A stretch of 64,000 nt of DNA. Origin: Rhodococcus yunnanensis NBRC 103083 (GTDB lineage Bacteria; Actinomycetota; Actinomycetes; Mycobacteriales; Mycobacteriaceae). The notes under the pieces are model-generated. The model was given only the letters and a program-made list of their open reading frames with translations. It made no database searches and was not told the DNA's origin. A program made the translations under genes and the position numbers. This document shows, one piece after another, positions 1 to 64,000 of the stretch (its first letter is position 1; each line of letters opens with the position of its first letter). The stretch is from the NCBI RefSeq assembly GCF_001895005.1, contig NZ_BCXH01000014.1, forward strand, positions 62,001-126,000, in the 5' to 3' direction.

Positions 1-212
1 ACTCCGCGGTACCCCGCTACACCGCGGCGTCGGCGTATCTGCACGAGAAGACAGGTGATCTGCCCGGTGCTGCCAGGCTCTACGCCGACGCTGCCCTGGC
101 CGCCACCAACCTCGCCGAGCGCCACCACCTGACGCTCCACGCTGCACGTATCAGCGAACAGCTGCGTACGTCAGGAGTAGATCGCCCCGACCTGGGTAGT
201 CCGCAGCCATGA
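1..212 (+). CDS. C-terminal fragment of an ECF-type RNA polymerase sigma factor (partial)
   Basis: The frame beginning at base 3 is open from the window edge to a TGA at 210-212 and gives about 69 residues. It contains YLHEKTGDLPGAARLYADA and ATNLAERHHLTLHAARI, which resemble the C-terminal helical repeat extension (DUF6596) of ECF42-like sigma factors. These proteins direct RNA polymerase to their own promoters, and the extension often replaces a separate anti-sigma control. The sigma2/sigma4 domains lie upstream of the window, so the assignment rests on the tail alone. The stop overlaps the ATG of the next gene (ATGA at 209-212), which implies translational coupling. Confidence 0.6.
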   Translation, partial: SAVPRYTAASAYLHEKTGDLPGAARLYADAALAATNLAERHHLTLHAARISEQLRTSGVDRPDLGSPQP

Positions 213-421
213 GCAAAGACGAACTGCACAAGGGTGACGAGGTCGAATGGAAGAGCCACGGCAGCACCGCGGAAGGCACGGTCGAGGAGAAGATCACCTC
301 GGAGACCGAAGCCGCAGGCCGCACGGTCAAGGCCTCGAAGGACGAACCTCAGTACCGCGTCGTGAGCGAGAAATCGGGTAACGACGCCGTGCACAAGCCG
401 TCGGCGCTGAAGAAGAAGTAG
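209..421 (+). CDS. DUF2945 / HVA1-type small TUDOR-like protein
   Basis: A 70-residue, highly charged cytoplasmic protein. The N-terminus (KGDEVEWKSHGSTAEGTVEEK) matches the start of the DUF2945 family (hypervirulence-associated TUDOR domain), small beta-barrel proteins of unknown molecular role found across actinobacteria and fungi. The C-terminus is lysine rich (SALKKK). The ATG overlaps the stop of the sigma-factor fragment by 4 bp, so the two are probably co-transcribed. No catalytic residues are recognised. Confidence 0.75.
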   Translation: MSKDELHKGDEVEWKSHGSTAEGTVEEKITSETEAAGRTVKASKDEPQYRVVSEKSGNDAVHKPSALKKK

Positions 422-446
422 CGCAACCTCTCGTGCGGGCATGCCT

Positions 447-1097
447 TCACGGTGCGCCGTCGGCCTTGCCGCGCTCGGCGCACTCCCGCAGAATCTCACG
501 GGTGCGGTCACGGTGGGTGACGGCGGGGGAGACGGTGTCGGGCCAGCTGTCCGTTTCCTCCAGTGCCCAGTCCGCCCACTCGACGATGTGGCTGAAGTGG
601 CCGATCATGAAGCGGTTCGCCAGTGCCATGAGGTGCTGGCGCTCGGGGAACGATCCGCCGTCGGGCTCGCGCATCCGTTCGGCGTGCGAGGCGAACAGCC
701 CTCGGGTCTGGAGGGCTTGTTCGCGCATGGTGGCAAGGTTGGCGCGCAGATCATCGATGGAGCCCTGCTCGGCGAACAGCACTCGGACCATACCTTCGAA
801 CTCCAGCGCCGACGGGCGGGATCGAGTGGCGAGCCACGTCGCGAGCGCTTCGCGGCCGCTGTCGGTGATCGAGTAGACGGTCCGGCGGCGTTTGGTCCCC
901 ACAGGATCGCTCGTCGACGTGACCAGACCCAGTTCGAGAAGCTTCTTCGGAGCGTTGTAACTCTGCCGGTCTGCGCGCGGCCACAGTTCGGCGACTCCTC
1001 GACTGAAGTGCACGGAGATCTCGTACGCGGACGAGTCACGTGAAACGAGCAGTCCGAGAATCACATACGACGTCGTGTTGAGATCGCCTTGCGGCAC
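447..1097 (-). CDS. PadR family transcriptional regulator
   Basis: 216 aa. The N-terminal winged helix (about residues 5-85) has the PadR pattern: TTSYVILGLLVSRDSSAYEI, then APKKLLELGLVTSTSDPVG and the wing RRRTVYSITDSGREAL. The second half is helical and fits the PadR C-terminal dimerisation domain (Vir_act_alpha_C). PadR proteins usually repress efflux pumps or stress genes in response to small aromatic ligands; the target here is not evident. It is transcribed away from the sigma/DUF2945 pair and lies downstream of, but separated by a strong hairpin from, the serine hydrolase at 1240-2580. An 18-bp tandem repeat lies directly upstream of its start and may be its own operator. Confidence 0.88.
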   Translation of the reverse strand: MPQGDLNTTSYVILGLLVSRDSSAYEISVHFSRGVAELWPRADRQSYNAPKKLLELGLVTSTSDPVGTKRRRTVYSITDSGREALATWLATRSRPSALEFEGMVRVLFAEQGSIDDLRANLATMREQALQTRGLFASHAERMREPDGGSFPERQHLMALANRFMIGHFSHIVEWADWALEETDSWPDTVSPAVTHRDRTREILRECAERGKADGAP

Positions 1098-1120
1098 ACC
1101 TGCTCACCCCCCTGATATAT

Positions 1121-1168
1121 CGAAACACCGAGCAGTACCGAAACACCGAGCAGTACCGAAACATCGAG
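1121..1168. repeat. 18-bp tandem repeat upstream of the PadR gene
   Basis: Two identical copies of CGAAACACCGAGCAGTAC (1121-1138, 1139-1156) are followed by a partial third (1157-1168, one mismatch). The array sits 24 bp upstream of the PadR start codon, inside its probable promoter, so it may be an operator or a neutral duplication. Confidence 0.85.
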
Positions 1169-1182
1169 CCTAGCGAGATGGA

Positions 1183-1222
1183 GCCGGGATGCACACGCCG
1201 CCCCCCGGCGGTGCATCCCGGC
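1183..1222 (-). terminator. Strong hairpin terminator downstream of the serine hydrolase gene
   Basis: The arms GCCGGGATGCAC (1183-1194) and GTGCATCCCGGC (1211-1222) pair perfectly, and the inner bases CGCCG/CGGCG extend the stem to about 17 bp around a C-rich loop. It lies 18 bp beyond the stop of the minus-strand gene at 1240. No U-tract is obvious, which is common in high-GC actinobacteria. Confidence 0.8.
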
Positions 1223-1239
1223 CTCCCGGTCAGGCAGTG

Positions 1240-2580
1240 TCAGTTGCCACCGGTCACCTCGTCCAGCTGGTCGATGTCGTCGGCTGTCTCGTCGGCCGGT
1301 CCGGCATAAGCGAACGGCACCAGTGCTTTTGCGAGTTCGACTGCGGGAGCGTCGCCTTCGGCGGTCGGAGCCGAATTGCCCCAGACGACGATGGTGACGT
1401 CGTTGACTGGGTCGTATCCCATGAAGGAGTTGTAGCCCGGCAATTCACCCGTGTGCCCGTACATGGGTCCCATCTGTGCCAGCCCGTACCCGTACCCGGT
1501 GGACTGGGGGTTGCCGGGGTCGGTCGGTGTCACGCTGTCCAACCGCAGCTGTTGCGTCTGCTCGTCGAGGAGCTCACCCTTGCCGATCGCCTGTACCCAG
1601 GTCGCGAGGTCGTTGGCCGTCGAGATGCCTTGTCCCGCAGACCAGGTCCACGAAGGATTGTCGTTCGTGGTGTTCCTGGCCTGCAGTGTCCCGGCGTCGA
1701 TCGCGGCAAGTTTGTCCGCCGACAACGACTCCTTGCCCTCGCCCAGTGTCTCGACGTTGCCGGCATACGAGTAGCCCTCGGAGTACGTTGCCGGGATCGT
1801 GTTGTCCGTGTTGGCGGGGAACGACGTTCCGGTCATGGAGAGTTCGGTGAAGAAGCGGTCCTGGAAGATCTGTGCGATCGGCTTGCCGTCCAGTTGCTCG
1901 GCGATGAGACCGAGCAGCACGGTATTGGTGTTGGAGTAGTGCCAACCCTCACCGGGCGCAAAGTACGGAGGATTGGCGAACGCCAGTGCCAGAAGCTGTT
2001 CCGGCTCCCATACCTTCTGCGGTTCGTTGTCGAGCGCGGTGTTCAGCTCGAGCGTTTCGGTGTAGTTGAACAGGCCGCTGCGCATGTCGAGCAGTTGGCC
2101 GACGGTGATGTTCTCGCCGTTCGGCACATCGGGCCGGTACTTGCTCACGGGGTCGTCGACCGAGAGCTTTCCCTCCTCGACCAACTGCAGAATCGCAGTT
2201 CCCGTCCACGTCTTGGTATTCGATCCGACACGGACCTTGGTGTCGAGTGTGGGCACCTCGGACGAACCGACACCGAGAGTGCCCCAGGTGTTGACGTACT
2301 GCCCGTTCGGGGTCTCGATCAGCACCACCATGCCGACCTGCCGAAATTTCTGTGCCGAGTCCTGGACCACCGCGTCCATCGCGGCGGTGTCGAACGGTAC
2401 GACGGCGCTGGTTGCGCTGGTCGCAGCGGTCGTCGATTCCTCCGCTGTGTCCGTCGTACTCGACGAACACGCGGCGACGATCGTCACGGACGCGGCCACG
2501 GCCGCGAGAGTGGTGCGTCGTCGCAGGGTGCGTCGTGTCGACCGTGATGGCGCCAGCGGTCGTGCTGTCCGTGCAGTCAT
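1240..2580 (-). CDS. Serine hydrolase lipoprotein (beta-lactamase / D,D-carboxypeptidase fold)
   Basis: 446 aa, exported. The N-terminus is arginine rich, then hydrophobic, with lipobox VAAC at 35-38, so the mature protein should be a membrane-anchored lipoprotein. All three class C/PBP motifs are present: SNTK (nucleophilic Ser, SxxK), YSN (YxN) and HTG near the C-terminus. Such enzymes cleave D-amino peptides, esters or beta-lactams; the substrate is not predictable. The start is supported by GGAG six bases upstream. A 25-bp palindrome at 2665-2689 lies in the leader and recurs before the paralogous lipoprotein gene at 5245-6930, which suggests common control. Confidence 0.88.
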   Translation of the reverse strand: MTARTARPLAPSRSTRRTLRRRTTLAAVAASVTIVAACSSSTTDTAEESTTAATSATSAVVPFDTAAMDAVVQDSAQKFRQVGMVVLIETPNGQYVNTWGTLGVGSSEVPTLDTKVRVGSNTKTWTGTAILQLVEEGKLSVDDPVSKYRPDVPNGENITVGQLLDMRSGLFNYTETLELNTALDNEPQKVWEPEQLLALAFANPPYFAPGEGWHYSNTNTVLLGLIAEQLDGKPIAQIFQDRFFTELSMTGTSFPANTDNTIPATYSEGYSYAGNVETLGEGKESLSADKLAAIDAGTLQARNTTNDNPSWTWSAGQGISTANDLATWVQAIGKGELLDEQTQQLRLDSVTPTDPGNPQSTGYGYGLAQMGPMYGHTGELPGYNSFMGYDPVNDVTIVVWGNSAPTAEGDAPAVELAKALVPFAYAGPADETADDIDQLDEVTGGN

Positions 2581-2664
2581 CGATTCACTCCATCGTCTGA
2601 TGTTCGTCGATCCAGAACGCGCCGTCTATCCGGTTCCGAAGTCCTACGAAAGTACCACCGCGAA

Positions 2665-2689
2665 TGCAATTTGCACCATGCAAATTGCA
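2665..2689. promoter_or_regulatory. Palindromic operator upstream of the serine hydrolase gene
   Basis: Perfect inverted repeat TGCAATTTGCA-N3-TGCAAATTGCA, 85 bp upstream of the start at 2580. A near copy (21 of 25 positions) occurs at 6979-7003 before the second serine hydrolase lipoprotein. Perfect symmetry, AT content above its surroundings and recurrence argue for a dimeric regulator site. Confidence 0.8.
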
Positions 2690-2738
2690 GCAGTTTCTCG
2701 AGAACGACGTGCGGTGGGACCTCGCGGGTGCCCGACGA

Positions 2739-3917
2739 CTACTGGCGCGCCCACTCGGCCAACGAGGCTTCCGAGACGATGTGATCGATCGCCCTCGTCG
2801 CGGCGCCGTGGAGAGGTCCGTCGTCTCCGTGGACGCCGTCGAGAACCGGAGGCGCCGACTTCTTGCGGAATGCCATGAGCCCCTGCAGGTACGCGGACTC
2901 GAATGCCCGAGGTGCCGCTGCTCGAAGCGGCGATGCCAATCCCCCGAGGGTGACGACGTCGGGGTCGTGGAGGTTGACCAGCCCCGCGATTCCTCGTCCG
3001 ATCGACGCGCCAACGGTGTCGAAGGCCTGGCGAATTCGGTTGTCCGGTACAGGATTGTCGGCGATCAGGGTGTGCGTGTATGCCACCGGGTCCGAGGGTG
3101 CAGCCTCGCCGAGGAGGCGGGCGAGCGCCCGGCCGTCGATGGTGAGATCCCAGCAACCGTGTGCGCCGCAGGGACATTGGGTTGCCGGATCGCCGAACGG
3201 GATGTGCCCGTATTCGCCTGCTGCACCATGTGCACCTGACGCGGGCGCGCCGTCCACGATCAGAGTGCCGCCCATACCGACCGCGATGATGAGGTGCAGC
3301 GCGGTGCCCGCACCATGTGCGGCGCCGGTGCGTGCCTCGGCCAAGCCTGCGAGTGTCGCGTCGTTTCCGATGAGGAAAGGGATGTCGAGGTGGCGCAGCG
3401 GACTGAGGTCGACGTCGGACCATCCGCGCGGGGTGAACTGAACCAGTCTGTCGTCGCTGACCGTGCCTGCGACCGAGACCGACACGGCTCGGACGCGTCC
3501 GGGTTCCCGATCGGCGACGGCGCTGATCGCGGCTGCGACCTCGGCGATCAGCTCCTCGGGATCGGATGAGGTCTGCAGGCTGCGGTCGACGATGTCGGTG
3601 TGTCCGGCGATGTCGGTGAGGGCGAGACGCCAGTCGCCGGGGCGTAGGTCGGCGGCGATGGCAAGCGGGCCGTGATCGTGTGCTCGCAATACGGTCGTCG
3701 GACGACCGCGGCCGCGTGTCGGGGCGGGACTTTCGTCGAGCAGCTCGGCGGTGCGTAGACGTGCGACGAGGTCGGTCGCGCCGCCGCTGCTGATGCCGAG
3801 CCGCTGCGCCGCGATCGCTCGTGTGATGCCTGGTTCGGCGCGCAGCAGAGCGAGGAGTTGCGCTGCTCCGTGCCACCTGTTCGCGGCGCTGTCCTGGTGT
3901 CGAGTCATCACAGACAT
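2739..3917 (-). CDS. ROK family transcriptional regulator
   Basis: 392 aa. The N-terminal winged helix (about 15-75, ITRAIAAQRLGISSGGATDLV) precedes a ROK sugar-kinase-like domain. The ROK zinc motif CPCGAHGC and the conserved IGNDA and GEYGHIPF segments are visible, but the usual phosphate-binding DxGGT is degenerate (ADLRPGDWRLAL), so it is expected to sense a sugar or related effector rather than phosphorylate it. It is divergent from an MFS transporter (4006-5202), with three direct repeats in the 88-bp gap, so it probably controls that gene and itself. The ATG nine bases further in (3908) is an alternative start. Confidence 0.9.
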   Translation of the reverse strand: MSVMTRHQDSAANRWHGAAQLLALLRAEPGITRAIAAQRLGISSGGATDLVARLRTAELLDESPAPTRGRGRPTTVLRAHDHGPLAIAADLRPGDWRLALTDIAGHTDIVDRSLQTSSDPEELIAEVAAAISAVADREPGRVRAVSVSVAGTVSDDRLVQFTPRGWSDVDLSPLRHLDIPFLIGNDATLAGLAEARTGAAHGAGTALHLIIAVGMGGTLIVDGAPASGAHGAAGEYGHIPFGDPATQCPCGAHGCWDLTIDGRALARLLGEAAPSDPVAYTHTLIADNPVPDNRIRQAFDTVGASIGRGIAGLVNLHDPDVVTLGGLASPLRAAAPRAFESAYLQGLMAFRKKSAPPVLDGVHGDDGPLHGAATRAIDHIVSEASLAEWARQ

Positions 3918-3922
3918 CTTGT

Positions 3923-3986
3923 CATTCGATCGAACTCGCTGGTCACTTGATCAAATTCACTGGGGCCACTTGATTAAACTCACCGG
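3923..3986. promoter_or_regulatory. Three direct 20-bp repeats in the ROK/MFS divergent promoter (probable operators)
   Basis: CATTCGATCGAACTCGCTGG (3923-3942), CACTTGATCAAATTCACTGG (3944-3963) and CACTTGATTAAACTCACCGG (3967-3986) share the pattern CAYTYGATYRAAYTCRCYGG. The core TTGATCAA is palindromic. The third copy covers the predicted -35 of the MFS gene. Confidence 0.78.
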
Positions 3987-3997
3987 CTGAGTATATT
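3970..3997 (+). promoter_or_regulatory. Predicted promoter of the MFS gene (leaderless)
   Basis: TTGATT (3970-3975), a 16-bp spacer and TATATT (3992-3997). Transcription would begin at or within a few bases of the ATG at 4006, and no Shine-Dalgarno is visible, so the mRNA is probably leaderless. Confidence 0.55.
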
Positions 3998-4005
3998 CGT
4001 GTCTC

Positions 4006-5202
4006 ATGACGATCCGCACCCCTACCGGCACGGCCAAGGCCGGCGTGGCAGGCACTGTTCGAGCCAACATGCCGGGACTGCTCTCGCTGGCTCTTGCGTC
4101 GTGCCTGGCCGTGACGACGGAAATGCTCCCGGTGGGTCTGCTTCCCGCGATCGGGGCCGGGTTCGACGTGCAGGAATCCTCGACGGGTCTGCTGGTGAGC
4201 CTGTACGCGGGGATGGTTGCCGTGCTGGCGGTGCCCATGACGATCGGTACGAGATCTCTTCCGCGCAAGCCGCTACTACTGGCGACGCTGGCAGGCTACG
4301 TTGCCAGCAATGCGATCGTGGCGTTGGCGCCGTCGTTCGCCGTTGTCGTCGGTGGACGGATGGTCGGGGGCGCGGCGCACGCGTTGTTCTTCTCGCTGTG
4401 CATCGGATACGCGCCGAGGTTGGTCGACCGAGCACACGTGGGCAGAGCAATCGCGTTGGCTACCGGAGGTGCGTCGGTCGGCTTCGTTCTCGGCGTGCCG
4501 CTGTCCACATCACTGGGAACGGCACTGGGGTGGCGGTCCGCGTTCGCGGTGCTGGCCGTGTCCTCGGCCGTCACTCTGCTCATGGTGGCGAAGTTCCTGC
4601 CGATCGTCGATTCCGATGTGCCCACACCCCGGGCGGATTCGGGTTCCGGTCGTCGCAGCCTCACGGCGGTGGTGTCGTCGAACGCGCTGACCTATGTAGG
4701 CCAGTACATTCTGTACACCTACATCAGTGTTCTGTTTCTCACTGCAGGAGTCAGTGATTCGTCCATCGGCCCGGTTCTGCTGATCTGCGGCGCGTGCGGC
4801 CTGATCGGGTTGTGGTTCGCCGGACGGATGCTCGACCGGAATCCACGCCGTACGACCATCGTCGTTCTGTCGGCCGTGCTCGTCGGTGTGCTCGCGGTGG
4901 GCGCGGGTCACCCGTCGTTGATCGCGGTGGTGATCGCTGCGGCGCTGTGGAACGGCGCGTTCGGCGGTGTGCCGTCGCTCTACCAATCCGCCGCGGTGCG
5001 CACTCACGCCACGTCCCCGGAGATGGCAGGGGCGTGGGTGAATGCGTCGTCGAACATCGGGATCGCGGCAGGCGCGGCGATCGGCGCGATGCTGCTTCCG
5101 TCCGTCGGTGTTTCGGGTCTGCCGTGGATCGCAGCATCGGTCATCGCCGTGGGACTGGCGCTCGCCGTCGTCGCACGCCGAGGCTTTCCCACAGCAGTGT
5201 GA
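4006..5202 (+). CDS. MFS transporter (12-TM, sugar/drug efflux type)
   Basis: 398 aa with about twelve hydrophobic segments. The early motif LALASCLAVTTEMLPVGLLPAI is typical of the AraJ/YdhP-like branch of the drug:H+ antiporter-1 MFS proteins. It would export a small molecule across the cytoplasmic membrane. It is divergent from a ROK regulator with three operator-like repeats between them, a pairing that suggests induction by the transported compound. No ribosome binding site is seen and the message is probably leaderless. The stop codon (5200-5202) lies within an 18-bp tandem duplication. Confidence 0.87.
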   Translation: MTIRTPTGTAKAGVAGTVRANMPGLLSLALASCLAVTTEMLPVGLLPAIGAGFDVQESSTGLLVSLYAGMVAVLAVPMTIGTRSLPRKPLLLATLAGYVASNAIVALAPSFAVVVGGRMVGGAAHALFFSLCIGYAPRLVDRAHVGRAIALATGGASVGFVLGVPLSTSLGTALGWRSAFAVLAVSSAVTLLMVAKFLPIVDSDVPTPRADSGSGRRSLTAVVSSNALTYVGQYILYTYISVLFLTAGVSDSSIGPVLLICGACGLIGLWFAGRMLDRNPRRTTIVVLSAVLVGVLAVGAGHPSLIAVVIAAALWNGAFGGVPSLYQSAAVRTHATSPEMAGAWVNASSNIGIAAGAAIGAMLLPSVGVSGLPWIAASVIAVGLALAVVARRGFPTAV

Positions 5203-5243
5203 TCAGAACCAGCAGTGTGATCGACCCCAGCTGTGTGATGACC
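5193..5243. repeat. 18-bp tandem repeat spanning the MFS stop codon
   Basis: Units AGCAGTGTGATCAGAACC (5193-5210), AGCAGTGTGATCGACCCC (5211-5228) and a partial third to 5243. The TGA stop of the MFS gene is within unit 1, and the array fills the gap to the convergent gene. Confidence 0.85.
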
Positions 5244-5244
5244 T

Positions 5245-6930
5245 TCAGGAGCGGGTGAAGGTGCCGAGGCCGAGGGGGTCGAGGTACTCGACGGTGAGAG
5301 TCGTCGGAGCACCCTCGGCGACGGTGAATTCGGCGCCGGTGGGGCCGGACGCGTTCTCGCCGATCGGCTCGAACCAGTAGGTGTCGGCGTCGTAATGGGT
5401 GAGGGGATAGCTCGATTCGAGATTCTTCCCGATTTTCAGGACGAGTCCGTCCCCTTCGCCGACGACCTCCGCGGGACCGTAGAACGGGCTCGAATAGGTG
5501 CCGACGTAGGCGCTCGTCGGTTTCGCAGGGGCCGCCGAGGTGGGCGGATCGGTGTAGTCCGTTTCGGAGCGGCCGTGCTCGACGATCTCCTCGAATCGTG
5601 CCGCCACGAACGGTGCCCAGTCGACGGTGAGCTCGCCGTTCTTGGCGTAGTCCATGAACTGGGCCGCAATGGTTTCCGCGACACCGACGGGTGCGGTGTT
5701 GGCGAGAACGACGATCCCGAGTTGTTCGCTCGGCAGCATCACGACATCGGTACTCGCGCCGAGTCCGAACGCGCCGGCATGACTGACTTCCACGCGCCCC
5801 GCGGTGTCGGTGCCGACGTTGAAACCGATGCCGTAGTAACTGTCTCGTGCACCCGGCGTCGCCGACGGATTGGCGAGAGCGTGCGCCTGGTGCGTGAACT
5901 GCAGTGCGTCGGCGTCGACCACGGTATCGCCGTCGAATTGCCCACCCGCGAGCTCCATGCGCATCCACTTTGCCATGTCGTCGACCGAGGATGCGGCGCC
6001 GCCTGCAGGTGCCTGGCCTTCGGGATCGCTGACGTACTTCGCTTCCCAGGTGTTCGAGTTCTTGTCGACGAGGACGTGGTTGTACGCGTGGTTCGGCGCG
6101 TTCACCCAATCCTGTTGGCTCGACGTCGTATTCGTCATGCCGAGTGGTTCGTAGATCTTCTGCTCGGACAGTTCGGCCCAGGTGGTGCCCTGGGACTTTG
6201 CTGCAGCTACGCCTGCCGCGGAGAAGCCGTAGTTCGTGTAGTCGTAGTTGTCCCGAAAAGGTTCCAACGGAACCTGATTCAACCGTGTGACGATGTCGTC
6301 GTAGCTGTATCCGAGATCTTCGAGGAGATCACCGGCGTGGTCCGGCAGGCCCGACCGGTGCGACATCAGATCGGTGAAACTCGCATGGTCGGTGACGTAG
6401 GGATCGGCGACCGCGAACTGGGGTTCGAACTGGCGGATGGGGTCGTCCCAATCGAGTTTCCCCTCGCCGACGAGTGATGCCACCACCGACGACGCCACCG
6501 GTTTCGACACCGAGGCCAGTTGGAACATCGTGCTGGTGTCCACGGCATCCGGCTCGCCCACCTTGCGGACGCCGAAGCCCTTCGAATAGAGCACTTCGTC
6601 CTGGTAGACCACCGCAACCGCGATGCCGGGCGCTCCCGTTCGAGACATCATGTCGTTCACGTATCCGTCGAGCTGCCCGACGGCGGCATCGACGCGCTCG
6701 CGGTCGATCTGCGCGGGCGGAACCTGTGGTGGAGCCTCGGCGAGAGTGGTCGTCTCCTCGGTGCCGGACGCGGAACTGCACGCGAGAAGCGTGCTCATAC
6801 CGAGCGCGAGTACCGATACCGCGAACGAGCGCCGGCGCCTGCCGTTGGGGGCACTGCCGTTGGGGGCGCTGCCGTTAGGAGCACTGCGGTTGGGGGCACT
6901 GTTGTCTGAGGCACTGTCGGTCCCGACCAT
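5245..6930 (-). CDS. Serine hydrolase lipoprotein with C-terminal beta domain (class C beta-lactamase-like)
   Basis: 561 aa from ATG 6930, chosen because GGAG stands about nine bases upstream; an upstream GTG (6990) would run through the palindrome. Residues 11-30 are four SAPN(G/R) repeats, followed by RRRR, a hydrophobic stretch and lipobox LLAC (48-51). The catalytic motifs are SVSK (SxxK), YTN (YxN) and HAG. After the catalytic domain a roughly 90-residue C-terminal domain (from SAYVGTYSSPFYGPAEV) resembles the DUF3471-type lipocalin-like domain of this family. It probably acts on peptides or esters at the outer face of the membrane. It is a paralogue of the lipoprotein at 1240-2580 and shares its upstream palindrome. 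Confidence 0.88.
   Translation of the reverse strand: MVGTDSASDNSAPNRSAPNGSAPNGSAPNGRRRRSFAVSVLALGMSTLLACSSASGTEETTTLAEAPPQVPPAQIDRERVDAAVGQLDGYVNDMMSRTGAPGIAVAVVYQDEVLYSKGFGVRKVGEPDAVDTSTMFQLASVSKPVASSVVASLVGEGKLDWDDPIRQFEPQFAVADPYVTDHASFTDLMSHRSGLPDHAGDLLEDLGYSYDDIVTRLNQVPLEPFRDNYDYTNYGFSAAGVAAAKSQGTTWAELSEQKIYEPLGMTNTTSSQQDWVNAPNHAYNHVLVDKNSNTWEAKYVSDPEGQAPAGGAASSVDDMAKWMRMELAGGQFDGDTVVDADALQFTHQAHALANPSATPGARDSYYGIGFNVGTDTAGRVEVSHAGAFGLGASTDVVMLPSEQLGIVVLANTAPVGVAETIAAQFMDYAKNGELTVDWAPFVAARFEEIVEHGRSETDYTDPPTSAAPAKPTSAYVGTYSSPFYGPAEVVGEGDGLVLKIGKNLESSYPLTHYDADTYWFEPIGENASGPTGAEFTVAEGAPTTLTVEYLDPLGLGTFTRS
6841..6900. repeat. In-frame 15-bp repeat, four copies (N-terminal SAPNG units)
   Basis: Four units of GCCGTTGGGGGCACT-type sequence within the signal region of the serine hydrolase at 5245-6930. 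They encode the repeated SAPNG residues ahead of the lipoprotein signal, an unusual lengthening of the n-region. Confidence 0.85.
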
Positions 6931-6978
6931 CGAATTTCTCCATCTCGAGGAACTGATGCGACGACAGTACCCCCGAAC

Positions 6979-7003
6979 TGCAGTTTGCACTATGTAATTT
7001 GCA
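6979..7003. promoter_or_regulatory. Second copy of the serine-hydrolase palindrome
   Basis: TGCAGTTTGCA-N3-TGTAATTTGCA, 49 bp upstream of the ATG at 6930. It matches the 2665-2689 site at 21 of 25 positions, so the same regulator may control both lipoprotein genes. Confidence 0.7.
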
Positions 7004-7021
7004 GTAAGATCGACCCGGGGT

Positions 7022-7054
7022 GCGAGGAGTTACGTCGGGGGCGTAACTCCTCGC
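7022..7054 (-). terminator. Hairpin terminator downstream of the alpha/beta hydrolase gene
   Basis: Perfect 12-bp arms GCGAGGAGTTAC (7022-7033) and GTAACTCCTCGC (7043-7054) around a 9-nt G-rich loop, 27 bp past the minus-strand stop at 7081. It insulates the serine hydrolase promoter from upstream transcription. Confidence 0.8.
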
Positions 7055-7080
7055 CACGGGGCGGTGCGTCGGTGGCCGCG

Positions 7081-7902
7081 CTACTTCGCGATGAATTCGA
7101 GAATGTCTGCGTCCAATGCCTTCTGGTAGTCGCCGTAGATGCCGTGCGGAGCACCCGGGTACACCTTCAACGTGCCGTCCGCGACGAGCTCGATCGACTT
7201 CAGTGCCGCCGCTGCGATGGGCACGATCTGATCGTCGTCGCCCTGCGCGATGAAGATCGGCACTGTCAGAGCCTTGAGGTCCTCGGTGAAGTCGGTCTCG
7301 GAGAACGCCTTGACGCAGTCGTATGCGGCCGCGAGGTTCACCAGCATCCCCTGACGCCAGAAGTCGTCCTTGGCGCCCTGAGATACTGCGGAGCCGTCGC
7401 GGTTGGCGCCGAAGAACGGTACGGACAGATCCTTGTAGAACTGCGAGCGGTCGGTGAGGACGCCGTTCCGGATGTCGTCGAAAGCTTCGATCGGGGTGCC
7501 CTCGGGATTGGTCTCGGACTTCACCATGATCGGCGGGACGGCGCCTGCGGTGATGACGCGGGCGACGCGGCTTCCACCGTGCTGGGCTGCGTAGCGAACC
7601 ACTTCACCGCCGCCGGTGGAGTGGCCGATGAGCGTCAGCTCCTGCAGGTCCAATGCCTCGACCAGTTCGGCGAGGTCGCGGGCGTAGGTGTCCATGTCGT
7701 TGCCGACGTACGTCTTGGACGAGCGTCCGTGTCCGCGGCGGTCGTGTGCGATCGCGCGGTAGCCGGCGTCGGCGAGCAGTTTGAGCTCGACCTGCCATGC
7801 ATCCGAGGACAGCGGCCAGCCGTGGCTCAGCAGGACGGGCTTTCCGGTGCCCTGCTCGGTGTAGTAGATCTCGGTTCCGTCGGTGGTGGTGATGTACGGC
7901 AT
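7081..7902 (-). CDS. Alpha/beta hydrolase (non-haem haloperoxidase / perhydrolase type)
   Basis: 273 aa from ATG 7902, set by an excellent AGGAGGA seven bases upstream; the frame extends further but without a ribosome site. The oxyanion-hole region is LLSHGWPLSSDAW, the nucleophile elbow GHSTGG, the acid lies in GDDDQIVP and the His in GAPHGIYG. The RRGHGRSSK stretch is characteristic of cofactor-free haloperoxidases/arylesterases. These cytosolic enzymes hydrolyse esters or lactones and can form peracids; the true substrate is unknown. Monocistronic, followed by a 12-bp-stem terminator. Confidence 0.9.
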   Translation of the reverse strand: MPYITTTDGTEIYYTEQGTGKPVLLSHGWPLSSDAWQVELKLLADAGYRAIAHDRRGHGRSSKTYVGNDMDTYARDLAELVEALDLQELTLIGHSTGGGEVVRYAAQHGGSRVARVITAGAVPPIMVKSETNPEGTPIEAFDDIRNGVLTDRSQFYKDLSVPFFGANRDGSAVSQGAKDDFWRQGMLVNLAAAYDCVKAFSETDFTEDLKALTVPIFIAQGDDDQIVPIAAAALKSIELVADGTLKVYPGAPHGIYGDYQKALDADILEFIAK

Positions 7903-7995
7903 GAAGTCCTCCTGCGATGAAGTATGTTCGAGTGCGTACCAAGAACTTTCGTCCATCGAGCAGCGCATGTCGACGCTGCTGGCGGGTGGATCTCG

Positions 7996-9561
7996 CTACC
8001 GGCTACCCGGTAGTGTCCGGGCGGGCGACCCGGTAGTGCCCGGGCGGGCGACGATGTGGACCACGAGGGTGGTCCCGGTGCCCGGTTCGCTCGAAATGGT
8101 CAATGTGCCGCCGACTGCGGCAATTCGATCCTGCAGGCCGATGAGCCCGGAACCCTTGGTCAGGTCGGCGCCGCCCAGACCGTCGTCGCTGACGATGAGA
8201 TCGAGTCGACCGTCCTCGGCGACGGCCGTGATGTCGATTCCCGACGCGTCGGCGTACTTCGCCGTGTTGGTCATGGCCTCGGCGACGACGTAGTACGCGG
8301 CCACTTCGACGGTCTCCGGTAACCGGACGGGGATGTCGACGGTGAGCGAGACCGGCACCGAAGACCGGCGGGCGAGTGTCTTGAGTGCAGGTCCGAGACC
8401 ACCACGCGAGAGAATGGCCGGGTGAATTCCGCGTGAGAGCTCCTGCAGATCGGTGTGTACCTGCGACAGAGTCTCGACGCTGCGGTCCAGCTGGCTGCGA
8501 AGAACGTCGAATTCCTCGGGCACCAGCAGCTGAGTGGCTCGCAGGTCCATGCCGAGCGAGACGATGCGCTGCTGCGCGCCGTCGTGCAGATCTCGTTCGA
8601 TGGCTCGGCGGGCTTGATCCGCTGCGGCGACGACCCTGGCCCGTGATCGCGTGAGTTCGAGGCGCGTTTCGCTGTTGTAGACGGCGGTGGCGACGAGGTC
8701 CGCGAAATCCGAGAGTCGCTCGCACACCTCCAGTTTCGGTGAGCGATCGGTGGAACCGACGATCACCGTTCCCCATGTATGCCCGTCGACGGTGATCGGT
8801 ACTCCGACACCGGACAACAGCCCGCGCCCGTGTAGCCGCTCTGCGATAGCGCCCGTTGTCTCCGAGAATTCGAGGGCGTACGGCGCTCCCGTGGCCAATA
8901 CCGTCGTGCAGATGTTGTGCCCACCGAGCGGGTGCTGCTCGCCGGGCACCAGCCGCAGCCCGTCGGCGCCGTCGTCCCGAGCGGCGACCACTGTGTAGAA
9001 CTCGTCGTTGTCATATCGAACGAGTGACACGTGTTCGACGTCGAGCTCGTCTGCGAGCTCGCGGGTGACGGCACGATAGATGTCCTCGGGGTCGGTGCGC
9101 AGCGCCACCAGAGTGGCGACGCGTCGGAGCGCGGTCTGCTGGCGTGCGAGTGCGGCCGTCTGCTCGTGCAATCGTTCTCGATCGCGAGCGGCCGCGATCA
9201 ACGCCTCGGCTCGAAGTCTGGATTGCCCGACGAGCACGTTCGTCAACAGTGCGACGGCGAGGAACACGATCACCGCCGGCACGAGGCTCTCGCTGCCCTC
9301 CTGTGCATGGACGTAGGCGTACGCCGCCGTGCTGGCCACGGATGTGGCGATCGACAATCGGAAACCCCAGCCCGCGGACATGACGAGAACGCCGAAGAGG
9401 AACAAGGCGCCGAACGCGTTCTCCGGCGAGATCCGCTTGAGCAGCAGCACGATCAGCACCTCGACGAGAATCAATCCTGCAGCCAGGGCGATACCCCACC
9501 GGGCAGGCGGAGTGCTCGGCCGCGAGACCAGGGTGATGAGTCGTTCGCGTCGCGACATCAT
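7996..9561 (-). CDS. Sensor histidine kinase with membrane, GAF and HisKA_3/HATPase domains
   Basis: About 521 aa. Four hydrophobic segments in the first 120 residues form a DUF4118-like membrane module. A coiled linker and a GAF domain (about 140-300) follow, then the HisKA_3 phosphoacceptor ERDLHDGAQQR (NarL-partner class) and an ATPase domain with AMTNTAKYA and GLIGLQDRI. GGGGAG precedes a double ATG (9561/9558). It should autophosphorylate and pass phosphate to the LuxR-type response regulator at 10037-10693, and perhaps to the single-domain receiver encoded divergently at 9637. The last residues (GTTGSPARTLPGSR) come from a 23-bp duplication at the 3' end. Confidence 0.9.
   Translation of the reverse strand: MMSRRERLITLVSRPSTPPARWGIALAAGLILVEVLIVLLLKRISPENAFGALFLFGVLVMSAGWGFRLSIATSVASTAAYAYVHAQEGSESLVPAVIVFLAVALLTNVLVGQSRLRAEALIAAARDRERLHEQTAALARQQTALRRVATLVALRTDPEDIYRAVTRELADELDVEHVSLVRYDNDEFYTVVAARDDGADGLRLVPGEQHPLGGHNICTTVLATGAPYALEFSETTGAIAERLHGRGLLSGVGVPITVDGHTWGTVIVGSTDRSPKLEVCERLSDFADLVATAVYNSETRLELTRSRARVVAAADQARRAIERDLHDGAQQRIVSLGMDLRATQLLVPEEFDVLRSQLDRSVETLSQVHTDLQELSRGIHPAILSRGGLGPALKTLARRSSVPVSLTVDIPVRLPETVEVAAYYVVAEAMTNTAKYADASGIDITAVAEDGRLDLIVSDDGLGGADLTKGSGLIGLQDRIAAVGGTLTISSEPGTGTTLVVHIVARPGTTGSPARTLPGSR
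8008..8053. repeat. 23-bp tandem duplication at the 3' end of the histidine kinase gene
   Basis: Two copies of a unit beginning CGGTAGTG(T/C)CCGGGCGGGC (8008-8030, 8031-8053), ten bases inside the stop codon. They encode the terminal residues of the kinase, and the stop TAG itself may come from a partial extra copy. Confidence 0.8.
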
Positions 9562-9636
9562 CGCTCTCCCCGGCACAGCAGTTCAGTCCGACACAGCAGG
9601 GTGATGCGAGCGTCGCCGAGATTCCGGGTAGCGGGA

Positions 9637-10062
9637 ATGTCCGAAGCTCCGCCGTCTGACACCCTCGACAGAGTGAAGCATTCCGACCGTAGGTGTCTGA
9701 TCGTCGACGACAGCGCGTCCTTCTGCGCTGCGGCGCAGCGGCTGCTGGAGGCATCGGGCATCACGGTCGTCGGGACCGCGTCGACGCTCGCCGAGGCGGT
9801 GGCGACGGCCGAGACCGCCAGGCCCGACCTGATTCTGGTGGACATCGATCTCGGTGCCGAGAGCGGCTTCGACGTCGTCGAGGCCCTCCATGCCGCGACG
9901 ACGGAGCCGCGGCCGGCGATCATTCTGGTGTCCACGCACGACGAGGACGACTTCGCCGACCTGGTGGAACCGAGCTCGGCCATCGGGTTCCTCCCCAAGT
10001 TCGAGCTGTCGGCGGATTCGATAGAGGCGCTGGTGCTCAACTCACCGCGTCCAAATACATGA
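9637..10062 (+). CDS. Single-domain response regulator (receiver only)
   Basis: About 141 aa from ATG 9637 (an ATG at 9604 is an alternative). The receiver fold is clear: CLIVDDSASF with acidic pocket, phospho-acceptor Asp in LILVDIDLGAESGFDVV, switch residue region LVSTHDEDD and Lys in GFLPKFEL. It ends right after the receiver with no DNA-binding domain, so it may be a phosphate sink or an adaptor in the kinase/LuxR-regulator system around it. It is divergent from the kinase, and its last 26 bp overlap the 3' end of the regulator at 10037-10693 on the other strand. Confidence 0.85.
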   Translation: MSEAPPSDTLDRVKHSDRRCLIVDDSASFCAAAQRLLEASGITVVGTASTLAEAVATAETARPDLILVDIDLGAESGFDVVEALHAATTEPRPAIILVSTHDEDDFADLVEPSSAIGFLPKFELSADSIEALVLNSPRPNT

Positions 10063-10693
10063 TCACGGCGCGCACCCTGCGGTGATCGTCGGAGGTGTCG
10101 GCGAGGTCCAGCTTCGTCAGGATGCTCCGAACGTGCTTTTCGACGGTTCCCTCGGTGATCCAGAGGCGGCGACCTATCCCTGCGTTGGACAGCCCTTCCG
10201 CCATCAACGTGAGGACGTCCTTCTCGCGCGCGCTGAGCGCGGTGAGTGGGTCGTCGCGCCGCCGAGCTGCGACCAGCTCGTAGACCAGCGCGGGGTCGAT
10301 GACCGACGCGCCGTGCGCGATGCGGTCGACGGTATCGACGAAATCGGTCACGTCGGTCACCCTCGTCTTGAGGAGATAGCCGATGCCGCTTCCGCCGTCG
10401 AGCAGCTCCACCGCGTGGTCGACCTCGACGTGAGCGGACAGCAGAAGCATCGCCACGGCAGGGAATTCCTTCCGGATCCGCAGAGCCGCATCGAGCCCCT
10501 CGGAGGTGTGCGACGGCGGCATCCGGATGTCGATGATCGCCAGCTGCGGCGCCTCGGTGCCGACCAGGTTGACGAGTTCCTCGGCGTCGCCCGCCTGCCC
10601 GACGACGTCGAGCCCGGCCTGGGTCAGCAGGCTCGCCAACCCGGCCCGCAACAACACGTCGTCGTCGGCCACCACTACCCGGAGTCCAGTCAT
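10037..10693 (-). CDS. NarL/LuxR family response regulator
   Basis: 218 aa from ATG 10693 (ATGs at 10708 and 10729 also possible). The N-terminal receiver has VVVADDDVLLRAGL and the phospho-Asp in LAIIDIRMPPS; the C-terminal LuxR helix-turn-helix is LSAREKDVLTLMAEGLSNAG...TEGTVEKHVRSILTKLDL. It is the natural partner of the histidine kinase at 7996-9561, whose HisKA_3 class pairs with NarL-type regulators. The kinase and regulator genes lie on the same strand, with the single-domain receiver inserted between them on the opposite strand. Confidence 0.92.
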   Translation of the reverse strand: MTGLRVVVADDDVLLRAGLASLLTQAGLDVVGQAGDAEELVNLVGTEAPQLAIIDIRMPPSHTSEGLDAALRIRKEFPAVAMLLLSAHVEVDHAVELLDGGSGIGYLLKTRVTDVTDFVDTVDRIAHGASVIDPALVYELVAARRRDDPLTALSAREKDVLTLMAEGLSNAGIGRRLWITEGTVEKHVRSILTKLDLADTSDDHRRVRAVIMYLDAVS

Positions 10694-10744
10694 GAGAAGA
10701 GTCTTCATGGGCGGCGGCGCGGATGTCATCAGTCAACCGACTCT

Positions 10745-10815
10745 GCAGAGCACAGTGTCGTGTCAGAGCACAGTGTCGTGTCAGAGAGCAGGCCGTGTCA
10801 GAGCAGGCTGTGTCA
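10745..10815. repeat. 15-18-bp tandem repeat spanning the TetR stop codon
   Basis: Two exact copies of CAGAGCACAGTGTCGTGT (10745-10762, 10763-10780) and two shortened copies (10781-10797, 10798-10812). The stop of the TetR gene (10781) lies in the third unit, and the units encode its last residues. Confidence 0.85.
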
Positions 10816-11350
10816 GATAGCGGGTGATCGTGGGGCCGACCCAGTCGACGATGCCTTGACGCGTCATCGCGACGACCGGAGGAACGCGGAGCACGTAGCG
10901 CGAGAAGGCAAGGCCGAGGATCTGGGATCCGACGAGGGCGGCGCGTTCGGCGTGCCGGTCGGGGGTGATGCCGGTCAGTGCGGGGGTTACCTGTCGCGCG
11001 AAGACGTCGAGCATCGTGTCGGCTGCCACCGTGCTGGTCGCGGCTGCTCGCAGGAGGGCAAGGAATGTTCCGTCGGACTCCCAGACGTCGAAGAAGGTCG
11101 GCATCAGCACCGCCGCGAGATCCTCGGGGGCGACGCCGCGCAGGTCCGGGAGGTGCAACTCGAAGTTCGCGGCCTCGGCGAAGAGAGCGTCCTTGGTCTT
11201 GAAGTACCGGACGACCATCGCGGCATCGACTCCTACGTCGGCGGCCACGGCGCGCATCGTGGTGCGTTCGTAACCGTCGTTGCCGAACCGTGTGCGGGCG
11301 GCGTCGAGTATCGCCGTTCTGGTTCCTGATGCCGATCTGGTGCGCGCCAT
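10781..11350 (-). CDS. TetR family repressor of the divergent FAD monooxygenase
   Basis: 189 aa. The N-terminal TetR helix-turn-helix is complete (AILDAARTRFGNDGYERTTM, then DVGVDAAMVVRYFKTKDALF); the C-terminal domain (TetR_C_17-like) binds the effector. It is divergent from a flavin-dependent aromatic hydroxylase gene, and the 89-bp gap holds two copies of GTCAACAA(C/Y)-GTTGAC. Autoregulation and repression of the hydroxylase until an aromatic ligand appears is therefore likely. The last residues (TQPALTRPAL) come from the tandem repeat at 10745-10815. Confidence 0.92.
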   Translation of the reverse strand: MARTRSASGTRTAILDAARTRFGNDGYERTTMRAVAADVGVDAAMVVRYFKTKDALFAEAANFELHLPDLRGVAPEDLAAVLMPTFFDVWESDGTFLALLRAAATSTVAADTMLDVFARQVTPALTGITPDRHAERAALVGSQILGLAFSRYVLRVPPVVAMTRQGIVDWVGPTITRYLTQPALTRPAL

Positions 11351-11362
11351 TCCGGAAGCTTA

Positions 11363-11422
11363 GTCAACAACTGTTGACCGTGCTCGCGTCCAGGGCTACC
11401 GTCGAAGTCAACAACCGTTGAC
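11363..11422. promoter_or_regulatory. Two palindromic TetR operators
   Basis: GTCAACAACTGTTGAC (11363-11378; 7-bp arms, 2-bp spacer) and GTCAACAACCGTTGAC (11407-11422; 6-bp arms) stand 44 bp apart in the gap between the TetR gene and the monooxygenase gene. The second lies 18 bp before the monooxygenase ATG. Confidence 0.85.
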
Positions 11423-11439
11423 CAACTTCGGAGGACACG

Positions 11440-12966
11440 ATGGACACCGTGGACGTAGTCGTCGTAGGTGCAGGTCCGGCCGGGTGCACCATCGCAGGTG
11501 AGCTCGCTCGTGCAGGCCGGTCGGTGGTGGTGCTCGAGAAACACGACGCCATGTCGCCGTTGAGTCGCGCATTCGGCGTGCATGCCAGAACGTTGGAAAT
11601 ACTCGATTCCCGTGGCCTCGTCGACGAGCTGCTCGCCACCGGAGCGGTGGTGTCCGGTCTGAAGCTGTGGGACGACACGAAGCTGGACATGAGTGTCCTG
11701 CCGTCGCCGTATCCCTTCCTGCTGTCGACACCGCAGACCGACGTCGACACTCTGCTCGAGAGGTATGCGCGCGACGCAGGTGCCCGGATCCTGCGCGGGA
11801 CGACCGTCACCGCCGTCGAGCAGGACGACGACGGAGTGCGCGTGCACGCGGCGGCACCGGATGGGACGGCCACTACGTGGGCAGCGTCGTATGCGGTGGG
11901 TGCGGACGGGGTTCACAGCGTCGTCAGAGATGCCATCGGGCAGAAGTTTCACGGCCGCGACCTGCTGCGATCGATCATGCTCGCCGACGTCACCCTGGAC
12001 GATCCGCCTGCCGGGCTGATCAACGTCGACGCGGGCAAGGACTGCTTCGCCTTCGTGGCGCCGTTCGGTGACGGTTGGTACCGCGTGGTCGCCTGGGATC
12101 GGAACGACCGCTCCGTCGACGCGGATCCGATCGATGTCGCGGCGTTACGCCAGGTGGTCGTCCGCGCGATGGGAACCGACTACGGCTGGCGGGATGTCCG
12201 ATGGACGTCGAGATTCCGATGCGACGAACGGCAGGTCGAGAAGTATCGCACCGGCAGGGTCTTCCTCGTCGGCGATGCGGCACACGTACATTCACCCGCG
12301 GGCGGGCAGGGGATGAACACCGGAATCCAGGATTCGATGAATCTCGGCTGGAAGCTCGCGGCGGTTCTGGGCGGCGCCGACGACGCAGTGCTCGACACCT
12401 ACCAAGCCGAGCGACATCCGGTGGGAAAGCTGGTTCTTCGCACCTCGGGTGGGACGATTCGGATGCTCCTCGTTCAATCGTGGAGCGCGAAGAAGATACG
12501 CAACATCGTTGTGGGAGCGGCCCTTCGGATACCGCCGGTCGCCGCCAGGATCGCGGCGATGTTCTCGGGCATCGGAATCGCGTACGGCCACCGGCGGGGC
12601 GAGAACTCACTGGTCGGGACCAGGGCGCCCGACCTCCCCTTGACCACCGGACGGCTGCTGGAGGCGCTCCGCGACGGCGGCTTCCTACTGGTTCTCGAAA
12701 AGAATTCTCCGGCTGTCGAATTCGTTGGATCGGTCAGCCGGCGCGTCGACGACGGCCCGGCGATGCTCGTGCGTCCGGACGGCTACGTGGCGTGGGCGGG
12801 GGACAGTGCGGCGGGCGAATGGGCAGCGGTGCGCACGCGCTGGCTCGGCGACCCTCAGTCCTTCTCGGCGATGTCGGGTGCGAGTTCCCGTGTCGCCATG
12901 CCGCCGTCCTTGCCTTCGTCGGTCGGCCCTGGCCGCCCGCCCTTCGGTTCGTCTGCGTCGGCCTGA
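11440..12966 (+). CDS. FAD-dependent aromatic hydroxylase (PheA/TfdB-type monooxygenase)
   Basis: 508 aa. The Rossmann FAD motif VVVGAGPAGCTIAGELARAG is at the N-terminus, the DG region (AVGADGVHSVVRDAIG) near 155, and the second FAD motif GDAAHVHSPAGGQGMNTG near 278, in family order. The C-terminal thioredoxin-like domain is present but short. Enzymes of this family use NAD(P)H and O2 to hydroxylate phenolic or polyketide rings. GGAGG lies eight bases before ATG. The gene is controlled by the divergent TetR through the two operators at 11363-11422. The extreme C-terminus (after about 490) is low in similarity and Pro/Ser rich. Confidence 0.9.
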   Translation: MDTVDVVVVGAGPAGCTIAGELARAGRSVVVLEKHDAMSPLSRAFGVHARTLEILDSRGLVDELLATGAVVSGLKLWDDTKLDMSVLPSPYPFLLSTPQTDVDTLLERYARDAGARILRGTTVTAVEQDDDGVRVHAAAPDGTATTWAASYAVGADGVHSVVRDAIGQKFHGRDLLRSIMLADVTLDDPPAGLINVDAGKDCFAFVAPFGDGWYRVVAWDRNDRSVDADPIDVAALRQVVVRAMGTDYGWRDVRWTSRFRCDERQVEKYRTGRVFLVGDAAHVHSPAGGQGMNTGIQDSMNLGWKLAAVLGGADDAVLDTYQAERHPVGKLVLRTSGGTIRMLLVQSWSAKKIRNIVVGAALRIPPVAARIAAMFSGIGIAYGHRRGENSLVGTRAPDLPLTTGRLLEALRDGGFLLVLEKNSPAVEFVGSVSRRVDDGPAMLVRPDGYVAWAGDSAAGEWAAVRTRWLGDPQSFSAMSGASSRVAMPPSLPSSVGPGRPPFGSSASA

Positions 12967-13032
12967 TCAGGAGCGTTCTTGGGTTCGTGAGAGTCGGTTG
13001 CCATGGGTGCGGATAGCCCGGTGGGTGACATT

Positions 13033-13089
13033 CCAACCATGCTCACAGTCGCCAACCATGAACACAATCGCCAACCATGTTCACAGTCG
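13033..13089. repeat. 19-bp tandem repeat, three copies, over the stop codon of the MimR-like gene
   Basis: Three contiguous 19-bp units of CCAACCATGNTCACAGTCG (13033-13051, 13052-13070, 13071-13089). The TGA stop at 13081-13083 (minus strand) is within the third unit. Confidence 0.88.
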
Positions 13090-14541
13090 CTTGACGTCGA
13101 TCTTGTAGAAGGCGATCTTGCGGTACAGGGTGGCCCTGCTCATCCCGAGGTGGTGGGCGACCTGCTGCATCGTCAGTTTTCCCGACGACAGGACACGCAC
13201 GATCTCGCCGTGTTCGAAGGCCTCGATGGTCGACAGTCTGCCCCTGGGCCCGGCCAATACCTCGGCGGGCAGCACATGGGTGTCGACGACGTCCGATCGG
13301 TTCACCGCTCGCGTGATCACGCGAGTCAGCTCGGCGGCGTTGTGTGGCCAGTCGTAGCTGCGGAGTGCGTGCTCGGCGGACGAGGAGAACGTGACCGTGC
13401 GGCCGCGGATGGTGTCGGCGAGGTGCCGTGCCAGCAGGATGACGTCGTCGGGGCGGTTCCCGAGCGGAGACAACGACACCACCGAATTCGCCGCATCGGT
13501 GAGTGCGTTCGGCACGTCCTGATAGGTCTCTGCGGTCATGGCAACCGGCATGGCGTTCCCGCGCGGGGGAAACAGGAGGCTTCGGAGTTGCTCGGCGGCG
13601 AACGTGGGGAGCGTGTCGACATCCCGGAGTACGACGACGGTGTCCGCGCGGCCGGCTTCGAACGTCCACAGCTCGAGCCAGGCCTGGACGTCGGCGAGGT
13701 CGGGTGCCGAAGCCGACAGGATGCGGTGACCCGGGAATGCGCGCCTGGCAGCGTGTGTCAGTAGTGTCGCGCGCCCGGTGCTGGACTCACCGACTGCGGT
13801 GACCACCTCGCCTGCGGACATCGCGGTGCAGGCGGCGTCCACGGCGTCGGTCCATTCTCGGCCGAGGTCGACACCGCCGACCGAGTGCTCGATGCGAAAC
13901 AGGTTCCGGCGCGACGGCGGTCGCGCATGCCTGCCCGAGCCGCGAGCGAGCATGGAACCGGAGATCGTGCTCGCTGCCGAGCGCGCCAACGTCAGCAGCA
14001 GGTTGCTCGACGTCGCGGACCACGTGGTCAGGTTGACCGCTCCCTCGAGACGTCCCGATGCCGGGTCGACGACGGGGGCGGCGGCACAGGTGAAGCCGCT
14101 CAGGCTCTGCGAGTAGTGCTGGTCGGCCCGCACCATCGTGGGTGCGAGATCGGCGAGGGCGAGACCGAGTCCGTTGGTACCGACCTCCCGTTCGGAGTAT
14201 CCGAATCCCGGTGCGAGGTGCACGGCGTCGAGCGCACGCAGGAGGCTGTGGTCACCGCTGACTCGGCTGAGAACGACGCCGTCCGCATCGGTGAGCATCA
14301 TCCCGACCGGTTCGGACTCCATGGTGCGTTGCAGATCGACGAGTACCTCGGTGCCGCACCGATGGAAGAGCGTCTCCGGCGCATCGGTACCGGCGAACAC
14401 CGGCTCGACGGCGTCGATCGACACCCCGTAGCGCTCGCTCCTGAGCCAGGACGCACGGAGGCGTTCCGGCACGACGATGTCGTCGCCTCTACTCACGGCT
14501 CCACCCGAGGTGGGCTGCCGCTCCGGCCGGTGCTCGGACAA
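13081..14541 (-). CDS. MimR/AcoR-like GAF-Fis regulator with degenerate AAA+ domain
   Basis: 486 aa, start TTG with GGAAG six bases upstream. A GAF-containing sensor half (about 20-190; EVGTNGLGLAL is typical) is followed by a remnant of the sigma54-activator ATPase and a C-terminal Fis helix-turn-helix (MQQVAHHLGMSRATLYRKI). The Walker A is altered to GESSTGRA (no Lys, no Ser/Thr at the end) and no GAFTGA loop is visible, so ATP-driven sigma54 activation is not expected. Actinobacteria generally lack sigma54, and MimR-type regulators of propane monooxygenase clusters have the same layout. It is divergent from the amidohydrolase/DUF59/alcohol dehydrogenase module and probably controls it. Confidence 0.85.
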   Translation of the reverse strand: MSEHRPERQPTSGGAVSRGDDIVVPERLRASWLRSERYGVSIDAVEPVFAGTDAPETLFHRCGTEVLVDLQRTMESEPVGMMLTDADGVVLSRVSGDHSLLRALDAVHLAPGFGYSEREVGTNGLGLALADLAPTMVRADQHYSQSLSGFTCAAAPVVDPASGRLEGAVNLTTWSATSSNLLLTLARSAASTISGSMLARGSGRHARPPSRRNLFRIEHSVGGVDLGREWTDAVDAACTAMSAGEVVTAVGESSTGRATLLTHAARRAFPGHRILSASAPDLADVQAWLELWTFEAGRADTVVVLRDVDTLPTFAAEQLRSLLFPPRGNAMPVAMTAETYQDVPNALTDAANSVVSLSPLGNRPDDVILLARHLADTIRGRTVTFSSSAEHALRSYDWPHNAAELTRVITRAVNRSDVVDTHVLPAEVLAGPRGRLSTIEAFEHGEIVRVLSSGKLTMQQVAHHLGMSRATLYRKIAFYKIDVKRL

Positions 14542-14608
14542 ACTGACTTCCCGTCGCAGTGCGTCGCTGATAGTGATCCAGATTACATCGGTGCGGCGCC
14601 CGCCCTAC

Positions 14609-14623
14609 GTCTCACATTGAGAC
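14609..14623. promoter_or_regulatory. Inverted repeat in the MimR-like/amidohydrolase divergent region
   Basis: GTCTCA-CAT-TGAGAC, perfect 6-bp arms with a 3-bp spacer, 86 bp before the amidohydrolase start and 68 bp before the regulator start. It is a candidate activator site for the GAF-Fis protein. Confidence 0.55.
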
Positions 14624-14708
14624 ATCAGGAATCTGCCAATAGACGTCGCCGACCCTTACCTTCAGAGGGGCGAACTGTGGCGTCAGTCACATGACGAAGG
14701 GACTTCGG

Positions 14709-15761
14709 ATGTACACCAAGGGCGATAACAGCTTCTTCATAGTCGACGCTCACGTGGCGTTGTGGGATGCGAGGGCAGAGAATCAGCGCAACATTCACGG
14801 CAAGCAGTTCATCGACTGCTTCTACGACTACCACCGCAACCTGTCGCCGGAATCCGAGCTGTGGACGTACGAGGAATACCTCTACCAGGGCGGCGAGCGT
14901 CTGATGAAGGACCTCTTCATCGACGGATACGTGGACCACGCGATCTTCCAGCCCGCCCATCTCGGCGAGTTCTACGTCAACGGATTCGGCCAGACCGAGG
15001 AGGCGTTCGCGCTCACTCAGCAGCATCCGGACGTGTTGACCTACAACCACAATTTCGATCCGCGCAACGGCGAAGCCGGACTCGATCAGCTTCGCGCGGA
15101 CGCCGAACGATTCGGGCTCAAAGGCGTCAAGCTCTACACCGCGGAATGGCACGGAGACTCCCGCGGCTACAAGCTCGACGACGACTGGACGCGGCGCTAT
15201 CTCGAAGTCTGCCGTGAACTCGGCATCAAGAACATTCATGTGCACAAGGGGCCGACCATCCGTCCGCTCGATCGTGACGCCTTCGATGTCGCGGACGTCG
15301 ACCACATCGCCACCGACTTCACGGACCTCAATTTCGTCGTCGAACATTGTGGGTTGCCGCGGCTGGAGGACTTCTGCTGGATCGCGACGCAGGAGCCCAA
15401 CGTGCACGCCGGACTCGCGGTGGCCATGCCGTTCATCCACACCAGGCCCAAGTACTTCGCCCAGATCATGGGTGAGCTGCTGTACTGGTTGGGAGAGGAC
15501 AGGATTCAGTTCTCCTCCGACTACGCACTGTGGACCCCGCGGTGGCTCATCGAGTCGTTCGTCGACTTCCAGATTCCCGCGGAACTGTCCGAGTACCCGG
15601 AGATCACCATCGATCAGAAGAAGAAGGTACTCGGGCTCAACGCGGCGAAGATGTACGACATCGAGGTCCCCGTGGATCTGCGGCTCGCCGACGCCGACGA
15701 GACCGAAACCGGTCCGCGAGGCGCCGAACGCGCAGCCGACGAGAACCTGGTCGGGGCGTAG
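14709..15761 (+). CDS. Amidohydrolase-2 family protein of the propane-monooxygenase accessory type
   Basis: 350 aa from ATG 14709, preferred over 14691 because AAGGGA precedes it at seven bases. A TIM-barrel amidohydrolase: DAHVALWD near the start (only one His of the usual HxH pair), VEHCGLPR for a metal His and FSSDYALWTPRW with the late Asp. The family member that follows mimABCD/prmABCD in mycobacteria and rhodococci has the same FSSDYALWTP signature; its role (maturation or hydrolysis) is unsettled. First gene of a co-directional set: 0 bp to the DUF59 gene, then 23 bp to the alcohol dehydrogenase. Confidence 0.82.
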   Translation: MYTKGDNSFFIVDAHVALWDARAENQRNIHGKQFIDCFYDYHRNLSPESELWTYEEYLYQGGERLMKDLFIDGYVDHAIFQPAHLGEFYVNGFGQTEEAFALTQQHPDVLTYNHNFDPRNGEAGLDQLRADAERFGLKGVKLYTAEWHGDSRGYKLDDDWTRRYLEVCRELGIKNIHVHKGPTIRPLDRDAFDVADVDHIATDFTDLNFVVEHCGLPRLEDFCWIATQEPNVHAGLAVAMPFIHTRPKYFAQIMGELLYWLGEDRIQFSSDYALWTPRWLIESFVDFQIPAELSEYPEITIDQKKKVLGLNAAKMYDIEVPVDLRLADADETETGPRGAERAADENLVGA

Positions 15762-16472
15762 GTGATGGTCGACAACCGGGAAGCAGCTGCATTCGAGGCC
15801 CTCGGCGCGGTGGTCGACCCCGAACTGGACGAACCGATCACAGATCTCGACTTCGTCCAGTCGGTGACCGTCTCCGACGGCCGCGACGTGGTGGTCCATC
15901 TACGACTCCCGACCTCGTTCTGTGCGCCGAACTTCGCCTACCTGATGGCGTCGGACGCCAAAGATGTTCTCGTGCAGCTGCCGTGGACGCGTGCGGTCAC
16001 CGTCGAACTGGACGATCACCACGATTCCGACATCATCAACGCCGGTCTCGCCGCCGACGCCGGATATCGCGGCACGTTCGCACACGAAGCCGAGAACGAT
16101 CTGGAGGAGCTGCGACTCACGTTCCACCGCAAGGCGCATGTCGCAGCGATGGAACGCTGCCTCACCGGGCTGATGCGTCGTGACCCGGCACGCCAGATGA
16201 ACGAGATGGGACGGGTCGTCCTGGGGGACCTCCCCGACGACGACACCACGCGTGCACTGCTGACGCGTCGGCAGACGCTCGGCCTGCCCGTGACGCCCGA
16301 CAGCCTCGTCATGGTCGATCACCACGGCAACGACTACGCCGAGATCGACGTACCACTGGCGCTGCGACGGGCACGTTCGACGCGCATCTCCATCGACGGC
16401 AACGCTCACTTCTGCCGCGGATTGCTCCGTACCCGGTACGACGACCCCGATCGCACGACCGTCAACGCCTGA
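15762..16472 (+). CDS. DUF59 (MIP18/PaaD-like) metal-cluster assembly protein
   Basis: 236 aa (GTG 15762 or ATG 15765). The N-terminal 110 residues (ALGAVVDPELDEPITDLDFV) form the DUF59 fold of MIP18/SufT/PaaD proteins involved in Fe-S or metal-centre assembly; the second half is specific to the propane-monooxygenase-linked subgroup. In M. smegmatis-type mim clusters this gene also stands between the amidohydrolase and the alcohol dehydrogenase. It begins immediately after the preceding stop, so the two are translationally coupled. Confidence 0.82.
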   Translation: MMVDNREAAAFEALGAVVDPELDEPITDLDFVQSVTVSDGRDVVVHLRLPTSFCAPNFAYLMASDAKDVLVQLPWTRAVTVELDDHHDSDIINAGLAADAGYRGTFAHEAENDLEELRLTFHRKAHVAAMERCLTGLMRRDPARQMNEMGRVVLGDLPDDDTTRALLTRRQTLGLPVTPDSLVMVDHHGNDYAEIDVPLALRRARSTRISIDGNAHFCRGLLRTRYDDPDRTTVNA

Positions 16473-16495
16473 CACCGACTGAGAGAGAACAGATC

Positions 16496-17530
16496 ATGAG
16501 CACGATGAGAGCAGTGCAGGTCGTGGGCTACCACGAGAATCTGCGCATGGCGGAACTGCCGATTCCCACCCCTACCGGGCCGTTCGACGTCGTCGTCAAG
16601 ATCGGCGGCGCAGGTGTCTGCCGGACCGACCTGCACATCCTGGAAGGCCAGTGGGCCGAGAAATCGAACGTCCAACTGCCGTACACGATCGGGCACGAGA
16701 ACGCAGGCTGGGTACATGCCGTCGGCTCGGCGGTGACCAACGTCGCCGAGGGTGACAAGGTCATCGTGCACCCGCTCATCACGTGCGGGCTGTGCCGGGC
16801 ATGCCGGTCCGGCGACGACGTGCACTGCGAGGTCAACCAGTTTCCGGGTATCGACACCAACGGCGGCTACGCCGAGTACCTGAAGACGTCGGCACGCAGT
16901 GTCGTGAAGATCGACGATTCCCTCGAACCCGCAGACGTCGCGGCGCTTGCCGACGCTGGACTGACTGCATATCACGCCGCGGCCAAGGCGTCGAAGCACC
17001 TGACGCCGCGTGATCGTGTCGTCGTCATCGGCGCAGGCGGGCTGGGGCACATCGGGATTCAGGTACTGAAGTCACTGACGTCGGCAGAGATCGTCGTCGT
17101 CGACCGTAACGCCGACGCCGTGAAGTTGGCGCTCTCGATCGGCGCGGATCACGGCGTCGTCGCCGACGGCTCACACGTCGACCAGGTGTTGGAGTTGACG
17201 GGCGGCACCGGGGGCGAAGCGGTCATCGACTTCGTCGGCGAAGGCGGCGCAACCAAGGAAGGCGTCGCGATGCTCAAGGGGGCAGGCAACTACTACGTCG
17301 TCGGCTACGGCGAGAACATCGATGTGCCGACCATCGACATCGTGTCCTCGGAGATCAACATCATCGGTAATCTGGTGGGGTCGTACAACGACCTGTGCGA
17401 TCTGATGGCCTTGGCCGCTCGTGGATCGGTGGTGCTGCACACAGCGAAGTACAAGCTCGACGACTTCCAGAGCGCCATAGACGATTTGAACGCCGGCGCC
17501 ATCCGCGGCCGCGCCATCCTCACCCCATAA
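16496..17530 (+). CDS. Zinc-dependent NAD(P) alcohol dehydrogenase
   Basis: 344 aa MDR-family enzyme. Catalytic zinc ligands are in GAGVCRTDLHI (Cys) and TIGHENAG (His); the structural zinc site is CGLCRACRSGDDVHC. The NAD-binding motif VVIGAGGLGHIGIQVLKSL lies near 180. It oxidises a primary or secondary alcohol to aldehyde or ketone in the cytosol. Position after the amidohydrolase and DUF59 genes mirrors the alcohol dehydrogenase that follows propane monooxygenase genes. GAGAGAGAAC precedes the ATG by a few bases. A small monooxygenase gene follows 12 bp later. Confidence 0.92.
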   Translation: MSTMRAVQVVGYHENLRMAELPIPTPTGPFDVVVKIGGAGVCRTDLHILEGQWAEKSNVQLPYTIGHENAGWVHAVGSAVTNVAEGDKVIVHPLITCGLCRACRSGDDVHCEVNQFPGIDTNGGYAEYLKTSARSVVKIDDSLEPADVAALADAGLTAYHAAAKASKHLTPRDRVVVIGAGGLGHIGIQVLKSLTSAEIVVVDRNADAVKLALSIGADHGVVADGSHVDQVLELTGGTGGEAVIDFVGEGGATKEGVAMLKGAGNYYVVGYGENIDVPTIDIVSSEINIIGNLVGSYNDLCDLMALAARGSVVLHTAKYKLDDFQSAIDDLNAGAIRGRAILTP

Positions 17531-17542
17531 GGAGTTCCAAGC

Positions 17543-17869
17543 ATGATCTTCATCGTGGTCAAGTTCGAAACGAAGCCCGACTGGACGGAGCGGTGGCCTG
17601 ACCACGTAGCCGAGTTCACCGAGGCGACCAGGGCCGAGGAGGGGAATCTGTGGTTCGACTGGTCCCGTTCCCTGGAGGAGCCCAACGTGTACGTCCTCGT
17701 CGAAGCGTTCCGCGACGGCGACGCGGGCGGCGTGCACGTGAACAGCGATCACTTCAAGAAAGCGGTCGAAGAGCTGCCCAAGGGTCTCGCTTCGACGCCC
17801 AAGATCATCAGCGAGTCGATCGATGCGACCGGCTGGAACGAGATGGGTGAAATGAAAGTGTCATCGTGA
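17543..17869 (+). CDS. Antibiotic biosynthesis monooxygenase (ABM) domain protein
   Basis: 108 aa. The ferredoxin-like ABM fold is recognisable from MIFIVVKFETKPDWTERW, NLWFDWSRSLEEPNVYVLVE and the SDHFKKAVEELPK helix. Members are cofactor-free quinol oxygenases or haem/flavin helpers; the role here is open. AAGGAG lies nine bases upstream, 12 bp after the alcohol dehydrogenase, so it is the fourth gene of that transcript. Confidence 0.8.
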   Translation: MIFIVVKFETKPDWTERWPDHVAEFTEATRAEEGNLWFDWSRSLEEPNVYVLVEAFRDGDAGGVHVNSDHFKKAVEELPKGLASTPKIISESIDATGWNEMGEMKVSS

Positions 17870-17906
17870 CCACGTAGCTGATCACGTAGTTACCCGCCTG
17901 CCGGCG

Positions 17907-17971
17907 GCGCCTTTCCGAGTGCATTGTGATGTGAGTCATACGGACTTTCGCACTCCGTCTCGGAAAGGCGC
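17907..17971 (+). promoter_or_regulatory. Long hairpin in the 5' leader that covers the Shine-Dalgarno of the flavoenzyme gene
   Basis: Perfect 13-bp arms GCGCCTTTCCGAG (17907-17919) and CTCGGAAAGGCGC (17959-17971). The right arm contains GGAAAGG, the ribosome binding site for ATG 17980. If transcribed as leader RNA it would block translation. The 39-nt loop contains TGTGA-N6-TCATA (17925-17940), close to a CRP/GlxR site. Confidence 0.7.
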
Positions 17972-17979
17972 ACACAGCA

Positions 17980-19191
17980 ATGACCGACACACTAGAGGCA
18001 CCCTCTCCCGCCACACCCACCTCCGCCACACCCGCAGCACTTGCCGCCGATTACGCCGAGCGCGCACGCATCGTCGCGCAGGTCGTCGAGCGGGAGGCGA
18101 ACGACATCGAGGCCAGCGCGACCATCACCACCGCCGTGTACGAAGCCCTCGTCGAACAGGAACTGTTCTGGCTCCTCGTTCCCACCGAATTCGGTGGCGG
18201 CGGACAAGGAATCGTCGAGTCGCTGAAGGTGATCGAAGAGATCTCGCGCGCCGACGGATCCACCGGATGGGCGCTCATGGCCAACGCGTTCAGCACCGGT
18301 GTCGCAGTCGGATTCATGAACGACGCCGGTGCCCGCGAGATGTTCGACGGCCCCGCACGAGGCATCACCGCAGGCATGATCATGCCCACGGGCAAGGGAG
18401 TTCGCGTCGACGGCGGCTACCGCGTCACCGGCCGCTTCCAGTTCGGCAGTGGTTCGGCCCACGCGTCCTGGATCGGTGCAGGATTCGTCGTCCACGACGA
18501 CGCGGGCAACCCGGTACTCGACGCCAACGGCGGACCCGACTGCCGCATCGCCTTCGTACCCCGTACCGACGTCGAGTTTCTCGGTAACTGGAACGTGATG
18601 GGCATGGTCGGAACCGGTAGTTACGACTACCTCGTCGACGACGTCTTCGTCCCCGACAAGTTCACGATGGAGACCTTCTCGACGGTGCCGGTCCGGCCCG
18701 AGCCCGTCTACAAGCTGGGCCTGCTCGGCATCGGCGTCGGTGGACACGCTCCCGTCGCGCTCGGAATCGCCACTCGCGCACTCGAAGAGGTCGTGAAGAT
18801 CGGATCCAAGAAGCAACGCCCGGGTTACGACGGCCCCGTCGGCGAATCTCAGTTGTTCCTCCGTGATTTCGCGAAGAAGGAAGCGCTCCTGCAGGCAGCT
18901 CGCCTGTATGTGTACGAGGCGCACGGAGACGCCGAGGAGACTGCCCGCCGAGGCGAGGAGATTACCGACGAACAGCGTGCGCGCTTGCGTCAGGTCACCA
19001 CGTGGGTGCAGGAAGTTGCCGGCGAAATCGTCGAATTCGCCCATCGTTGGGCCGGAAGCCAGGCGATTCGTAACCCCAGTGCCCTCGGACGGTGCAGCCG
19101 CGACATCGCGGTCGCCACGCAGCACATGCTCGTCGATCAGATCAGTTTGGTAGAGGCCGCCAAGGCCATCGTTCCGTCGTACGACAAGTAA
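17980..19191 (+). CDS. Acyl-CoA-dehydrogenase-like flavin-dependent monooxygenase
   Basis: 403 aa. The sequence FGGGGQGIVESLKVIEEIS, then ADGSTGWALMANA and RFQFGSGSAHASWIGAGFV fits the HsaA/DszC-like branch of the acyl-CoA dehydrogenase superfamily, in which reduced flavin and O2 hydroxylate a substrate. A true dehydrogenase cannot be excluded. A C-terminal four-helix domain with a conserved Arg/His region (SQAIRNPSALGRCSRDIAVATQHM) is typical. The gene has its own leader with a 13-bp stem covering the ribosome site. The SDR gene follows 19 bp downstream and should be co-transcribed. Confidence 0.82.
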   Translation: MTDTLEAPSPATPTSATPAALAADYAERARIVAQVVEREANDIEASATITTAVYEALVEQELFWLLVPTEFGGGGQGIVESLKVIEEISRADGSTGWALMANAFSTGVAVGFMNDAGAREMFDGPARGITAGMIMPTGKGVRVDGGYRVTGRFQFGSGSAHASWIGAGFVVHDDAGNPVLDANGGPDCRIAFVPRTDVEFLGNWNVMGMVGTGSYDYLVDDVFVPDKFTMETFSTVPVRPEPVYKLGLLGIGVGGHAPVALGIATRALEEVVKIGSKKQRPGYDGPVGESQLFLRDFAKKEALLQAARLYVYEAHGDAEETARRGEEITDEQRARLRQVTTWVQEVAGEIVEFAHRWAGSQAIRNPSALGRCSRDIAVATQHMLVDQISLVEAAKAIVPSYDK

Positions 19192-19210
19192 TCAGGGAAA
19201 GGTTCGGAGA

Positions 19211-20047
19211 ATGGGACAGCTCGAAGGAAAAGTAGCCCTCGTCACCGGAGCCGCACGCGGACAGGGACGTTCGCATGCAGTCCGCCTCGCGGAGGAGGGT
19301 GCCGACGTCATCGTCGTCGACCTCTGCGACAAGCCGCAGACCACGAAGTACAAGGGATCCTCGCGCGAGGATCTGGATCAGACGGTGCGCGAGATCGAGA
19401 AGTTCGATCGTCGGGCTCATGCCGTCGTCGCCGATGTGCGCAATCTCGGCGAGTTGGAAGCCGCGGTATCGGCGGGTATCGCGGAACTGGGCCGCCTCGA
19501 CACCGTGGTCGCGAATGCTGGGATCTTCTCGTCCGCTCCGCTGCACGAACTGAGCGAAGAGCAGTGGGACGAGATGATCGACATCAATCTCTCGGGTGTG
19601 TGGAAGACCATGCGCGCCACCGTTCCGCATCTGATCGAACAGGGCGAGGGCGGATCCATCATCCTGATCTCCTCGACCGGCGGAATCCAGGGCTTCCCCA
19701 ACTTCGCGCACTACGTGGCAGCGAAGCACGGTGTCACCGGACTCGCGCGGACCGCGTCGAACGAGCTGGGTCAGTACAGCATTCGCTGCAACTCGATTCA
19801 TCCGACGTCGGTGTTGACGGACATGATCGACAACGAACCGATGTACAAGCTCTTCCGTCCCGACCTCGAGCACCCGACCCAGGACGACTTCCGTGAAGCA
19901 TGCCAGGGCGCGATGAACACCCTCCCTGTCCCGTGGGTCGACGCCGTCGACATCAGCAACGGCGTCGTGTGGCTGGCCTCGGATGCAGCTCGCTACGTGA
20001 CGGGCATCGCGCTCCCGATCGACGCAGGGGCACTCAGCAAGGTCTAG
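19211..20047 (+). CDS. Mycofactocin-coupled SDR family oxidoreductase
   Basis: 278 aa. SDR motifs: TGAARGQGRSHAVRLAEEGA for the cofactor, NAG (NAGIF) and the catalytic Ser/Tyr/Lys set (SSTGG, YVAAKH). The insertion after the second beta strand (CDKPQTTKYKGSSREDL) marks the mycofactocin-dependent subgroup (carveol dehydrogenase-like), which holds NAD tightly and passes electrons to the peptide-derived cofactor mycofactocin. It likely oxidises the alcohol made or used by the upstream enzymes. The stop codon lies in a 17-bp duplication shared with the downstream gap. Confidence 0.9.
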   Translation: MGQLEGKVALVTGAARGQGRSHAVRLAEEGADVIVVDLCDKPQTTKYKGSSREDLDQTVREIEKFDRRAHAVVADVRNLGELEAAVSAGIAELGRLDTVVANAGIFSSAPLHELSEEQWDEMIDINLSGVWKTMRATVPHLIEQGEGGSIILISSTGGIQGFPNFAHYVAAKHGVTGLARTASNELGQYSIRCNSIHPTSVLTDMIDNEPMYKLFRPDLEHPTQDDFREACQGAMNTLPVPWVDAVDISNGVVWLASDAARYVTGIALPIDAGALSKV

Positions 20048-20063
20048 CACTCAGCAAGGTCCA
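20030..20063. repeat. 17-bp duplication spanning the SDR stop codon
   Basis: GCACTCAGCAAGGTCTA (20030-20046) and GCACTCAGCAAGGTCCA (20047-20063). The TAG stop covers the unit junction. Confidence 0.85.
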
Positions 20064-20067
20064 GCGT

Positions 20068-22734
20068 TCAGGATCTGCCGGCGGCGTGGAAGTATCCCGC
20101 GACTTCCTGCCGCCGGCTCATGCCCAGTTTCTGCAGAACACGTTCGACGTGGCCCTCGATGGTGCGCGGCGACAACACGAGCGCAGCGGCAATGTCCTTG
20201 TTGGACAACCCGTCCGCCAGCATCTCCGCCACTTCGTGTTCGCGTGGAGACAGGTCGGCGACGGGGGCGCCTGAACCTTCTGGTGCGGCCGCCCGTGTCG
20301 CTGTCGCTGTCGCTGCCGCTGTCGTTGTCGTTGTCGTTGTGGCTGTCGTGCCGAGGGCGTAGCGGGTCAGTTCGGAGACCGACATGGCCGTCCCAGATGT
20401 CCGACGTGCCTCGAACTCGTTGCTACCCAGAGCCTCCCGGGCCCGTTCTTCGAACACTTCCCGTTTGCCGATCCAGTGGCCGGAGCCGTAGAGCTGCTCG
20501 CCGAACGATCCCCACATCGCCGACGCGGCCCCGAGAAGGACCGCTGCTCGGTCGGGTGAACCGGATTCGGCCTCCGCCCAGGCGAGCAGATCGGTCATCA
20601 GCGTGGTTCCGACCACGTCGTCGAAGGTCTGGTGGAGTCCGAGAGCGTCGACCGCGCAGGTCGCCGCGTCGGTGAACCGCTCGGCGACGAGATGGACCAA
20701 ACCGAGCCCGTACACCGCGTACGACCGGAGCCACAGTTCACCGTTCGACTCGGCGGCAACCCGAACCGAGTCGAACGCCGCGTGCGCGTCGTCGAGGTTC
20801 CCCGTGAAACTGTGCACCATGCCGAGGTGGATCTTCATGGTGTACAACAGGTCGACGCGGTCGGGAATCTTCTGGTACAACTCGTCCGAAGTCGTCAAGA
20901 ACTCGATCGCCGGTTCGAAACGCCCGTCGAAGAACTCGTTGAGTCCGAGAACGTGCGTCGAGAATGCCTGTACCAGAGGGTCTTCGTCGATGTTCTCGGC
21001 CAACGCACGCCGCAAGACGGTATCGGCGCCTGCACGGTCGCCCTGCAACGTCATGACCAGCCCTGCGGTGGCCGACGCCCGAGTGCGGACCGCCGCGAAC
21101 TCGGGTTGACTGAGAACGCGGTCCAGCCAGAGTCGGTGCTCGGGAACGGAGATTCCGCACGCCCACAGGAACCACACATCGGCGATCAGTCCGGCGGCTC
21201 GCTGTGCCTGGGCGGAATCCGGGGACCGTAGAGCATGCTCGAGTGCGAACCTGATGTCCGAACGATTGTCGCGGACACACGAGCTCGATTCCACCTGACG
21301 GGGTCCGAACCAACTGTCCGCAGCTCGGCTCAACACCGACGCACACCACGAGAAGTGACGGTCACGCAACGCTTCTGCCTCGGCCGGGTTCAACTGTGCT
21401 GCGCCGTACTCGCGCAGACTCTCCAGCATGCGAAAGCGAACCCTTCCGTCGTCCTCGATCCGCTGCAGTATGGATTTCGCCACCAACGCGAACACGCCGT
21501 CGAGAATGCCGTGCGGTGAGATTCCGCGCCCCGCGCACACCTGCTCGGCCATGTCGAGATCGAACGCACCGACGAACACGGAGGTGCGAGCCCACAGCAA
21601 TTGCTGCTCGCGAGTGCACAACTCGTAGCTCCAGTCCATCGTCGCCTGCAGGCTGCGGTGACGCGTCGGGCCGGTGCGATTGCCCTCGGTGAGCAGATCG
21701 AGCCTTCTGTCCAACCGCGCCGACAGCTGGTCGATCGACAGCACGCTGAGCCGGGAGCACGCGAGCTCGATGGCCAACGGCATTCCGTCGAGGCGGGCGC
21801 ACACCCGTTCGACCGCTTCCCGGTTGGCGGGCGTCACCGTGAACGCAGGCAGAATCGCCGCAGCTCGCGACGCGAACAGTTCGACGGCTCCCGGCGTCGA
21901 ACCTCGTTGTGGATCTGCACTCGTGTGCATCGGCTGCAGCGCAAGCCGGTGTTCCTCGGGGATGCCGAGGATCTCGCGGCTGGTGGCGATGATGTGGAGC
22001 TGGGTGGTGCCGCGCAGCAGCAGGGAGATCAGCCGTGCGCTGGCGTCGAGCAGATGCTCGCAGTTGTCGAAGACCAGCAACATCCTTCTGGTGCTCAGAT
22101 ATTCGAGCAAGTTGTTCTCGATGGACGAGCCCTGCAGGCCCCGCGCGGGCAGTCGGAGGGCGTCGGCCACCGCCTGCGGCAATAGCTCGGGCATGTGCAG
22201 CGAACCGAGTTCGACGACGCGTACCCCGTCGGCGAACGCTCGTCGAAATCGCGTGGCGGCCTGAACGGCCAAGCGTGTCTTGCCCATTCCGCCGGGACCG
22301 TTGATCGTGATCAGACGATCGGTACCCATGAGCAGTTGCAGTGTGCGTAGCTCGGAGTCGCGACCGATGAAGGGCGTCGCGTAGTTCGGTAGGGAGGGTG
22401 CGGGTTCGGTGTCGACGGCGGTGTCGGACAGCTCCGCAAGCTGCCGTCGTGCGGAGTCGATTCGTCGGGTGAGGGTGGTGCGTGATCCGTCCCAGCCGAT
22501 TCTGCGCCCGATGTCGCCGGTACCCAGGTCGGGCGTCGCGGCGAGGATGTCGCGAATGGCCGCGTCGGTACCGTCGTCGGTACGGCGGATGCTGCGCCGA
22601 TCGTCCGGCGGAGCGTCGAGCGAGAGCGCTCGTCGGACGGTGTTTCTCGACATCGACAACCTCTGCGCGATCCCGGTGATGGGGACGCCCGAGGTGTGCA
22701 GGGTTCGGATTTCATGCCACTCGTCGGCGTTCAC
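20068..22734 (-). CDS. LuxR-type regulator with N-terminal HTH and NB-ARC/AfsR-like ATPase
   Basis: 888 aa. An N-terminal IS21-like helix-turn-helix (TSGVPITGIAQRLSMSRNTV, 14-33) is followed by the ATPase with Walker A GPGGMGKT (146-153) and Walker B LLVFDNCEHLL. A winged-helix/TPR-rich middle follows, then a low-complexity run of Thr/Ala (from a 6-bp repeat at about 20291-20350) and a LuxR helix-turn-helix (LSPREHEVAEMLADGLSNKD...SPRTIEGHVERVLQKLG). Two DNA-binding domains in one polypeptide is uncommon for LAL/SARP-like proteins. It ends 20 bp from the convergent SDR gene. The target is unknown. Confidence 0.88.
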   Translation of the reverse strand: MNADEWHEIRTLHTSGVPITGIAQRLSMSRNTVRRALSLDAPPDDRRSIRRTDDGTDAAIRDILAATPDLGTGDIGRRIGWDGSRTTLTRRIDSARRQLAELSDTAVDTEPAPSLPNYATPFIGRDSELRTLQLLMGTDRLITINGPGGMGKTRLAVQAATRFRRAFADGVRVVELGSLHMPELLPQAVADALRLPARGLQGSSIENNLLEYLSTRRMLLVFDNCEHLLDASARLISLLLRGTTQLHIIATSREILGIPEEHRLALQPMHTSADPQRGSTPGAVELFASRAAAILPAFTVTPANREAVERVCARLDGMPLAIELACSRLSVLSIDQLSARLDRRLDLLTEGNRTGPTRHRSLQATMDWSYELCTREQQLLWARTSVFVGAFDLDMAEQVCAGRGISPHGILDGVFALVAKSILQRIEDDGRVRFRMLESLREYGAAQLNPAEAEALRDRHFSWCASVLSRAADSWFGPRQVESSSCVRDNRSDIRFALEHALRSPDSAQAQRAAGLIADVWFLWACGISVPEHRLWLDRVLSQPEFAAVRTRASATAGLVMTLQGDRAGADTVLRRALAENIDEDPLVQAFSTHVLGLNEFFDGRFEPAIEFLTTSDELYQKIPDRVDLLYTMKIHLGMVHSFTGNLDDAHAAFDSVRVAAESNGELWLRSYAVYGLGLVHLVAERFTDAATCAVDALGLHQTFDDVVGTTLMTDLLAWAEAESGSPDRAAVLLGAASAMWGSFGEQLYGSGHWIGKREVFEERAREALGSNEFEARRTSGTAMSVSELTRYALGTTATTTTTTTAAATATATRAAAPEGSGAPVADLSPREHEVAEMLADGLSNKDIAAALVLSPRTIEGHVERVLQKLGMSRRQEVAGYFHAAGRS
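20291..20350. repeat. 6-bp microsatellite coding a Thr/Ala linker
   Basis: About eight copies of GCTGTC/GTTGTC-type hexamers within the LuxR/NB-ARC gene; they encode the low-complexity Thr/Ala linker before the C-terminal DNA-binding domain. Confidence 0.75.
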
Positions 22735-23034
22735 AGTTGCCTCCTCGACACGTCGTCGTGTCCCTACCGATTGAGACTTGGATCACTCTTCTGCACCGAC
22801 GGGGTGCTTGTCAATCGCCGGGGGTCAACTACGGTCACTCGGCGCGGGTGATCACCCGGATGCGACGCCGCATGGCCCTTGTGACCTGCGCTGTCGTCGT
22901 CCTACGTCGGCTCGCGGGTACCCCGTGGCGGACCACGTAGTCGAACGGTTTTGCTGCCGACGACTGTGGCCCAGAGTGATAAGGAGCACAGGACCTCGAT
23001 GTGCTCGGCACACGACACGAAGGGACACACAACC
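22735..23034. other. 300-bp intergenic region between divergent regulator and SnoaL-like gene
   Basis: No convincing gene is seen. A perfect 14-bp palindrome CGGGTGATCACCCG lies at 22845-22858, a candidate operator for one of the flanking genes. The last 50 bases are the leader of the SnoaL-like gene, with AAGGGA at 23020-23025. Confidence 0.6.
22845..22858. promoter_or_regulatory. 14-bp perfect palindrome
   Basis: CGGGTGATCACCCG, midway between the divergent LuxR/NB-ARC gene and the SnoaL-like gene. A possible operator; no regulator is assigned. Confidence 0.45.
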
Positions 23035-23430
23035 ATGAGCCAGCAGAATGCAGAGGCGCTCACAGCAGCGTTCGCGGCAGCCGACGCAGGAGATCCGGGA
23101 CCTCTCGTCGCGCTCTATTCCGACGATCTCACATGGGCGGGTTTCACCCTGGAGGGCGACCTGAGGCTCTACACCAAGGGTGAGTTCCTCGAAGCGTTCG
23201 GAGTTCTGGCCAAGCTCGACGCGTCGGCGAACGAGGTCGTCAGCGTCGAGGTCGTCGGGGACGAACTCGTCACCGCGAACATCCGTGCCTACCGCAAGCT
23301 CGGTGACGAGGAACTCGACATCACGATGGTCATGACCCACCGCTTCGTCGACGGCAAGGTGGTTCGGGGTACCGACATGGTGCCATCGAGCTTCGAAGCC
23401 TTCTGGTCGCGGATCGGTATCACGGTGTAG
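23035..23430 (+). CDS. SnoaL-like / NTF2-fold protein
   Basis: 131 aa from ATG 23035, selected because AAGGGA stands nine bases upstream. The sequence (LTAAFAAADAGDPGPLVALYSDDLTWAGF, later MVMTHRFVDGKVVRGTDMVPS) fits the NTF2-like fold used by SnoaL cyclases, ketosteroid-isomerase relatives and many orphan proteins. No catalytic Asp/His pair can be assigned with confidence. It is separated from the thiolase gene by a strong bidirectional hairpin and looks monocistronic. Confidence 0.75.
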   Translation: MSQQNAEALTAAFAAADAGDPGPLVALYSDDLTWAGFTLEGDLRLYTKGEFLEAFGVLAKLDASANEVVSVEVVGDELVTANIRAYRKLGDEELDITMVMTHRFVDGKVVRGTDMVPSSFEAFWSRIGITV

Positions 23431-23436
23431 TCGTGT

Positions 23437-23482
23437 GCCGCGCGCGCAGTGACCTCGAAAGGTGACTGCGCGCGCGTGCGGC
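23437..23482. terminator. Bidirectional terminator between SnoaL-like and thiolase genes
   Basis: CGCGCGCAGT (23441-23450) pairs with ACTGCGCGCG (23465-23474), with inner ACCT/AGGT pairs around a CGAA tetraloop. It lies between two convergent genes. Confidence 0.8.
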
Positions 23483-23485
23483 GCG

Positions 23486-24628
23486 TCAGCGCCGCAACAC
23501 ACTGATCACGCAGGCATTTCCGTCCATACCGGCTGCGCCGCCGCCCATCGTCTCGACGACGCCTGTCTCGTGCTTGGCGACCTGCCTCGGTCCGGCGTCA
23601 CCGCGGAGCTGCCAGACGATCTCGGCCAGCTGCGCAGTACCGGTGGCGCCCAACGGATGTCCTCGCGACAGCAGACCGCCGCTGGGATTGACCGGTTGCG
23701 GTCCGGTGCGAGCGGTGTAACCGGAGGGCGCCATCTGCGCGCCCTCGCCCAGTTCGGCGACCCCGAGTGCTTCGAGTGTGGTGATCTCGCCGATCGTGAA
23801 GGCGTCGTGTACTTCCATGACGTCGATGTCCTTCGGCGAGATTCCTGCTGCGGTGAATGCTTTGTCGGCGGCCCGAGCAACACAATCGAATCCCCATACG
23901 TGCTTGGAACCATGGTCCCACAGGGCGCCGGAAACCATCGCCGAGGACAGAACTTTCACATCGCGGTGGCGCGCTCTGGGTCGTCCGATCACCGCAGCGC
24001 CTGCGCCGTCGGTCGTCGGGCAGCATTGCAGAAACGTCAGCGGCTCGGCGATCGCCCGAGAGCCGAGAACCTCCTCGATGGTCGGCGCACCCATTCTCAG
24101 ATGAGCCCGCGGATTGTCGAGGCCGTTGGTCTTGTTCTTGACGGCCACTGCGGCCAGCTGCTCCGGCGTCACCCCGTACTGGCCGATGTAGCGCTGTGCC
24201 TGCAACGCGTACAACCCGGGAAGCGGAAGCGACGCAGCACCTTCGGGGTCGGTGGCCTCGGGCACTATTGCACCGGTGAACAGTGTCGACATCTGGTCGA
24301 CGCCGAGTACGAGCACGCAGTCGAACCTGCCCACTCGCACTGCCTCCACCGCCTCGTGGTACGCCGCGGTGCCACTGGCACAGGCATTTTCGATGGTCCA
24401 CATCGGTATTCCCGGTAGTCCGAGTCCGCGTTGGATCCGAGTCGCGACGCCGGGGGGACCGAACACGGTTCCCACGATGATGGCATCGATGTCCAGTGGG
24501 TCGATCTCGGCGTCGCCGATCGCTTCGGTGACGGCTTCCCACGCGAGCGACTCGACGCGGCGGTGCTGGAACGCGCCGTAGTCCGACGTCCCGACGCCCA
24601 ACACCGCGACGTCGCGGTCGGCGCTCAC
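23486..24628 (-). CDS. Thiolase family protein (lipid-transfer/SCP-x-like), DUF35 partner
   Basis: 380 aa from GTG 24628, which overlaps the DUF35 stop (GTGA). Thiolase features: nucleophile Cys in ENACASGTAAYHEAV, His in SRGHPLGATGTAQ and the terminal GGGAAGMDGNACVISVL loop. The second catalytic Cys of degradative thiolases is not at its usual place (VVETMGGG), which is closer to SCP-x and aldolase-type members. Such proteins form complexes with DUF35 subunits and carry out C-C bond cleavage or formation on CoA thioesters. It is the last gene of the ten-gene operon and fits as the cleavage step after carboxylation and CoA activation. Confidence 0.88.
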   Translation of the reverse strand: MSADRDVAVLGVGTSDYGAFQHRRVESLAWEAVTEAIGDAEIDPLDIDAIIVGTVFGPPGVATRIQRGLGLPGIPMWTIENACASGTAAYHEAVEAVRVGRFDCVLVLGVDQMSTLFTGAIVPEATDPEGAASLPLPGLYALQAQRYIGQYGVTPEQLAAVAVKNKTNGLDNPRAHLRMGAPTIEEVLGSRAIAEPLTFLQCCPTTDGAGAAVIGRPRARHRDVKVLSSAMVSGALWDHGSKHVWGFDCVARAADKAFTAAGISPKDIDVMEVHDAFTIGEITTLEALGVAELGEGAQMAPSGYTARTGPQPVNPSGGLLSRGHPLGATGTAQLAEIVWQLRGDAGPRQVAKHETGVVETMGGGAAGMDGNACVISVLRR

Positions 24629-25032
24629 GAGTCGACCTCGGCGACGAGGTCGCCGTGTTCGAGACCGGTCACCGTGACGCGGGTGTCGATCGGCACCGAC
24701 TCGGGAACGAGGAGATGCGCCAGGACTCGGGGTCCGTCGTCGAGGTCGATGTAGCCGAGTGCGAACGGCGGCTTTCTGTTGCCTACAGGGATTGCCACGA
24801 CGGTGGAAGACCACATGCTGCCCGACGGCGAGAAGGTGTCTTCGACCAGCGGTCCTCTACAGACCGGGCACCACGGCAGATCCCGCTGCGCGGAGGGGTT
24901 TCGGCACGCCGTGCACCTCAGACCGTGTATCCGGTCGTGCGCGAATATCGGTCGACTGTCCGCAACCGCCAAACCTCCCTTGACCGCACCGGGGCGTCGT
25001 TTGGTGACGCGGCCCTCGGCCGGAATGGTCAT
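24625..25032 (-). CDS. DUF35 Zn-ribbon/OB-fold protein
   Basis: 135 aa. An N-terminal zinc ribbon (CTACRNPSAQRDLPWCPVCRG) is followed by an OB-fold (SSTVVAIPVGNRKPPFALGYIDLDDG). DUF35 proteins bind acyl-CoA and serve as obligate partners of thiolases or thiolase-like aldolases; the adjacent thiolase gene overlaps it by 4 bp. Its ATG overlaps the carboxyltransferase stop (TGATG), so all three are translationally coupled. Confidence 0.9.
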   Translation of the reverse strand: MTIPAEGRVTKRRPGAVKGGLAVADSRPIFAHDRIHGLRCTACRNPSAQRDLPWCPVCRGPLVEDTFSPSGSMWSSTVVAIPVGNRKPPFALGYIDLDDGPRVLAHLLVPESVPIDTRVTVTGLEHGDLVAEVDS

Positions 25033-26531
25033 CAGTGATCTCCCTGCAGGGTGAGGCTGAAGTCGGGGGAGCTGAGGTGGACGTAGGCACCCGTTGCGGC
25101 CGTGACGAGTTGGCGCACGTACCCCATCTCTCGACTGGACGCACCGAAGTCACGGTTGCGTTTCGGAGTGTCCCGCATGATGTCGATCTCGTTGCCGGGC
25201 ACCAGCAGGCGCAGGATGAGCTCGTCGTCGTCGACGTTGCCGAATCGCTGACGTAGATCGTCGAGCGACGGTTGCGCCGGAATCCAGTCGTGGTAACTCT
25301 TCGCTTTCGGTGAGGCCTGGATGACGTCGACGACGTTCTGATCCATCGGTGCGACGGCATCGCCGTAGTGGCCGTTGACGTACATCAGCACCTCGTCGGG
25401 GATGACGGAGTAACGCTTGCCGGTCACCACGTTCAGCACGGCCTGCGTGCCGACCAGCTGCGAGAACGGCGTCGCCATGACCGGATAGCCGAGTTCGGTG
25501 CGTACCGTGGACATCTCGTCGAGCACTTCCTCGAACCGATCGGCCATTCCGCGTTCGGCGAGCTGCGCCTTGAAGGTGCCGGTCATACCGCCGGGTAGTT
25601 GGTGGCGGTACAGGAACAGGTTGAACTCGGCAGGTGTGCCGACGGGTAGGCCCTCGTATTCGGCGACGCGTTGCAGGTGCTGCTCGACGGGGGAGAACTG
25701 GGAATCGTCGAGCTCGACGTCGAAGCCGGCGTACTTCAGATTCGAGTACGTCACCTCGGTCGACGGGAGCGAGACGCCCGCGGCCAATGTACGGCTTGCG
25801 GTATGGACCCGGTCGGCCCCGGCGAGGGCAGCTTCCAGGTAGTTCACCGGAGCCATCGCATTGTTGCTGTGGAAGTGAACCTCGACGGGCAGTTCACCCG
25901 CTGCGGTCTTGATCGCCTTGATCAGGCTGCGAGTGCGGTCGGGCGTGAGCAGGCCTGCCGCATCCTCCAGTTCGATTCCATCGGCGCCGAGGCCGACGAG
26001 TTCCCTTGTGCGAGCAACATAGTAGTCGTCGGTGTGGTAGGGACTGTCGGCATACAGGATGCACGGAATGGCCTGTGCACCTTCGGCCTGTACGGTCTTG
26101 ACGAGACGGCCGATCTTGTCGAGGTTGAACAGGCCGTCGTAGATCCAGAAGCTACCGATACCGTGCGCGACCAGACGCTGCACCCACAGGTCCATCACAC
26201 TGTCCGCGGTGAGACCGAACGTGACGATGCCGTTGCTGCGCGTGCCTGCACGGACCGTGGTGCGCGGCATGGCCTTGGACAATGAGATCAGCTGATCCCA
26301 CGGATCTTCCTTACAGTGCCGCACGAGCACCTCGAAGATCGAGCTTCCGACCAGATCGATCGTGTGGAAGCCCGTGCGGTCGAGGTGATCTGCGATGGGA
26401 ATACCCATGTCGCGGCGCATCCGCATACCCCACCAGCTCTGCGGGCCGTCGCGCAGCGTCTGGTCGATGATCTGAATCTTCCGGCGGGAACCGTCGGGAA
26501 GGGTCGGTGCGCAATCGATGAAGCTGGTCAT
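25032..26531 (-). CDS. Pyruvate-carboxylase/5S-type carboxyltransferase subunit (HMGL-like)
   Basis: 499 aa from ATG 26531 (4-bp overlap with the biotin carboxylase stop). A DRE-TIM barrel: QTLRDGPQSWWGMRMR (metal Asp28), EVHFHSNNA with the HxH metal pair at 219 and 221, then the carboxyltransferase helical part with HQLPGGMTGTFKAQL and ATPFSQLVGTQAVLNVV. This is the fold that transfers CO2 from biotin to pyruvate or another keto substrate, not the crotonase-fold AccD type. The Lys of the family's KDMAG motif, normally carbamylated and a metal ligand, is Glu here (ELEDAAGLL, Glu189), so metal site and substrate may differ. Partner biotin carboxylase and BCCP genes are directly upstream. Confidence 0.85.
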   Translation of the reverse strand: MTSFIDCAPTLPDGSRRKIQIIDQTLRDGPQSWWGMRMRRDMGIPIADHLDRTGFHTIDLVGSSIFEVLVRHCKEDPWDQLISLSKAMPRTTVRAGTRSNGIVTFGLTADSVMDLWVQRLVAHGIGSFWIYDGLFNLDKIGRLVKTVQAEGAQAIPCILYADSPYHTDDYYVARTRELVGLGADGIELEDAAGLLTPDRTRSLIKAIKTAAGELPVEVHFHSNNAMAPVNYLEAALAGADRVHTASRTLAAGVSLPSTEVTYSNLKYAGFDVELDDSQFSPVEQHLQRVAEYEGLPVGTPAEFNLFLYRHQLPGGMTGTFKAQLAERGMADRFEEVLDEMSTVRTELGYPVMATPFSQLVGTQAVLNVVTGKRYSVIPDEVLMYVNGHYGDAVAPMDQNVVDVIQASPKAKSYHDWIPAQPSLDDLRQRFGNVDDDELILRLLVPGNEIDIMRDTPKRNRDFGASSREMGYVRQLVTAATGAYVHLSSPDFSLTLQGDH

Positions 26532-27913
26532 GGTGTCTCCAGGAATTCGGGTAGTCCGGTTTCGGCGATCCAGTTGGTGCTGACGGTGGCCGACCGAAAG
26601 TCCTTGTGATCGAGCGCGAAATGCGCGAAGTCGGCGGTGGTCGGCACGCCGTCCACCTCGAGTGCCTTCAAGGCCGCGAGCATCTTCGCGATCGCGTCCT
26701 CGCGATCGGTGCCGTATGCCACGATCTTGGCCAGCAGCGAGTCGTAATAGGGTCCGACGACGTAGCCCTCCTCGGCGTGGGTGTCGACGCGGATGCCGTC
26801 CAGATCGGGTGATCGCCAGCGTGCCAGAGTGCCTGTGCGTGGGAGGAATCCGTCCCTCGGAGACTCGCTCGTGATGCGTACCTCGATGGCGTGCCCCGTA
26901 GTGGTGACGTCGTGTTGCCCGAACTCGAGCCGGTCGCCCTGCGCCGACCTCAGCTGTTGACGGACCAGGTCGATTCCCGTCACGCACTCGGTCACCGGAT
27001 GTTCGACCTGGATTCGGGCGTTGAACTCGAGGAATGCGAAGTCGCCGGTGTCAGCGTCGTAGATGAATTCGACGGTTCCTGCGCTGTCCAGACCGATGGC
27101 CTCGGCGAAGGCCAGTCCGGATGCCCTGATGCGCGCCCTCGTCTTCTCGGAAAGCCCGGGTGCTGGACTCTCTTCGATCACCTTCTGATGGCGGCGTTGG
27201 AGCGTGCAGTCGCGCTCGCCCAGTTGTACGACGCTGCCGTGGCGATCGCCCAGGACCTGAACCTCGATGTGACGCGCTGTCCGAATGTACTTCTCGACGA
27301 ACAGTGATCCGTCTCCGAACGCCGATTGTGCCTCGGAACCGGCGGCCGAGAATCTGGCGCGAAGTTCAGCGTCGCTCTCGACGACCGACATTCCGCGCCC
27401 GCCGCCGCCCGCCGAGGCCTTGATCAACACGGGGTAGCCGATGTCTGCCGCCGCGCGAGAAGCATCGTCGACGTCGGTGACGATCGGAGATCCCGTCAGT
27501 ACCGGAATGCCCGCGGCTCGGGCGATGTCGCGGGCACGCGCTTTGTCGCCTGCTTCGGTGACGACGTGGGGTGCCGGGCCTACGAACGTGAGCCCGTTGT
27601 CGACGCACATCTGTGCGAACTGCGGATTCTCGGACAGGAAGCCGTATCCGGGATGCAGTGCATCACAGCCACTTCCGAGTGCAGCGGAGATCACCGACGG
27701 CATGTTGAGGTAACTCGCAGTGGCGGCGGGTGGGCCGATGCAGACGGTGCGGTCGGCGAGCCGCGCGGGAACGGAGTCGCGGTCGATCGTCGAGACCGCG
27801 AGGACGGTCTCGATGCCGAGTTCTCGGCACGATCGAATGACACGGACCGCGATCTCACCCCGGTTCGCGACGAACACCTTCTTGATCGGGCGGTAGTCGA
27901 TGTCACTCATCAT
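26528..27913 (-). CDS. Biotin carboxylase subunit (AccC-like)
   Basis: 461 aa (ATG 27913 or 27910). The ATP-grasp biotin carboxylase is complete: [21 protein letters not shown] at the N-terminus, glycine-rich [29 protein letters not shown] and [16 protein letters not shown]. It carboxylates biotin on the BCCP encoded just upstream, using ATP and bicarbonate. It has no fused biotin domain, so the enzyme is a three-polypeptide carboxylase. Overlaps BCCP by 11 bp and the carboxyltransferase by 4 bp. Confidence 0.95.
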   Translation of the reverse strand: MMSDIDYRPIKKVFVANRGEIAVRVIRSCRELGIETVLAVSTIDRDSVPARLADRTVCIGPPAATASYLNMPSVISAALGSGCDALHPGYGFLSENPQFAQMCVDNGLTFVGPAPHVVTEAGDKARARDIARAAGIPVLTGSPIVTDVDDASRAAADIGYPVLIKASAGGGGRGMSVVESDAELRARFSAAGSEAQSAFGDGSLFVEKYIRTARHIEVQVLGDRHGSVVQLGERDCTLQRRHQKVIEESPAPGLSEKTRARIRASGLAFAEAIGLDSAGTVEFIYDADTGDFAFLEFNARIQVEHPVTECVTGIDLVRQQLRSAQGDRLEFGQHDVTTTGHAIEVRITSESPRDGFLPRTGTLARWRSPDLDGIRVDTHAEEGYVVGPYYDSLLAKIVAYGTDREDAIAKMLAALKALEVDGVPTTADFAHFALDHKDFRSATVSTNWIAETGLPEFLETP

Positions 27914-28430
27914 CAGGATCTATCAGGAAGAGAACCTGGTCGTACTCCACCATGTCCGCGTTCTGCGCTTCGATCGCGACGATCGTTCCTGTCACCGGAG
28001 CCGACACGTTGCTCATCAGCTTCATCACCTCGACGATGCCGAGTTGCTGGCCAGCATCGACGTGCTGGCCCACCGTCACGAACGGCGCCTCACCTGGACT
28101 CGGAGACACCCAGAAGGCCCCGACGACGGGGGACTTGACGGCGACTTCGTCCCCGGTGCTCACACGTGCGCCCACGGGTGCAGCCGGTGGGTCGACCCGA
28201 GCGGGCGGAGGGACCGGCGCCAGCGCATGTGCCGGTGGAGGCGGAGGTGAGGGCGTAGGAATCGGCGCTGCGGTGCCGTGAGTTGTCGCCGGCGCCCCGT
28301 CGCGGCCGAGGACCAGGTGCATTCCATGGATGTCGAGTTCCATGCTCGCCCAGCCCGACGCGGTGAATTCTTTCACCAGCGCGGTGAGCTCGCGCATCGT
28401 GACGTCGGTTGGAATTGTGTTGTCGGTCAT
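27903..28430 (-). CDS. Biotin carboxyl carrier protein (AccB-like)
   Basis: 175 aa. The first 45 residues form a helix-rich segment, residues 50-90 are a Pro/Ala linker, and the C-terminal biotinyl domain carries EVMKLMS with Lys137 as biotin acceptor. The thumb-like AFWVSPSPGEAPFV segment is of the E. coli AccB type. It shuttles carboxybiotin between the biotin carboxylase and the carboxyltransferase encoded downstream. A strong AGGAGGA lies seven bases upstream although the ATG overlaps the PPDK-like stop (ATGA). Confidence 0.94.
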   Translation of the reverse strand: MTDNTIPTDVTMRELTALVKEFTASGWASMELDIHGMHLVLGRDGAPATTHGTAAPIPTPSPPPPPAHALAPVPPPARVDPPAAPVGARVSTGDEVAVKSPVVGAFWVSPSPGEAPFVTVGQHVDAGQQLGIVEVMKLMSNVSAPVTGTIVAIEAQNADMVEYDQVLFLIDPDDE

Positions 28431-30208
28431 CGTCTTTCCTCCTGAAGGGCGATCGCAGCCAGCAACACCGGAAGTGCCCTGTCTGCGACGACTGTTCTCA
28501 CACCGGCGTCGAGAGCTGCGCGCAGCGCATCGCGGCGTCCGAACACCGCGCCGCGCACCGACACCGTCCCTGCTGGAATGTCGGGTACGGCATCGGGATC
28601 GACATCCGCCGGCGACTCGGCGTCGAAGACAGGTTCGGGAGCATCTCCGCGGATCACATCGACGGGCGAGTACTCGCGCGCCCAGCCGATGAGACGTTGC
28701 AGATCGGTGTCCTCACTCTCGTCGACGGAGACGGTCGGCAGTTCGCCGGAGTAGACCTTGCCCGTCACGGCGTCGACGGTCACGATCTTCCCGACGAGAT
28801 CGGCAACAGCCCCCGGATATCCGACGACGCAGGGTGTGTCGAGTGCTCGGCTCACCACGGCTGCATGCGACGTGGCGCCGCCGGTCTCGGTGACGACGCC
28901 TGCGGCGGCGATCATGCCGTGTACGTCCTCGGGGCTGGTGTTCTTACGGACGAGAATCGAGTTCGGAATCTGCTCGGCCTCTTCCGGTGTGGCGACTGCG
29001 AGTCCGCTCGCCACACCCGGGCATGCGGAGGTCCCGGCGCCGAGGAGCGTGGCAGCTGTGATCGACGCCGGATCCACGACGGGCCGCAGCAGGGTCGTCA
29101 CCTGCTCAGGCGTGACGCGCCGCAGCGCCTCGCGCGGGGTGATGACCTCCTCGTCGACGAGCTCGACGGCGATCCGGACGGCCGCGCGGGCCGTGCGCTT
29201 GGCCGGCCGGGACTGCAGCATGTACAGCGTTCCTTGCTGGACGGTGAACTCGATGTCCTGTGCGTCACGGCCGTGGGCGTCGAGCCGCTCGGCTGCTGCG
29301 AGCAGTTCGCGGTGGACGTCGGGAGCGCGGTCGGCGAGCCGCGCGAGCGGCTCGGGAGTGACCCGTCCGCTGACGACGTCCTCGCCCTGACCCCGTGGCA
29401 GGTATTCGCCGTATGCTTCGCGCTCACCCGAGAGCGGATTTCGGCTGAACAGCACTCCGGTGCCGGAATCGTCGTCGAGATTGCCGAAGACCATCGCCTG
29501 AATGGTGACGGCCGTGCCGAGGTCCTGAGGAATTCCGTGGTGTGTGCGGTAGGCGATCGCGCGCCGCGTGCGGCTGGATTCGAATACCGATGCCACCGCG
29601 GATTCGAGTTGCTGCCACGGATCCTGTGGCACATCCCGGCCGGTTTCGCCGACGATCGCTGCGCGCACCGCATCTGCGCAGTCGTGGGAGTCGAGATCGT
29701 CTGCGCATCCGAGGACGAGTTGGCCGTAGAAAGCATGGAATCGGCGATTGACCTCCGCTGCGAACTGCGCGCTCCCGGTCTCCTCGGCGAGTGCGCGCTC
29801 GACGTCGTCGGTGAACCCGAGATTGAGAATCGTGTCCATCATGCCCGGCATGCTGACCGCGGCACCCGAGCGAACCGACACCAACAGTGGCTGATGCGTC
29901 CCGCCGAACGTGCGGCCGAGAGTGGCTTCCAAGCCGGCGATGCCGACACGAAGTTCCTGGGCCATACCGTCGGGCAGCGTTTTTCCGCCGTCGAAGAAGG
30001 CCTTGCACGCATCGGTGGTGACGACGAAGGCGGGCGGAACCGTCAGCCCGAGCGAAGCCATGCGCCACAGGCTCCATGCCTTGCCGCCGACCAGGTCGCG
30101 GTCCGGCTCTGCGGTCTGCCCGCCCACGACCACAAGCCAACGGCTCTTCGGGTCGGCAGACGGCCCTGCTGCTGTCGTCTGCGCGGCTGTCGTCTCCGCG
30201 GTGCTCAT
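28427..30208 (-). CDS. Truncated PPDK-like phosphotransferase (ATP-binding plus phosphohistidine domain)
   Basis: 593 aa from ATG 30208. The N-terminal PPDK ATP-binding domain is well conserved: LVGGKAWSLWRM (39-50), SVRSGAAVSMPGMMDTILNL (111-130), IQAMVFGNLDDDSGTGVLFS (236-255) and DIEFTVQQGTLYMLQSRPAK (318-337). The swivelling domain has ETGGATSHAAVVSR with phospho-acceptor His448. The PEP/pyruvate TIM barrel of full-length PPDK (about 880 aa) is missing, so the phosphate acceptor must be bound elsewhere, perhaps by another subunit. M. tuberculosis PpdK (Rv1127c) is also short. It sits between a small unknown gene and BCCP with 4-bp overlaps on both sides, tying phosphotransfer to carboxylation. 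Confidence 0.88.
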   Translation of the reverse strand: MSTAETTAAQTTAAGPSADPKSRWLVVVGGQTAEPDRDLVGGKAWSLWRMASLGLTVPPAFVVTTDACKAFFDGGKTLPDGMAQELRVGIAGLEATLGRTFGGTHQPLLVSVRSGAAVSMPGMMDTILNLGFTDDVERALAEETGSAQFAAEVNRRFHAFYGQLVLGCADDLDSHDCADAVRAAIVGETGRDVPQDPWQQLESAVASVFESSRTRRAIAYRTHHGIPQDLGTAVTIQAMVFGNLDDDSGTGVLFSRNPLSGEREAYGEYLPRGQGEDVVSGRVTPEPLARLADRAPDVHRELLAAAERLDAHGRDAQDIEFTVQQGTLYMLQSRPAKRTARAAVRIAVELVDEEVITPREALRRVTPEQVTTLLRPVVDPASITAATLLGAGTSACPGVASGLAVATPEEAEQIPNSILVRKNTSPEDVHGMIAAAGVVTETGGATSHAAVVSRALDTPCVVGYPGAVADLVGKIVTVDAVTGKVYSGELPTVSVDESEDTDLQRLIGWAREYSPVDVIRGDAPEPVFDAESPADVDPDAVPDIPAGTVSVRGAVFGRRDALRAALDAGVRTVVADRALPVLLAAIALQEERR

Positions 30209-30813
30209 TCGTCGCGCTCGCGGCCGGTGATGCGCAGGATGTGCTCGTGCATCTGGAACCACACCGTGTGGAACGAGTCGATGCGTACGGAACTGACGTA
30301 GTCGAGTTCGCCGTCCTCGGCGCGAGTGAGTGCGTCGGCGATACGGCCGAGGAAGCGGTCGACGGACGGCTGGGCTGCGATCAACGGGGCCAGGATCGCC
30401 GCGGTCCTGTCCAGAACCGTGCCCAGTTTGTCGATGATCTTGTCGTCGTATGCGGTATCGCTGTGGTCGTTGGGTTGACGTTCGCCTGCCACCTCGGTGG
30501 TCTGCCACGCCGTCGTCAGCGAGAGCACCTGCTTGTTGACGCCGGACTCGAACGAGTCCATCGCAGAGGCGATCTCGGCATCGCTTCGTTCCTTGGCGAA
30601 CCACTGCGGGTACGCGTCGTCGAGGGCAGAGCGGCCGGCGGGAGAGATCATGTACTTGCCGCGAGCCGCCAGTGCGGTGCCGTCGGAGACTGCCCGTTCC
30701 AGTGCGGATTTCACGTCGTCGGGATCTAGATCCAGGATGGCGACCAGGCCTTCGACGTCGGCCAGTTGCTTCAACGTCAGGCAATGCAGGGTCGAGAGGT
30801 AGGGGTCAGGCAT
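30205..30813 (-). CDS. Unrecognised PPDK-associated protein with winged-helix-like N-terminus
   Basis: 202 aa. I do not recognise a named family. The first 75 residues (HCLTLKQLADVEGLVAILDL, then ALAARGKYMISPAGRSALDDAY) look like a winged helix. The remainder is helical with several conserved-looking aromatics (DSFHTVWFQMHEHILRITG). It overlaps the acyl-CoA synthetase stop by 8 bp and the PPDK-like start by 4 bp, so it is made in step with the phosphotransferase. By analogy with the third subunit of phenylphosphate synthase it could be a regulatory or stimulating subunit; that is inference from position only. Confidence 0.6.
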   Translation of the reverse strand: MPDPYLSTLHCLTLKQLADVEGLVAILDLDPDDVKSALERAVSDGTALAARGKYMISPAGRSALDDAYPQWFAKERSDAEIASAMDSFESGVNKQVLSLTTAWQTTEVAGERQPNDHSDTAYDDKIIDKLGTVLDRTAAILAPLIAAQPSVDRFLGRIADALTRAEDGELDYVSSVRIDSFHTVWFQMHEHILRITGRERDE

Positions 30814-32287
30814 TGGTTGCTTCCTTCTCGGTGCTCATGCGGTCGCGGACTTCGCGACGGAGGGATTTGCCGACCGGACTGGTGGGCAAGGAGTCCCAGA
30901 ATTCGATGTGCCTCGGACGTTTGAAGCCGGCGAGCCGCGACGTGCAGTGGTCGGCCAGTTCCTCGGCACTGACGCTGCTGCGTGCCACGACTGCGGCCGA
31001 GACTCGTTCGCCCCAGCGCTCATCGGCGATTCCGACGACCGCTGCCTCCAGCACCGCTGGATGGGCGAGCAGTACGTCCTCGACTTCGCGGGGGTACACG
31101 TTGAATCCGCCGCTGATGATGACGTCGTGCCGACGATCGAGAAGATAGAGATAACCGGAGTCGTCGATCTGGCCGAGATCGCCTGTGTGGAGCCATCCGT
31201 CGTCGTCGATCGTTTCAGCGGTTGCCTCGGGTCGGCGCCAGTATTCGCGCATCGTGTGCGGGCCACGGGTGACGACCTCGCCGACGCCGCCGGCCGGAAG
31301 CGAGTTGTTCTCGGTGTCGCGGACGTCGACTTCGACGAAGGTGTAGGGCTTTCCCGCGGACGCGAGCCGGTCCGGAGTGTGCTCCCACGGCTGCAGGCAT
31401 GTGATGGCGAGAGGCGCCTCGGCTTGTCCGTACAGCTGCGCGAAGACCGGACCGAGTATCTCGATCCCGCGGGCGAGGAGGGTTGTTGCCATCGGCGCAC
31501 CGCCCCAGCAGAGTCGTTCCAACGTCAGATCCGCGGTGGCAGTGCCTGGATGTTCGAGCAACATCGCGATCATCGTCGGAACCATGAAGGTGTTGGTGGC
31601 GCCGTATCTTCCGGCTGCGTCGAGAAAGCTCGTAGGACTGAACTTCTCCAATACGACGCTCGGCGCTCCCTTGACGAGGTGGGGCAGGAAGAACGCTCCG
31701 CTGCCGTGGGTGATCGGTGCCGCATGCAGCATCACCGACGTCGGGCCGATGTTCGGGACGAGGTCGACGAGGAAGTTCGCGACCTCGGCGAGTTCGGTCG
31801 CGGTCGTCAGTACAACGGCTTTGGGTTTTCCGGTGGTGCCTCCGGTGTAGGCGAGTCGGAGTGGATCGTTCGGTTCCCTGGGCACGTCGCACGGGCTATC
31901 GGAGGCTACTGCCATCACGCCGGCGAGATCCTCGGCGCGCACCATGACATCGACCTCGGCTGCGGGCTCGCCGGCGAACACGTATCCGCGAGACTGTGAG
32001 TCGTCGATCTTGTAGCTGTGTTCGGCAGCCGTCTCGCGGGTGTTCAGCGGGACGCGGACGAGGCCCGCTTTCGCCAGCGCGTAGTAGACGACCACACCGT
32101 CGATCCCGTTGGGCATCGCGACGGCGACGCGGTCACCGGGGACGAGACCGAGCGCGAGCAGTGCATGACCCAGACGATCTGTTGCACTGTCGAATTCGGC
32201 GAAGCTTACCGTCCGCGCTTCGGTGATGATCGCAGGCGCGTCGCCGAACTGGCGGCCGGCTCGGCGGATCAGGTCTCCGATCTGCAT
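30806..32287 (-). CDS. AMP-forming acyl-CoA synthetase / ligase
   Basis: 493 aa from ATG 32287, with GAGGAG five bases upstream. ANL-superfamily motifs in order: P-loop YTGGTTGKPKAVVL, the AMP site around YGQAEAPLAI (usually YGxTE), the hinge DRRHDVIISGGFNVYP and the C-terminal catalytic Lys in SPVGKSLRREV. It activates a carboxylic acid to its CoA thioester. In this operon the acid could be the product of the biotin-dependent carboxylase, later cleaved by the thiolase. The leader upstream carries three exact 21-bp repeats. The substrate is unknown. Confidence 0.93.
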   Translation of the reverse strand: MQIGDLIRRAGRQFGDAPAIITEARTVSFAEFDSATDRLGHALLALGLVPGDRVAVAMPNGIDGVVVYYALAKAGLVRVPLNTRETAAEHSYKIDDSQSRGYVFAGEPAAEVDVMVRAEDLAGVMAVASDSPCDVPREPNDPLRLAYTGGTTGKPKAVVLTTATELAEVANFLVDLVPNIGPTSVMLHAAPITHGSGAFFLPHLVKGAPSVVLEKFSPTSFLDAAGRYGATNTFMVPTMIAMLLEHPGTATADLTLERLCWGGAPMATTLLARGIEILGPVFAQLYGQAEAPLAITCLQPWEHTPDRLASAGKPYTFVEVDVRDTENNSLPAGGVGEVVTRGPHTMREYWRRPEATAETIDDDGWLHTGDLGQIDDSGYLYLLDRRHDVIISGGFNVYPREVEDVLLAHPAVLEAAVVGIADERWGERVSAAVVARSSVSAEELADHCTSRLAGFKRPRHIEFWDSLPTSPVGKSLRREVRDRMSTEKEATNA

Positions 32288-32298
32288 GTGTACTCCTC

Positions 32299-32361
32299 GT
32301 AGTTGTGGCGCTGCGCGGGGTAGTTGTGGCGCTGCGCGGGGTAGTTGTGGCGCTGCGCGGG
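32299..32361. repeat. 21-bp tandem repeat, three exact copies, in the leader of the acyl-CoA synthetase gene
   Basis: Three contiguous copies of a 21-bp unit starting GTAGTTGTGGCGCTGCGCGG (32299-32319, 32320-32340, 32341-32361), between the unknown 520-aa gene and the ribosome site of the synthetase. Confidence 0.9.
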
Positions 32362-32378
32362 TGTAGGTGCGGGGCACA

Positions 32379-33941
32379 TCAGGAAAGATCGGCCCGGCGG
32401 AGACCGGCGCCGCGGCCGGCGATGGTGCGCGAGTTCGTCTGTCCCAGTGCGTACAGCTCGTCTGCCTCTCTCGTGTGCCAGTTGCGCTTGACCCACTCCT
32501 CGTCGAGGTACCGATACGGGGCCTGCGCGACACCGGGTGTGAATGCCGAGGCGCGAGCGTTGTACTCGTCGATCTCGAGGCGGCCTGCGCTGGTCACCCA
32601 CAGCCCGGTCTTGGGCTCGATGGTCGAGGACCCCGAGAAGTTCGATCGATCGCCGACCGTCAGCGCGAAGCGGTCCGGCTCGCGGAGAGCGTCGTACGGG
32701 ATTCCGGTCATCATGTGTTGGTTCAGCCCCGAATACCGCGCCATCTGATATTCGTTCGCCTTCTGATGCGGGAGGGAGAGCAAACCGACCATTTCGCCGA
32801 GGGCGTCGCGTGCGTACTCGTCGTTCATCAACGGCTTGAAACGTTGGGCACGGTCGTCGAGTTCGAACCAGTCGTCCTGCCGATACGTACCGGCCAGGTG
32901 TGCGAAATCCTTCCCGACCGACGAATAGACCAGCGCGCCGCCGTCGATCATCTGCTCGCGTGACCAGGTCGCTATCCGCTTCCACAGATCTGCCGTCGCC
33001 TCGTTGAGGATGGCGCGGTAGTTCTCCATCGTCTCGGCGAGAGTGTCCGCGTTCTCCATGCCGACGGGCTGGTAACCGTCGGTCAATGCGTCCGCGGTGT
33101 ACAAACCGACCGCGACGATGTTCGACGCCGCATACGTCGGTTCGGCCTCGAACGACGCCCAATCGTCCATCAGATTGAAATTCGTGTCCTTGAACACCAG
33201 TGAGATGCTGAGGTTGTTCAGCGGAAGGGCCGTCGCGATGCCGTCGAGCCAGGGGTAGTCGCCCTCGGTGAGATCGAAGAAGTCGCGCATGACCATCTGG
33301 CGGCCGTCGCCGAAGTTGTACGGCCCGCTGTTATGGATACCGATGCGACATTCGCAGTGCGCGAGGAATGCGTACTGCGAGAGCTGCGCCAGCAGCTTGA
33401 TGGTGGCGTCGTGCAGACGATCACCGGCGTTGACACCATGCAGGTCGGCCTCGATGACCTGGAGTGTCCGTTCGGGTAGGAACTGGCTGCGATCGCCGAA
33501 TTCCTTGTTGTTGATGTGTCCGTCGTTGCGGTGATAAGCCAGCGCGAAGCGCCTCGAGAAATCGACGACGTCGACGACGTCGACGACGTCCTCGGCCGCA
33601 TCCTCGGGGCGAAGAAGTCCCCAGTTCATCAGCATCTCGCGGCCGAGCAGGTAGAACGCGGGCATTCCCCACGCTGCGTTGACGGTGTCGACCTTGAGGC
33701 TCACCTCCCGGGCGCGATCACCGAGCTCCTCGGCGGGCGTCGCGGCATCGATTTCGCGCAGCAGCGTCGGTAAACGGTAGAAACTGTTCAGGTAGGACAG
33801 CAGCATGTACGGGTTCATCGGGAAGAGCTTCGATTCCTGAACGGTGCGGGTGATGCACAACCAGTACGTCGTGTCGCTCAGATTCCTTATGTAACTGTTG
33901 GTTTCGAGCAGTCCGCGGTAGTCGTATCGAGGTGTTCCCAT
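32379..33941 (-). CDS. Unrecognised protein of a PEP-utiliser-associated family (paralogue 1)
   Basis: 520 aa, soluble, no known family recognised. Visible landmarks are TRTVQESKLFPMN (31-43), WGMPAFYLLGREM (91-103), GPYNFGDG (206-213) and GDYPWLDGI (227-235). The same four blocks occur in the protein at 36943-38271, so the two are paralogues. Each is encoded directly downstream of a stand-alone phosphohistidine domain gene, which suggests that the pair works together, for example with this protein binding the phosphate acceptor. A DVVDVVDVVD run at 119-128 comes from a 9-bp microsatellite. Only 2 bp separate its ATG from the mobile-domain stop. Confidence 0.8.
   Translation of the reverse strand: MGTPRYDYRGLLETNSYIRNLSDTTYWLCITRTVQESKLFPMNPYMLLSYLNSFYRLPTLLREIDAATPAEELGDRAREVSLKVDTVNAAWGMPAFYLLGREMLMNWGLLRPEDAAEDVVDVVDVVDFSRRFALAYHRNDGHINNKEFGDRSQFLPERTLQVIEADLHGVNAGDRLHDATIKLLAQLSQYAFLAHCECRIGIHNSGPYNFGDGRQMVMRDFFDLTEGDYPWLDGIATALPLNNLSISLVFKDTNFNLMDDWASFEAEPTYAASNIVAVGLYTADALTDGYQPVGMENADTLAETMENYRAILNEATADLWKRIATWSREQMIDGGALVYSSVGKDFAHLAGTYRQDDWFELDDRAQRFKPLMNDEYARDALGEMVGLLSLPHQKANEYQMARYSGLNQHMMTGIPYDALREPDRFALTVGDRSNFSGSSTIEPKTGLWVTSAGRLEIDEYNARASAFTPGVAQAPYRYLDEEWVKRNWHTREADELYALGQTNSRTIAGRGAGLRRADLS
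33562..33591. repeat. 9-bp microsatellite within the 520-aa protein gene
   Basis: At least three copies of TCGACGACG, encoding the DVV repeats near residue 120. Confidence 0.75.
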
Positions 33942-33943
33942 GA

Positions 33944-34657
33944 TCAGTGATCTCCTTCGAGCTTCCAGATGCGTGCATGGCCGGTGTCGCCTGTTTCGTA
34001 GGCATCGGGACCGGGAGGCGCTGCGGTGATCTCGATTTCGACGATGTCGCCGTCGACGAGAGTGCCGATGGTCGCGTTCATCAAGGTGGGGACGTCGTAT
34101 TCGCGTGCAAGGATGCCGAGGTGGGAGCGAACCGTCCCGCCGAGGCAGATGATGCCGGCGAAGCCTTCGAGGATCGGTGCCGTCAGCGTGCCGCCGGAGT
34201 CGTCGATCACGGCGATGGTTCCCTTCGGCACTCCGTCGATCAAGAAGTTCATGACCTGTTCGACGTCGGAGACCAGCGCAACAGGTCCGCTGATGGGGGC
34301 AGCCTTGCGAATGACGTTGTCCCCTGAACCGACGAGGCGACGGCCGTCGACCAGCTCTCCTTCCGGCTGATCCCCCAGCTCGGCCTTGGTGGCCGCCTTG
34401 TACTTCTCCGGCTCGGACGCAAGGGACGCGGTGGCCGAGTATTCGAAGCGGTAGCCGGAATCGAGGGCATCCTTCTCCACCGCGATGGCGTCGGCGATCG
34501 AGAACAGGCTGCCGCCCAGGACGAGCTCGGGCCACGGCGCGTCGGACGCCGCGATACGTGATGCGACAAGTTCGCGGATAGCCGAGTTGTAGCGGAGGGG
34601 CAGCGGAGTGAGCTCCGCCGCACCCCATTTGGGAGCTGTGACTGCCGGGTCTGTCAT
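33944..34657 (-). CDS. Stand-alone PEP-utilising-enzyme mobile (phosphohistidine) domain protein 1
   Basis: 237 aa from ATG 34657. The C-terminal half (about 115-212) is the swivelling phosphohistidine domain of PEP synthase/PPDK: GTIAVIDDSGG, then GGTVRSHLGILARE with candidate acceptor His179 and DVPTLMNATIGTLVDGDIVE. The first 110 residues are not recognised. No ATP-binding domain is present, so phosphate must come from another protein; the PPDK-like enzyme five genes downstream is the obvious donor. It is the first gene of the ten-gene operon that ends with the thiolase. Confidence 0.87.
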   Translation of the reverse strand: MTDPAVTAPKWGAAELTPLPLRYNSAIRELVASRIAASDAPWPELVLGGSLFSIADAIAVEKDALDSGYRFEYSATASLASEPEKYKAATKAELGDQPEGELVDGRRLVGSGDNVIRKAAPISGPVALVSDVEQVMNFLIDGVPKGTIAVIDDSGGTLTAPILEGFAGIICLGGTVRSHLGILAREYDVPTLMNATIGTLVDGDIVEIEITAAPPGPDAYETGDTGHARIWKLEGDH

Positions 34658-34766
34658 GAGGGCCTCTTCGCACGTGGTGTGGGTCGGCCGGGGAGTTTCC
34701 ACTTCGGCCGGGTGATTGTTCACTGATGGAAATCTATGTAGCGTGTGCCATGTGTCACAGTCCACG
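34658..34766. promoter_or_regulatory. Divergent promoter region of the carboxylase operon and LuxR gene
   Basis: TGTGC-CATGTG-TCACA (34744-34759) matches the CRP/GlxR consensus at nine of ten half-site positions. GTCCAC-GATG-GTGGAC (34760-34775) is an inverted repeat that places the LuxR start codon in its loop. No clear -10/-35 was fixed. Confidence 0.5.
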
Positions 34767-35564
34767 ATGGTGGACAGTCCTGATCCGATTCGACGGCCTG
34801 CCGCCTCGTCCGATCACCGCGCTGTCCTGAAGAACGCCGACTACCGCCGTGCCTTCGCCGTGCTCGAACGCTGCGACTCGGCCAATTGCCTGTCCGACTT
34901 CAAGGAACAGGTGGTCGAAGGGCTGTCGAGTGTCTTCGGGTTTCGGGACGTGTCGTTCTTCGCCGGTCCGACATTTCAGACGACGTTCGTCGATCGATCG
35001 CCTGTGGTGACAGGACGCACCGAATCGATGCTGACCGAATATCACGACCGATGGGCGCACCACGACGTATTCGGAACTCCGACGGCACTCCGCATGCTCC
35101 AGTCGGGTGGAGTGGCCTCGTTGGCCGAGGTCAACGCACTGGGTGCGATGCCGTCGACGGCGTCGGCGTACGTGCACCACTTCCTCACCGGAACGTGGTC
35201 CGTCGACGCCGCAGCCGCGATGCGCGTCGATCTGTACGGGATGCACACCGGTCTGATCGGAATCTTCACCGGTGACGCGAAACAATTGGGGCCGACCGAA
35301 CTGGCGACGCTGCGATTGTTGGCGCGTCAGTTGTCGGCAGTAGCGCGCAACATCCCCTTCGTATCGTGTCGAGGGGACTTCCAGGATCTCACGGCCAGGC
35401 AGCGCGACGTCGTCAAGCTCATCGCCGAAGGATTCAGCAACGCGCAGATAGCGGCGACCCTGTCCCTCGCCGAGGACAGCGTCAAGAAGTACGTCAGCAG
35501 AATCCTGGCGACCACGGGATGCCATACGCGAATGGAACTCGCACTCCTCGCCCGGTCGGGATAG
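34767..35564 (+). CDS. LuxR family regulator with GAF-like/autoinducer-binding-like N-terminus
   Basis: 265 aa from ATG 34767 (an in-frame TTG at 34716 is an alternative). The C-terminal helix-turn-helix is standard: LTARQRDVVKLIAEGFSNAQIAATLSLAEDSVKKYVSRIL. The N-terminal 190 residues (FGFRDVSFFAGPTFQTTFVD, MLTEYHDRWAHHDVFGT) look like the sensory domain seen in LuxR proteins of catabolic clusters. It is divergent from the carboxylase operon and next to the second mobile-domain operon, so it likely activates one or both. Its stop codon abuts a 33-bp repeat array. Confidence 0.87.
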   Translation: MVDSPDPIRRPAASSDHRAVLKNADYRRAFAVLERCDSANCLSDFKEQVVEGLSSVFGFRDVSFFAGPTFQTTFVDRSPVVTGRTESMLTEYHDRWAHHDVFGTPTALRMLQSGGVASLAEVNALGAMPSTASAYVHHFLTGTWSVDAAAAMRVDLYGMHTGLIGIFTGDAKQLGPTELATLRLLARQLSAVARNIPFVSCRGDFQDLTARQRDVVKLIAEGFSNAQIAATLSLAEDSVKKYVSRILATTGCHTRMELALLARSG

Positions 35565-35725
35565 CTCCGCAGGCTCCGCTCCTGCTCAGCCCGGTCGCTC
35601 CGCAGGCTCCGCTCCTGCTCAGTCTGGTCGCTCCGCAGGCTCCGCTCCTGCTTGCTTTGGTCGCTCCGCAGGCTCCGCTCCTGCTTGCTTTGGTCGCTCC
35701 GCAGGCTCCGCTCCTGCCCAGTCCG
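35564..35725. repeat. 33-bp tandem repeat, five copies, beginning at the LuxR stop codon
   Basis: Five units of 33 bp, each beginning GCTCCGCAGGCTCCGCTCCT (35564, 35597, 35630, 35663, 35696), the last incomplete. The minus-strand core AGGAGCGGAGCCTGCGGA is almost the same as the core of the array at 38121-38252. Confidence 0.92.
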
Positions 35726-35758
35726 GGCGCAGTCGGTGCGGGGACCGACTGCGCCCGG
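35723..35758. terminator. Bidirectional hairpin terminator
   Basis: Perfect 15-bp arms CCGGGCGCAGTCGGT (35723-35737) and ACCGACTGCGCCCGG (35744-35758), 6-nt loop, between the convergent LuxR and lipocalin-like genes. Confidence 0.88.
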
Positions 35759-35769
35759 CGCGGAGCGCG

Positions 35770-36915
35770 CTAGAGAAATGAATCCTCGCGGGTGAGGCCG
35801 TATTTCGGGTGCTCACCGATCACCATGGATTCGAAGATGCCGTATCCCTCGGCGTCGCCTTCGCGGGTGCGGATCGGTAGATCGCGGAGCTGGTGAACCT
35901 CGCGTACACCGTCGGGCGTCGACACGTCGGCGATTCGTTCGCCGTCGAGATGGTCGGGGCCCGCGTAGATTCCGTGTCGCTGGTTCCTGAACCCGAAATA
36001 CAGTCCAGTACCCAGATGGAAACCGGTATCGCTGATCGGCTCGATCTCGACGCGGCGGGTCTCGCCCCAGCCCGCGTCGAATTCGATTGTGCCACCAAGG
36101 AGCCTGCGATTCTTCGGGTCGAATTTCAGATCGTCCCTCACGCCGACCAGCGGGTGCTGCGAACCGTCGGATTCGTTGACGAAACCCGAGAAGTACGTGA
36201 CGGTGTCGCCTTCCTTCTGAAGGTAGAAGTGAATCTCGTACTTGCTGCCGTCCGGTCGCTTGAAGTACATGGGCGTCCAGAAGAGGGTGAAGTCGCGATC
36301 CAAGCGCTGCAACCGGTGTACGTCGGATGGGGGTTCGCCGACGTCCATGCGTACACCCCACGAATGATCGCGATAGGCGAGCCACTTGTCGGGAGTGATG
36401 TCGACGGTGCTGCCGTCGATCTTCAACGTTCCTTCTGCAGTGCACGCTTGGTGATATCGCAATACCTCGGAACACATCCGAAGCCCCAGAGTGTCTCGCT
36501 GTGCGTCCTTGGCCTCGAGGAACGGCGGAAGGATCGCTGTGATGGTGACGTCGAACTCGATGGGCTGAATGTCGTTCTTACGGAGTACGAGTCGGAGCTT
36601 CTTCATCGGTTCGATCACTTCGTAGTCGAACGGTCCGGCACCGATTCGTTCGAGGTCGTCGTCCAGAGTGCGGCTTGCACGGACGGTGATCTGCTCGGTG
36701 CCACGCGAGACGCCCGCGAACATGTCCATCACGTTCCGGTTGTGGTATTTCCCGAGTCCACAGTCGATTTGGAGCGATCCGTCGAGGGCGAAGATCGGCG
36801 ACCACACCTTCTCGGTCCACGAGATGTCCGACTCGGATACGGTGGCGAACGTCTGCACGGTCTGGTGGTGCAGCAATTCGTCGGCGGGAAGAAGCTTCTG
36901 CATTGATTGACGCAT
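35770..36915 (-). CDS. Lipocalin-like (CrtC/DUF7064-type) protein
   Basis: 381 aa, no signal peptide. The double beta-barrel character and the DHSWGVRMDVG motif (about residue 185) resemble the CrtC/AttH-like lipocalin proteins annotated as DUF7064/DUF7065; these include carotenoid hydratases and many orphan proteins in terpenoid and steroid clusters. Conserved aromatic and charged residues suggest binding of a hydrophobic substrate. It is the last gene of the second operon, 27 bp after the paralogue-2 gene, with AAAGAGA before its ATG. The exact activity is unknown; hydration or isomerisation of the pathway substrate is possible. Confidence 0.6.
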   Translation of the reverse strand: MRQSMQKLLPADELLHHQTVQTFATVSESDISWTEKVWSPIFALDGSLQIDCGLGKYHNRNVMDMFAGVSRGTEQITVRASRTLDDDLERIGAGPFDYEVIEPMKKLRLVLRKNDIQPIEFDVTITAILPPFLEAKDAQRDTLGLRMCSEVLRYHQACTAEGTLKIDGSTVDITPDKWLAYRDHSWGVRMDVGEPPSDVHRLQRLDRDFTLFWTPMYFKRPDGSKYEIHFYLQKEGDTVTYFSGFVNESDGSQHPLVGVRDDLKFDPKNRRLLGGTIEFDAGWGETRRVEIEPISDTGFHLGTGLYFGFRNQRHGIYAGPDHLDGERIADVSTPDGVREVHQLRDLPIRTREGDAEGYGIFESMVIGEHPKYGLTREDSFL

Positions 36916-36942
36916 GAGTCTCTTTCTGTGAATAGGTGTCGA

Positions 36943-38271
36943 TCAGCCGATCGGCCGGAAACAACTGCTCCGATCCGACGGAACGAAGATTCCGCCGATG
37001 AGGCCGAGCGCAACGGCTGGATCGCTGAACTTCGCGTAGCTGTCCACGATGCGCGGCGTGATGGCCCAGTCGATCTCGTCGTACACCCCGGCGACACGGG
37101 CCCAGCTCTTGAGCTTCCAGCTGTACATCTGCGTCGCGTACAGGTTGCGCTGCTCCGGATCGGTGTCCGCGAAACGTGAGTAGAGTGCGCGGTGCGCTGC
37201 CCGCACGGACTTCTCGACGGAGTCGACCTCGTCGCCGTGCAGCGGCCGCAGGCCTGTTCCGTCGTTGACGAACACGCGTGCGTCGATGACCTCGTCGAGG
37301 TAGTTGCTCGGATCGAACCAGGCTGTGCCCCAGACGTTGTTGTCCATCTTCACCGAGTCCGGCAGTCGGTAGGCGAGCACGAACTGGTGGTGTGCGAGAC
37401 CTTCGCGGATACCGTCCAGCCAGGGGAACTCGCCGTACTTGTCGGCGCACAGCTCACGCAGGAACAGGAACGTTCCGTCGCCGAGGTGGTACGGGCCGGT
37501 GTCGCAGACTGCGGTGCGTGCATCGCAGTTCTCGAGGAACATGTAGCCGGTCAACCGCGCGCCGAGCTTGCGCAGCTTGAGCCGCATCGCGTCGTCGACG
37601 GGGTTGAGCTCGCCCAGGATCCGATCCACCGTGGAGCCGTTCACCACACGGGAGCTGTCGGCGGGTTCGGCGTCCATGTTGAACAGGACGCCGTCCTCGC
37701 GCATCGCGATGGTTGCCTCGCGCCAGAACCTCAGTACGGTGAGCTGATCGTCGAGTCCCTGCTCGAGCGAGTTCTCGCCGAGGTCGACGAAGATTTCGCG
37801 GCCGGTCATGTAGTGGAGCGGCATCGCGGCGAGGTTGATGAAGTTCTTCTTGGTGCCGACCGACAGTTCCTTCGCGACAAGCTCGGTCGCGGTGTGCTTT
37901 GCGGTGATCGTGCGGATGCGTTCGGGAACGCGGAGGTAGTCCTCCATCATCGACATCAGGATGTAGGTGTTCATGCCGAACAGTTCCGACTCGAAGACCG
38001 TTCGCGCGGACAGTTCGCTCTTGTAGGCCGCTCCGCCCTTGTGGATCAGCCAGTTCCACTCGTCGAGGGTCGGTTCGTAGCTCGGGTCGGTGTACAGCCG
38101 AACGAGGTCGGTCGGTGTAAATGTTGCAGGAGTGGAGCCTGCGGAATGACCCGATGTTGCAGGAGTGGAGCCTGCGGAATGACCCGATGTTGCAGGAGTG
38201 GAGCCTGCGGAATGACCCGATGTTGCAGGAGTGGAGCCTGCGGAATGACCCGAAAATGCAGATGCGGTCAT
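36943..38271 (-). CDS. Unrecognised protein of a PEP-utiliser-associated family (paralogue 2) with repeated N-terminus
   Basis: 442 aa from ATG 38271 (ATGA overlap with the mobile-domain gene). It shares four blocks with the protein at 32379-33941: ARTVFESELFGMN (89-101), AMPLHYMTGREI (149-160), GPYHLGDG (259-266) and GEFPWLDGI (280-288). Residues 7-50 are four copies of SGHSAGSTPAT, encoded by a 33-bp DNA repeat, giving a flexible tail absent from the paralogue. Like paralogue 1 it follows a stand-alone phosphohistidine protein. Function unknown; probably the catalytic or substrate-binding partner of that domain. Confidence 0.8.
   Translation of the reverse strand: MTASAFSGHSAGSTPATSGHSAGSTPATSGHSAGSTPATSGHSAGSTPATFTPTDLVRLYTDPSYEPTLDEWNWLIHKGGAAYKSELSARTVFESELFGMNTYILMSMMEDYLRVPERIRTITAKHTATELVAKELSVGTKKNFINLAAMPLHYMTGREIFVDLGENSLEQGLDDQLTVLRFWREATIAMREDGVLFNMDAEPADSSRVVNGSTVDRILGELNPVDDAMRLKLRKLGARLTGYMFLENCDARTAVCDTGPYHLGDGTFLFLRELCADKYGEFPWLDGIREGLAHHQFVLAYRLPDSVKMDNNVWGTAWFDPSNYLDEVIDARVFVNDGTGLRPLHGDEVDSVEKSVRAAHRALYSRFADTDPEQRNLYATQMYSWKLKSWARVAGVYDEIDWAITPRIVDSYAKFSDPAVALGLIGGIFVPSDRSSCFRPIG
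38121..38252. repeat. 33-bp tandem repeat, four perfect copies, in coding sequence
   Basis: Units 38121-38153, 38154-38186, 38187-38219 and 38220-38252, each beginning ATGTTGCAGGAGTGGAGCCT. They encode SGHSAGSTPAT four times at the N-terminus of the 442-aa protein. The core AGGAGTGGAGCCTGCGGA matches the array at 35564-35725 at 17 of 18 bases. Confidence 0.95.
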
Positions 38272-38642
38272 GCGGTCACCGCCGAGGTGCGGGCGATGAG
38301 GGCGGTGTCGGCGTCGTTGAGGTCGAGGGTGACGATGTCGCCGTCGGAGATGTCGCCGGTCAGGGTGGTGGCGAGGACGCACGGTACGGCCGACTCACGG
38401 CTGAGGATTGCCAGATGGGATTCGCGGCTTCCTGCGGAGCACACGATCGCTTTCAGGTCGGGGAGGATGGGGGAGAGGAACGTCATCCCGCCTTTGTCGA
38501 CGAAGGCGATGGTGTCTTCGAGGTCGTCCTCGTCGATGGACAGAACATCCGATGTCTCGCGGAACCATCGTGCAGTTCCGGTGACTGTGCCCGCTGTGAA
38601 CAGGTTCGTTCCGGTACCGACTTGTTCGTTCGTGTCGCTCAT
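38268..38642 (-). CDS. Stand-alone PEP-utilising-enzyme mobile (phosphohistidine) domain protein 2
   Basis: 124 aa from ATG 38642 (the second ATG; GAAGGA then stands six bases away). The entire protein is one swivelling phosphohistidine domain: AIVCSAGSRESHLAILSRES (65-84) with candidate acceptor His76, then AVPCVLATTLTGDISDGDIV. It is half the length of the first mobile-domain protein and lacks its N-terminal extension. Phosphate would have to come from the PPDK-like protein of the neighbouring operon. First gene of the operon mobile domain / paralogue 2 / lipocalin-like. Confidence 0.85.
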   Translation of the reverse strand: MSDTNEQVGTGTNLFTAGTVTGTARWFRETSDVLSIDEDDLEDTIAFVDKGGMTFLSPILPDLKAIVCSAGSRESHLAILSRESAVPCVLATTLTGDISDGDIVTLDLNDADTALIARTSAVTA

Positions 38643-38663
38643 GGTCATTCCTTCGCGTGGGCT

Positions 38664-38728
38664 CTACGTGTCCGACCGGCGTGATCGGACTCGTAGAACT
38701 ACGTTAGGAATATGTGATGGCGATCACG
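38664..38728. promoter_or_regulatory. Inverted repeat and CRP/GlxR-like site upstream of the second mobile-domain operon
   Basis: CTACG-N-GTCCGA (38664-38675) and TCGGAC-N-CGTAG (38685-38696) are inverted arms around a 9-bp gap, 22 bp before the ATG. TGTGA-TGGCGA-TCACG (38713-38728) matches the CRP/GlxR consensus at nine of ten half-site positions. Confidence 0.55.
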
Positions 38729-38780
38729 ATCCACCTTGGGGGACATCGCACGGTTCAGCTCATGGGGCCGGCATGCGGCG

Positions 38781-40028
38781 TCAGCGCCTGAGCTCGGACT
38801 TCGCGATGGTGCGGATGTGCACTTCGTCGGGGCCGTCGAAGATGCGCATGGCGCGGTGCCAGCCGTACATCGCGGCCAGTGGCACGTCGTCGCTCACCCC
38901 TGCGCCGCCGTGTACCTGGATCGCACGATCGATGACATCGAGTGCGACACGGGGTACCGATACCTTTGCAGCCGAAACATATGGTGCAGCAGCCTTGTTG
39001 CCGTGTTCGTCGGTGATCTTCGACGCGTACTGGCACAGCAGCCGGGCCTGTTCGATGGCGATGCGCGACTCGGCGATCTCCGCTTGCACGACGCCTTGTT
39101 CGGCGAGCGGCTTGCCGAACGCGACTCGCGACTGCGCGCGCGAGACCATCAGTCCGAGTGCGCGTTCGGCCGCGCCGAGCGCGCGCATGCAGTGATGGAT
39201 ACGGCCGGGTCCGAGGCGCGCCTGCGCGATCGCGAAACCTGCGCCCTCCTCGCCGAGTATGTTGCTCACCGGAACGCGGACGTTGTCGTAGGTCACTTCG
39301 CAGTGGCCGTGCTGGTCGTACCGGCCGAACACCGGAACATCGCGTACGACGGTCACACCAGGGGTATCGATGGGAACGAGCACCATCGACTGTTGGCGAT
39401 GCGTGACGGCATCGGGGTCGGTCTTGCCCATGACGATGAGGAGGCGGCACCGAGGATCCGCCGCACCGCTGGTCCACCATTTGCGTCCGTTGATGACGTA
39501 GTGGTCGCCGTCGCGCTGAATGAGGGTCTGGATGTTGTTGGCATCGGAGCTGGCCACGTCGACCTCGGTCATCGAGAACGCCGAGCGAATGTCGCCGTTC
39601 TTCAACGGTTCCAGCCACTCGGCCTGCTGCTGCGCAGTGCCGAACAGATGCAGCAACTCCATGTTCCCCGTGTCCGGTGCTTGCCCGTTGGTCGCTTCCG
39701 GGGCGAGGTGCAGGCTCCAGCCCGTGATCTCTGCGAGTCCTGCGTAATCGAGCTGGCTGATTCCGGAATACGCGGGCAGGAACAGATTCCAGAGGCCCCG
39801 CGAGCGCGCCTGCTTCTTCAGCTCTTCGACGACGGGTGGCAGTGTGCTGTCACCGGGAGCGGCCGCGGCCCGGTACTGCTCGTACTCGTGCTCGGCCGGG
39901 AAGACGTGTGAGTGCATGAACTCGACCAGGGTTTTCCGAAGTTCGAGTGCCTTGGCCGATGGTCGAAGATCGAGTGAGGCGGTGTCGACGGTCGCGGGCA
40001 TGGCCGCGGTGTTCACAGTGTGTGTCAT
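38781..40028 (-). CDS. Acyl-CoA dehydrogenase
   Basis: 415 aa with AGAAGGA before ATG 40028. FAD- and substrate-binding segments are FSMTEVDVASSDANNIQT and the C-terminal RVALDVIDRAIQVHGGAGVS, with ARVHIRTIAKSEL-like end (EVHIRTIAKSELRR). The family introduces an alpha,beta double bond in acyl-CoA. The subgroup with an FadE36-like kinase partner (next gene upstream) is common in actinobacterial branched or cyclic acyl-CoA breakdown. Part of the minus-strand operon synthetase / TetR / APH / dehydrogenase. Confidence 0.93.
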   Translation of the reverse strand: MTHTVNTAAMPATVDTASLDLRPSAKALELRKTLVEFMHSHVFPAEHEYEQYRAAAAPGDSTLPPVVEELKKQARSRGLWNLFLPAYSGISQLDYAGLAEITGWSLHLAPEATNGQAPDTGNMELLHLFGTAQQQAEWLEPLKNGDIRSAFSMTEVDVASSDANNIQTLIQRDGDHYVINGRKWWTSGAADPRCRLLIVMGKTDPDAVTHRQQSMVLVPIDTPGVTVVRDVPVFGRYDQHGHCEVTYDNVRVPVSNILGEEGAGFAIAQARLGPGRIHHCMRALGAAERALGLMVSRAQSRVAFGKPLAEQGVVQAEIAESRIAIEQARLLCQYASKITDEHGNKAAAPYVSAAKVSVPRVALDVIDRAIQVHGGAGVSDDVPLAAMYGWHRAMRIFDGPDEVHIRTIAKSELRR

Positions 40029-40049
40029 GATGCAATCCTTCTGGAGGCG

Positions 40050-41099
40050 TCAGTGGAGGCCGGAAACCGAAGAGGCGGAGGCTCGTTCGAGTGCGCGGCC
40101 GAGCAACGGTCCGACCATGTCGCCGACACCGGAGAAGTCGTCGCCCTCGGTGTGGCCTTGCATGTAGCGCGCGTGAATGCCCTCGAGGATCACGGCGATC
40201 TTGAAGTCGGCGAAGACCAGGTACCAGTCGATGTCCGGGACGTCGATTCCGCGCGCGGCGATGTAGCGCTCTACCAGTCGGTCGCGCGTCGGGAATCCGG
40301 GCAGTGCGGTGGCTCCGGCGGTGATGGGATTGAAGAACTCGCCGTGTTGATCCCAGAACGAGCACAGGATGCCCAGGTCGGTCAACGTGTCACCGAGTGT
40401 CGACATCTCCCAGTCCAATACACCGAGTATCTCGGTCGGATCGGATGGGTTCACCATCATGTTGTCGATCTTGAAGTCCCCGTGCACTATTCCCGGGTAT
40501 TCCTGCTGCGGTAGAGCCGAGGTCAGCCGTCGATGCAGTTCGGCGACTTCACCTCGCTCGGCGGTGGCGGAGGCGTCCCATTGTCGTAGCCACCGGCGTA
40601 GCTGGCGTTCCAGAAAACCCTCCGGCCTGCCCCAATCGGCCAACCCCACCTGGGCGGGGTCGATCGAATGCAGTGCGACGAGGGTGTCGATCATCGAGTC
40701 CGCGATGCCGGATCGCTGCTGCTCGGTCAGGCGCGAGGTGTCGTCCTGTGTGCGCAGGGTGATGCCGTCGAGCTTGTCCATGACGTAGAACGATGCTCCG
40801 ATGATGCTCGAATCCTCGCACAGCCCAATTGTTCTCGGCACAGGAACTGCGGTGCCCTTCAACGAGGACAGTGCTCGGTATTCACGCCCCATGTCGTGCG
40901 CCGTCGGCAGCACATGCCCCTGCGGCGGTCGTCGGAGAATCCACTCTCGGCGCCCGTCGCTGATCTCGTACGTCGGATTGGAGCGTCCGCCCGCGATGAG
41001 GCGCGCGGTCAGTTCTCCCACCGGACCGGATTCGTTCTGTGACAGCCACACTCGCACGCTGCTGCAATCGAGATCTTCCGATGTGGACGCTGCGGTCAT
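40050..41099 (-). CDS. APH/FadE36-like phosphotransferase family protein
   Basis: 349 aa, aminoglycoside-phosphotransferase fold. Visible: the N-lobe (SNPTYEISDGRREWILRRPP), catalytic loop GIVHGDFKIDNMMV and metal-binding ILGVLDWEMSTLGDTLTDLG. In actinobacteria and peroxisomal ACAD10/11 this kinase works with an acyl-CoA dehydrogenase and phosphorylates a hydroxyacyl-CoA so that the hydroxyl can leave. The dehydrogenase gene follows 21 bp downstream and supports that role. The ATG overlaps the TetR stop (ATGA). Confidence 0.9.
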   Translation of the reverse strand: MTAASTSEDLDCSSVRVWLSQNESGPVGELTARLIAGGRSNPTYEISDGRREWILRRPPQGHVLPTAHDMGREYRALSSLKGTAVPVPRTIGLCEDSSIIGASFYVMDKLDGITLRTQDDTSRLTEQQRSGIADSMIDTLVALHSIDPAQVGLADWGRPEGFLERQLRRWLRQWDASATAERGEVAELHRRLTSALPQQEYPGIVHGDFKIDNMMVNPSDPTEILGVLDWEMSTLGDTLTDLGILCSFWDQHGEFFNPITAGATALPGFPTRDRLVERYIAARGIDVPDIDWYLVFADFKIAVILEGIHARYMQGHTEGDDFSGVGDMVGPLLGRALERASASSVSGLH

Positions 41100-41776
41100 C
41101 GTTCGGTCCCTTTCGAGAGTCGGGTTCGGTGCGCTCCGACAGTGCCGAGCGCCAGCGCGGCATATCGCTGGGCGAGTTCGTCGGCAGTCAGTTCACCGTC
41201 GGCGCGATACCAGGACGAGATGGACGAGCCCATGTTGATGATCGCCATGGCAGCCTGGGTGGGATAGGGCGTCGTGAAGGCACCTTCGGCGACGCCACGG
41301 GCGATGACGCCCTGGAAGATCTGTTGCTGTTGATCGCGCAGCGAGACGACGATACGGAGGCCCACATCATCGAGGCTTCTGATCTCGGAGGCGCCGATGA
41401 GGGCGAGTGCGCGGTGCTCGGTGTGATAGAGGACCCACGCGGTCACGACGGCCACGAGCTGGTCTTCGGGCGAGCGACCGACCATCATCAATGCCGAGTT
41501 GGTGTCGGAGATGGCCTGTTTGAGTACCTGCTCCATGATGTGCTGCAGGATCTGCTGTTTCGAAGCGAAGTGGTGATAGATCGACGCAGGAGTCATGTCG
41601 GCCCCGCGAGCGATGTCGCGTATGGAGGTGCCGTGGTAGCCGCGGCTCTGGAAGTTCTCGACTGCGGCGTCGACGATGACCGTCTTGGTGGAACTCGCAG
41701 GTCGACGTGTCGGCGCGGGTTGTACTGACGGCGCGGGTTGTAGTGACGGCGCGGGTTGCACTGTCGTGCTAGACAT
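41096..41776 (-). CDS. TetR family regulator, likely PaaR/FadR-like repressor of the operon
   Basis: 226 aa from ATG 41776. Residues about 5-20 are VQPAPS repeats encoded by an 18-bp DNA repeat; the helix-turn-helix follows (AAVENFQSRGYHGTSIRDIA, GADMTPASIYHHFASKQQIL). It is embedded in the operon, overlapping the synthetase stop by 8 bp and the APH start by 4 bp. The two AACGATCGTT palindromes in front of this operon and of the divergent transporter are the probable sites; this sequence type is bound by acyl-CoA-responsive TetR proteins of the PaaR/FadR kind. Confidence 0.88.
   Translation of the reverse strand: MSSTTVQPAPSLQPAPSVQPAPTRRPASSTKTVIVDAAVENFQSRGYHGTSIRDIARGADMTPASIYHHFASKQQILQHIMEQVLKQAISDTNSALMMVGRSPEDQLVAVVTAWVLYHTEHRALALIGASEIRSLDDVGLRIVVSLRDQQQQIFQGVIARGVAEGAFTTPYPTQAAMAIINMGSSISSWYRADGELTADELAQRYAALALGTVGAHRTRLSKGTER
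41711..41764. repeat. 18-bp tandem repeat, three copies, in the TetR N-terminus
   Basis: Units 41711-41728, 41729-41746 and 41747-41764 begin CGGCGCGGGTTG; they encode repeated PAPSVQ residues ahead of the DNA-binding domain. Confidence 0.88.
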
Positions 41777-43448
41777 TTCGCAACTCGCGGCGCAACAGTT
41801 TGCCGCTGGTGGTCTTGGGGAGCTCGTCGAGGATGACCACCTCACGGGGATACTTGTACGCGGCCATGCGAGATTTGCAGAAGTCGATCAGCTCGGCGGC
41901 AGTGACCGTCGCGTCACGAGTCAGGGACACGAATGCCTTGACGGTTTCACCGCGATACTCGTCGGGCACGCCGACGACCGATGCCTCTCGGACCGCCGGG
42001 TGTTGGTAGAGAACATCTTCCACGTCGCGTGGAAAGACCTTGTACCCTCCGGCATTGATCATGTCCTTGAGTCGGTCGACGACGAACAGCCATCCGTCCT
42101 CGGTGGTCTTGCCGACGTCACCGGTGTGCAGCCATCCATCCCTTATGGCATGAGCCGATTCGTCGGGAAGCTGCCAGTACCCTGGGACGACCATGGGACC
42201 TGCGACGACGATCTCCCCGGCTTCACCGGGGCCGAGGTCGTGACCGTCGGCGATGTCCACGATTCGAACTCGCGCACCTGGTACCGGCACACCGACGGAC
42301 AGGGCGCCGCTGTCGGGATCGACGGGAGGGTCGACATCCACGGGACCGAGGTGGGTGGGCGAGGTGGTCTCGGTCATTCCGTACGCGCCGCGCAGAACCC
42401 AACCTGTTGCCTCACGCACTCTGTCCACGAGCGCGGGCCCGACGGCCGCACCGCCGGAAGGGGTCTTCGTCAACGACGTGAGGTCGAGTTCATCCTTGAT
42501 GGGATGATTGCTGAGGGCGATGAATGCGGTGCTCGCGCCGATCATGAAGGTGCCGCGCCAGGTATCGATGGCGCGCAAGGTCTCCTCGGCGTCGAAGCGG
42601 TGGAGCAGCACGATGGGTGCGCCGCTCACGATGTGGATGCCGAACCCCGCTACCAGGCCGGTGATGTGGAAAACCGGTGCGACGCCGATGATCACGTCCT
42701 GTTCGGCGCGTAGATCCCACCACCTCGAATAGACGGTGGAGCTGTGCACGAGCGAACTCTGGAGGTTCATCGCGCCTTTGGACCGGCCGGTGGTGCCGGA
42801 GGTGTAGGTGAGAACGCCGATATCCGTGGGTACCGGCGACGTCGACTCGAATTGTCGGTCAGCATCTTTCGATGTCAGCGTGGACCAGTCGAGAGCGTCG
42901 TCGAATGTTCGACGAGCTGTGATGTGTGCCGCCGTGGACGCCGGGACCACGGCATCGGGCGTCATGTCCAGCGGGTGGGTCGTCACGACGATGTCGAGGG
43001 GGACCTCGGTGCGAATCGGAGCGACTACCTCGGCGTAGAGGCTGTCGAGACAGACGAGGGCCCGCGCGCCGGAGTCGACGAGGTGGTGGGTCAGCTCGCC
43101 GGCCCGAAGCATCGGATTGACTGCGACGGGCACTGCGCCGATCTTCCATGCGGCCAGCAATGTCACCAGCCACTGAGGGTCGTTCTGCAGGTAGATCGCG
43201 ATACGGTCACCGGGTGTGAGGCCGTGCTCGACGAGTGCCGACGCGAGAGAGTGTGCGGCAGTGTCGATGTCGGTGAAGGTGAGCGTTGCACCGAAGTAGT
43301 GCACCGCCGGTGCGTGCGGGCGGGCTGCTACGTGGAAGTCCCACGCGTGCAGCATCGTCGGAAATTGCTCGAGCGCTTCCGCGAGTACCGCGGCCGGGTA
43401 GAACGCCGTCCACGGCGAGTCCACGTCGTCTGTCTGCTTCACGTGCAT
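41769..43448 (-). CDS. AMP-forming acyl-CoA synthetase (FadD-like)
   Basis: About 559 aa (ATG 43448, GAGG upstream; ATG 43457 also possible). Motifs: YTSGTTGRSKGAMNL (P-loop), YGMTETTSPTHLG, DGWLHTGDVGKTTEDGWLFVVDRLKDMI and KTTSGKLLRREL with the catalytic Lys. It makes the CoA thioester that the acyl-CoA dehydrogenase and APH-like kinase of the same operon would process. It is divergent from an MHS-type transporter with mirrored promoters, which suggests uptake and activation of the same organic acid. Confidence 0.93.
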   Translation of the reverse strand: MHVKQTDDVDSPWTAFYPAAVLAEALEQFPTMLHAWDFHVAARPHAPAVHYFGATLTFTDIDTAAHSLASALVEHGLTPGDRIAIYLQNDPQWLVTLLAAWKIGAVPVAVNPMLRAGELTHHLVDSGARALVCLDSLYAEVVAPIRTEVPLDIVVTTHPLDMTPDAVVPASTAAHITARRTFDDALDWSTLTSKDADRQFESTSPVPTDIGVLTYTSGTTGRSKGAMNLQSSLVHSSTVYSRWWDLRAEQDVIIGVAPVFHITGLVAGFGIHIVSGAPIVLLHRFDAEETLRAIDTWRGTFMIGASTAFIALSNHPIKDELDLTSLTKTPSGGAAVGPALVDRVREATGWVLRGAYGMTETTSPTHLGPVDVDPPVDPDSGALSVGVPVPGARVRIVDIADGHDLGPGEAGEIVVAGPMVVPGYWQLPDESAHAIRDGWLHTGDVGKTTEDGWLFVVDRLKDMINAGGYKVFPRDVEDVLYQHPAVREASVVGVPDEYRGETVKAFVSLTRDATVTAAELIDFCKSRMAAYKYPREVVILDELPKTTSGKLLRRELRNV

Positions 43449-43519
43449 GCACCTCATCGGATCGGCTTCGCACTCGCGCCACGGCGGTAGGTGCTTGGTT
43501 TGTCACCTGCTTGGATTCA

Positions 43520-43553
43520 CACCATAGTCTCGATCGAACGATCGTTTGTCAAT
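43520..43553 (-). promoter_or_regulatory. Promoter/operator of the acyl-CoA synthetase operon
   Basis: On the minus strand, TTGACA (43552-43547) and GACTAT stand 17 bp apart, with palindrome AACGATCGTT between them (19-bp site 43535-43553). An inverted copy of the site serves the divergent transporter gene. Confidence 0.75.
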
Positions 43554-43617
43554 TTTGAACAATTCGCCGCATTGCGGCTCGAATAGGCACATGAAGCTTG
43601 GTTCCGACTGTTCAGTT

Positions 43618-43647
43618 ATTGACAAACGATCGTTCGGGTCCCACTAT
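43618..43647 (+). promoter_or_regulatory. Promoter/operator of the MHS transporter gene
   Basis: TTGACA (43619-43624), 17-bp spacer, CACTAT (43642-43647), with the operator ATTGACAAACGATCGTTCG (43618-43636) overlapping -35 and spacer. It is the exact reverse complement of the 43535-43553 site. Confidence 0.78.
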
Positions 43648-43689
43648 CTTGCATGACGTAGGTCACACCATCGCAAGGAGTTGCACCCT

Positions 43690-44997
43690 ATGACTGCACC
43701 AGACATCACGTCCGCTCCCGCAGTTCCGTGGACCGCAAGCGATCGCCGCAAGACTCGTCGTGCAGCGCTGGCAGGCGGAGTCGGAACCCTCATCGAATAT
43801 TACGATTTCAGTCTCTACGGTTACCTGGCTGTCGTCATCGCGCCGCTGTACTTTCCGAGCGACCAGCCCGTCACGTCGCTGCTGTCGGCGCTCGCGGTGT
43901 TCGGGACCGCATATCTGATCCGGCCGCTCGGCGGCATCGTGTTCGGTCATATCGGTGATCGGTTCGGCCGCAAGAAAGCGCTGATGGCGACGCTCGTGTG
44001 CATGGGCGTGGGGAGTACCGCGATGGGGCTGCTCCCGACTCCGGCTCAGATCGGCATGTGGGCGACTGCCCTGCTGGTACTCGTGCGGCTTCTGCAGGGA
44101 TTCTCCGCGGGAGGGGAAGTCGGTGGCTCGGCGACGTTCATCTCCGAGTCGGCGCCCTCGCATCTCAAGGCGACCTACGGTGCCTTCACACCGATGGGTT
44201 CGACCGGCGGCTTCGCGCTGGCCGCAGCAGTGGCGGGTGTGGTGTCTGCACTGACGACGGATGTGCAGATGGACAGTTGGGGCTGGCGGGTTCCCTTCCT
44301 GCTGGCATTGCCGCTCACGCTGTTCTGCCTGTGGGTGCGCACCAGGGTCGAGGAGACGCACGAAGTTCGAGAGAACGACAAGGAATCCAGCTCACCTGTG
44401 AGCTCGGTGTTTCTGCGTCAGCCGCGGGCGTTGGCGCAGGCAACGGCGTTGAGTGCTGCCGTGAACGGAACGGCGTACATCGGCCTGACATATATGGCGA
44501 TCCATCTGACCAAGCAACTCGGGTACGACTCGACGTCGGTGTTCTGGGTGGCGACGATGGCCATCGGCGTTGCGGCACTTGCGATGCCGATCGCTGGACG
44601 ACTCGGTGACCGGATCGGAACCGTACGGCTGATGGCTGTCGGGTTCACCGGATTCATCGTCCTGACCTACCCGATGATGGGCCTGATGGACTCAGGCCTC
44701 GTCGTCGCCACCGCGGCATTCGTGGTGATCATGCTCAACAGTGCGGCAGCGCAGGTCGGTGCGTACACGATCCTTCCGCAGTTCTTCGACAAGCGCTCCC
44801 GCTACACAGGAGTGGCGATGGGCTGGAATCTCGGTGTCATCATCGCCGGCGGCACTGCGCCGTTCGTGGCGGTGTGGCTCGTCGAGCGCACGGGCAACAT
44901 CTTGTCGCCCGCATTCTTCGTCATGGCACTCGCGGCCGTCGGGCTCGTAGCACTGGCCACGGTGCGTGCGCGTCACACACAGGGAGCCGAGGGCTGA
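43690..44997 (+). CDS. MHS-family MFS transporter (metabolite:H+ symporter)
   Basis: 435 aa from ATG 43690 (AAGGAG ten bases upstream). Twelve membrane segments; the motif GHIGDRFGRKKALMATLV between helices 2 and 3 and the early GTLIEYYDFSLYGYLAVVIA are MHS hallmarks (ProP/ShiA/KgtP relatives that import carboxylates). It is divergent from the acyl-CoA synthetase operon and shares its palindromic operator, so it probably imports the acid that the operon degrades. Confidence 0.92.
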   Translation: MTAPDITSAPAVPWTASDRRKTRRAALAGGVGTLIEYYDFSLYGYLAVVIAPLYFPSDQPVTSLLSALAVFGTAYLIRPLGGIVFGHIGDRFGRKKALMATLVCMGVGSTAMGLLPTPAQIGMWATALLVLVRLLQGFSAGGEVGGSATFISESAPSHLKATYGAFTPMGSTGGFALAAAVAGVVSALTTDVQMDSWGWRVPFLLALPLTLFCLWVRTRVEETHEVRENDKESSSPVSSVFLRQPRALAQATALSAAVNGTAYIGLTYMAIHLTKQLGYDSTSVFWVATMAIGVAALAMPIAGRLGDRIGTVRLMAVGFTGFIVLTYPMMGLMDSGLVVATAAFVVIMLNSAAAQVGAYTILPQFFDKRSRYTGVAMGWNLGVIIAGGTAPFVAVWLVERTGNILSPAFFVMALAAVGLVALATVRARHTQGAEG

Positions 44998-45003
44998 GAC
45001 GAG

Positions 45004-46494
45004 CTATCGGACTGCTGCGGGTTCCGCCTCGACGACCGTCGTCGAGGTGGTGTCCGCAGCAGGCTTCCGGATGAAGAACGCTGCGACCACTGCGATGAGC
45101 GAGACGATGCCGCCGCACAGGAATGCGGCGTGAATACCTGCCTCGTTGGCGGCGAGATCGGTCGATCCGGAGGTGACGCGCGAGGTGGCCGTCGTCGTCA
45201 TGACGGTCACGAACAGTGCGGTTCCCGCGGCACCGGCAAGCTGCTGAGCGGTGTTGAAGATCGCGCTTCCGTGCGAGTAGAGCAGTGTCGGAAGCGAACC
45301 GAGCGAGGACGTCATCAGCGGCGTCAGCACCGTCGCGAGGCCTGCAGAGAGCATGCAGTGAATGGCGACGACCATCGGTAGCGGGGATGCGGCGTCGAGC
45401 AACGTCATCAACCACAGAGCCGAACTGACGATGATCGCACCGGGTATGACCAGCGGGCGTGGGCCGATACGGTCGAATGCTCGACCGACGAACGGGGAGA
45501 ACAGACCCATCATCAATCCGCCGGGCAGCAACATCAGGCCAGTGGTGAGTGTGTCGAGTCCGCGGATGTTCTGCAGGTAGATCGGCAGCAGGATGAGCGC
45601 GCCGAACAAGGCCATCATGCTCAGCGCAAGCATGCCGAGCCCGATGCTGAAGGTCGGTGTGGCGAAGGGGCGAAGATCGAGCAACGCCTTGCCTTCACCC
45701 TGGCGTGCGAGCTGGCGCAGCACGAACACGACGAGCGACACCGCGCCGACGACGAGCGGAACCCACACCGGTACGTACGATTCTTCGGCGGAGTGGCCGA
45801 TGCTGCTGAGCCCGTAGACGAGGCCACCGAAGGCGAGCGCCGACAAGACCACCGACAGCGCGTCGAACGAGGGTTTCGTTGTCGGTGTGACGTTCTTGAC
45901 CAGCGCAGCTCCGACAGCGAACGCGATGAGCGCGATGGGAAGCACGAGCCAGAACATCCAGCGCCAGTCGAGTGCGTCGAGGATGACACCCGAGATAGTC
46001 GGGCCCACTGCCGGTGCGACGGCGATGACGATCGAGATGACACCCATCATCCGGCCGCGCTGCTGGGCGGGCACGACGTTGAGCACCGTGTTGATCAACA
46101 GCGGGATCATCAGTGCGGTGCCGCTGGCCTGCACGACACGGCCGGCGAGAAGCAGTTCGAAGCCAGGGGCCGATGCCGCGAGGAGCGTTCCGGCGCTGAA
46201 CAGCGTCATGGCAGTGGCGAACACCTGGCGCAGCGTGAACCGCTGGAACAGAAATCCGGTGGTGGGGATGACGACCGCCATGGTCAGCATGAAACCGGTG
46301 GTGAGCCACTGTGCGGTGGTCGCAGTGATCTCGAGGTCGACCATCAACCGCGGTAGCGCGACGCTCATGATCGTCTCGTTGAGGATCATCACGAACGATG
46401 CGACGACGAGTACGCCGATAAGCAGTGTGCTACCGGGAGGGAGCTTGTCGGCGGCGGGCCGCGTTGAGTCCGATTCGATTGCGTCTGTGTGCAT
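45004..46494 (-). CDS. DHA2 (EmrB/QacA) family MFS exporter
   Basis: 496 aa from ATG 46494. Fourteen predicted membrane segments; NETIMSVALPRLMVDLEITATTAQW-type first helix (motif D1) and GRVVQASGTALMIPLL (motif C-like) mark the DHA2 drug exporters. A Shine-Dalgarno close to this ATG is not visible. It is divergent from a TetR gene 121 bp away, a usual exporter/repressor pair. Ends 6 bp from the convergent MHS transporter gene. Confidence 0.9.
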   Translation of the reverse strand: MHTDAIESDSTRPAADKLPPGSTLLIGVLVVASFVMILNETIMSVALPRLMVDLEITATTAQWLTTGFMLTMAVVIPTTGFLFQRFTLRQVFATAMTLFSAGTLLAASAPGFELLLAGRVVQASGTALMIPLLINTVLNVVPAQQRGRMMGVISIVIAVAPAVGPTISGVILDALDWRWMFWLVLPIALIAFAVGAALVKNVTPTTKPSFDALSVVLSALAFGGLVYGLSSIGHSAEESYVPVWVPLVVGAVSLVVFVLRQLARQGEGKALLDLRPFATPTFSIGLGMLALSMMALFGALILLPIYLQNIRGLDTLTTGLMLLPGGLMMGLFSPFVGRAFDRIGPRPLVIPGAIIVSSALWLMTLLDAASPLPMVVAIHCMLSAGLATVLTPLMTSSLGSLPTLLYSHGSAIFNTAQQLAGAAGTALFVTVMTTTATSRVTSGSTDLAANEAGIHAAFLCGGIVSLIAVVAAFFIRKPAADTTSTTVVEAEPAAVR

Positions 46495-46615
46495 GGAGGT
46501 GACGATCCCCTTGGCGAAGTGTGTCCCGAGTATTACTTGGTAGTCTGATTCAAAGTGACGGTGACTGTCAACTTGATATCTGTTGGTACTTTGTGACCGA
46601 CGAAAGGGAGCAGCC

Positions 46616-47251
46616 ATGGCCAGCGATGTGCCGGACCTCAGAGAACGCCGACGCCGGGAGACCCGGCTCGAGATCAATCGCGCTGCGCTCGACCTGTTCG
46701 AACGCAACGGTGTCGCGGCGACGACCGTCGACGAGATCGCGCGTGCCGCGGGTGTCTCGGCCAGCACCTTCTTTCGCCATTTCCCGACGAAGGAGGAGTC
46801 GATCCTCGCGACCGACTCCGATGTCGACGCCGAGATCGAAGCATGGCTCGCCACTACCGATTCCGGTGACATCGACTTCGCCGGTATCGAAGAGATCTAC
46901 GAGCGAGCCGCGGTCCGGCTGGTCGAATCCGCCGACGACACGCGCAGTCGCGTACTTCGAGCACGCCGGCTGATCGTCACCGATGCGCATCTGCGAGCCA
47001 CCGCCATCGCGTTCGATGCCAGGAAGATGTGCAGGTTGACCGACGCGGTCGCGTCGAAACTCGGGGGACGTGAATCGTTCACGTTCGCTCGCCTACTGGT
47101 CGAGGGCGTCGGTATGACGCTGCGAATCGCGTTCGACGACTGGGCAACCCGCGTCGACGCGGGCGAGGATGCGAATCTGGCGGAGATCTACCGAGCGACA
47201 CGCGTCGAACTCAGGCGCGTGGTCGTCACGTCGTCACCGGTGCGCGCATAG
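46616..47251 (+). CDS. TetR family regulator of the DHA2 exporter
   Basis: 211 aa from ATG 46616 (AAAGGGAG upstream). TetR DNA-binding domain: INRAALDLFERNGVAATTVDEIA, GVSASTFFRHFPTKEESIL. The C-terminal ligand domain is of the MftR-like TetR type (ACTR/TetR_C_28-like). It is divergent from the DHA2 exporter and probably represses it. No perfect palindrome was found in the gap, so the operator is not assigned. Confidence 0.9.
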   Translation: MASDVPDLRERRRRETRLEINRAALDLFERNGVAATTVDEIARAAGVSASTFFRHFPTKEESILATDSDVDAEIEAWLATTDSGDIDFAGIEEIYERAAVRLVESADDTRSRVLRARRLIVTDAHLRATAIAFDARKMCRLTDAVASKLGGRESFTFARLLVEGVGMTLRIAFDDWATRVDAGEDANLAEIYRATRVELRRVVVTSSPVRA

Positions 47252-47285
47252 CGGGCGCGGCGCGTACGTGGGGGCCTGCGTACGT

Positions 47286-47367
47286 GAGTCCGGCGTTTCT
47301 GGGGGAGTCTGCGTGCATGGGAGTCTGCATTTCTGGGGTGTCTGCGTTTCTGGGGAGTCTGCGTACA
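47286..47367. repeat. Degenerate 16-20-bp repeats upstream of a TetR gene
   Basis: About five units of the type AGTCTGCGTTTCTGGGG between the stop of the exporter regulator and the next TetR start. They fill the whole promoter region. Confidence 0.8.
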
Positions 47368-47371
47368 TAAT

Positions 47372-47932
47372 GTGGACATGCGGTCACGTCAGAGGATTCT
47401 GAACGCCACGTTGCGGCTGATCGAGGCCGGTGGGTTCGAGGGGGTCAGTGTCGCGTCGATCGCGTCGGCCGCCGGTGTCTCACGACAGACGGTGTACTCC
47501 ATCTTCGGCTCGCGTGAAGAGGTTGTCTCCCAGGCGATGGCGGGATTGACGCTGGAGGTGTTGAGCGGAATCCGAGCTCGGCTGGACACGGTGGAGAGCG
47601 CTAGCGAGTACGTCGTGGAAGTGATCGTCGCCGGAAGATCCGCGGTACGAACGCATCCGGTTCTCATGGCGTTGCTCGTCGCCGAGCAGGGCAACCCGGT
47701 GTTCGACGACGGAATGATCGCGAGGGCGAAACCCGTTGCGCGAGGACTGTTGGAACCGATGGTCGAGCGAAATCTGGTTACACGCAACGATCTCGACGAC
47801 ATCGTCGAGATATCGCTCCGTCTCGCTCTGTCGGTGGTCTCGTTCGAGAGCGACGCGGTACGGACCGACGCGAAGCTGCGTGAATTCCTGGGCCGATGGC
47901 TGGAGCCCGCGCTGAACGCGATCTTGACATAG
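47372..47932 (+). CDS. TetR family regulator next to cholesterol oxidase
   Basis: 186 aa (GTG 47372 or ATG 47378; no clear ribosome site). The helix-turn-helix is ILNATLRLIEAGGFEGVSVASIA, GVSRQTVYSIFGSREEVV; the C-terminal domain is not placed in a named subfamily. The oxidase gene starts 35 bp downstream on the same strand, and a good promoter for it overlaps this gene's end, so it may control the oxidase gene or itself. No KstR-like site was seen. Confidence 0.85.
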   Translation: MDMRSRQRILNATLRLIEAGGFEGVSVASIASAAGVSRQTVYSIFGSREEVVSQAMAGLTLEVLSGIRARLDTVESASEYVVEVIVAGRSAVRTHPVLMALLVAEQGNPVFDDGMIARAKPVARGLLEPMVERNLVTRNDLDDIVEISLRLALSVVSFESDAVRTDAKLREFLGRWLEPALNAILT

Positions 47933-47952
47933 TTCTATCTTCTGTCTAGTTT
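47924..47952 (+). promoter_or_regulatory. Predicted promoter of the cholesterol oxidase gene
   Basis: TTGACA (47924-47929), 17-bp spacer, TAGTTT (47947-47952), overlapping the stop region of the TetR gene. Transcription would start within about 10 bases of ATG 47968. Confidence 0.6.
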
Positions 47953-47967
47953 GTAGCCCACGTAACG

Positions 47968-49572
47968 ATGTGGGGGTACATCTTGTCCGGATTCAGTAGG
48001 CGTTCGTTTCTCGCAGGTGCAGCGGTGGCGGGGGCCGCGTTCGTCGGCAATCCCGTTGCCGGAGCGAGGACGGGGGCACGGACGGAGAGGATCCCGCTCA
48101 CACGCGAGGACCATCGAGTGGTCGTCATCGGGTCCGGTTTCGGGGGCGGTGTGACTGCTCTTCGGTTGGCGGAGGCGGGGGTGCCGGTCACGTTGCTCGA
48201 ACGCGGGCTGCGCTGGCCCACTGGCCCCGATGCGGATACGTTCCCGCACGCCGCGTCGCCGGACAAGCGGATTCTGTGGCATCGGTCGAATCCGCAACTC
48301 TTCGGCACGCCCCTTGCATTCGAACCGTACGCGGGACTGTTGGAGGCCGTGGTCGGCGACAACATGACTGCGCTCTGTGCCGCGGGAGTCGGCGGCGGAT
48401 CGCTGGTGTATCAGGGCATGACCTTGCAGCCGGCGCAGCACGTGTTCGAGGCGAACTTTCCGCAGGAACTGGACTGGGCCACGATGGACCGGGTGCACTA
48501 TCCCCGCGTTGCCCGGATGCTCCAATTGGCAACGGCGCCGGATGAATTGATCGCGAGCCCCAACTACGAGGCGGCGCGGACATTCGCACGCAACGCCACT
48601 CGCGAGGGCTACCCCGTCTCGAAGATCCCGATGCCGATCGACTGGAATTACGCACTTGCCGAGCTGCGCGGGGAGATGAAGCCGTCGTACACCAACGGCG
48701 ACGGCGCGCTCGGTGTCAACAACGGGGGCAAGCACTCGGTCGATGTCACCTACATCGCGGCGGCGGAGGCGACCGGTCTGGTGACGGTCGAAACGCTGCA
48801 CGAGGTTCGCGACGTCGAGCGGGCACCGGACGGGCGGTGGACGGTGTACGTGGACCGCACCGACGCGTCGGGCACGGTGGTGGAGAACAAGATTCTGACC
48901 ACGAAGGCGTTGGTCATGGCAGCCGGGAGCGCCAACACGACCAAGCTGCTACTGCGCGCGTCGGCGACGGGCCGGATACCGGACATGCCGGATGCGCTCG
49001 GCGCAGGCTGGGGTACCAACGCCGACCGCATCTATGTGTGGACCGATCCTGTCAACGGCTTCGGGGAGAAGGGGGGTGGCCCGGTGATCTACGGAAGCCT
49101 GCAGTGGGACGATCCGACAGCGGCGATCACCGTCATTCAAGCGTCGTTTCCCCCTCTCGGTCTCGATTCGCGCAGCACGGTCATGGTGGGCTACGGCGTG
49201 AGTTCGGGTCGTGGCCGATTCGTCTACGACGCCGCCATCGACGACGCGGTGCTGCAGTGGCCACGAGAAGGGGACCACGAGATTCAGACCTCGCGAATCG
49301 GTCCGGTCGCGGCTCGGATCGCGGGGCCTTCGACCTTGCTCGTCGACACCAACGCGGTCGTGCCGACCACGTGGCATCCGCTCGGCGGCGCCAACATGGG
49401 ATCGGTGTGCGATCTGGAAGGCCGAGTGCTGGGGCAGCCCGGTCTGTACGTGCTCGACGGTGCCTTGATGCCCGGAAACTCGGCAGCATGCAATCCGTCG
49501 ATGACCATCGCAGCGGTGGCCGAGCGCGCGTTGGATCATCTGGTAGTCGAGGATGTCGGCACCCTGATCTGA
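47968..49572 (+). CDS. choD: Tat-exported GMC-type cholesterol oxidase
   Basis: 534 aa from ATG 47968; TTG 47983, six bases after GGGGG, may be the real start. Twin-arginine signal SRRSFLAGAAVAGAAF, then the FAD motif VVVIGSGFGGGVTALRLAEAG, GVGGGSLVYQGM and the catalytic end HPLGGANMG plus GNSAACNPSMTIAAVAER. These match class I (non-covalent FAD) cholesterol oxidases of Streptomyces and Rhodococcus, which oxidise and isomerise cholesterol to cholest-4-en-3-one outside the cell. The upstream TetR gene is the local regulator candidate. The stop codon is inside a TGATC microsatellite. Symbol by family; choE/choA are also used. Confidence 0.9.
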   Translation: MWGYILSGFSRRSFLAGAAVAGAAFVGNPVAGARTGARTERIPLTREDHRVVVIGSGFGGGVTALRLAEAGVPVTLLERGLRWPTGPDADTFPHAASPDKRILWHRSNPQLFGTPLAFEPYAGLLEAVVGDNMTALCAAGVGGGSLVYQGMTLQPAQHVFEANFPQELDWATMDRVHYPRVARMLQLATAPDELIASPNYEAARTFARNATREGYPVSKIPMPIDWNYALAELRGEMKPSYTNGDGALGVNNGGKHSVDVTYIAAAEATGLVTVETLHEVRDVERAPDGRWTVYVDRTDASGTVVENKILTTKALVMAAGSANTTKLLLRASATGRIPDMPDALGAGWGTNADRIYVWTDPVNGFGEKGGGPVIYGSLQWDDPTAAITVIQASFPPLGLDSRSTVMVGYGVSSGRGRFVYDAAIDDAVLQWPREGDHEIQTSRIGPVAARIAGPSTLLVDTNAVVPTTWHPLGGANMGSVCDLEGRVLGQPGLYVLDGALMPGNSAACNPSMTIAAVAERALDHLVVEDVGTLI

Positions 49573-49584
49573 TCTGATCTGATC
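49564..49584. repeat. 5-bp microsatellite over the cholesterol oxidase stop codon
   Basis: Four copies of CTGAT/TGATC; TGA stops occur in more than one register, so slippage would still end the protein. Confidence 0.85.
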
Positions 49585-49600
49585 TGTTTCGGTTCTCGAC

Positions 49601-50272
49601 TCAGTTCAGTGCCAGCGCGCCGATGGTCATGGCGCGTAGTAGAACACGCGATCGTGTGGACACCGTCCGGTTCGCACTGAACGGAGTCGAGTTCATCAGC
49701 CCGAATGCCGCGTGCGCGGTGGTGCGTGCGTCGGCCTCCTCCATTGTGCTGTGAAGTTCGCGCGTGTTCTGGAATTCGTGCGTGCTGTGAAGTTCGTGCG
49801 TGTTCTGGAGTTCGCGTGTGCTGTGAAATTCACGAAGCACTCCGACCCAGATCTCGACGTACTCGCGCTGCTTGCGCCGGACGGTGCGCCGCGCGGCCTC
49901 GGGGAGTGACTGGAGGTCTCGGTCCTGTATGCGGATCAGGGCTGGGGATTCGAGGGCGAAATCGAGGTGGAAGTCGACGAGTTCTGCCAGTATCTGCGCC
50001 GGCTCGGCGGCGGTGGCCGCGACCCGCTGACCGCCGGCGAGCAGGTATTCGGAGATGTCGACCAGTAGTTCGACGAGTACGGCCTCCTTGTTGGGGAAGT
50101 GCCGATAGACGGCAGGGCCGCTGATGCCGACGGCCGCACCGAGGTCTTCGAGCCGTACGCCTGCGAACCCGCGGTCCGCGAACAGCGTGGCCGCCGCGGC
50201 GAGCAACTCGGACCGCCGCTCGGCCTTTTTCACCTCGCGCGTCGTCGGCGTACGGGTGCCGGAGTCCACCAT
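49601..50272 (-). CDS. TetR family regulator of the leucine-degradation operon
   Basis: 223 aa from ATG 50272 (GAGGA six bases upstream). N-terminal helix-turn-helix LLAAAATLFADRGFAGVRLEDLG, VGISGPAVYRHFPNKEAVL. The C-terminal domain is interrupted by a repeat-coded stretch (HSTRELQNTHELHSTHEFQN and on) from an 18-bp DNA repeat at 49746-49835, about 28 residues, followed by normal sequence. Its place, divergent from accD1, is that of M. tuberculosis Rv2506. Inverted repeats in the 124-bp gap are probable operators. Confidence 0.9.
   Translation of the reverse strand: MVDSGTRTPTTREVKKAERRSELLAAAATLFADRGFAGVRLEDLGAAVGISGPAVYRHFPNKEAVLVELLVDISEYLLAGGQRVAATAAEPAQILAELVDFHLDFALESPALIRIQDRDLQSLPEAARRTVRRKQREYVEIWVGVLREFHSTRELQNTHELHSTHEFQNTRELHSTMEEADARTTAHAAFGLMNSTPFSANRTVSTRSRVLLRAMTIGALALN
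49746..49835. repeat. 18-bp tandem repeat, five copies with alternating variants, in a TetR gene
   Basis: Units GTGCTGTGAAGTTCGCGC and GTGTTCTGGAATTCGTGC alternate from 49746 to 49835, giving a 36-bp higher-order period. The reading frame is kept, adding about 30 residues to the regulator. Confidence 0.92.
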
Positions 50273-50305
50273 CGCAGTCCTCGCTCTCGGGTACATCCTG
50301 GACAA

Positions 50306-50354
50306 TTTCGGTTAATCGTAGTTTACTGAAAGGGCAGTTAGTCGGGATTAACTG
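50306..50354. promoter_or_regulatory. Inverted repeats between the TetR gene and the accD1-like gene
   Basis: TTTCGGT (50306-50312)/ACTGAAA (50325-50331) and CAGTTA (50335-50340)/TAACTG (50349-50354). AT-rich symmetric elements in the divergent promoter, probable binding sites for the TetR protein. Confidence 0.65.
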
Positions 50355-50396
50355 AAACTATCCCCGAGTTGTCGACGAGAACGAGGTCACCCCCCT

Positions 50397-51974
50397 ATGG
50401 CAGTCGAATCGTCCGGGTTTCGAGCGAATCACGAAAAGCTCGTCACCGAGCTGGCCGACGCATTGGCGCTCGCGGCCCGCGGAGGCAGCGAGAAGTCACG
50501 CGAGCGCCACATCGCTCGCGGCAAACTCCTCCCTCGTGATCGTGTCGACGAACTGCTCGATCCAGGAAGTCCCTTCCTCGAGATCGCACCGCTCGCCGCC
50601 AACGGAATGTACGACGACGAAAGCCCCGGCGCCGGAATGATCGCCGGCATCGGCCGGGTATCGGGCCGCGAGTGCGTCATCGTCGCGAACGACGCCACCG
50701 TCAAGGGCGGCACCTACTATCCGATGACGGTCAAGAAGCATCTGCGTGCCCAGGAGATCGCGGCACAGAACCTGTTGCCCTGCATCTACCTCGTCGACTC
50801 GGGAGGAGCGTTTCTGCCCCGGCAGGACGAGGTCTTCCCGGACCGCGACCATTTCGGCCGCATCTTCTACAACCAGGCGACGATGAGCGCCAAGGGGATT
50901 CCGCAGATCGCGGCGGTGCTCGGATCCTGCACCGCGGGCGGTGCATACGTACCGGCAATGAGCGACGAGGCCATCATCGTCAAGAATCAGGGAACGATCT
51001 TCCTCGGCGGTCCGCCGCTGGTGAAGGCCGCAACCGGTGAGGTCGTCACGGCAGAGGAACTCGGCGGTGGTGATCTGCACTCGAAGATCTCCGGAGTCAC
51101 CGACTATCTCGCCGACGACGACCGCGACGCGTTGCGCCGTGTACGTCGCATCGTGAAGACCTTCGGGCCGCGGGCGAATAGGCCATGGGACGTCGAACCG
51201 ACCCGTGAGCCGATCGCCGATCAGCACGATCTCTACGACATCGTTCCCACCGATTCCAGGACGCCGTACGACGTCAGGGAAGTGATCACCCGCGTCGTCG
51301 ATGCCGGGGAGTTCGACGAGTTCAAGGCCGAGTACGGCAAGACGCTCGTCACCGGTTTCGCACACATTCATGGCCATCCGGTGGGCATCGTCGCCAACAA
51401 CGGCGTGCTGTTCGCCGAGTCCGCGATGAAGGGCGCGCACTTCATCGAGCTGTGCGACAAGCGCAGCATCCCCTTGGTGTTCCTGCAGAACATCTCCGGC
51501 TTCATGGTCGGGCGAGATTACGAGGCAGGCGGTATCGCCAAGCACGGCGCCAAGATGGTGACAGCCGTCGCGTGTGCGCGGGTTCCCAAGCTGACCGTCG
51601 TCATCGGAGGGTCGTACGGCGCTGGAAACTACTCGATGTGCGGGCGGGCGTACTCGCCGCGATTCCTGTTCATGTGGCCGAACGCGCGCATCTCCGTCAT
51701 GGGCGGCGAACAGGCGGCCTCGGTGCTCGCGACCGTGCGAAGCGAACAGCTCGATGCCGCAGGCAAGCCGTGGTCGGAAGACGACCAGGAGAGCTTCAAG
51801 GCGCCGGTTCGCGAGCAGTACGAGTCGCAGGGCAACCCGTACTATTCGACGGCGCGCATCTGGGACGACGGAATCATCGACCCGGCAGACACCAGAAATG
51901 TTCTCGGACTGGCACTCTCGGCGTGTGCGAACGCGCCGATCGAGCCGGTCTCCTACGGCGTTTTCAGGATGTGA
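50397..51974 (+). CDS. accD1: Methylcrotonyl-CoA carboxylase beta subunit (carboxyltransferase, AccD1-like)
   Basis: 525 aa crotonase-fold carboxyltransferase. [20 protein letters not shown] and [20 protein letters not shown] are strongly MCC-beta-like, and [20 protein letters not shown] with [16 protein letters not shown] ends the C-domain. It transfers CO2 from biotin to 3-methylcrotonyl-CoA in leucine breakdown. It is followed by the alpha subunit, isovaleryl-CoA dehydrogenase, MaoC hydratase and lyase genes, the order known from M. tuberculosis Rv2502c-Rv2498c. Confidence 0.93.
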
Positions 51975-51981
51975 CAGAGCC

Positions 51982-54141
51982 ATGACCGGACAGATCGACA
52001 CAGTACTGATCGCAAACCGCGGCGAAATCGCGGTACGAGTGATACGCACTCTGCGGCGCATGGGAATCCGTTCCGTCGCCGTCTACAGTGACGCCGATGC
52101 GGACGCCCGGCACGTACGGGAAGCCGACACCGCCGTCCGTGTGGGGCCCGCATCGGCGCGGGCGAGTTACCTCGATGTCGACAAGGTCATCGCCGCCGCG
52201 ACAGCAACCGGCGCGCAGGCGATCCACCCCGGTTACGGGTTCCTTTCCGAGAACGCAGATTTCGCCGTAGCATGCAGCGCCGCCGGGATCGCCTTCCTCG
52301 GGCCTTCGGTGAAGGCGATCGAAGTGATGGGCGACAAGATCACGGCCAAGAACGCCGTGTCCGCATTCGGTGTACCCGTCGTCCCTGGAATCGCTCGCCC
52401 CGGTCTGACCGATGCGGAGCTGATCGAAGCGGCCGCCGACATCGGCTACCCGATCCTGGTCAAGCCGTCCGCAGGCGGCGGCGGCAAAGGTATGCGCCTG
52501 GTCGAGAAGCACGCCGATCTGGCGTCGGCACTGACGAGCGCGCGGCGGGAGGCGTCGTCGTCGTTCGGCGATGACACCCTGTTCCTCGAACGATTCGTGT
52601 TGACGCCGCGACACATCGAGGTGCAGATCCTGGCCGACGAACACGGAAACGTCGTACATCTCGGTGAGCGTGAATGCAGTCTGCAGCGACGCCACCAGAA
52701 AGTCATCGAGGAGGCGCCGTCGCCGCTTCTCGACGCGGATGCCAGGGCCCGGATCGGTGAGGCGGCCTGCAATACCGCGCGCAGCGTCGACTACACCGGC
52801 GCAGGCACTGTGGAGTTCATCGTCTCGGCGAACGCGCCCGACGACTTCTTCTTCATGGAGATGAACACTCGACTGCAGGTGGAGCATCCGGTCACCGAGA
52901 TGGTCACCGGCCTCGACCTCGTCGAATGGCAGATCAGGGTGGCGGCGGGGGAGAAGCTCGGGTTCAGCCAGGACGAGATCACGTTGACGGGCCACGCCAT
53001 CGAGGCGCGCGTGTACGCCGAGGACCCTGGCCGCGGGTTCCTCCCCACCGGTGGTGACGTCGTCGGACTGCGGGAACCGGTCGGTGACGGCGTCCGCACC
53101 GACTCCGGCCTTTCGGTCGGAACCGTTGTCGGAAGCGATTACGACCCGATGCTGTCCAAGGTGATCGCATGGGGCGAGGATCGACCTGCAGCGCTCCGCA
53201 CGCTCGACCGCGCCCTGGCAGGTACGGCGGTGCAGGGTGTCGTCACCAACATCGAGTTCGCGCGATTCCTGTTGGCGGACAACGATGTCGTGGCCGGCAG
53301 GCTCGATACCGGCCTGCTCGATCGACGCGCCCCGGATTTCGTGGCATCCACGGCCCCGGACGAGGCGCTCGTCGCCGTCGCGGCTCAGCTCTGGCTCGCC
53401 GGATGGCCCGGGCCTGAGGGGTCTGGAACGCGGGGGTCTGGAACGCGGGGGTCTGAAGTGCTGGGATCTGGAACGCGGGGGTCTGGAACGCTGGGATCTG
53501 GAGCGCTGGGATCTGGAACGCGGGGGTCGGAAATGCTGGGGGCCGATCCGTGGGACGTGCCGACGGGCTGGCGTGTCGGTGTCGATGCGCCCACCGTCGT
53601 GCGTCTGAGCAGCGGAGACCGGACTGTGCACGTGGCAATCACCGGACGCCCCCGGGCGGCCGTGGTATCGGTCGATGGCGGTGAATCACGCACGCTGACA
53701 GCATCTCTCGCTGGATCGGACGTCACTGTCGTCATCGACGATATACGCACGAGTTGGGCGTTCGCACACAGCAGAGACACCGCGCACAACACGAGCGGCA
53801 CTGCGCTCGGCAGCACCGTCTGGATTTCCGGGACGGACGGAACCTGGCCCGTCAGGAAAGTCCGGGAGGCCAGTGTGCGAGAGGGTGACGCGCAGTCCGG
53901 TGATGCGGAGATCACGAGTCCGATGCCGGGATCGGTCATTGCGGTCGGCGTTGCCGACGGGGCCGAGGTGCACACCGGGGATACCCTCGTCGTCGTCGAG
54001 GCGATGAAGATGGAACACGCTCTGACCGCGCCCACCGACGGCACGGTCGAACTCCTCGTCGCGGTGGGAGATCAGGTGCGAGTGGATCAGCTGTTGGCGC
54101 GAGTGTCACGTCGGAACGAGTCGGAGGAGAACCAAGCATGA
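51982..54141 (+). CDS. accA1: Methylcrotonyl-CoA carboxylase alpha subunit (biotin carboxylase + BCCP, AccA1-like)
   Basis: 719 aa from ATG 51982, 7 bp after the accD1 stop. Biotin carboxylase domain 1-450 ([72 protein letters not shown]) and a C-terminal biotinyl domain with EAMKMEH. Between them, residues 480-519 are eight five-residue units (GSGTR and variants) coded by a 15-bp DNA repeat. The insertion lies in the linker and should leave both domains functional. Works with the beta subunit in leucine catabolism. Confidence 0.94.
53419..53538. repeat. 15-bp tandem repeat, eight in-frame copies, in the accA1-like gene
   Basis: Units of GGGTCTGGAACGCGG type; they code [25 protein letters not shown] and extend the linker before the BCCP domain by 40 residues. 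Confidence 0.93.
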
Positions 54142-55304
54142 CCGAATACCTGTCCACCGGAACACTTCCGGACGAGTACGAGCAGTTGAAGAAGAGCGTC
54201 GCGGACTTCGCGCGCACCGTCGTCGCACCGGTGTCGGCGAAACACGATGCCGAGCACTCGTTTCCGTACGAGGTCGTCTCCGGGATGGCCGACATGGGAC
54301 TGTTCGGCCTGCCGTTCCCCGAGGAGTACGGCGGCATGGGCGGAGACTACTTCGCGCTGTGTCTGGCACTCGAAGAACTCGGCAAGGTCGACCAGAGCGT
54401 CGCGATCACGCTGGAGGCGGGCGTCTCGCTCGGCGCGATGCCGGTGTTCCGCTTCGGTACCGAGGAGCAGAAGCAGGAGTGGCTGCCGCGGCTCGCGAGC
54501 GGTGCCAATCTCGCTGCGTTCGGTCTGACCGAGCCCGGCGCCGGTAGCGATGCGGGTGGAACGAAGACGACGGCCAAGCGCGACGGCGACGACTGGATCA
54601 TCAACGGCAGCAAGCAGTTCATCACCAACTCGGGGACCTCCATCACGGCCCTGGTGACGGTGACCGCGGTGACCGGCGTGGACGAGGCGACCGGCAAGAA
54701 GCAGATCTCGTCGATTCTGGTTCCGACCGATACTCCCGGATTCGTCGCCGAGCCGGCATACGACAAGGTCGGTTGGAACGCGTCGGACACACATCCGTTG
54801 AGCTTCACCGACGTACGGGTGCCGCAGGAGAATCTCCTCGGCGCCGAGGGGCGCGGATATTCGAACTTCCTGCACATCCTCGACGAGGGTCGCATAGCGA
54901 TCGCGGCGCTGTCGGTCGGTGTCGCCCAAGGATGCGTCGACGAAAGCATCAAGTACGCCAAGGATCGTGAGGCGTTCGGTTCACCGATCAGCCGTAATCA
55001 GGCGATCTCCTTCAAGATCGCGCGGATGGAGGCCCGTGCTCACGCCGCGCGGACCGCGTATTACGACGCAGCCGCACTGATGTTGGCAGGCAAGAACTTC
55101 AAGAAGGAAGCGTCGATCGCCAAGCTGGTCGCCTCGGAAGCCGCGATGGACAACGCACGTGATGCGACGCAGATCCACGGTGGTTACGGCTTCATGAACG
55201 AGTACACCGTCGCACGGCACTACCGGGACAGCAAGATCCTCGAGATCGGTGAAGGCACCACGGAGGTTCAGCTCATGCTCATCGGACGGAGTCTGGGACT
55301 GTGA
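54138..55304 (+). CDS. fadE19: Isovaleryl-CoA dehydrogenase-type acyl-CoA dehydrogenase (FadE19-like)
   Basis: 388 aa, ATGA overlap with accA1. FAD/substrate segments [19 protein letters not shown] and [16 protein letters not shown], and C-terminal [20 protein letters not shown] with [13 protein letters not shown]. By position and similarity to M. tuberculosis FadE19 it oxidises isovaleryl-CoA or another short branched acyl-CoA to the enoyl-CoA used by the carboxylase. Confidence 0.93.
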
Positions 55305-55780
55305 CACGTATTCGGCAGCGCGGGTTGTGGTTCGAGGAGATGGAAGTCGGTGTGGTCTACGAGCATCGTCCCGGGCGGACGGTCACCGAGGCAGACAACA
55401 CGCTCTTCACCACGCAGACCATGAACACTCAGGCGTTGCACCTCGACGCGGCCTACAGCGCCGGCACGGCGTTCGGTGAGCGGCTGGTCAATTCGATGTT
55501 CACCCTGTCGACGGTCGTCGGACTGTCGGTGGCACAGCTGACCCAGGGCACGATCGTTGCCAATCTGGGCTTCTCGGAAGTGAAGTTTCCGAAGCCGCTG
55601 TTCCACGGCGACACCCTGTACGCCGAGACGACGATCGTGGACAAGAGAGAATCGAAAAGCCGTCCAGGAGAGGGAGTCGTGACCTTCGAGCACACGGGGC
55701 GTAACCAACACGGCGACGTCGTGGCCGTTGCGGTTCGCAAGACACTCGTGCAGATGCGACCGACCGAGGTCGAGCACTGA
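55301..55780 (+). CDS. MaoC-like (R)-specific enoyl-CoA hydratase (Rv2499c-like)
   Basis: 159 aa single hot-dog domain. Starts GTG 55301 with a 4-bp overlap with fadE19. WFEEMEVGVVYEHRPGRTVTEADN and the hydratase motif AAYSAGTAFGERLVNSM are visible. In the homologous mycobacterial operon this gene supplies the itaconyl-CoA/methylglutaconyl-CoA hydratase, which gives (R)-configured products for the CitE-like lyase encoded next, in place of the usual crotonase-fold hydratase. Confidence 0.9.
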   Translation: MTRIRQRGLWFEEMEVGVVYEHRPGRTVTEADNTLFTTQTMNTQALHLDAAYSAGTAFGERLVNSMFTLSTVVGLSVAQLTQGTIVANLGFSEVKFPKPLFHGDTLYAETTIVDKRESKSRPGEGVVTFEHTGRNQHGDVVAVAVRKTLVQMRPTEVEH

Positions 55781-56604
55781 TGGCATGGATTCCGCCGGGG
55801 CCTGCGTGGTTGTTCTGCCCGGCCGACCGGCCGGAGCGATACGCCAAGGCCGCAGAGACCGCCGATGTTGCCATCATCGATCTGGAGGATGCAGTTGCCG
55901 CGGCGGGCAAACCGGCGGCGCGCGAATCGCTGGTGGCGTCGGCGTTGGACATCGACCGCACCGTCGTCAGAGTGAACGCGCACGGGACCGAGGACTTCGC
56001 TCTCGATCTGCAGGCCCTGTCGAAGACCGGGTACCGGCGGGTGATGCTCGCGAAGACCGAAAGTGCTTCCCAGCTGAACGATCTCGCGGACTACGACGTC
56101 GTCGTGTTGATCGAATCGCCGCTCGGTGCCGTAGACGTGCAGCAGATAGTGCGTGCTCCGAACGTCGTGGGCACGATGTGGGGCGCCGAGGACCTGGTCG
56201 CCGCACTGGGTGGGAACTCGAGCCGCTTCGCCGATGGGAGGTATCGAGATGTCGCCGCCCATGTTCGAACCTCGACCCTGTTGGCGGCCAAGGCCAGGGG
56301 ACTGTTCGCGCTGGATTCGGTGGTTCTCGACATCGGTGACCTCGACACGCTGCGCGCCGAGGCCGACGACGCCGTCGCAGTCGGGTTCGACGGCAAGGTG
56401 GCGATCCACCCGAGCCAGGTGCAGGTGATTCGCGATGCCTTCGCTCCGACGGCCGACGAGATCAACTGGGCTACAGGGGTTCTCGATGTCGCGGCGTCGG
56501 GAAAGGGAGTCTTCACCTTCGAAGGAAAGATGGTCGACGCTCCGGTGTTACGTCAAGCGGAACGGATAATGCAGCGCGCAGCAACGAGGCACCTGGGGCC
56601 CTGA
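55780..56604 (+). CDS. CitE-like beta-hydroxyacyl-CoA lyase (Rv2498c-like)
   Basis: 274 aa; ATG overlaps the MaoC stop by one base (TGATG). HpcH/HpaI aldolase fold: LFCPADRPERYAKAAETADV, IDLEDAV (metal Asp/Glu), IESPLGAVDV, WGAEDLVAALGG and KVAIHPSQVQVI. M. tuberculosis Rv2498c cleaves (R)-HMG-CoA and (S)-citramalyl-CoA, linking leucine catabolism with itaconate breakdown; the same role is expected here. Last gene of the operon. Confidence 0.92.
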   Translation: MAWIPPGPAWLFCPADRPERYAKAAETADVAIIDLEDAVAAAGKPAARESLVASALDIDRTVVRVNAHGTEDFALDLQALSKTGYRRVMLAKTESASQLNDLADYDVVVLIESPLGAVDVQQIVRAPNVVGTMWGAEDLVAALGGNSSRFADGRYRDVAAHVRTSTLLAAKARGLFALDSVVLDIGDLDTLRAEADDAVAVGFDGKVAIHPSQVQVIRDAFAPTADEINWATGVLDVAASGKGVFTFEGKMVDAPVLRQAERIMQRAATRHLGP

Positions 56605-56652
56605 AACCCTGTGACGCTGGCTCTCCTACGCTTAGCAATGAAACCTCGGCGA

Positions 56653-59046
56653 TCAGAAGGGCGCTCGGTAGTTGTGCCGGTGCCGAGCCGCGATGACTGC
56701 GCGATGCTCGAAGAACTTTCGGCGGATGAACGCTGCGTCTTCACGGTCCTGGGGATCGGTCATGCGTGCGATGTCACCGAGTGTGGGGACGCGCATGGTC
56801 CCGTCGGCAACAGGATTGGCGATGTTCGCGATTCGATTCCAGTTCCCATCGCTTTCACCGATGTTGATTTCCCACCAGGTCGGTTCGTACAGTGCGTCGG
56901 AAGGTCGCCGCTCCAGGCCCTGTTTGTCCGGTTGCGGCTTCTCCTCGTACCCGTCGAGGTCGACGATGTAATGTCCGGCTGTCCACGGCACATAGGGACT
57001 CTTGCCGCCGGCTCGTGTGTGGCGGAACTTCTCCGGAATCATCACGGTCCCGTACGTCGACGGTGTGATTCGGTGAATGCCTGACGTGGATACCCAGTAG
57101 ATCGAATCGCCGTGAAGTTTGGCGGCCTTCCACAGCTTCGATGTCTTGGCTTGGTGATGAAACTTGCAGAGCGGTTGCAGATTCGACAGGATCGTCCATC
57201 CACCTGCTTGGGGATTGTTGTGGTCGAACGGAACGATGTGGTCGATCTCGCATCGTGCTGCAGGCACACTGCACCCAGGGAAAGTGCACGCGCAATGAGT
57301 TGCACGGGTGAGAGCTACCAATTCGGCAGTCGGGCGGTAGGTCAAGGCTCCGGGTGGCGGCGTGGTGTATCCGCCATGACCGTCCGGATAGACCCCTTGG
57401 GTCAACGAGGGATCGGCCGCAGCGGAGGCAAGGAAGCTCGCGATGGCAGCCGACAGCGCAGACTCCTCCCCCCGCGAGGAGACACGAGTGGATCCTCCCG
57501 CCGGTCCGTCGGTCGGTGCTGGATGTAACGGTGCTGGACTTAACGGTGCTGGATGTAACGGTGCTGGGGGTAAAGGCGCTGCCGGCCGTATGCGACCCCG
57601 GTGGAGGAACTTTCGGGCGCGTGGACGTCCCAGCAGACCGATTCTCGGTGGATCGGTGTCGGGTGGATCGGTGTCGGGTGGTTCTGTGCTTCCGCCCGGA
57701 CCGGCGCCGGTACTACTGGCTCCGGGGTCGTCGTTGTCAGGACCCCCGTCGTCAGGCCGCCCGTTGTCGGGGCCGCCGTTATCAGGGTCGCTGTCTGGAC
57801 CCCCGTTGTCAGGACCGTTGCTGTCAGGGAGATCTTCTTCGTCGGGCAGGTCGGACGAATCCAGGTCATCGTTGGGGCCGGAATCGGAGGGCACGTTCAT
57901 GTTGCCTGTGCTCTCGGGACCGCCATCATCAGCCTGCGTGCTGTGCGGTGCGTTCTCGCTGTCCTGCTTGTTCGCAGTGGTCGCAGTGGTTTTCGATCGA
58001 CCATCCGATGACGCTGCTGTCGATGAGGTGGCGTCATCGGCGTCATCCTCGCCGGCATCGTCGGTGCCGAGTCGAGCGCGCGCGGCGTCGAGCGTGTCGG
58101 TGAGCATGATCTGCCACTGCGCATCTGCTGCGATGTGGCGAGCTATCGTAGGATCCAAGACGGTGCCGTCGGAGAGGGTCGCGGGCTCGTTCGTCAGACC
58201 CAGCAATGTCTCGACATCCATCAGAATCTGGATCAGCGGCTTTCTACGGTCGGGTAGCTCGTTGGCAATTCCCGTGACGGGGCACTCGTCGAGTCCACAT
58301 CTGCAGGCGACGTACTCTTCGCGATGCACGAGCGCCAGGAGTGCAAAGCCACGGAGCTGTTTCTTGGTGCGTGGATCCTTGGCGCACACGGTCCCCGTCA
58401 ACTCGTCGAGAACCGCATTGCATTCTGCGCCTTCGAGGCTCGACATCTTGGCTATCAGAGTGGCGGTCCCGGCATCACCGCGCCTGACATCGGCGCACCG
58501 CTCTTCCGATTCCGCAGCCTTTTGGGCGGCCGAGGCTTCCTCGTGATCGTAGGCGAACCAGGCCTTCCAGATATTTTCTCGCAGGCTGCGGGTATTCAAA
58601 CGTAGTGCGGCAGCCAGTATATCGGCTTCCAGATCGGAAACTGTCTTGTCGCTGGCCTTTTCCAACGTGAGGGCGATTGCACGTGTCCGCGGATAGTCGA
58701 TGTCGCCGGCTGTGAAGGCAGAGTCGATCGAGGGAAGCCGCCACGCAAGCTGGGCTCCCACGGTGACCATGTCACGCGTCACCGTCCGAGACAGTGAAAG
58801 TGATACGGCAGCTTCGCATTCGACAGCCCGCCGCGCGAAACCCAGATCCGGTTCGCCGACGCCGAGTTCATGAATGTCTTGCTCGGTGCCGAACCGGAGC
58901 TCCGTCAAATCATGGACAGCGTGGACGACTGCAGCGGCGGACTTGTTCTCGGCACGTCGGGTGGCCGACAGAACTGCCAACGAGTCCGCCGCGGCTGCAT
59001 CTGCAGCCCGGCGAATCTCTTCTGTCGTGCCCCCCGGCATCCCCAT
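56653..59046 (-). CDS. DUF222/HNH endonuclease protein (13E12 repeat family) with repeat-expanded linker
   Basis: 797 aa from ATG 59046 (ATG 59040 also possible), about twice the usual size. DUF222 (1-300) is followed by an acidic/proline-rich linker (about 350-560) built from several DNA repeats: NGPDNGGPDSDPDNGG, PPDTDPPDTDPP and PAPLHPAPLSPAPLHPAP. The HNH domain follows: CTFPGCSVPAARCEIDHIVP, NLQPLCKFHHQAKTSK. The family is multicopy in mycobacteria and rhodococci and linked to a REP13E12-type mobile element; its function is not settled. No inverted terminal repeats or target duplications were recognised around it. Confidence 0.9.
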   Translation of the reverse strand: MGMPGGTTEEIRRAADAAAADSLAVLSATRRAENKSAAAVVHAVHDLTELRFGTEQDIHELGVGEPDLGFARRAVECEAAVSLSLSRTVTRDMVTVGAQLAWRLPSIDSAFTAGDIDYPRTRAIALTLEKASDKTVSDLEADILAAALRLNTRSLRENIWKAWFAYDHEEASAAQKAAESEERCADVRRGDAGTATLIAKMSSLEGAECNAVLDELTGTVCAKDPRTKKQLRGFALLALVHREEYVACRCGLDECPVTGIANELPDRRKPLIQILMDVETLLGLTNEPATLSDGTVLDPTIARHIAADAQWQIMLTDTLDAARARLGTDDAGEDDADDATSSTAASSDGRSKTTATTANKQDSENAPHSTQADDGGPESTGNMNVPSDSGPNDDLDSSDLPDEEDLPDSNGPDNGGPDSDPDNGGPDNGRPDDGGPDNDDPGASSTGAGPGGSTEPPDTDPPDTDPPRIGLLGRPRARKFLHRGRIRPAAPLPPAPLHPAPLSPAPLHPAPTDGPAGGSTRVSSRGEESALSAAIASFLASAAADPSLTQGVYPDGHGGYTTPPPGALTYRPTAELVALTRATHCACTFPGCSVPAARCEIDHIVPFDHNNPQAGGWTILSNLQPLCKFHHQAKTSKLWKAAKLHGDSIYWVSTSGIHRITPSTYGTVMIPEKFRHTRAGGKSPYVPWTAGHYIVDLDGYEEKPQPDKQGLERRPSDALYEPTWWEINIGESDGNWNRIANIANPVADGTMRVPTLGDIARMTDPQDREDAAFIRRKFFEHRAVIAARHRHNYRAPF
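57515..57574. repeat. 15-bp repeat, four copies, in the HNH gene linker
   Basis: GGTGCTGGATGTAAC-type units 57515-57529, 57530-57544, 57545-57559, 57560-57574; they code APLHP/APLSP units. Further repeats (GGATCGGTGTCGGGT at about 57645-57685 and the acidic stretch at 57720-57850) continue the pattern. Confidence 0.88.
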
Positions 59047-59136
59047 GGGCACAAGTGTAATCGAACAACAGTTCGAACACAAGGGCCGTTTTACGCGAGC
59101 TCGGCCGAGTATTCAACGGCGAGAACGGGGCTCGAT

Positions 59137-59170
59137 CTTCATGGGAGGGCCGCCTTCATGGGAGGGCCGC
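59137..59170. repeat. 17-bp duplication spanning a hydrolase stop codon
   Basis: CTTCATGGGAGGGCCGC occurs at 59137-59153 and again at 59154-59170. The TGA stop (59156-59158, minus strand) is in the second copy and the first copy lies beyond it. Confidence 0.9.
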
Positions 59171-60133
59171 GTGCAGCTGCGACCGCAGGAACGAACATGC
59201 CTGTTCCAAGGCAGCCCCGGTCTGTGCGGTATGGCGCAGAGCGGTGAGGCTGACGAAATCGTGTACCGTCCCCAGGTAGCGGACCGCGGTGACCGACACT
59301 CCTGCTTCCCGGAGTCTGTTTGCGTACAAACGGGTTTCGTCGCGAACCGGATCGGCGTCGGCCGAGACGATCAACGTGGGTGGCAGTGCCGCGAGCGTGA
59401 CACGTGAAGCGTAGATCGGAGACACGGTCGGCTCGCAGCCGGTGGCGGCGACGTCGGTGTAGCAGTCCCACGACCACCCGAGGTCGTCGGATTCGAGCAC
59501 ACTGTTGTTGGTATGGATGCTCTCGTGGGACGCGCTCGACCTCATCGCATCGGTCAGCGGATAGAACAACACCTGCGCGCCGAGCAGTTCCGGACAGCAC
59601 TGCGCGACGACGGTGGCCAGCGTCGCGCCCGCGCAGTCGCCGGCGATCCCGAGTCGGGAGGCGTCGATGTTCCACTCGCGTGCCGAGTTGTACATCGACC
59701 GTAGTAGCGCGATGCATTCTTCGAGCGCCACCGGATACCGAGCTTCGGGAGCGCGCGAGTACTCGGGCACGAACAGGGCGACTCCGGCGTCACGTGCAAT
59801 CGTCTGGGTCAGCCGCGAGTGCGTGTCACCGTCGCCGAACACCCACCGACCGCCGTGGACGTACATCACAGCTGGGATCTCTGTCACGTCGTGCGTCGGC
59901 CGGAACACGCGAAAGCCGAGGAGCCCACTCGGGCCGAGCGCGAGCGTGTGAAACGACTCGACGACGCCGTCGACTGCGGTGGTCGCGCCTTGCATCTCGT
60001 CGAGCGCGATGCGGCCGTCCACTGGTCCGAGCTGGTGCAGACGCGGAGGTACCGACATAGCGGACAGTAGCTGCGAGGTCGCAGCATCCACGCCGCTCGG
60101 CCGCTCGGCGGAGTGCTCGGATCGATAGGACAC
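59156..60133 (-). CDS. HSL-family alpha/beta hydrolase with Cys at the nucleophile position
   Basis: 325 aa from GTG 60133, chosen for GGAGGGAG just upstream; ATG 60058 would be shorter. HSL features: MYVHGGRWVFGDGDTHSR (oxyanion HGG), acid in SADADPVRDE and His in YLGTVHDFVS. The nucleophile elbow, normally GDSAGG, reads GDCAGA: the Ser is Cys (codon TGC). It may act as a Cys hydrolase like dienelactone hydrolase, or have low or no esterase activity. It is divergent from the LuxR/AAA regulator at 60303 and related to the normal Ser enzyme at 63073-63951. Confidence 0.88.
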   Translation of the reverse strand: MSYRSEHSAERPSGVDAATSQLLSAMSVPPRLHQLGPVDGRIALDEMQGATTAVDGVVESFHTLALGPSGLLGFRVFRPTHDVTEIPAVMYVHGGRWVFGDGDTHSRLTQTIARDAGVALFVPEYSRAPEARYPVALEECIALLRSMYNSAREWNIDASRLGIAGDCAGATLATVVAQCCPELLGAQVLFYPLTDAMRSSASHESIHTNNSVLESDDLGWSWDCYTDVAATGCEPTVSPIYASRVTLAALPPTLIVSADADPVRDETRLYANRLREAGVSVTAVRYLGTVHDFVSLTALRHTAQTGAALEQACSFLRSQLHAALP

Positions 60134-60220
60134 AGCACTCCCTCCATCGAACGTCACCCGAGAATAAACGGACAGTACGGGCAGTGTCGATCGAGCCGCC
60201 GCCACGTCGAACCGACGAGC

Positions 60221-60279
60221 GCGTCCTTCGGCGTCACAAGTGCGTCCTTCGGTGTCACAATGGACACAGAGTCCATTGT
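60221..60279. promoter_or_regulatory. 21-bp-spaced direct repeat and palindrome before the LuxR/AAA gene
   Basis: GCGTCCTTCGG(C/T)GTCACAA occurs at 60221-60239 and 60242-60260. ACAATGGAC-N5-GTCCATTGT (60257-60279) is a perfect 9-bp inverted repeat 24 bp before the ATG at 60303. Probable regulatory site for the regulator/hydrolase pair. Confidence 0.7.
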
Positions 60280-60302
60280 TGCTACAACCAAGGCGGTGTT
60301 CG

Positions 60303-63119
60303 ATGGCAGTCGGGAACCGTGCGGGGGAGTTGGTCGGTCGCGAGGAACTGGCGGGCGTGCTGGCAGGGATGGTGCGTCGTCCCGATGCCGACCGGCGGAT
60401 GCTGTGGCTTCTCGGCGAAGCGGGCATCGGCAAGAGCACGCTGCTTCGTTACGCCAGAACCGAGGCCGTCGACGCCGGGGCGCGCGTGCTGTCGGCGTCG
60501 GGCGTCGATGCCGAGACCCACCAGATCTTCTCCGGACTCCAGCAGTTGCTCTGGCCCGTTCTCTCCGTCGTCGACAGCCTGCCGCCGCAGTTACGACGCC
60601 CGCTCGACGAGGTTCTCGGCCGCGTCGCACCCTCGCCGGCCGTCGACACCCTCGCGTGTCGGCATGCCGTTCTGCACGTGCTGGAGACGCTCGCGTCGGA
60701 GCGGGCATTGGTGCTGCTGCTCGACGACGCACATCTGTTGGATCGAGACTCGCTCGACATCGTCACCTACGCGCTTCGCCGCGTCAACGGCCCTATGACG
60801 ACCCTGTGCAGTGCTCGCGGTCACCGTGTCCCTGACGGTGTGGATCCGGGTGTTCCGGCTGTCGAGGTTCCGAGTTTGTCTGCGGCGGAGGCTGCGGCGC
60901 TCATGGATCGTGGACCGGCTGTGTCGTCGCACGCGGCTCGTCTCGAGATCATTCATCAGGCGGAGGGTAATCCGCTGGCGATCGTGGAGTTCTCTCGTGC
61001 GGTGGCGAAATCGGGTCCGGGGATGCTGGTGGGCGCTGGTGTGGATCGTATTCGCCGGGTGCAGTCGCTGTTCTCGGTTCGGCTGGCTGCTTTGTCGGCC
61101 GAGCCTCGCAGGTTGTTGTTGTACGCGGCGTCGGGTTCGGGGTACGAATCGGTCGATACGATCACTGCTGCAGCGGGTTTCGGTGCCGATCTGTCGGTGT
61201 GGTCGGAGGCGGAGCGTTCGGGGCTGGTGACGGTCGATGGTCGTCGTGTCCAGTTCGTGCATCCGTTGGCTCGTGCGGCTGCGTATTCGGATTGCACTGT
61301 CGATGAACGGCGTTCGGCGCATGTCGATTTCGCGCGTACGCTGTCTTTCGATCCGCCGTGTCGTGCGTGGCACCGGGCGGCCGCGGCAGACGGACCGGAC
61401 GAGTCCGTTGCCGCGGAGCTCGAGAATGCGGCGGAGTTGTCTCAGCGGCGCGGCGGTTACTTCGAGGTGGCTCGCGCGTTGGAGCGGGCGGCGGAGAGTT
61501 CACCCGGTGAGCTCGATGCTGCGCGGCGGTATGCCCGAGCGGCACATGCGGCCTACATGGCCGGTGATCCGCAGTGGGGGCTCGCGTTGGCGGCGTCGGT
61601 CCGTCGCATCACGAGCGATCCCGAGATTCGCAGTCTCGCAGCTCTTCCCACGGCGACGATTCTGTTACAGATCGCGCGCCCCGAGGAGTCCTTCGACATC
61701 GTGTATCGGACGTTGGTCGAGTCGATGCCCGCGGACGACAGTCTCCCGCTTGCGATGCTGGCGACCGCGGTGGGGGCAGCGCATTACAGCGGCGGCGAAT
61801 CCGCCCGCGCTAGGCTGGCGCAGATGCTGGATCTGATTCCGCAGCCGCGCGCCGTCGACGACGAGTTCCTGACTCCGATGCCCGATGCTGCGAAAGCGTC
61901 TGTACGGCGGATGATTTCCGATTACATCGCGGGGTCCGCGCGTCCGTCCTCGGCCGAACGTCGGCCCCGCCGCGCACCGGCGCTGTCCATCGACGCGAAG
62001 ATCTCCTGGGAGTTCGCGGAGGGGACCACTGCGACATTGACCGACAACAGTGCGGACGCTGCAGCGCTGTTCTCGAGCGGGATCGAATCGTTGAAGGAGA
62101 TAGGCAGTGTGGGGGCAGGCGCCATACCGATGGCATCGCTCGTCGGAGCGCTGATCGACACCGGGAGATGGGACGAGGTCGATGCTGCCGCCGATGCGGC
62201 GTCCGACGTCGCCGCGGTCGGCCGCATGACTCTCGTGGACTCGATCGTCGAGACGAACCGGGCGATCATCGAAGCGCACCGGGGAAATTTCGATGCTGCG
62301 AACGGGCATGCAGCGCGGGCTGGGAGCCTGTTCGAGCCGCGGGGCAATCCGGCGCTCGCGGTGGATCTCGATCGAACGCTCGCGTTCATCGCCTGTGCGC
62401 GAGGAGATTTCGGGTCCGGATACGACCGCCTGACGACGTTGTTCGACGCCGACGGTACGCCCGTGCATCGCCTGGTGTCGGTGCGGGCGATCGCCGATCT
62501 CGCATGGGCCGGCACCAGATCCGGTCAGCATGTCGCGGCGAGACGTGCCGTCACCGCCATCGGGCGCGCGATAGGTTCAGCTCCGCCCGTTCGGATTCGG
62601 CTGCTCCGGCATCTCGCCGCTGCATTGGTCAGCGACACCACACGGTCGGCGGAGCGGCACTACCGGTTGGCGGTGTTCGATCCGGCCGGTGAGCAGTGGC
62701 CCGTCGAACGCGCACGGGCGAGGCTGCACTACGGCGAATGGCTGCGTCGCAACCGCAGGCCCGCGGATGCTCGGCCGCTGCTGGCTGCCGCCTTCGAGAC
62801 GTTCGAGCGAGTCGGATCGGTAGTGTTCGCCGACATCGCCCGCGCCGAACTCCGCGCGGCAGGCGGATCCAGGGGTACGTCGCCGATCGCGGACTCCGAC
62901 GCATGGGGATCGTTGACCGCGCAGGAACAGCACATCGCCGCGCTCGCCGCGGACGGACTGACGAACCGGCAGATCGGTGAGCAACTGCACCTGTCGCCCC
63001 GAACCATCGGATCGCATCTCTACCACCTGTATCCGAAACTCGGTGTGAGCAAGCGTCACGAACTGCGGGGAGTCATCGAGTCTGCGCCTCCGCCAGCGCG
63101 TATCTCAGCGCCGCACTAG
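60303..63119 (+). CDS. LuxR/AAA+ (LAL-type) transcriptional regulator
   Basis: 938 aa from ATG 60303. N-terminal AAA ATPase with Walker A GEAGIGKS (38-45) and Walker B LVLLLDDAHLLDRDS. A long helical TPR-like middle follows, then a C-terminal LuxR helix-turn-helix (LTAQEQHIAALAADGLTNRQIGEQL...SPRTIGSHLYHLYPKLGVS). LAL proteins respond to a ligand through the ATPase/TPR part and activate nearby catabolic genes. It stands between two HSL hydrolase genes transcribed on the other strand, divergent from one and overlapping the other by 47 bp at the 3' ends, so these are its likely targets. Confidence 0.9.
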   Translation: MAVGNRAGELVGREELAGVLAGMVRRPDADRRMLWLLGEAGIGKSTLLRYARTEAVDAGARVLSASGVDAETHQIFSGLQQLLWPVLSVVDSLPPQLRRPLDEVLGRVAPSPAVDTLACRHAVLHVLETLASERALVLLLDDAHLLDRDSLDIVTYALRRVNGPMTTLCSARGHRVPDGVDPGVPAVEVPSLSAAEAAALMDRGPAVSSHAARLEIIHQAEGNPLAIVEFSRAVAKSGPGMLVGAGVDRIRRVQSLFSVRLAALSAEPRRLLLYAASGSGYESVDTITAAAGFGADLSVWSEAERSGLVTVDGRRVQFVHPLARAAAYSDCTVDERRSAHVDFARTLSFDPPCRAWHRAAAADGPDESVAAELENAAELSQRRGGYFEVARALERAAESSPGELDAARRYARAAHAAYMAGDPQWGLALAASVRRITSDPEIRSLAALPTATILLQIARPEESFDIVYRTLVESMPADDSLPLAMLATAVGAAHYSGGESARARLAQMLDLIPQPRAVDDEFLTPMPDAAKASVRRMISDYIAGSARPSSAERRPRRAPALSIDAKISWEFAEGTTATLTDNSADAAALFSSGIESLKEIGSVGAGAIPMASLVGALIDTGRWDEVDAAADAASDVAAVGRMTLVDSIVETNRAIIEAHRGNFDAANGHAARAGSLFEPRGNPALAVDLDRTLAFIACARGDFGSGYDRLTTLFDADGTPVHRLVSVRAIADLAWAGTRSGQHVAARRAVTAIGRAIGSAPPVRIRLLRHLAAALVSDTTRSAERHYRLAVFDPAGEQWPVERARARLHYGEWLRRNRRPADARPLLAAAFETFERVGSVVFADIARAELRAAGGSRGTSPIADSDAWGSLTAQEQHIAALAADGLTNRQIGEQLHLSPRTIGSHLYHLYPKLGVSKRHELRGVIESAPPPARISAPH

Positions 63120-63951
63120 CCTGAGCCGTGGCCGCTGTCGCGGCATTGGTGTGGGCGAGTGCGTCGAGCGTCACGAAACCGTGGATGGTGCCTTCGTACC
63201 GGACCGCCGTCGTCGGAACGCCCGCCGCGCGAAGCAGGTCGGCGAACTGCTCGCCTTCGTCGCGCAGCACGTCGGCCTCGGCGGTGATGACGAGCGCCGG
63301 CGGACATCCCGCGAGCTGGTTCTCGCTCGCCCGCAGCGGCGACACCGTTGCGAGGTCGGTCGCGTCAGGGGCATAGTGTTCCCAGAACGTCAGCATGTCG
63401 CGTCGGCGCAGGTGAAAGCCCTCCGCGAACATCCGGTGCGAGGCACTCCCGCACGAGGGATCCGTCGCGGGGCAGATCGCGACAAGCTGCTGCAGCGCGA
63501 AGTCCCCGCGTTCGACCGCAAGCAGACTCAGCGCGATCGCGTAGTTGCCGCCGATCGAGTCGCCGGCCACGGCCATACGCGTCGAATCGAGGCCGTGTTC
63601 GGTGCCGCTGTCGGCAACCCACTTCGCGGCCGCGTATGCCTGTTCGAGCGCAATCGGATAGGCGGCGTCGGGGGAGCACTCGGGAATCAGCACCGCGGCC
63701 CCGGTTCTCTCCGCGAGTTCGCGGACCAGCCGGTCGGGTGTGTGTGCACCCACTCCGCCGCCGTGCAGGTACAGCACCACCGGTAACGGGCCGCCCACGT
63801 CTCGGGGCCTGACGATCCGTACCGCCACGGAGTCGAGAACAACCCGCGCGTCGTCGGCGACATCTGCGTGCGTGTCCGGGTCTGCGAAAGCTGGGGGTGG
63901 AGCATCCAGAAACGCCCGCACCGCGGGCTCGAGCACTATCTCGGCGGTCAT
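63073..63951 (-). CDS. HSL-family alpha/beta hydrolase (esterase)
   Basis: 292 aa. Complete HSL triad: oxyanion YLHGGGVGAHTPDRL, nucleophile GDSIGG, acid in TAEADVLRDEG and His in YEGTIHGFV. It hydrolyses short acyl esters or lactones in the cytosol. The last 47 bp overlap the 3' end of the LuxR/AAA regulator on the opposite strand. Its start lies 49 bp from the window end, so upstream control cannot be judged. Compare the Cys-substituted relative at 59156-60133. Confidence 0.92.
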   Translation of the reverse strand: MTAEIVLEPAVRAFLDAPPPAFADPDTHADVADDARVVLDSVAVRIVRPRDVGGPLPVVLYLHGGGVGAHTPDRLVRELAERTGAAVLIPECSPDAAYPIALEQAYAAAKWVADSGTEHGLDSTRMAVAGDSIGGNYAIALSLLAVERGDFALQQLVAICPATDPSCGSASHRMFAEGFHLRRRDMLTFWEHYAPDATDLATVSPLRASENQLAGCPPALVITAEADVLRDEGEQFADLLRAAGVPTTAVRYEGTIHGFVTLDALAHTNAATAATAQASAALRYALAEAQTR

Positions 63952-64000
63952 GAGTGAACTCCAGAAATCGTGGTGCCGTGCCGTATCAGTGTGGGCCGAA

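What the first reader, a model, noticed from the sequence alone, without database searches (positions are those of the whole stretch)
23486..34657. Ten-gene operon joins PPDK-type phosphotransfer, a biotin-dependent keto carboxylase, acyl-CoA ligase and thiolase
Seen: nearly every junction is an overlap of 1-11 bp or a 2-bp gap, from a stand-alone phosphohistidine domain through an unknown 520-aa protein, AMP ligase, small unknown protein, truncated PPDK, BCCP, biotin carboxylase, pyruvate-carboxylase-type carboxyltransferase, DUF35 and thiolase; the exception is the 91-bp leader with repeats before the ligase. Known: acetophenone degradation runs ketone phosphorylation/carboxylation, CoA ligation and thiolysis; phenylphosphate synthase is a split PEP-synthase relative. 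Inference: the operon may encode a new route in which an enolisable ketone is phosphorylated or otherwise activated by the PPDK-like system, carboxylated from biotin, made into a beta-ketoacyl-CoA and cleaved. I know of no described pathway with this set.
Basis: partly seen in the sequence, partly recalled or inferred. Interest (0 to 1): 0.92.

Follow-up and report, generated by a model that had tools for sequence, protein, structure and literature searches.

The report
Kinase-primed ketone carboxylation operon, new variant
A soil bacterium carries a conserved ten-gene set that probably tags a ketone with phosphate, adds carbon dioxide to it and cuts it in two for food, using a phosphate-handling machine that seems to be assembled from separate proteins.

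Summary
The ten-gene operon is real, at the stated coordinates. It is no chance neighbourhood: of 41 related loci with both flanks near 10 kb, all 41 hold the stand-alone phosphohistidine (swivel) protein, the 202-aa protein, the short PPDK and the three carboxylase parts beside the 520-aa protein, in actinobacteria, proteobacteria and one Bacillus. This operon is most likely that logic on other parts: a PPDK-type ATP donor with a small partner (the VadK/Rv1126c kind), a separate swivel protein, a probable acceptor protein with no fold match found, a carboxyltransferase with a changed metal site, and a thiolase/DUF35 pair. Phosphatases of two unrelated families lie in 29 of 41 loci, so the phosphate is probably a removable tag rather than an enol phosphate; none is in the window's own cluster. 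The substrate is unknown and no activity was tested. I rate it a new variant of a known kind, with a testable side-claim about the VadK family.

The parts
33944..34657 (-). HIS: stand-alone phosphohistidine (swivel) protein, 237 aa, catalytic His179
   Evidence: Pfam PEP-utilizers 28.6 bits; His in 76 of 76 aligned, window plus 75 from the 80 loci
32379..33941 (-). U520: probable acceptor (substrate-binding) subunit of the dikinase, 520 aa
   Evidence: no Pfam/NCBIfam family; related proteins are fused to a swivel domain (L033:15472-17100); AlphaFold pLDDT 86.9, no PDB match at E <= 0.001
32299..32366 (.). 21-bp tandem repeat x 3.2 in the U520-ligase gap
30806..32287 (-). LIG: AMP-forming acyl-CoA ligase, 493 aa
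   Evidence: Pfam AMP-binding 233.8 bits
30205..30813 (-). SML: 202-aa partner of the short PPDK; predicted winged-helix domain (residues 1-73) plus helical part
28427..30208 (-). PPDK-short: ATP-grasp + swivel His448, no PEP/pyruvate-binding domain; VadK-type phosphoryl donor, 593 aa
   Evidence: NF004531 703.7 bits, cut-off 456; matches PPDK residues 15-549 of 874; His in 60 of 61 and Arg113 in 61 of 61 aligned
27903..28430 (-). BCCP, 175 aa
   Evidence: Pfam Biotin_lipoyl 60.3 bits
26528..27913 (-). biotin carboxylase, 461 aa
   Evidence: Pfam Biotin_carb_N/C and CPSase_L_D2
25032..26531 (-). CT: pyruvate-carboxylase-type carboxyltransferase, 499 aa, Glu189 where pyruvate carboxylases have the carbamylated Lys (role recalled)
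24625..25032 (-). DUF35/OB-fold thiolase partner, 135 aa
   Evidence: Pfam OB_ChsH2_C 37.2 bits
23486..24628 (-). thiolase, 380 aa
   Evidence: Pfam Thiolase_C_1 130.5 bits
34716..35564 (+). divergent LuxR-type regulator conserved beside the operon
   Evidence: 51-53% homologues in the same place in L033, L034, L067, L071
38268..38642 (-). HISb: second swivel protein, 124 aa
   Evidence: 49% to the swivel part of the fused protein of L033; His aligned
36943..38271 (-). U520b: second acceptor-type protein (28% to U520)
   Evidence: no Pfam family
35770..36903 (-). DUF7065-like protein linked to the second module
   Evidence: weak Pfam DUF7065, 16.7 bits, below its cut-off of 27; homologues of 62% or more beside the second module in 9 other genomes or plasmids

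Best explanation
The operon encodes a catabolic route for a hydroxylated ketone that works like the Hpe pathway but with a different, multi-part dikinase. Steps, all inferred from anatomy and homology: (1) PPDK-short, with SML, takes a phosphate of ATP onto a swivel histidine (ATP to AMP + Pi, as in PpsAB and RPH); (2) the phosphate reaches the separate swivel protein HIS, either directly from the ATP site or from His448 (not known which); (3) HIS hands it to a hydroxyl of the substrate held by U520; (4) BCCP, biotin carboxylase and CT carboxylate the carbon next to the ketone; (5) a phosphatase (PTP-like or SurE in relatives, none in the window's cluster) removes the tag; (6) the ligase makes the beta-ketoacyl-CoA; (7) thiolase/DUF35 cleaves it to acetyl-CoA and a shortened acyl-CoA. 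Shown: gene content, order, conservation, intact catalytic histidines, absent PEP-binding domain, altered CT metal site. Inferred: every reaction, their order, and that U520 is the acceptor.
For: Conserved set in 41 of 41 fully flanked loci. Fused swivel + U520-like proteins and PPDK-SML fusions (5 loci) show which parts go together. Swivel His 76/76, PPDK His 60/61. The same chemistry is shown for HpeHI, HpeCBA and HpeD. A truncated PPDK of the same build in mycobacteria autophosphorylates in vitro, and co-expression of its partner Rv1126c improved its solubility (PMC13400623). Phosphatases of two unrelated families in 29 of 41 loci. U520-linked CTs form one set with 100/99 support, apart from Hpe-like and PycB-like CTs.
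Against: No activity, substrate or expression data. U520 shows no profile match to HpeH-like proteins and no fold match, so 'acceptor' rests on fusion and co-occurrence. SML carries a MarR-like winged-helix domain, which fits a regulator as well as a kinase partner. The window and its two congeners lack the phosphatase; in the window's genome the nearest PTP-like homologue is 32% identical and elsewhere, and a SurE query found nothing (no positive control in that search). A carboxylase of the same CT clade, also with Glu, occurs in this genome with no dikinase beside it (L078), so the carboxylase does not always need the kinase.
Confidence: 0.58

Rival explanations
1. Enol-phosphate route: the dikinase phosphorylates the enol of the ketone itself and carboxylation expels the phosphate.
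For: PPDK makes an enol phosphate of pyruvate; the donor is PPDK-like.
Against: The PEP/pyruvate-binding domain is missing; a carboxylation that expels phosphate needs no phosphatase, yet one of two unrelated kinds is present in 29 of 41 loci.
Confidence: 0.12
2. The PPDK-short/SML/HIS/U520 group is a regulatory phosphorylation relay (as proposed for VadK) that controls the carboxylase or its genes, and the ketone is never phosphorylated.
For: VadK is published as a regulatory histidine kinase that interacts with methylcitrate-cycle enzymes (PMC13400623). SML has a MarR-like winged-helix domain; this raised the odds given here from 0.15 to 0.18.
Against: Swivel proteins of U520-linked or HpeH-like kind occur beside SML/PPDK-short in several different catabolic settings (these loci were partly hand-picked); HpeHI, RPH and PpsAB, built on the same ATP-grasp and swivel domains, phosphorylate small molecules.
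Confidence: 0.18
3. An anaplerotic or acyl-CoA carboxylase plus an unrelated PPDK, brought together by operon shuffling.
For: The CT is 31-36% identical to plasmid proteins annotated OadA and matches PycB, OadA and 5S chains.
Against: Same set in three phyla, in several orders; Lys replaced by Glu or Tyr in 63 of 64 distinct U520-linked CTs.
Confidence: 0.05

Closest known systems
Hpe pathway (HpeHI, HpeCBA, HpeD, HpeE, HpeF), Rhodococcus rhodochrous GD02; Acv of Sphingobium lignivorans SYK-6 (PMC9618137, PMC12167813; PMC13101465 passages only)
   Same: dikinase (ATP-grasp + swivel His), three-part biotin carboxylase, CoA ligase, cleavage to acetyl-CoA; a phosphatase in many relatives
   Different: donor is PPDK-type with its own swivel and a 202-aa partner; swivel and acceptor are separate proteins; no detectable relation of U520 to HpeH-like proteins; thiolase + DUF35 instead of a hydrolase; phosphatase, where present, PTP-like or SurE; CT outside the Hpe-like clade
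VadK (Rv1127c) with Rv1126c, Mycobacterium tuberculosis (PMC13400623: abstract, sections 17 and 18, passages)
   Same: truncated PPDK with ATP-grasp and His and a ~200-aa operon partner
   Different: in the five g29 loci with only the pair (L226-L229, L244) no U520 or HpeH-like gene lies in the 17 kb fetched; described as a regulatory kinase of the methylcitrate cycle
Phenylphosphate synthase PpsAB and CreHI (as described in PMC12167813)
   Same: split dikinases that phosphorylate a phenolic compound
   Different: two components with an HpeH-type acceptor; no following biotin carboxylase (recalled)
XccBCA of Aromatoleum aromaticum EbN1 (from the text of PMC9618137)
   Same: biotin carboxylase of a ketone pathway, clustered with hpeHI homologues
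   Different: sequence not compared here; kinase type differs
BbsAB benzoylsuccinyl-CoA thiolase (NCBIfam models)
   Same: thiolase + OB-fold partner (hits at 210 and 22.5 bits)
   Different: far below the curated cut-offs (750 and 250)

Membership tests
Hpe/Acv pathway | ATP-grasp donor + swivel His + biotin carboxylase (BCCP, BC, CT) + CoA ligase in one cluster | tested here: met
Hpe/Acv pathway | HpeH-type acceptor fused to a C-terminal swivel | tested here: not met
   acceptor and swivel are separate genes; fused paralogues have the swivel N-terminal; no profile match to HpeH-like proteins
Hpe/Acv pathway | carboxyltransferase of the HpeB clade | tested here: inconclusive
   falls outside the clade of L081/L245/L246, but these are Hpe-like proxies judged by gene content; HpeB itself was not at hand
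Hpe/Acv pathway | HAD-type (NagD-like) phosphatase HpeD in the operon | tested here: not met
   none among the ten genes; relatives have PF13350-type or SurE phosphatases
Hpe/Acv pathway | beta-keto hydrolase HpeF | tested here: not met
   thiolase + DUF35 in its stead
Hpe/Acv pathway | phosphorylates and carboxylates a hydroxyphenyl ketone | not testable with these tools
   no assay
VadK / NF004531 short PPDK | ATP-binding and His domains present, PEP/pyruvate domain absent | tested here: met
VadK / NF004531 short PPDK | partner of the Rv1126c family | tested here: inconclusive
   the SML profile finds the partner beside a short PPDK in a locus with PE_PGRS, DUF222 and ScfRs genes (L227); that this is the Rv1126c-Rv1129c region is recalled gene order, and the Rv1126c sequence was not compared
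canonical PPDK | C-terminal PEP/pyruvate-binding barrel | tested here: not met
   match ends at residue 549 of 874
pyruvate carboxylase CT | carbamylated lysine at the metal site | tested here: not met
   Glu in the window; among 64 distinct U520-linked CTs 35 Tyr, 28 Glu, 1 Gly; the role of that Lys is recalled
rifampin phosphotransferase acceptor domain | rifampin-binding-domain fold in U520 | tested here: inconclusive
MarR-like winged helix | winged-helix fold in SML residues 1-73 | tested here: met

The most novel reading that the evidence does not exclude
The short PPDK plus its 202-aa partner is a general phosphoryl-donor unit, comparable to Enzyme I of the sugar phosphotransferase system, that feeds several separate swivel/acceptor pairs (two in this window, three in its two congeners), so that one donor serves different small molecules. 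U520 would be a new acceptor class. By extension the mycobacterial VadK/Rv1126c pair would be the donor half of a small-molecule dikinase rather than, or besides, a regulatory kinase.
Probability: 0.38. Interest if true: 0.85.

Novelty: new variant of a known kind. Interest (0 to 1): 0.72.

Why it matters
It would add a second and apparently more regularly clustered machine for kinase-primed ketone carboxylation: a paper notes, citing Hall 2025, that the Hpe-type kinase and carboxylase share a cluster in only 52 of 836 cases (PMC13101465, passage), while here 41 of 41 fully flanked loci have both (a set chosen by the 520-aa protein, so not the same kind of survey). It gives the VadK/Rv1126c family a concrete biochemical hypothesis, adds a carboxyltransferase subfamily with a changed metal site, and names a protein family (U520) without a fold match. 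Most of it can be tested in E. coli and non-pathogenic Rhodococcus.

Tried and rejected
Acetone carboxylase of Rhodococcus (recalled lead): the paper search listed 2 unrelated papers. Oxybenzone link through the plasmid of R. oxybenzonivorans: listings only, no paper on its genes seen. Isoprenoid ketones as substrate: nothing relevant listed. A ketone from the left-hand cluster (amidohydrolase, DUF59, Zn-ADH, flavin monooxygenase, SDR, 14709-20047): the last two recur in some relatives, the first three were not found in them as close homologues, so I draw no substrate from it. U520 as a rifampin-binding-type domain: no support by sequence, profile or fold (RPH entries do not appear in the 50 of 70 Foldseek rows shown). 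SML against PDB sequences gave chance-level matches only (best E 0.083). Print: (six terms for this gene set, at least four) listed 1 unrelated paper; (HpeHI, CreHI, VadK, Rv1126c, phenylphosphate synthase) listed 40 of 295, none of which by its title describes a VadK-type donor with a carboxylase. The library holds open-licence papers only, so absence from print is not shown; the MarK paper with the 836-cluster survey is not held.

Limits of counts: the 80 loci are the best of 124, chosen by U520 identity; the other 44 were not seen. 41 of the 80 have both flanks near 10 kb. Phosphatase counts are lower bounds: the PTP-like gene lies up to 10.5 kb from the U520 start, at the edge of the flank; SurE was counted by sequence cluster, with one member checked in Pfam. 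The CT residue count (76 sequences) held 7 loci twice; one search gives 69 distinct ones, 64 of them U520-linked. The 20 SML loci and the 5 were picked by me, the former partly because one search placed a swivel protein nearby, the latter for long open frames, so '8 of 20 with an HpeH-like protein' and '5 of 5 fused' are not frequencies; 18 of those 20 have a short PPDK in the stretch. HpeH-like scores there come mostly from the swivel domain. The one PPDK without the His (L094) is a frame that ends in a different, Enzyme-I-like sequence on a contig without the carboxylase genes; not followed up.

Full report
Observation. Family searches confirm each name; U520 and SML have no Pfam or NCBIfam match. 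The short PPDK matches NF004531 at 703.7 bits (cut-off 456) and matches solved PPDKs only up to residue 549 of 874, so the PEP/pyruvate-binding part is missing. It is the only gene over that family's cut-off in this genome.

Distribution. In 201 genomes (own plus 200 relatives) 14 have a U520 match and 10 have a full-length one of 49-100% identity. The same 10 have a CT of 46-100% (in G181 in two pieces on two contigs); the other 8 genomes with a CT match at E <= 1e-40 reach 30-37%. A scan of named genomes found 124 loci encoding U520 relatives and kept 80: Rhodococcus, Pseudonocardia, Amycolatopsis, Gordonia, Nocardia, Skermania, Hoyosella, Acidithrix, many alpha-, beta- and gammaproteobacteria and one Bacillus. 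Among the 41 loci with both flanks near 10 kb, HIS, SML, PPDK-short, BCCP, BC and CT are present in 41 of 41; a ligase of this type in 33, a thiolase of this type in 31, DUF35 in 17. One order (with small swaps allowed) holds in 30 of 41; in the other 11, seven of them sphingomonads by title, the same parts are rearranged. Content kept through rearrangement in three phyla is strong evidence of one function.

Link to VadK. The Mycobacterium tuberculosis protein Rv1127c is a truncated PPDK that autophosphorylates in vitro and whose loss stops growth on propionate or cholesterol; co-expression of its operon partner Rv1126c improved its solubility; the authors call it a regulatory kinase, VadK, and state that the genome has no gene for the missing domain (PMC13400623; abstract, sections 17 and 18 and passages). 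The SML profile finds a partner beside a short PPDK in a locus (L227) with PE_PGRS, DUF222 and ScfRs genes, which fits the mycobacterial gene order as I recall it. So what looks like the same donor pair sits elsewhere in catabolic operons with swivel and acceptor proteins. This does not disprove the regulatory role; it offers another.

The carboxylase. CT aligns with pyruvate carboxylase, oxaloacetate decarboxylase and transcarboxylase 5S subunits, but where those have the lysine that is carbamylated (role recalled) it has Glu189. Of 64 distinct U520-linked CTs, 35 have Tyr, 28 Glu and 1 Gly there; all 35 with Tyr have Asn in place of the second His of the HxH metal motif, and the other 29 keep it. 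The Hpe-like CT of L081 and the PycB-like CT of L082 keep Lys. In a maximum-likelihood tree of 37 CT rows the 23 U520-linked rows and L078 form one set of 24 (100/99), apart from the Hpe-like rows L081/L051, L245 and L246 (99/96). L078 is in the window's own genome, has Glu and no dikinase beside it, so the altered site is not tied to the kinase alone.

Phosphatases. A PTP-like (PF13350) or a SurE protein lies in 29 of the 41 loci: 16 each, 3 with both. Two unrelated phosphatases in the same place argue for a phosphate that stays on through carboxylation and is then hydrolysed, as HpeD does; an enol phosphate would be lost on carboxylation. Against this, 12 loci show none within the flank, and the window and its two congeners have none in the cluster; the genome-wide searches gave a 32% PTP-like homologue elsewhere and no SurE.

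Comparison with the known. The Hpe pathway phosphorylates 4-hydroxyacetophenone and acetovanillone (HpeHI), carboxylates only the phosphorylated forms (HpeCBA) and dephosphorylates them (HpeD), as shown with purified enzymes; ligase and hydrolase steps are proposed from homology. The present operon works like it in outline but fails membership on acceptor type, phosphatase and last step, and may differ in CT clade. Hence: a new variant of a known kind, with an unusual donor.

Verdict. Existence and conservation: firm. That the four proteins form one dikinase: likely, about 0.7. That the operon runs an Hpe-like route on a hydroxy-ketone: about 0.58. Substrate: open; methyl ketones carrying a hydroxyl, aromatic, terpenoid or steroid, are compatible.

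Noticed in passing
G000 contig C1, L078:14087-17501: A second BCCP-BC-CT set in the same genome, CT 42% identical and with Glu at the same site, beside genes that look like CoA-transferase, hydratase, thiolase and a flavin monooxygenase, with no dikinase.
   Followed up: partly
window 36903-36943: The fused swivel-acceptor gene present here in the two congeners is absent in the window.
   Followed up: no
window 38121-38253, 35564-35721, 41711-41763: Further tandem repeats (33 bp x 4.0 exact, 33 bp x 4.8, 18 bp x 2.9) at or near gene starts and junctions of this locus.
   Followed up: no
L061:16255-16350 and L086:11540-11640: In two congeners the U520-ligase gap holds a palindrome (by eye) where the window has 21-bp repeats.
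   Followed up: no
window 38781-43442: Acyl-CoA dehydrogenase-like gene, APH-type kinase and acyl-CoA ligase side by side, reminiscent (recalled) of the ACAD10/11 kinase-dehydrogenase pair for hydroxyacyl-CoA (APH and ligase by Pfam; dehydrogenase by homology).
   Followed up: no
L251, L252, L253, L254, L255: PPDK-SML fusion proteins with a TyrP-profile phosphatase and a ligase; 3-oxosteroid 1-dehydrogenase a few kb away in L251 and L253, the two tested.
   Followed up: partly
L233:5119-15431: HpeH-like protein, a SurE-looking gene (by eye), SML, ligase, a P450-looking gene (by eye) and short PPDK in one stretch without a carboxylase.
   Followed up: no
L094:13063-15348: A short-PPDK frame that ends in an Enzyme-I-like sequence, on a contig that then lacks the carboxylase genes; perhaps an assembly junction.
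   Followed up: no
L129, L130, L143, L154: MAG records titled Klebsiella pneumoniae or Bifidobacterium breve carry this environmental cluster; the titles are probably wrong.
   Followed up: no
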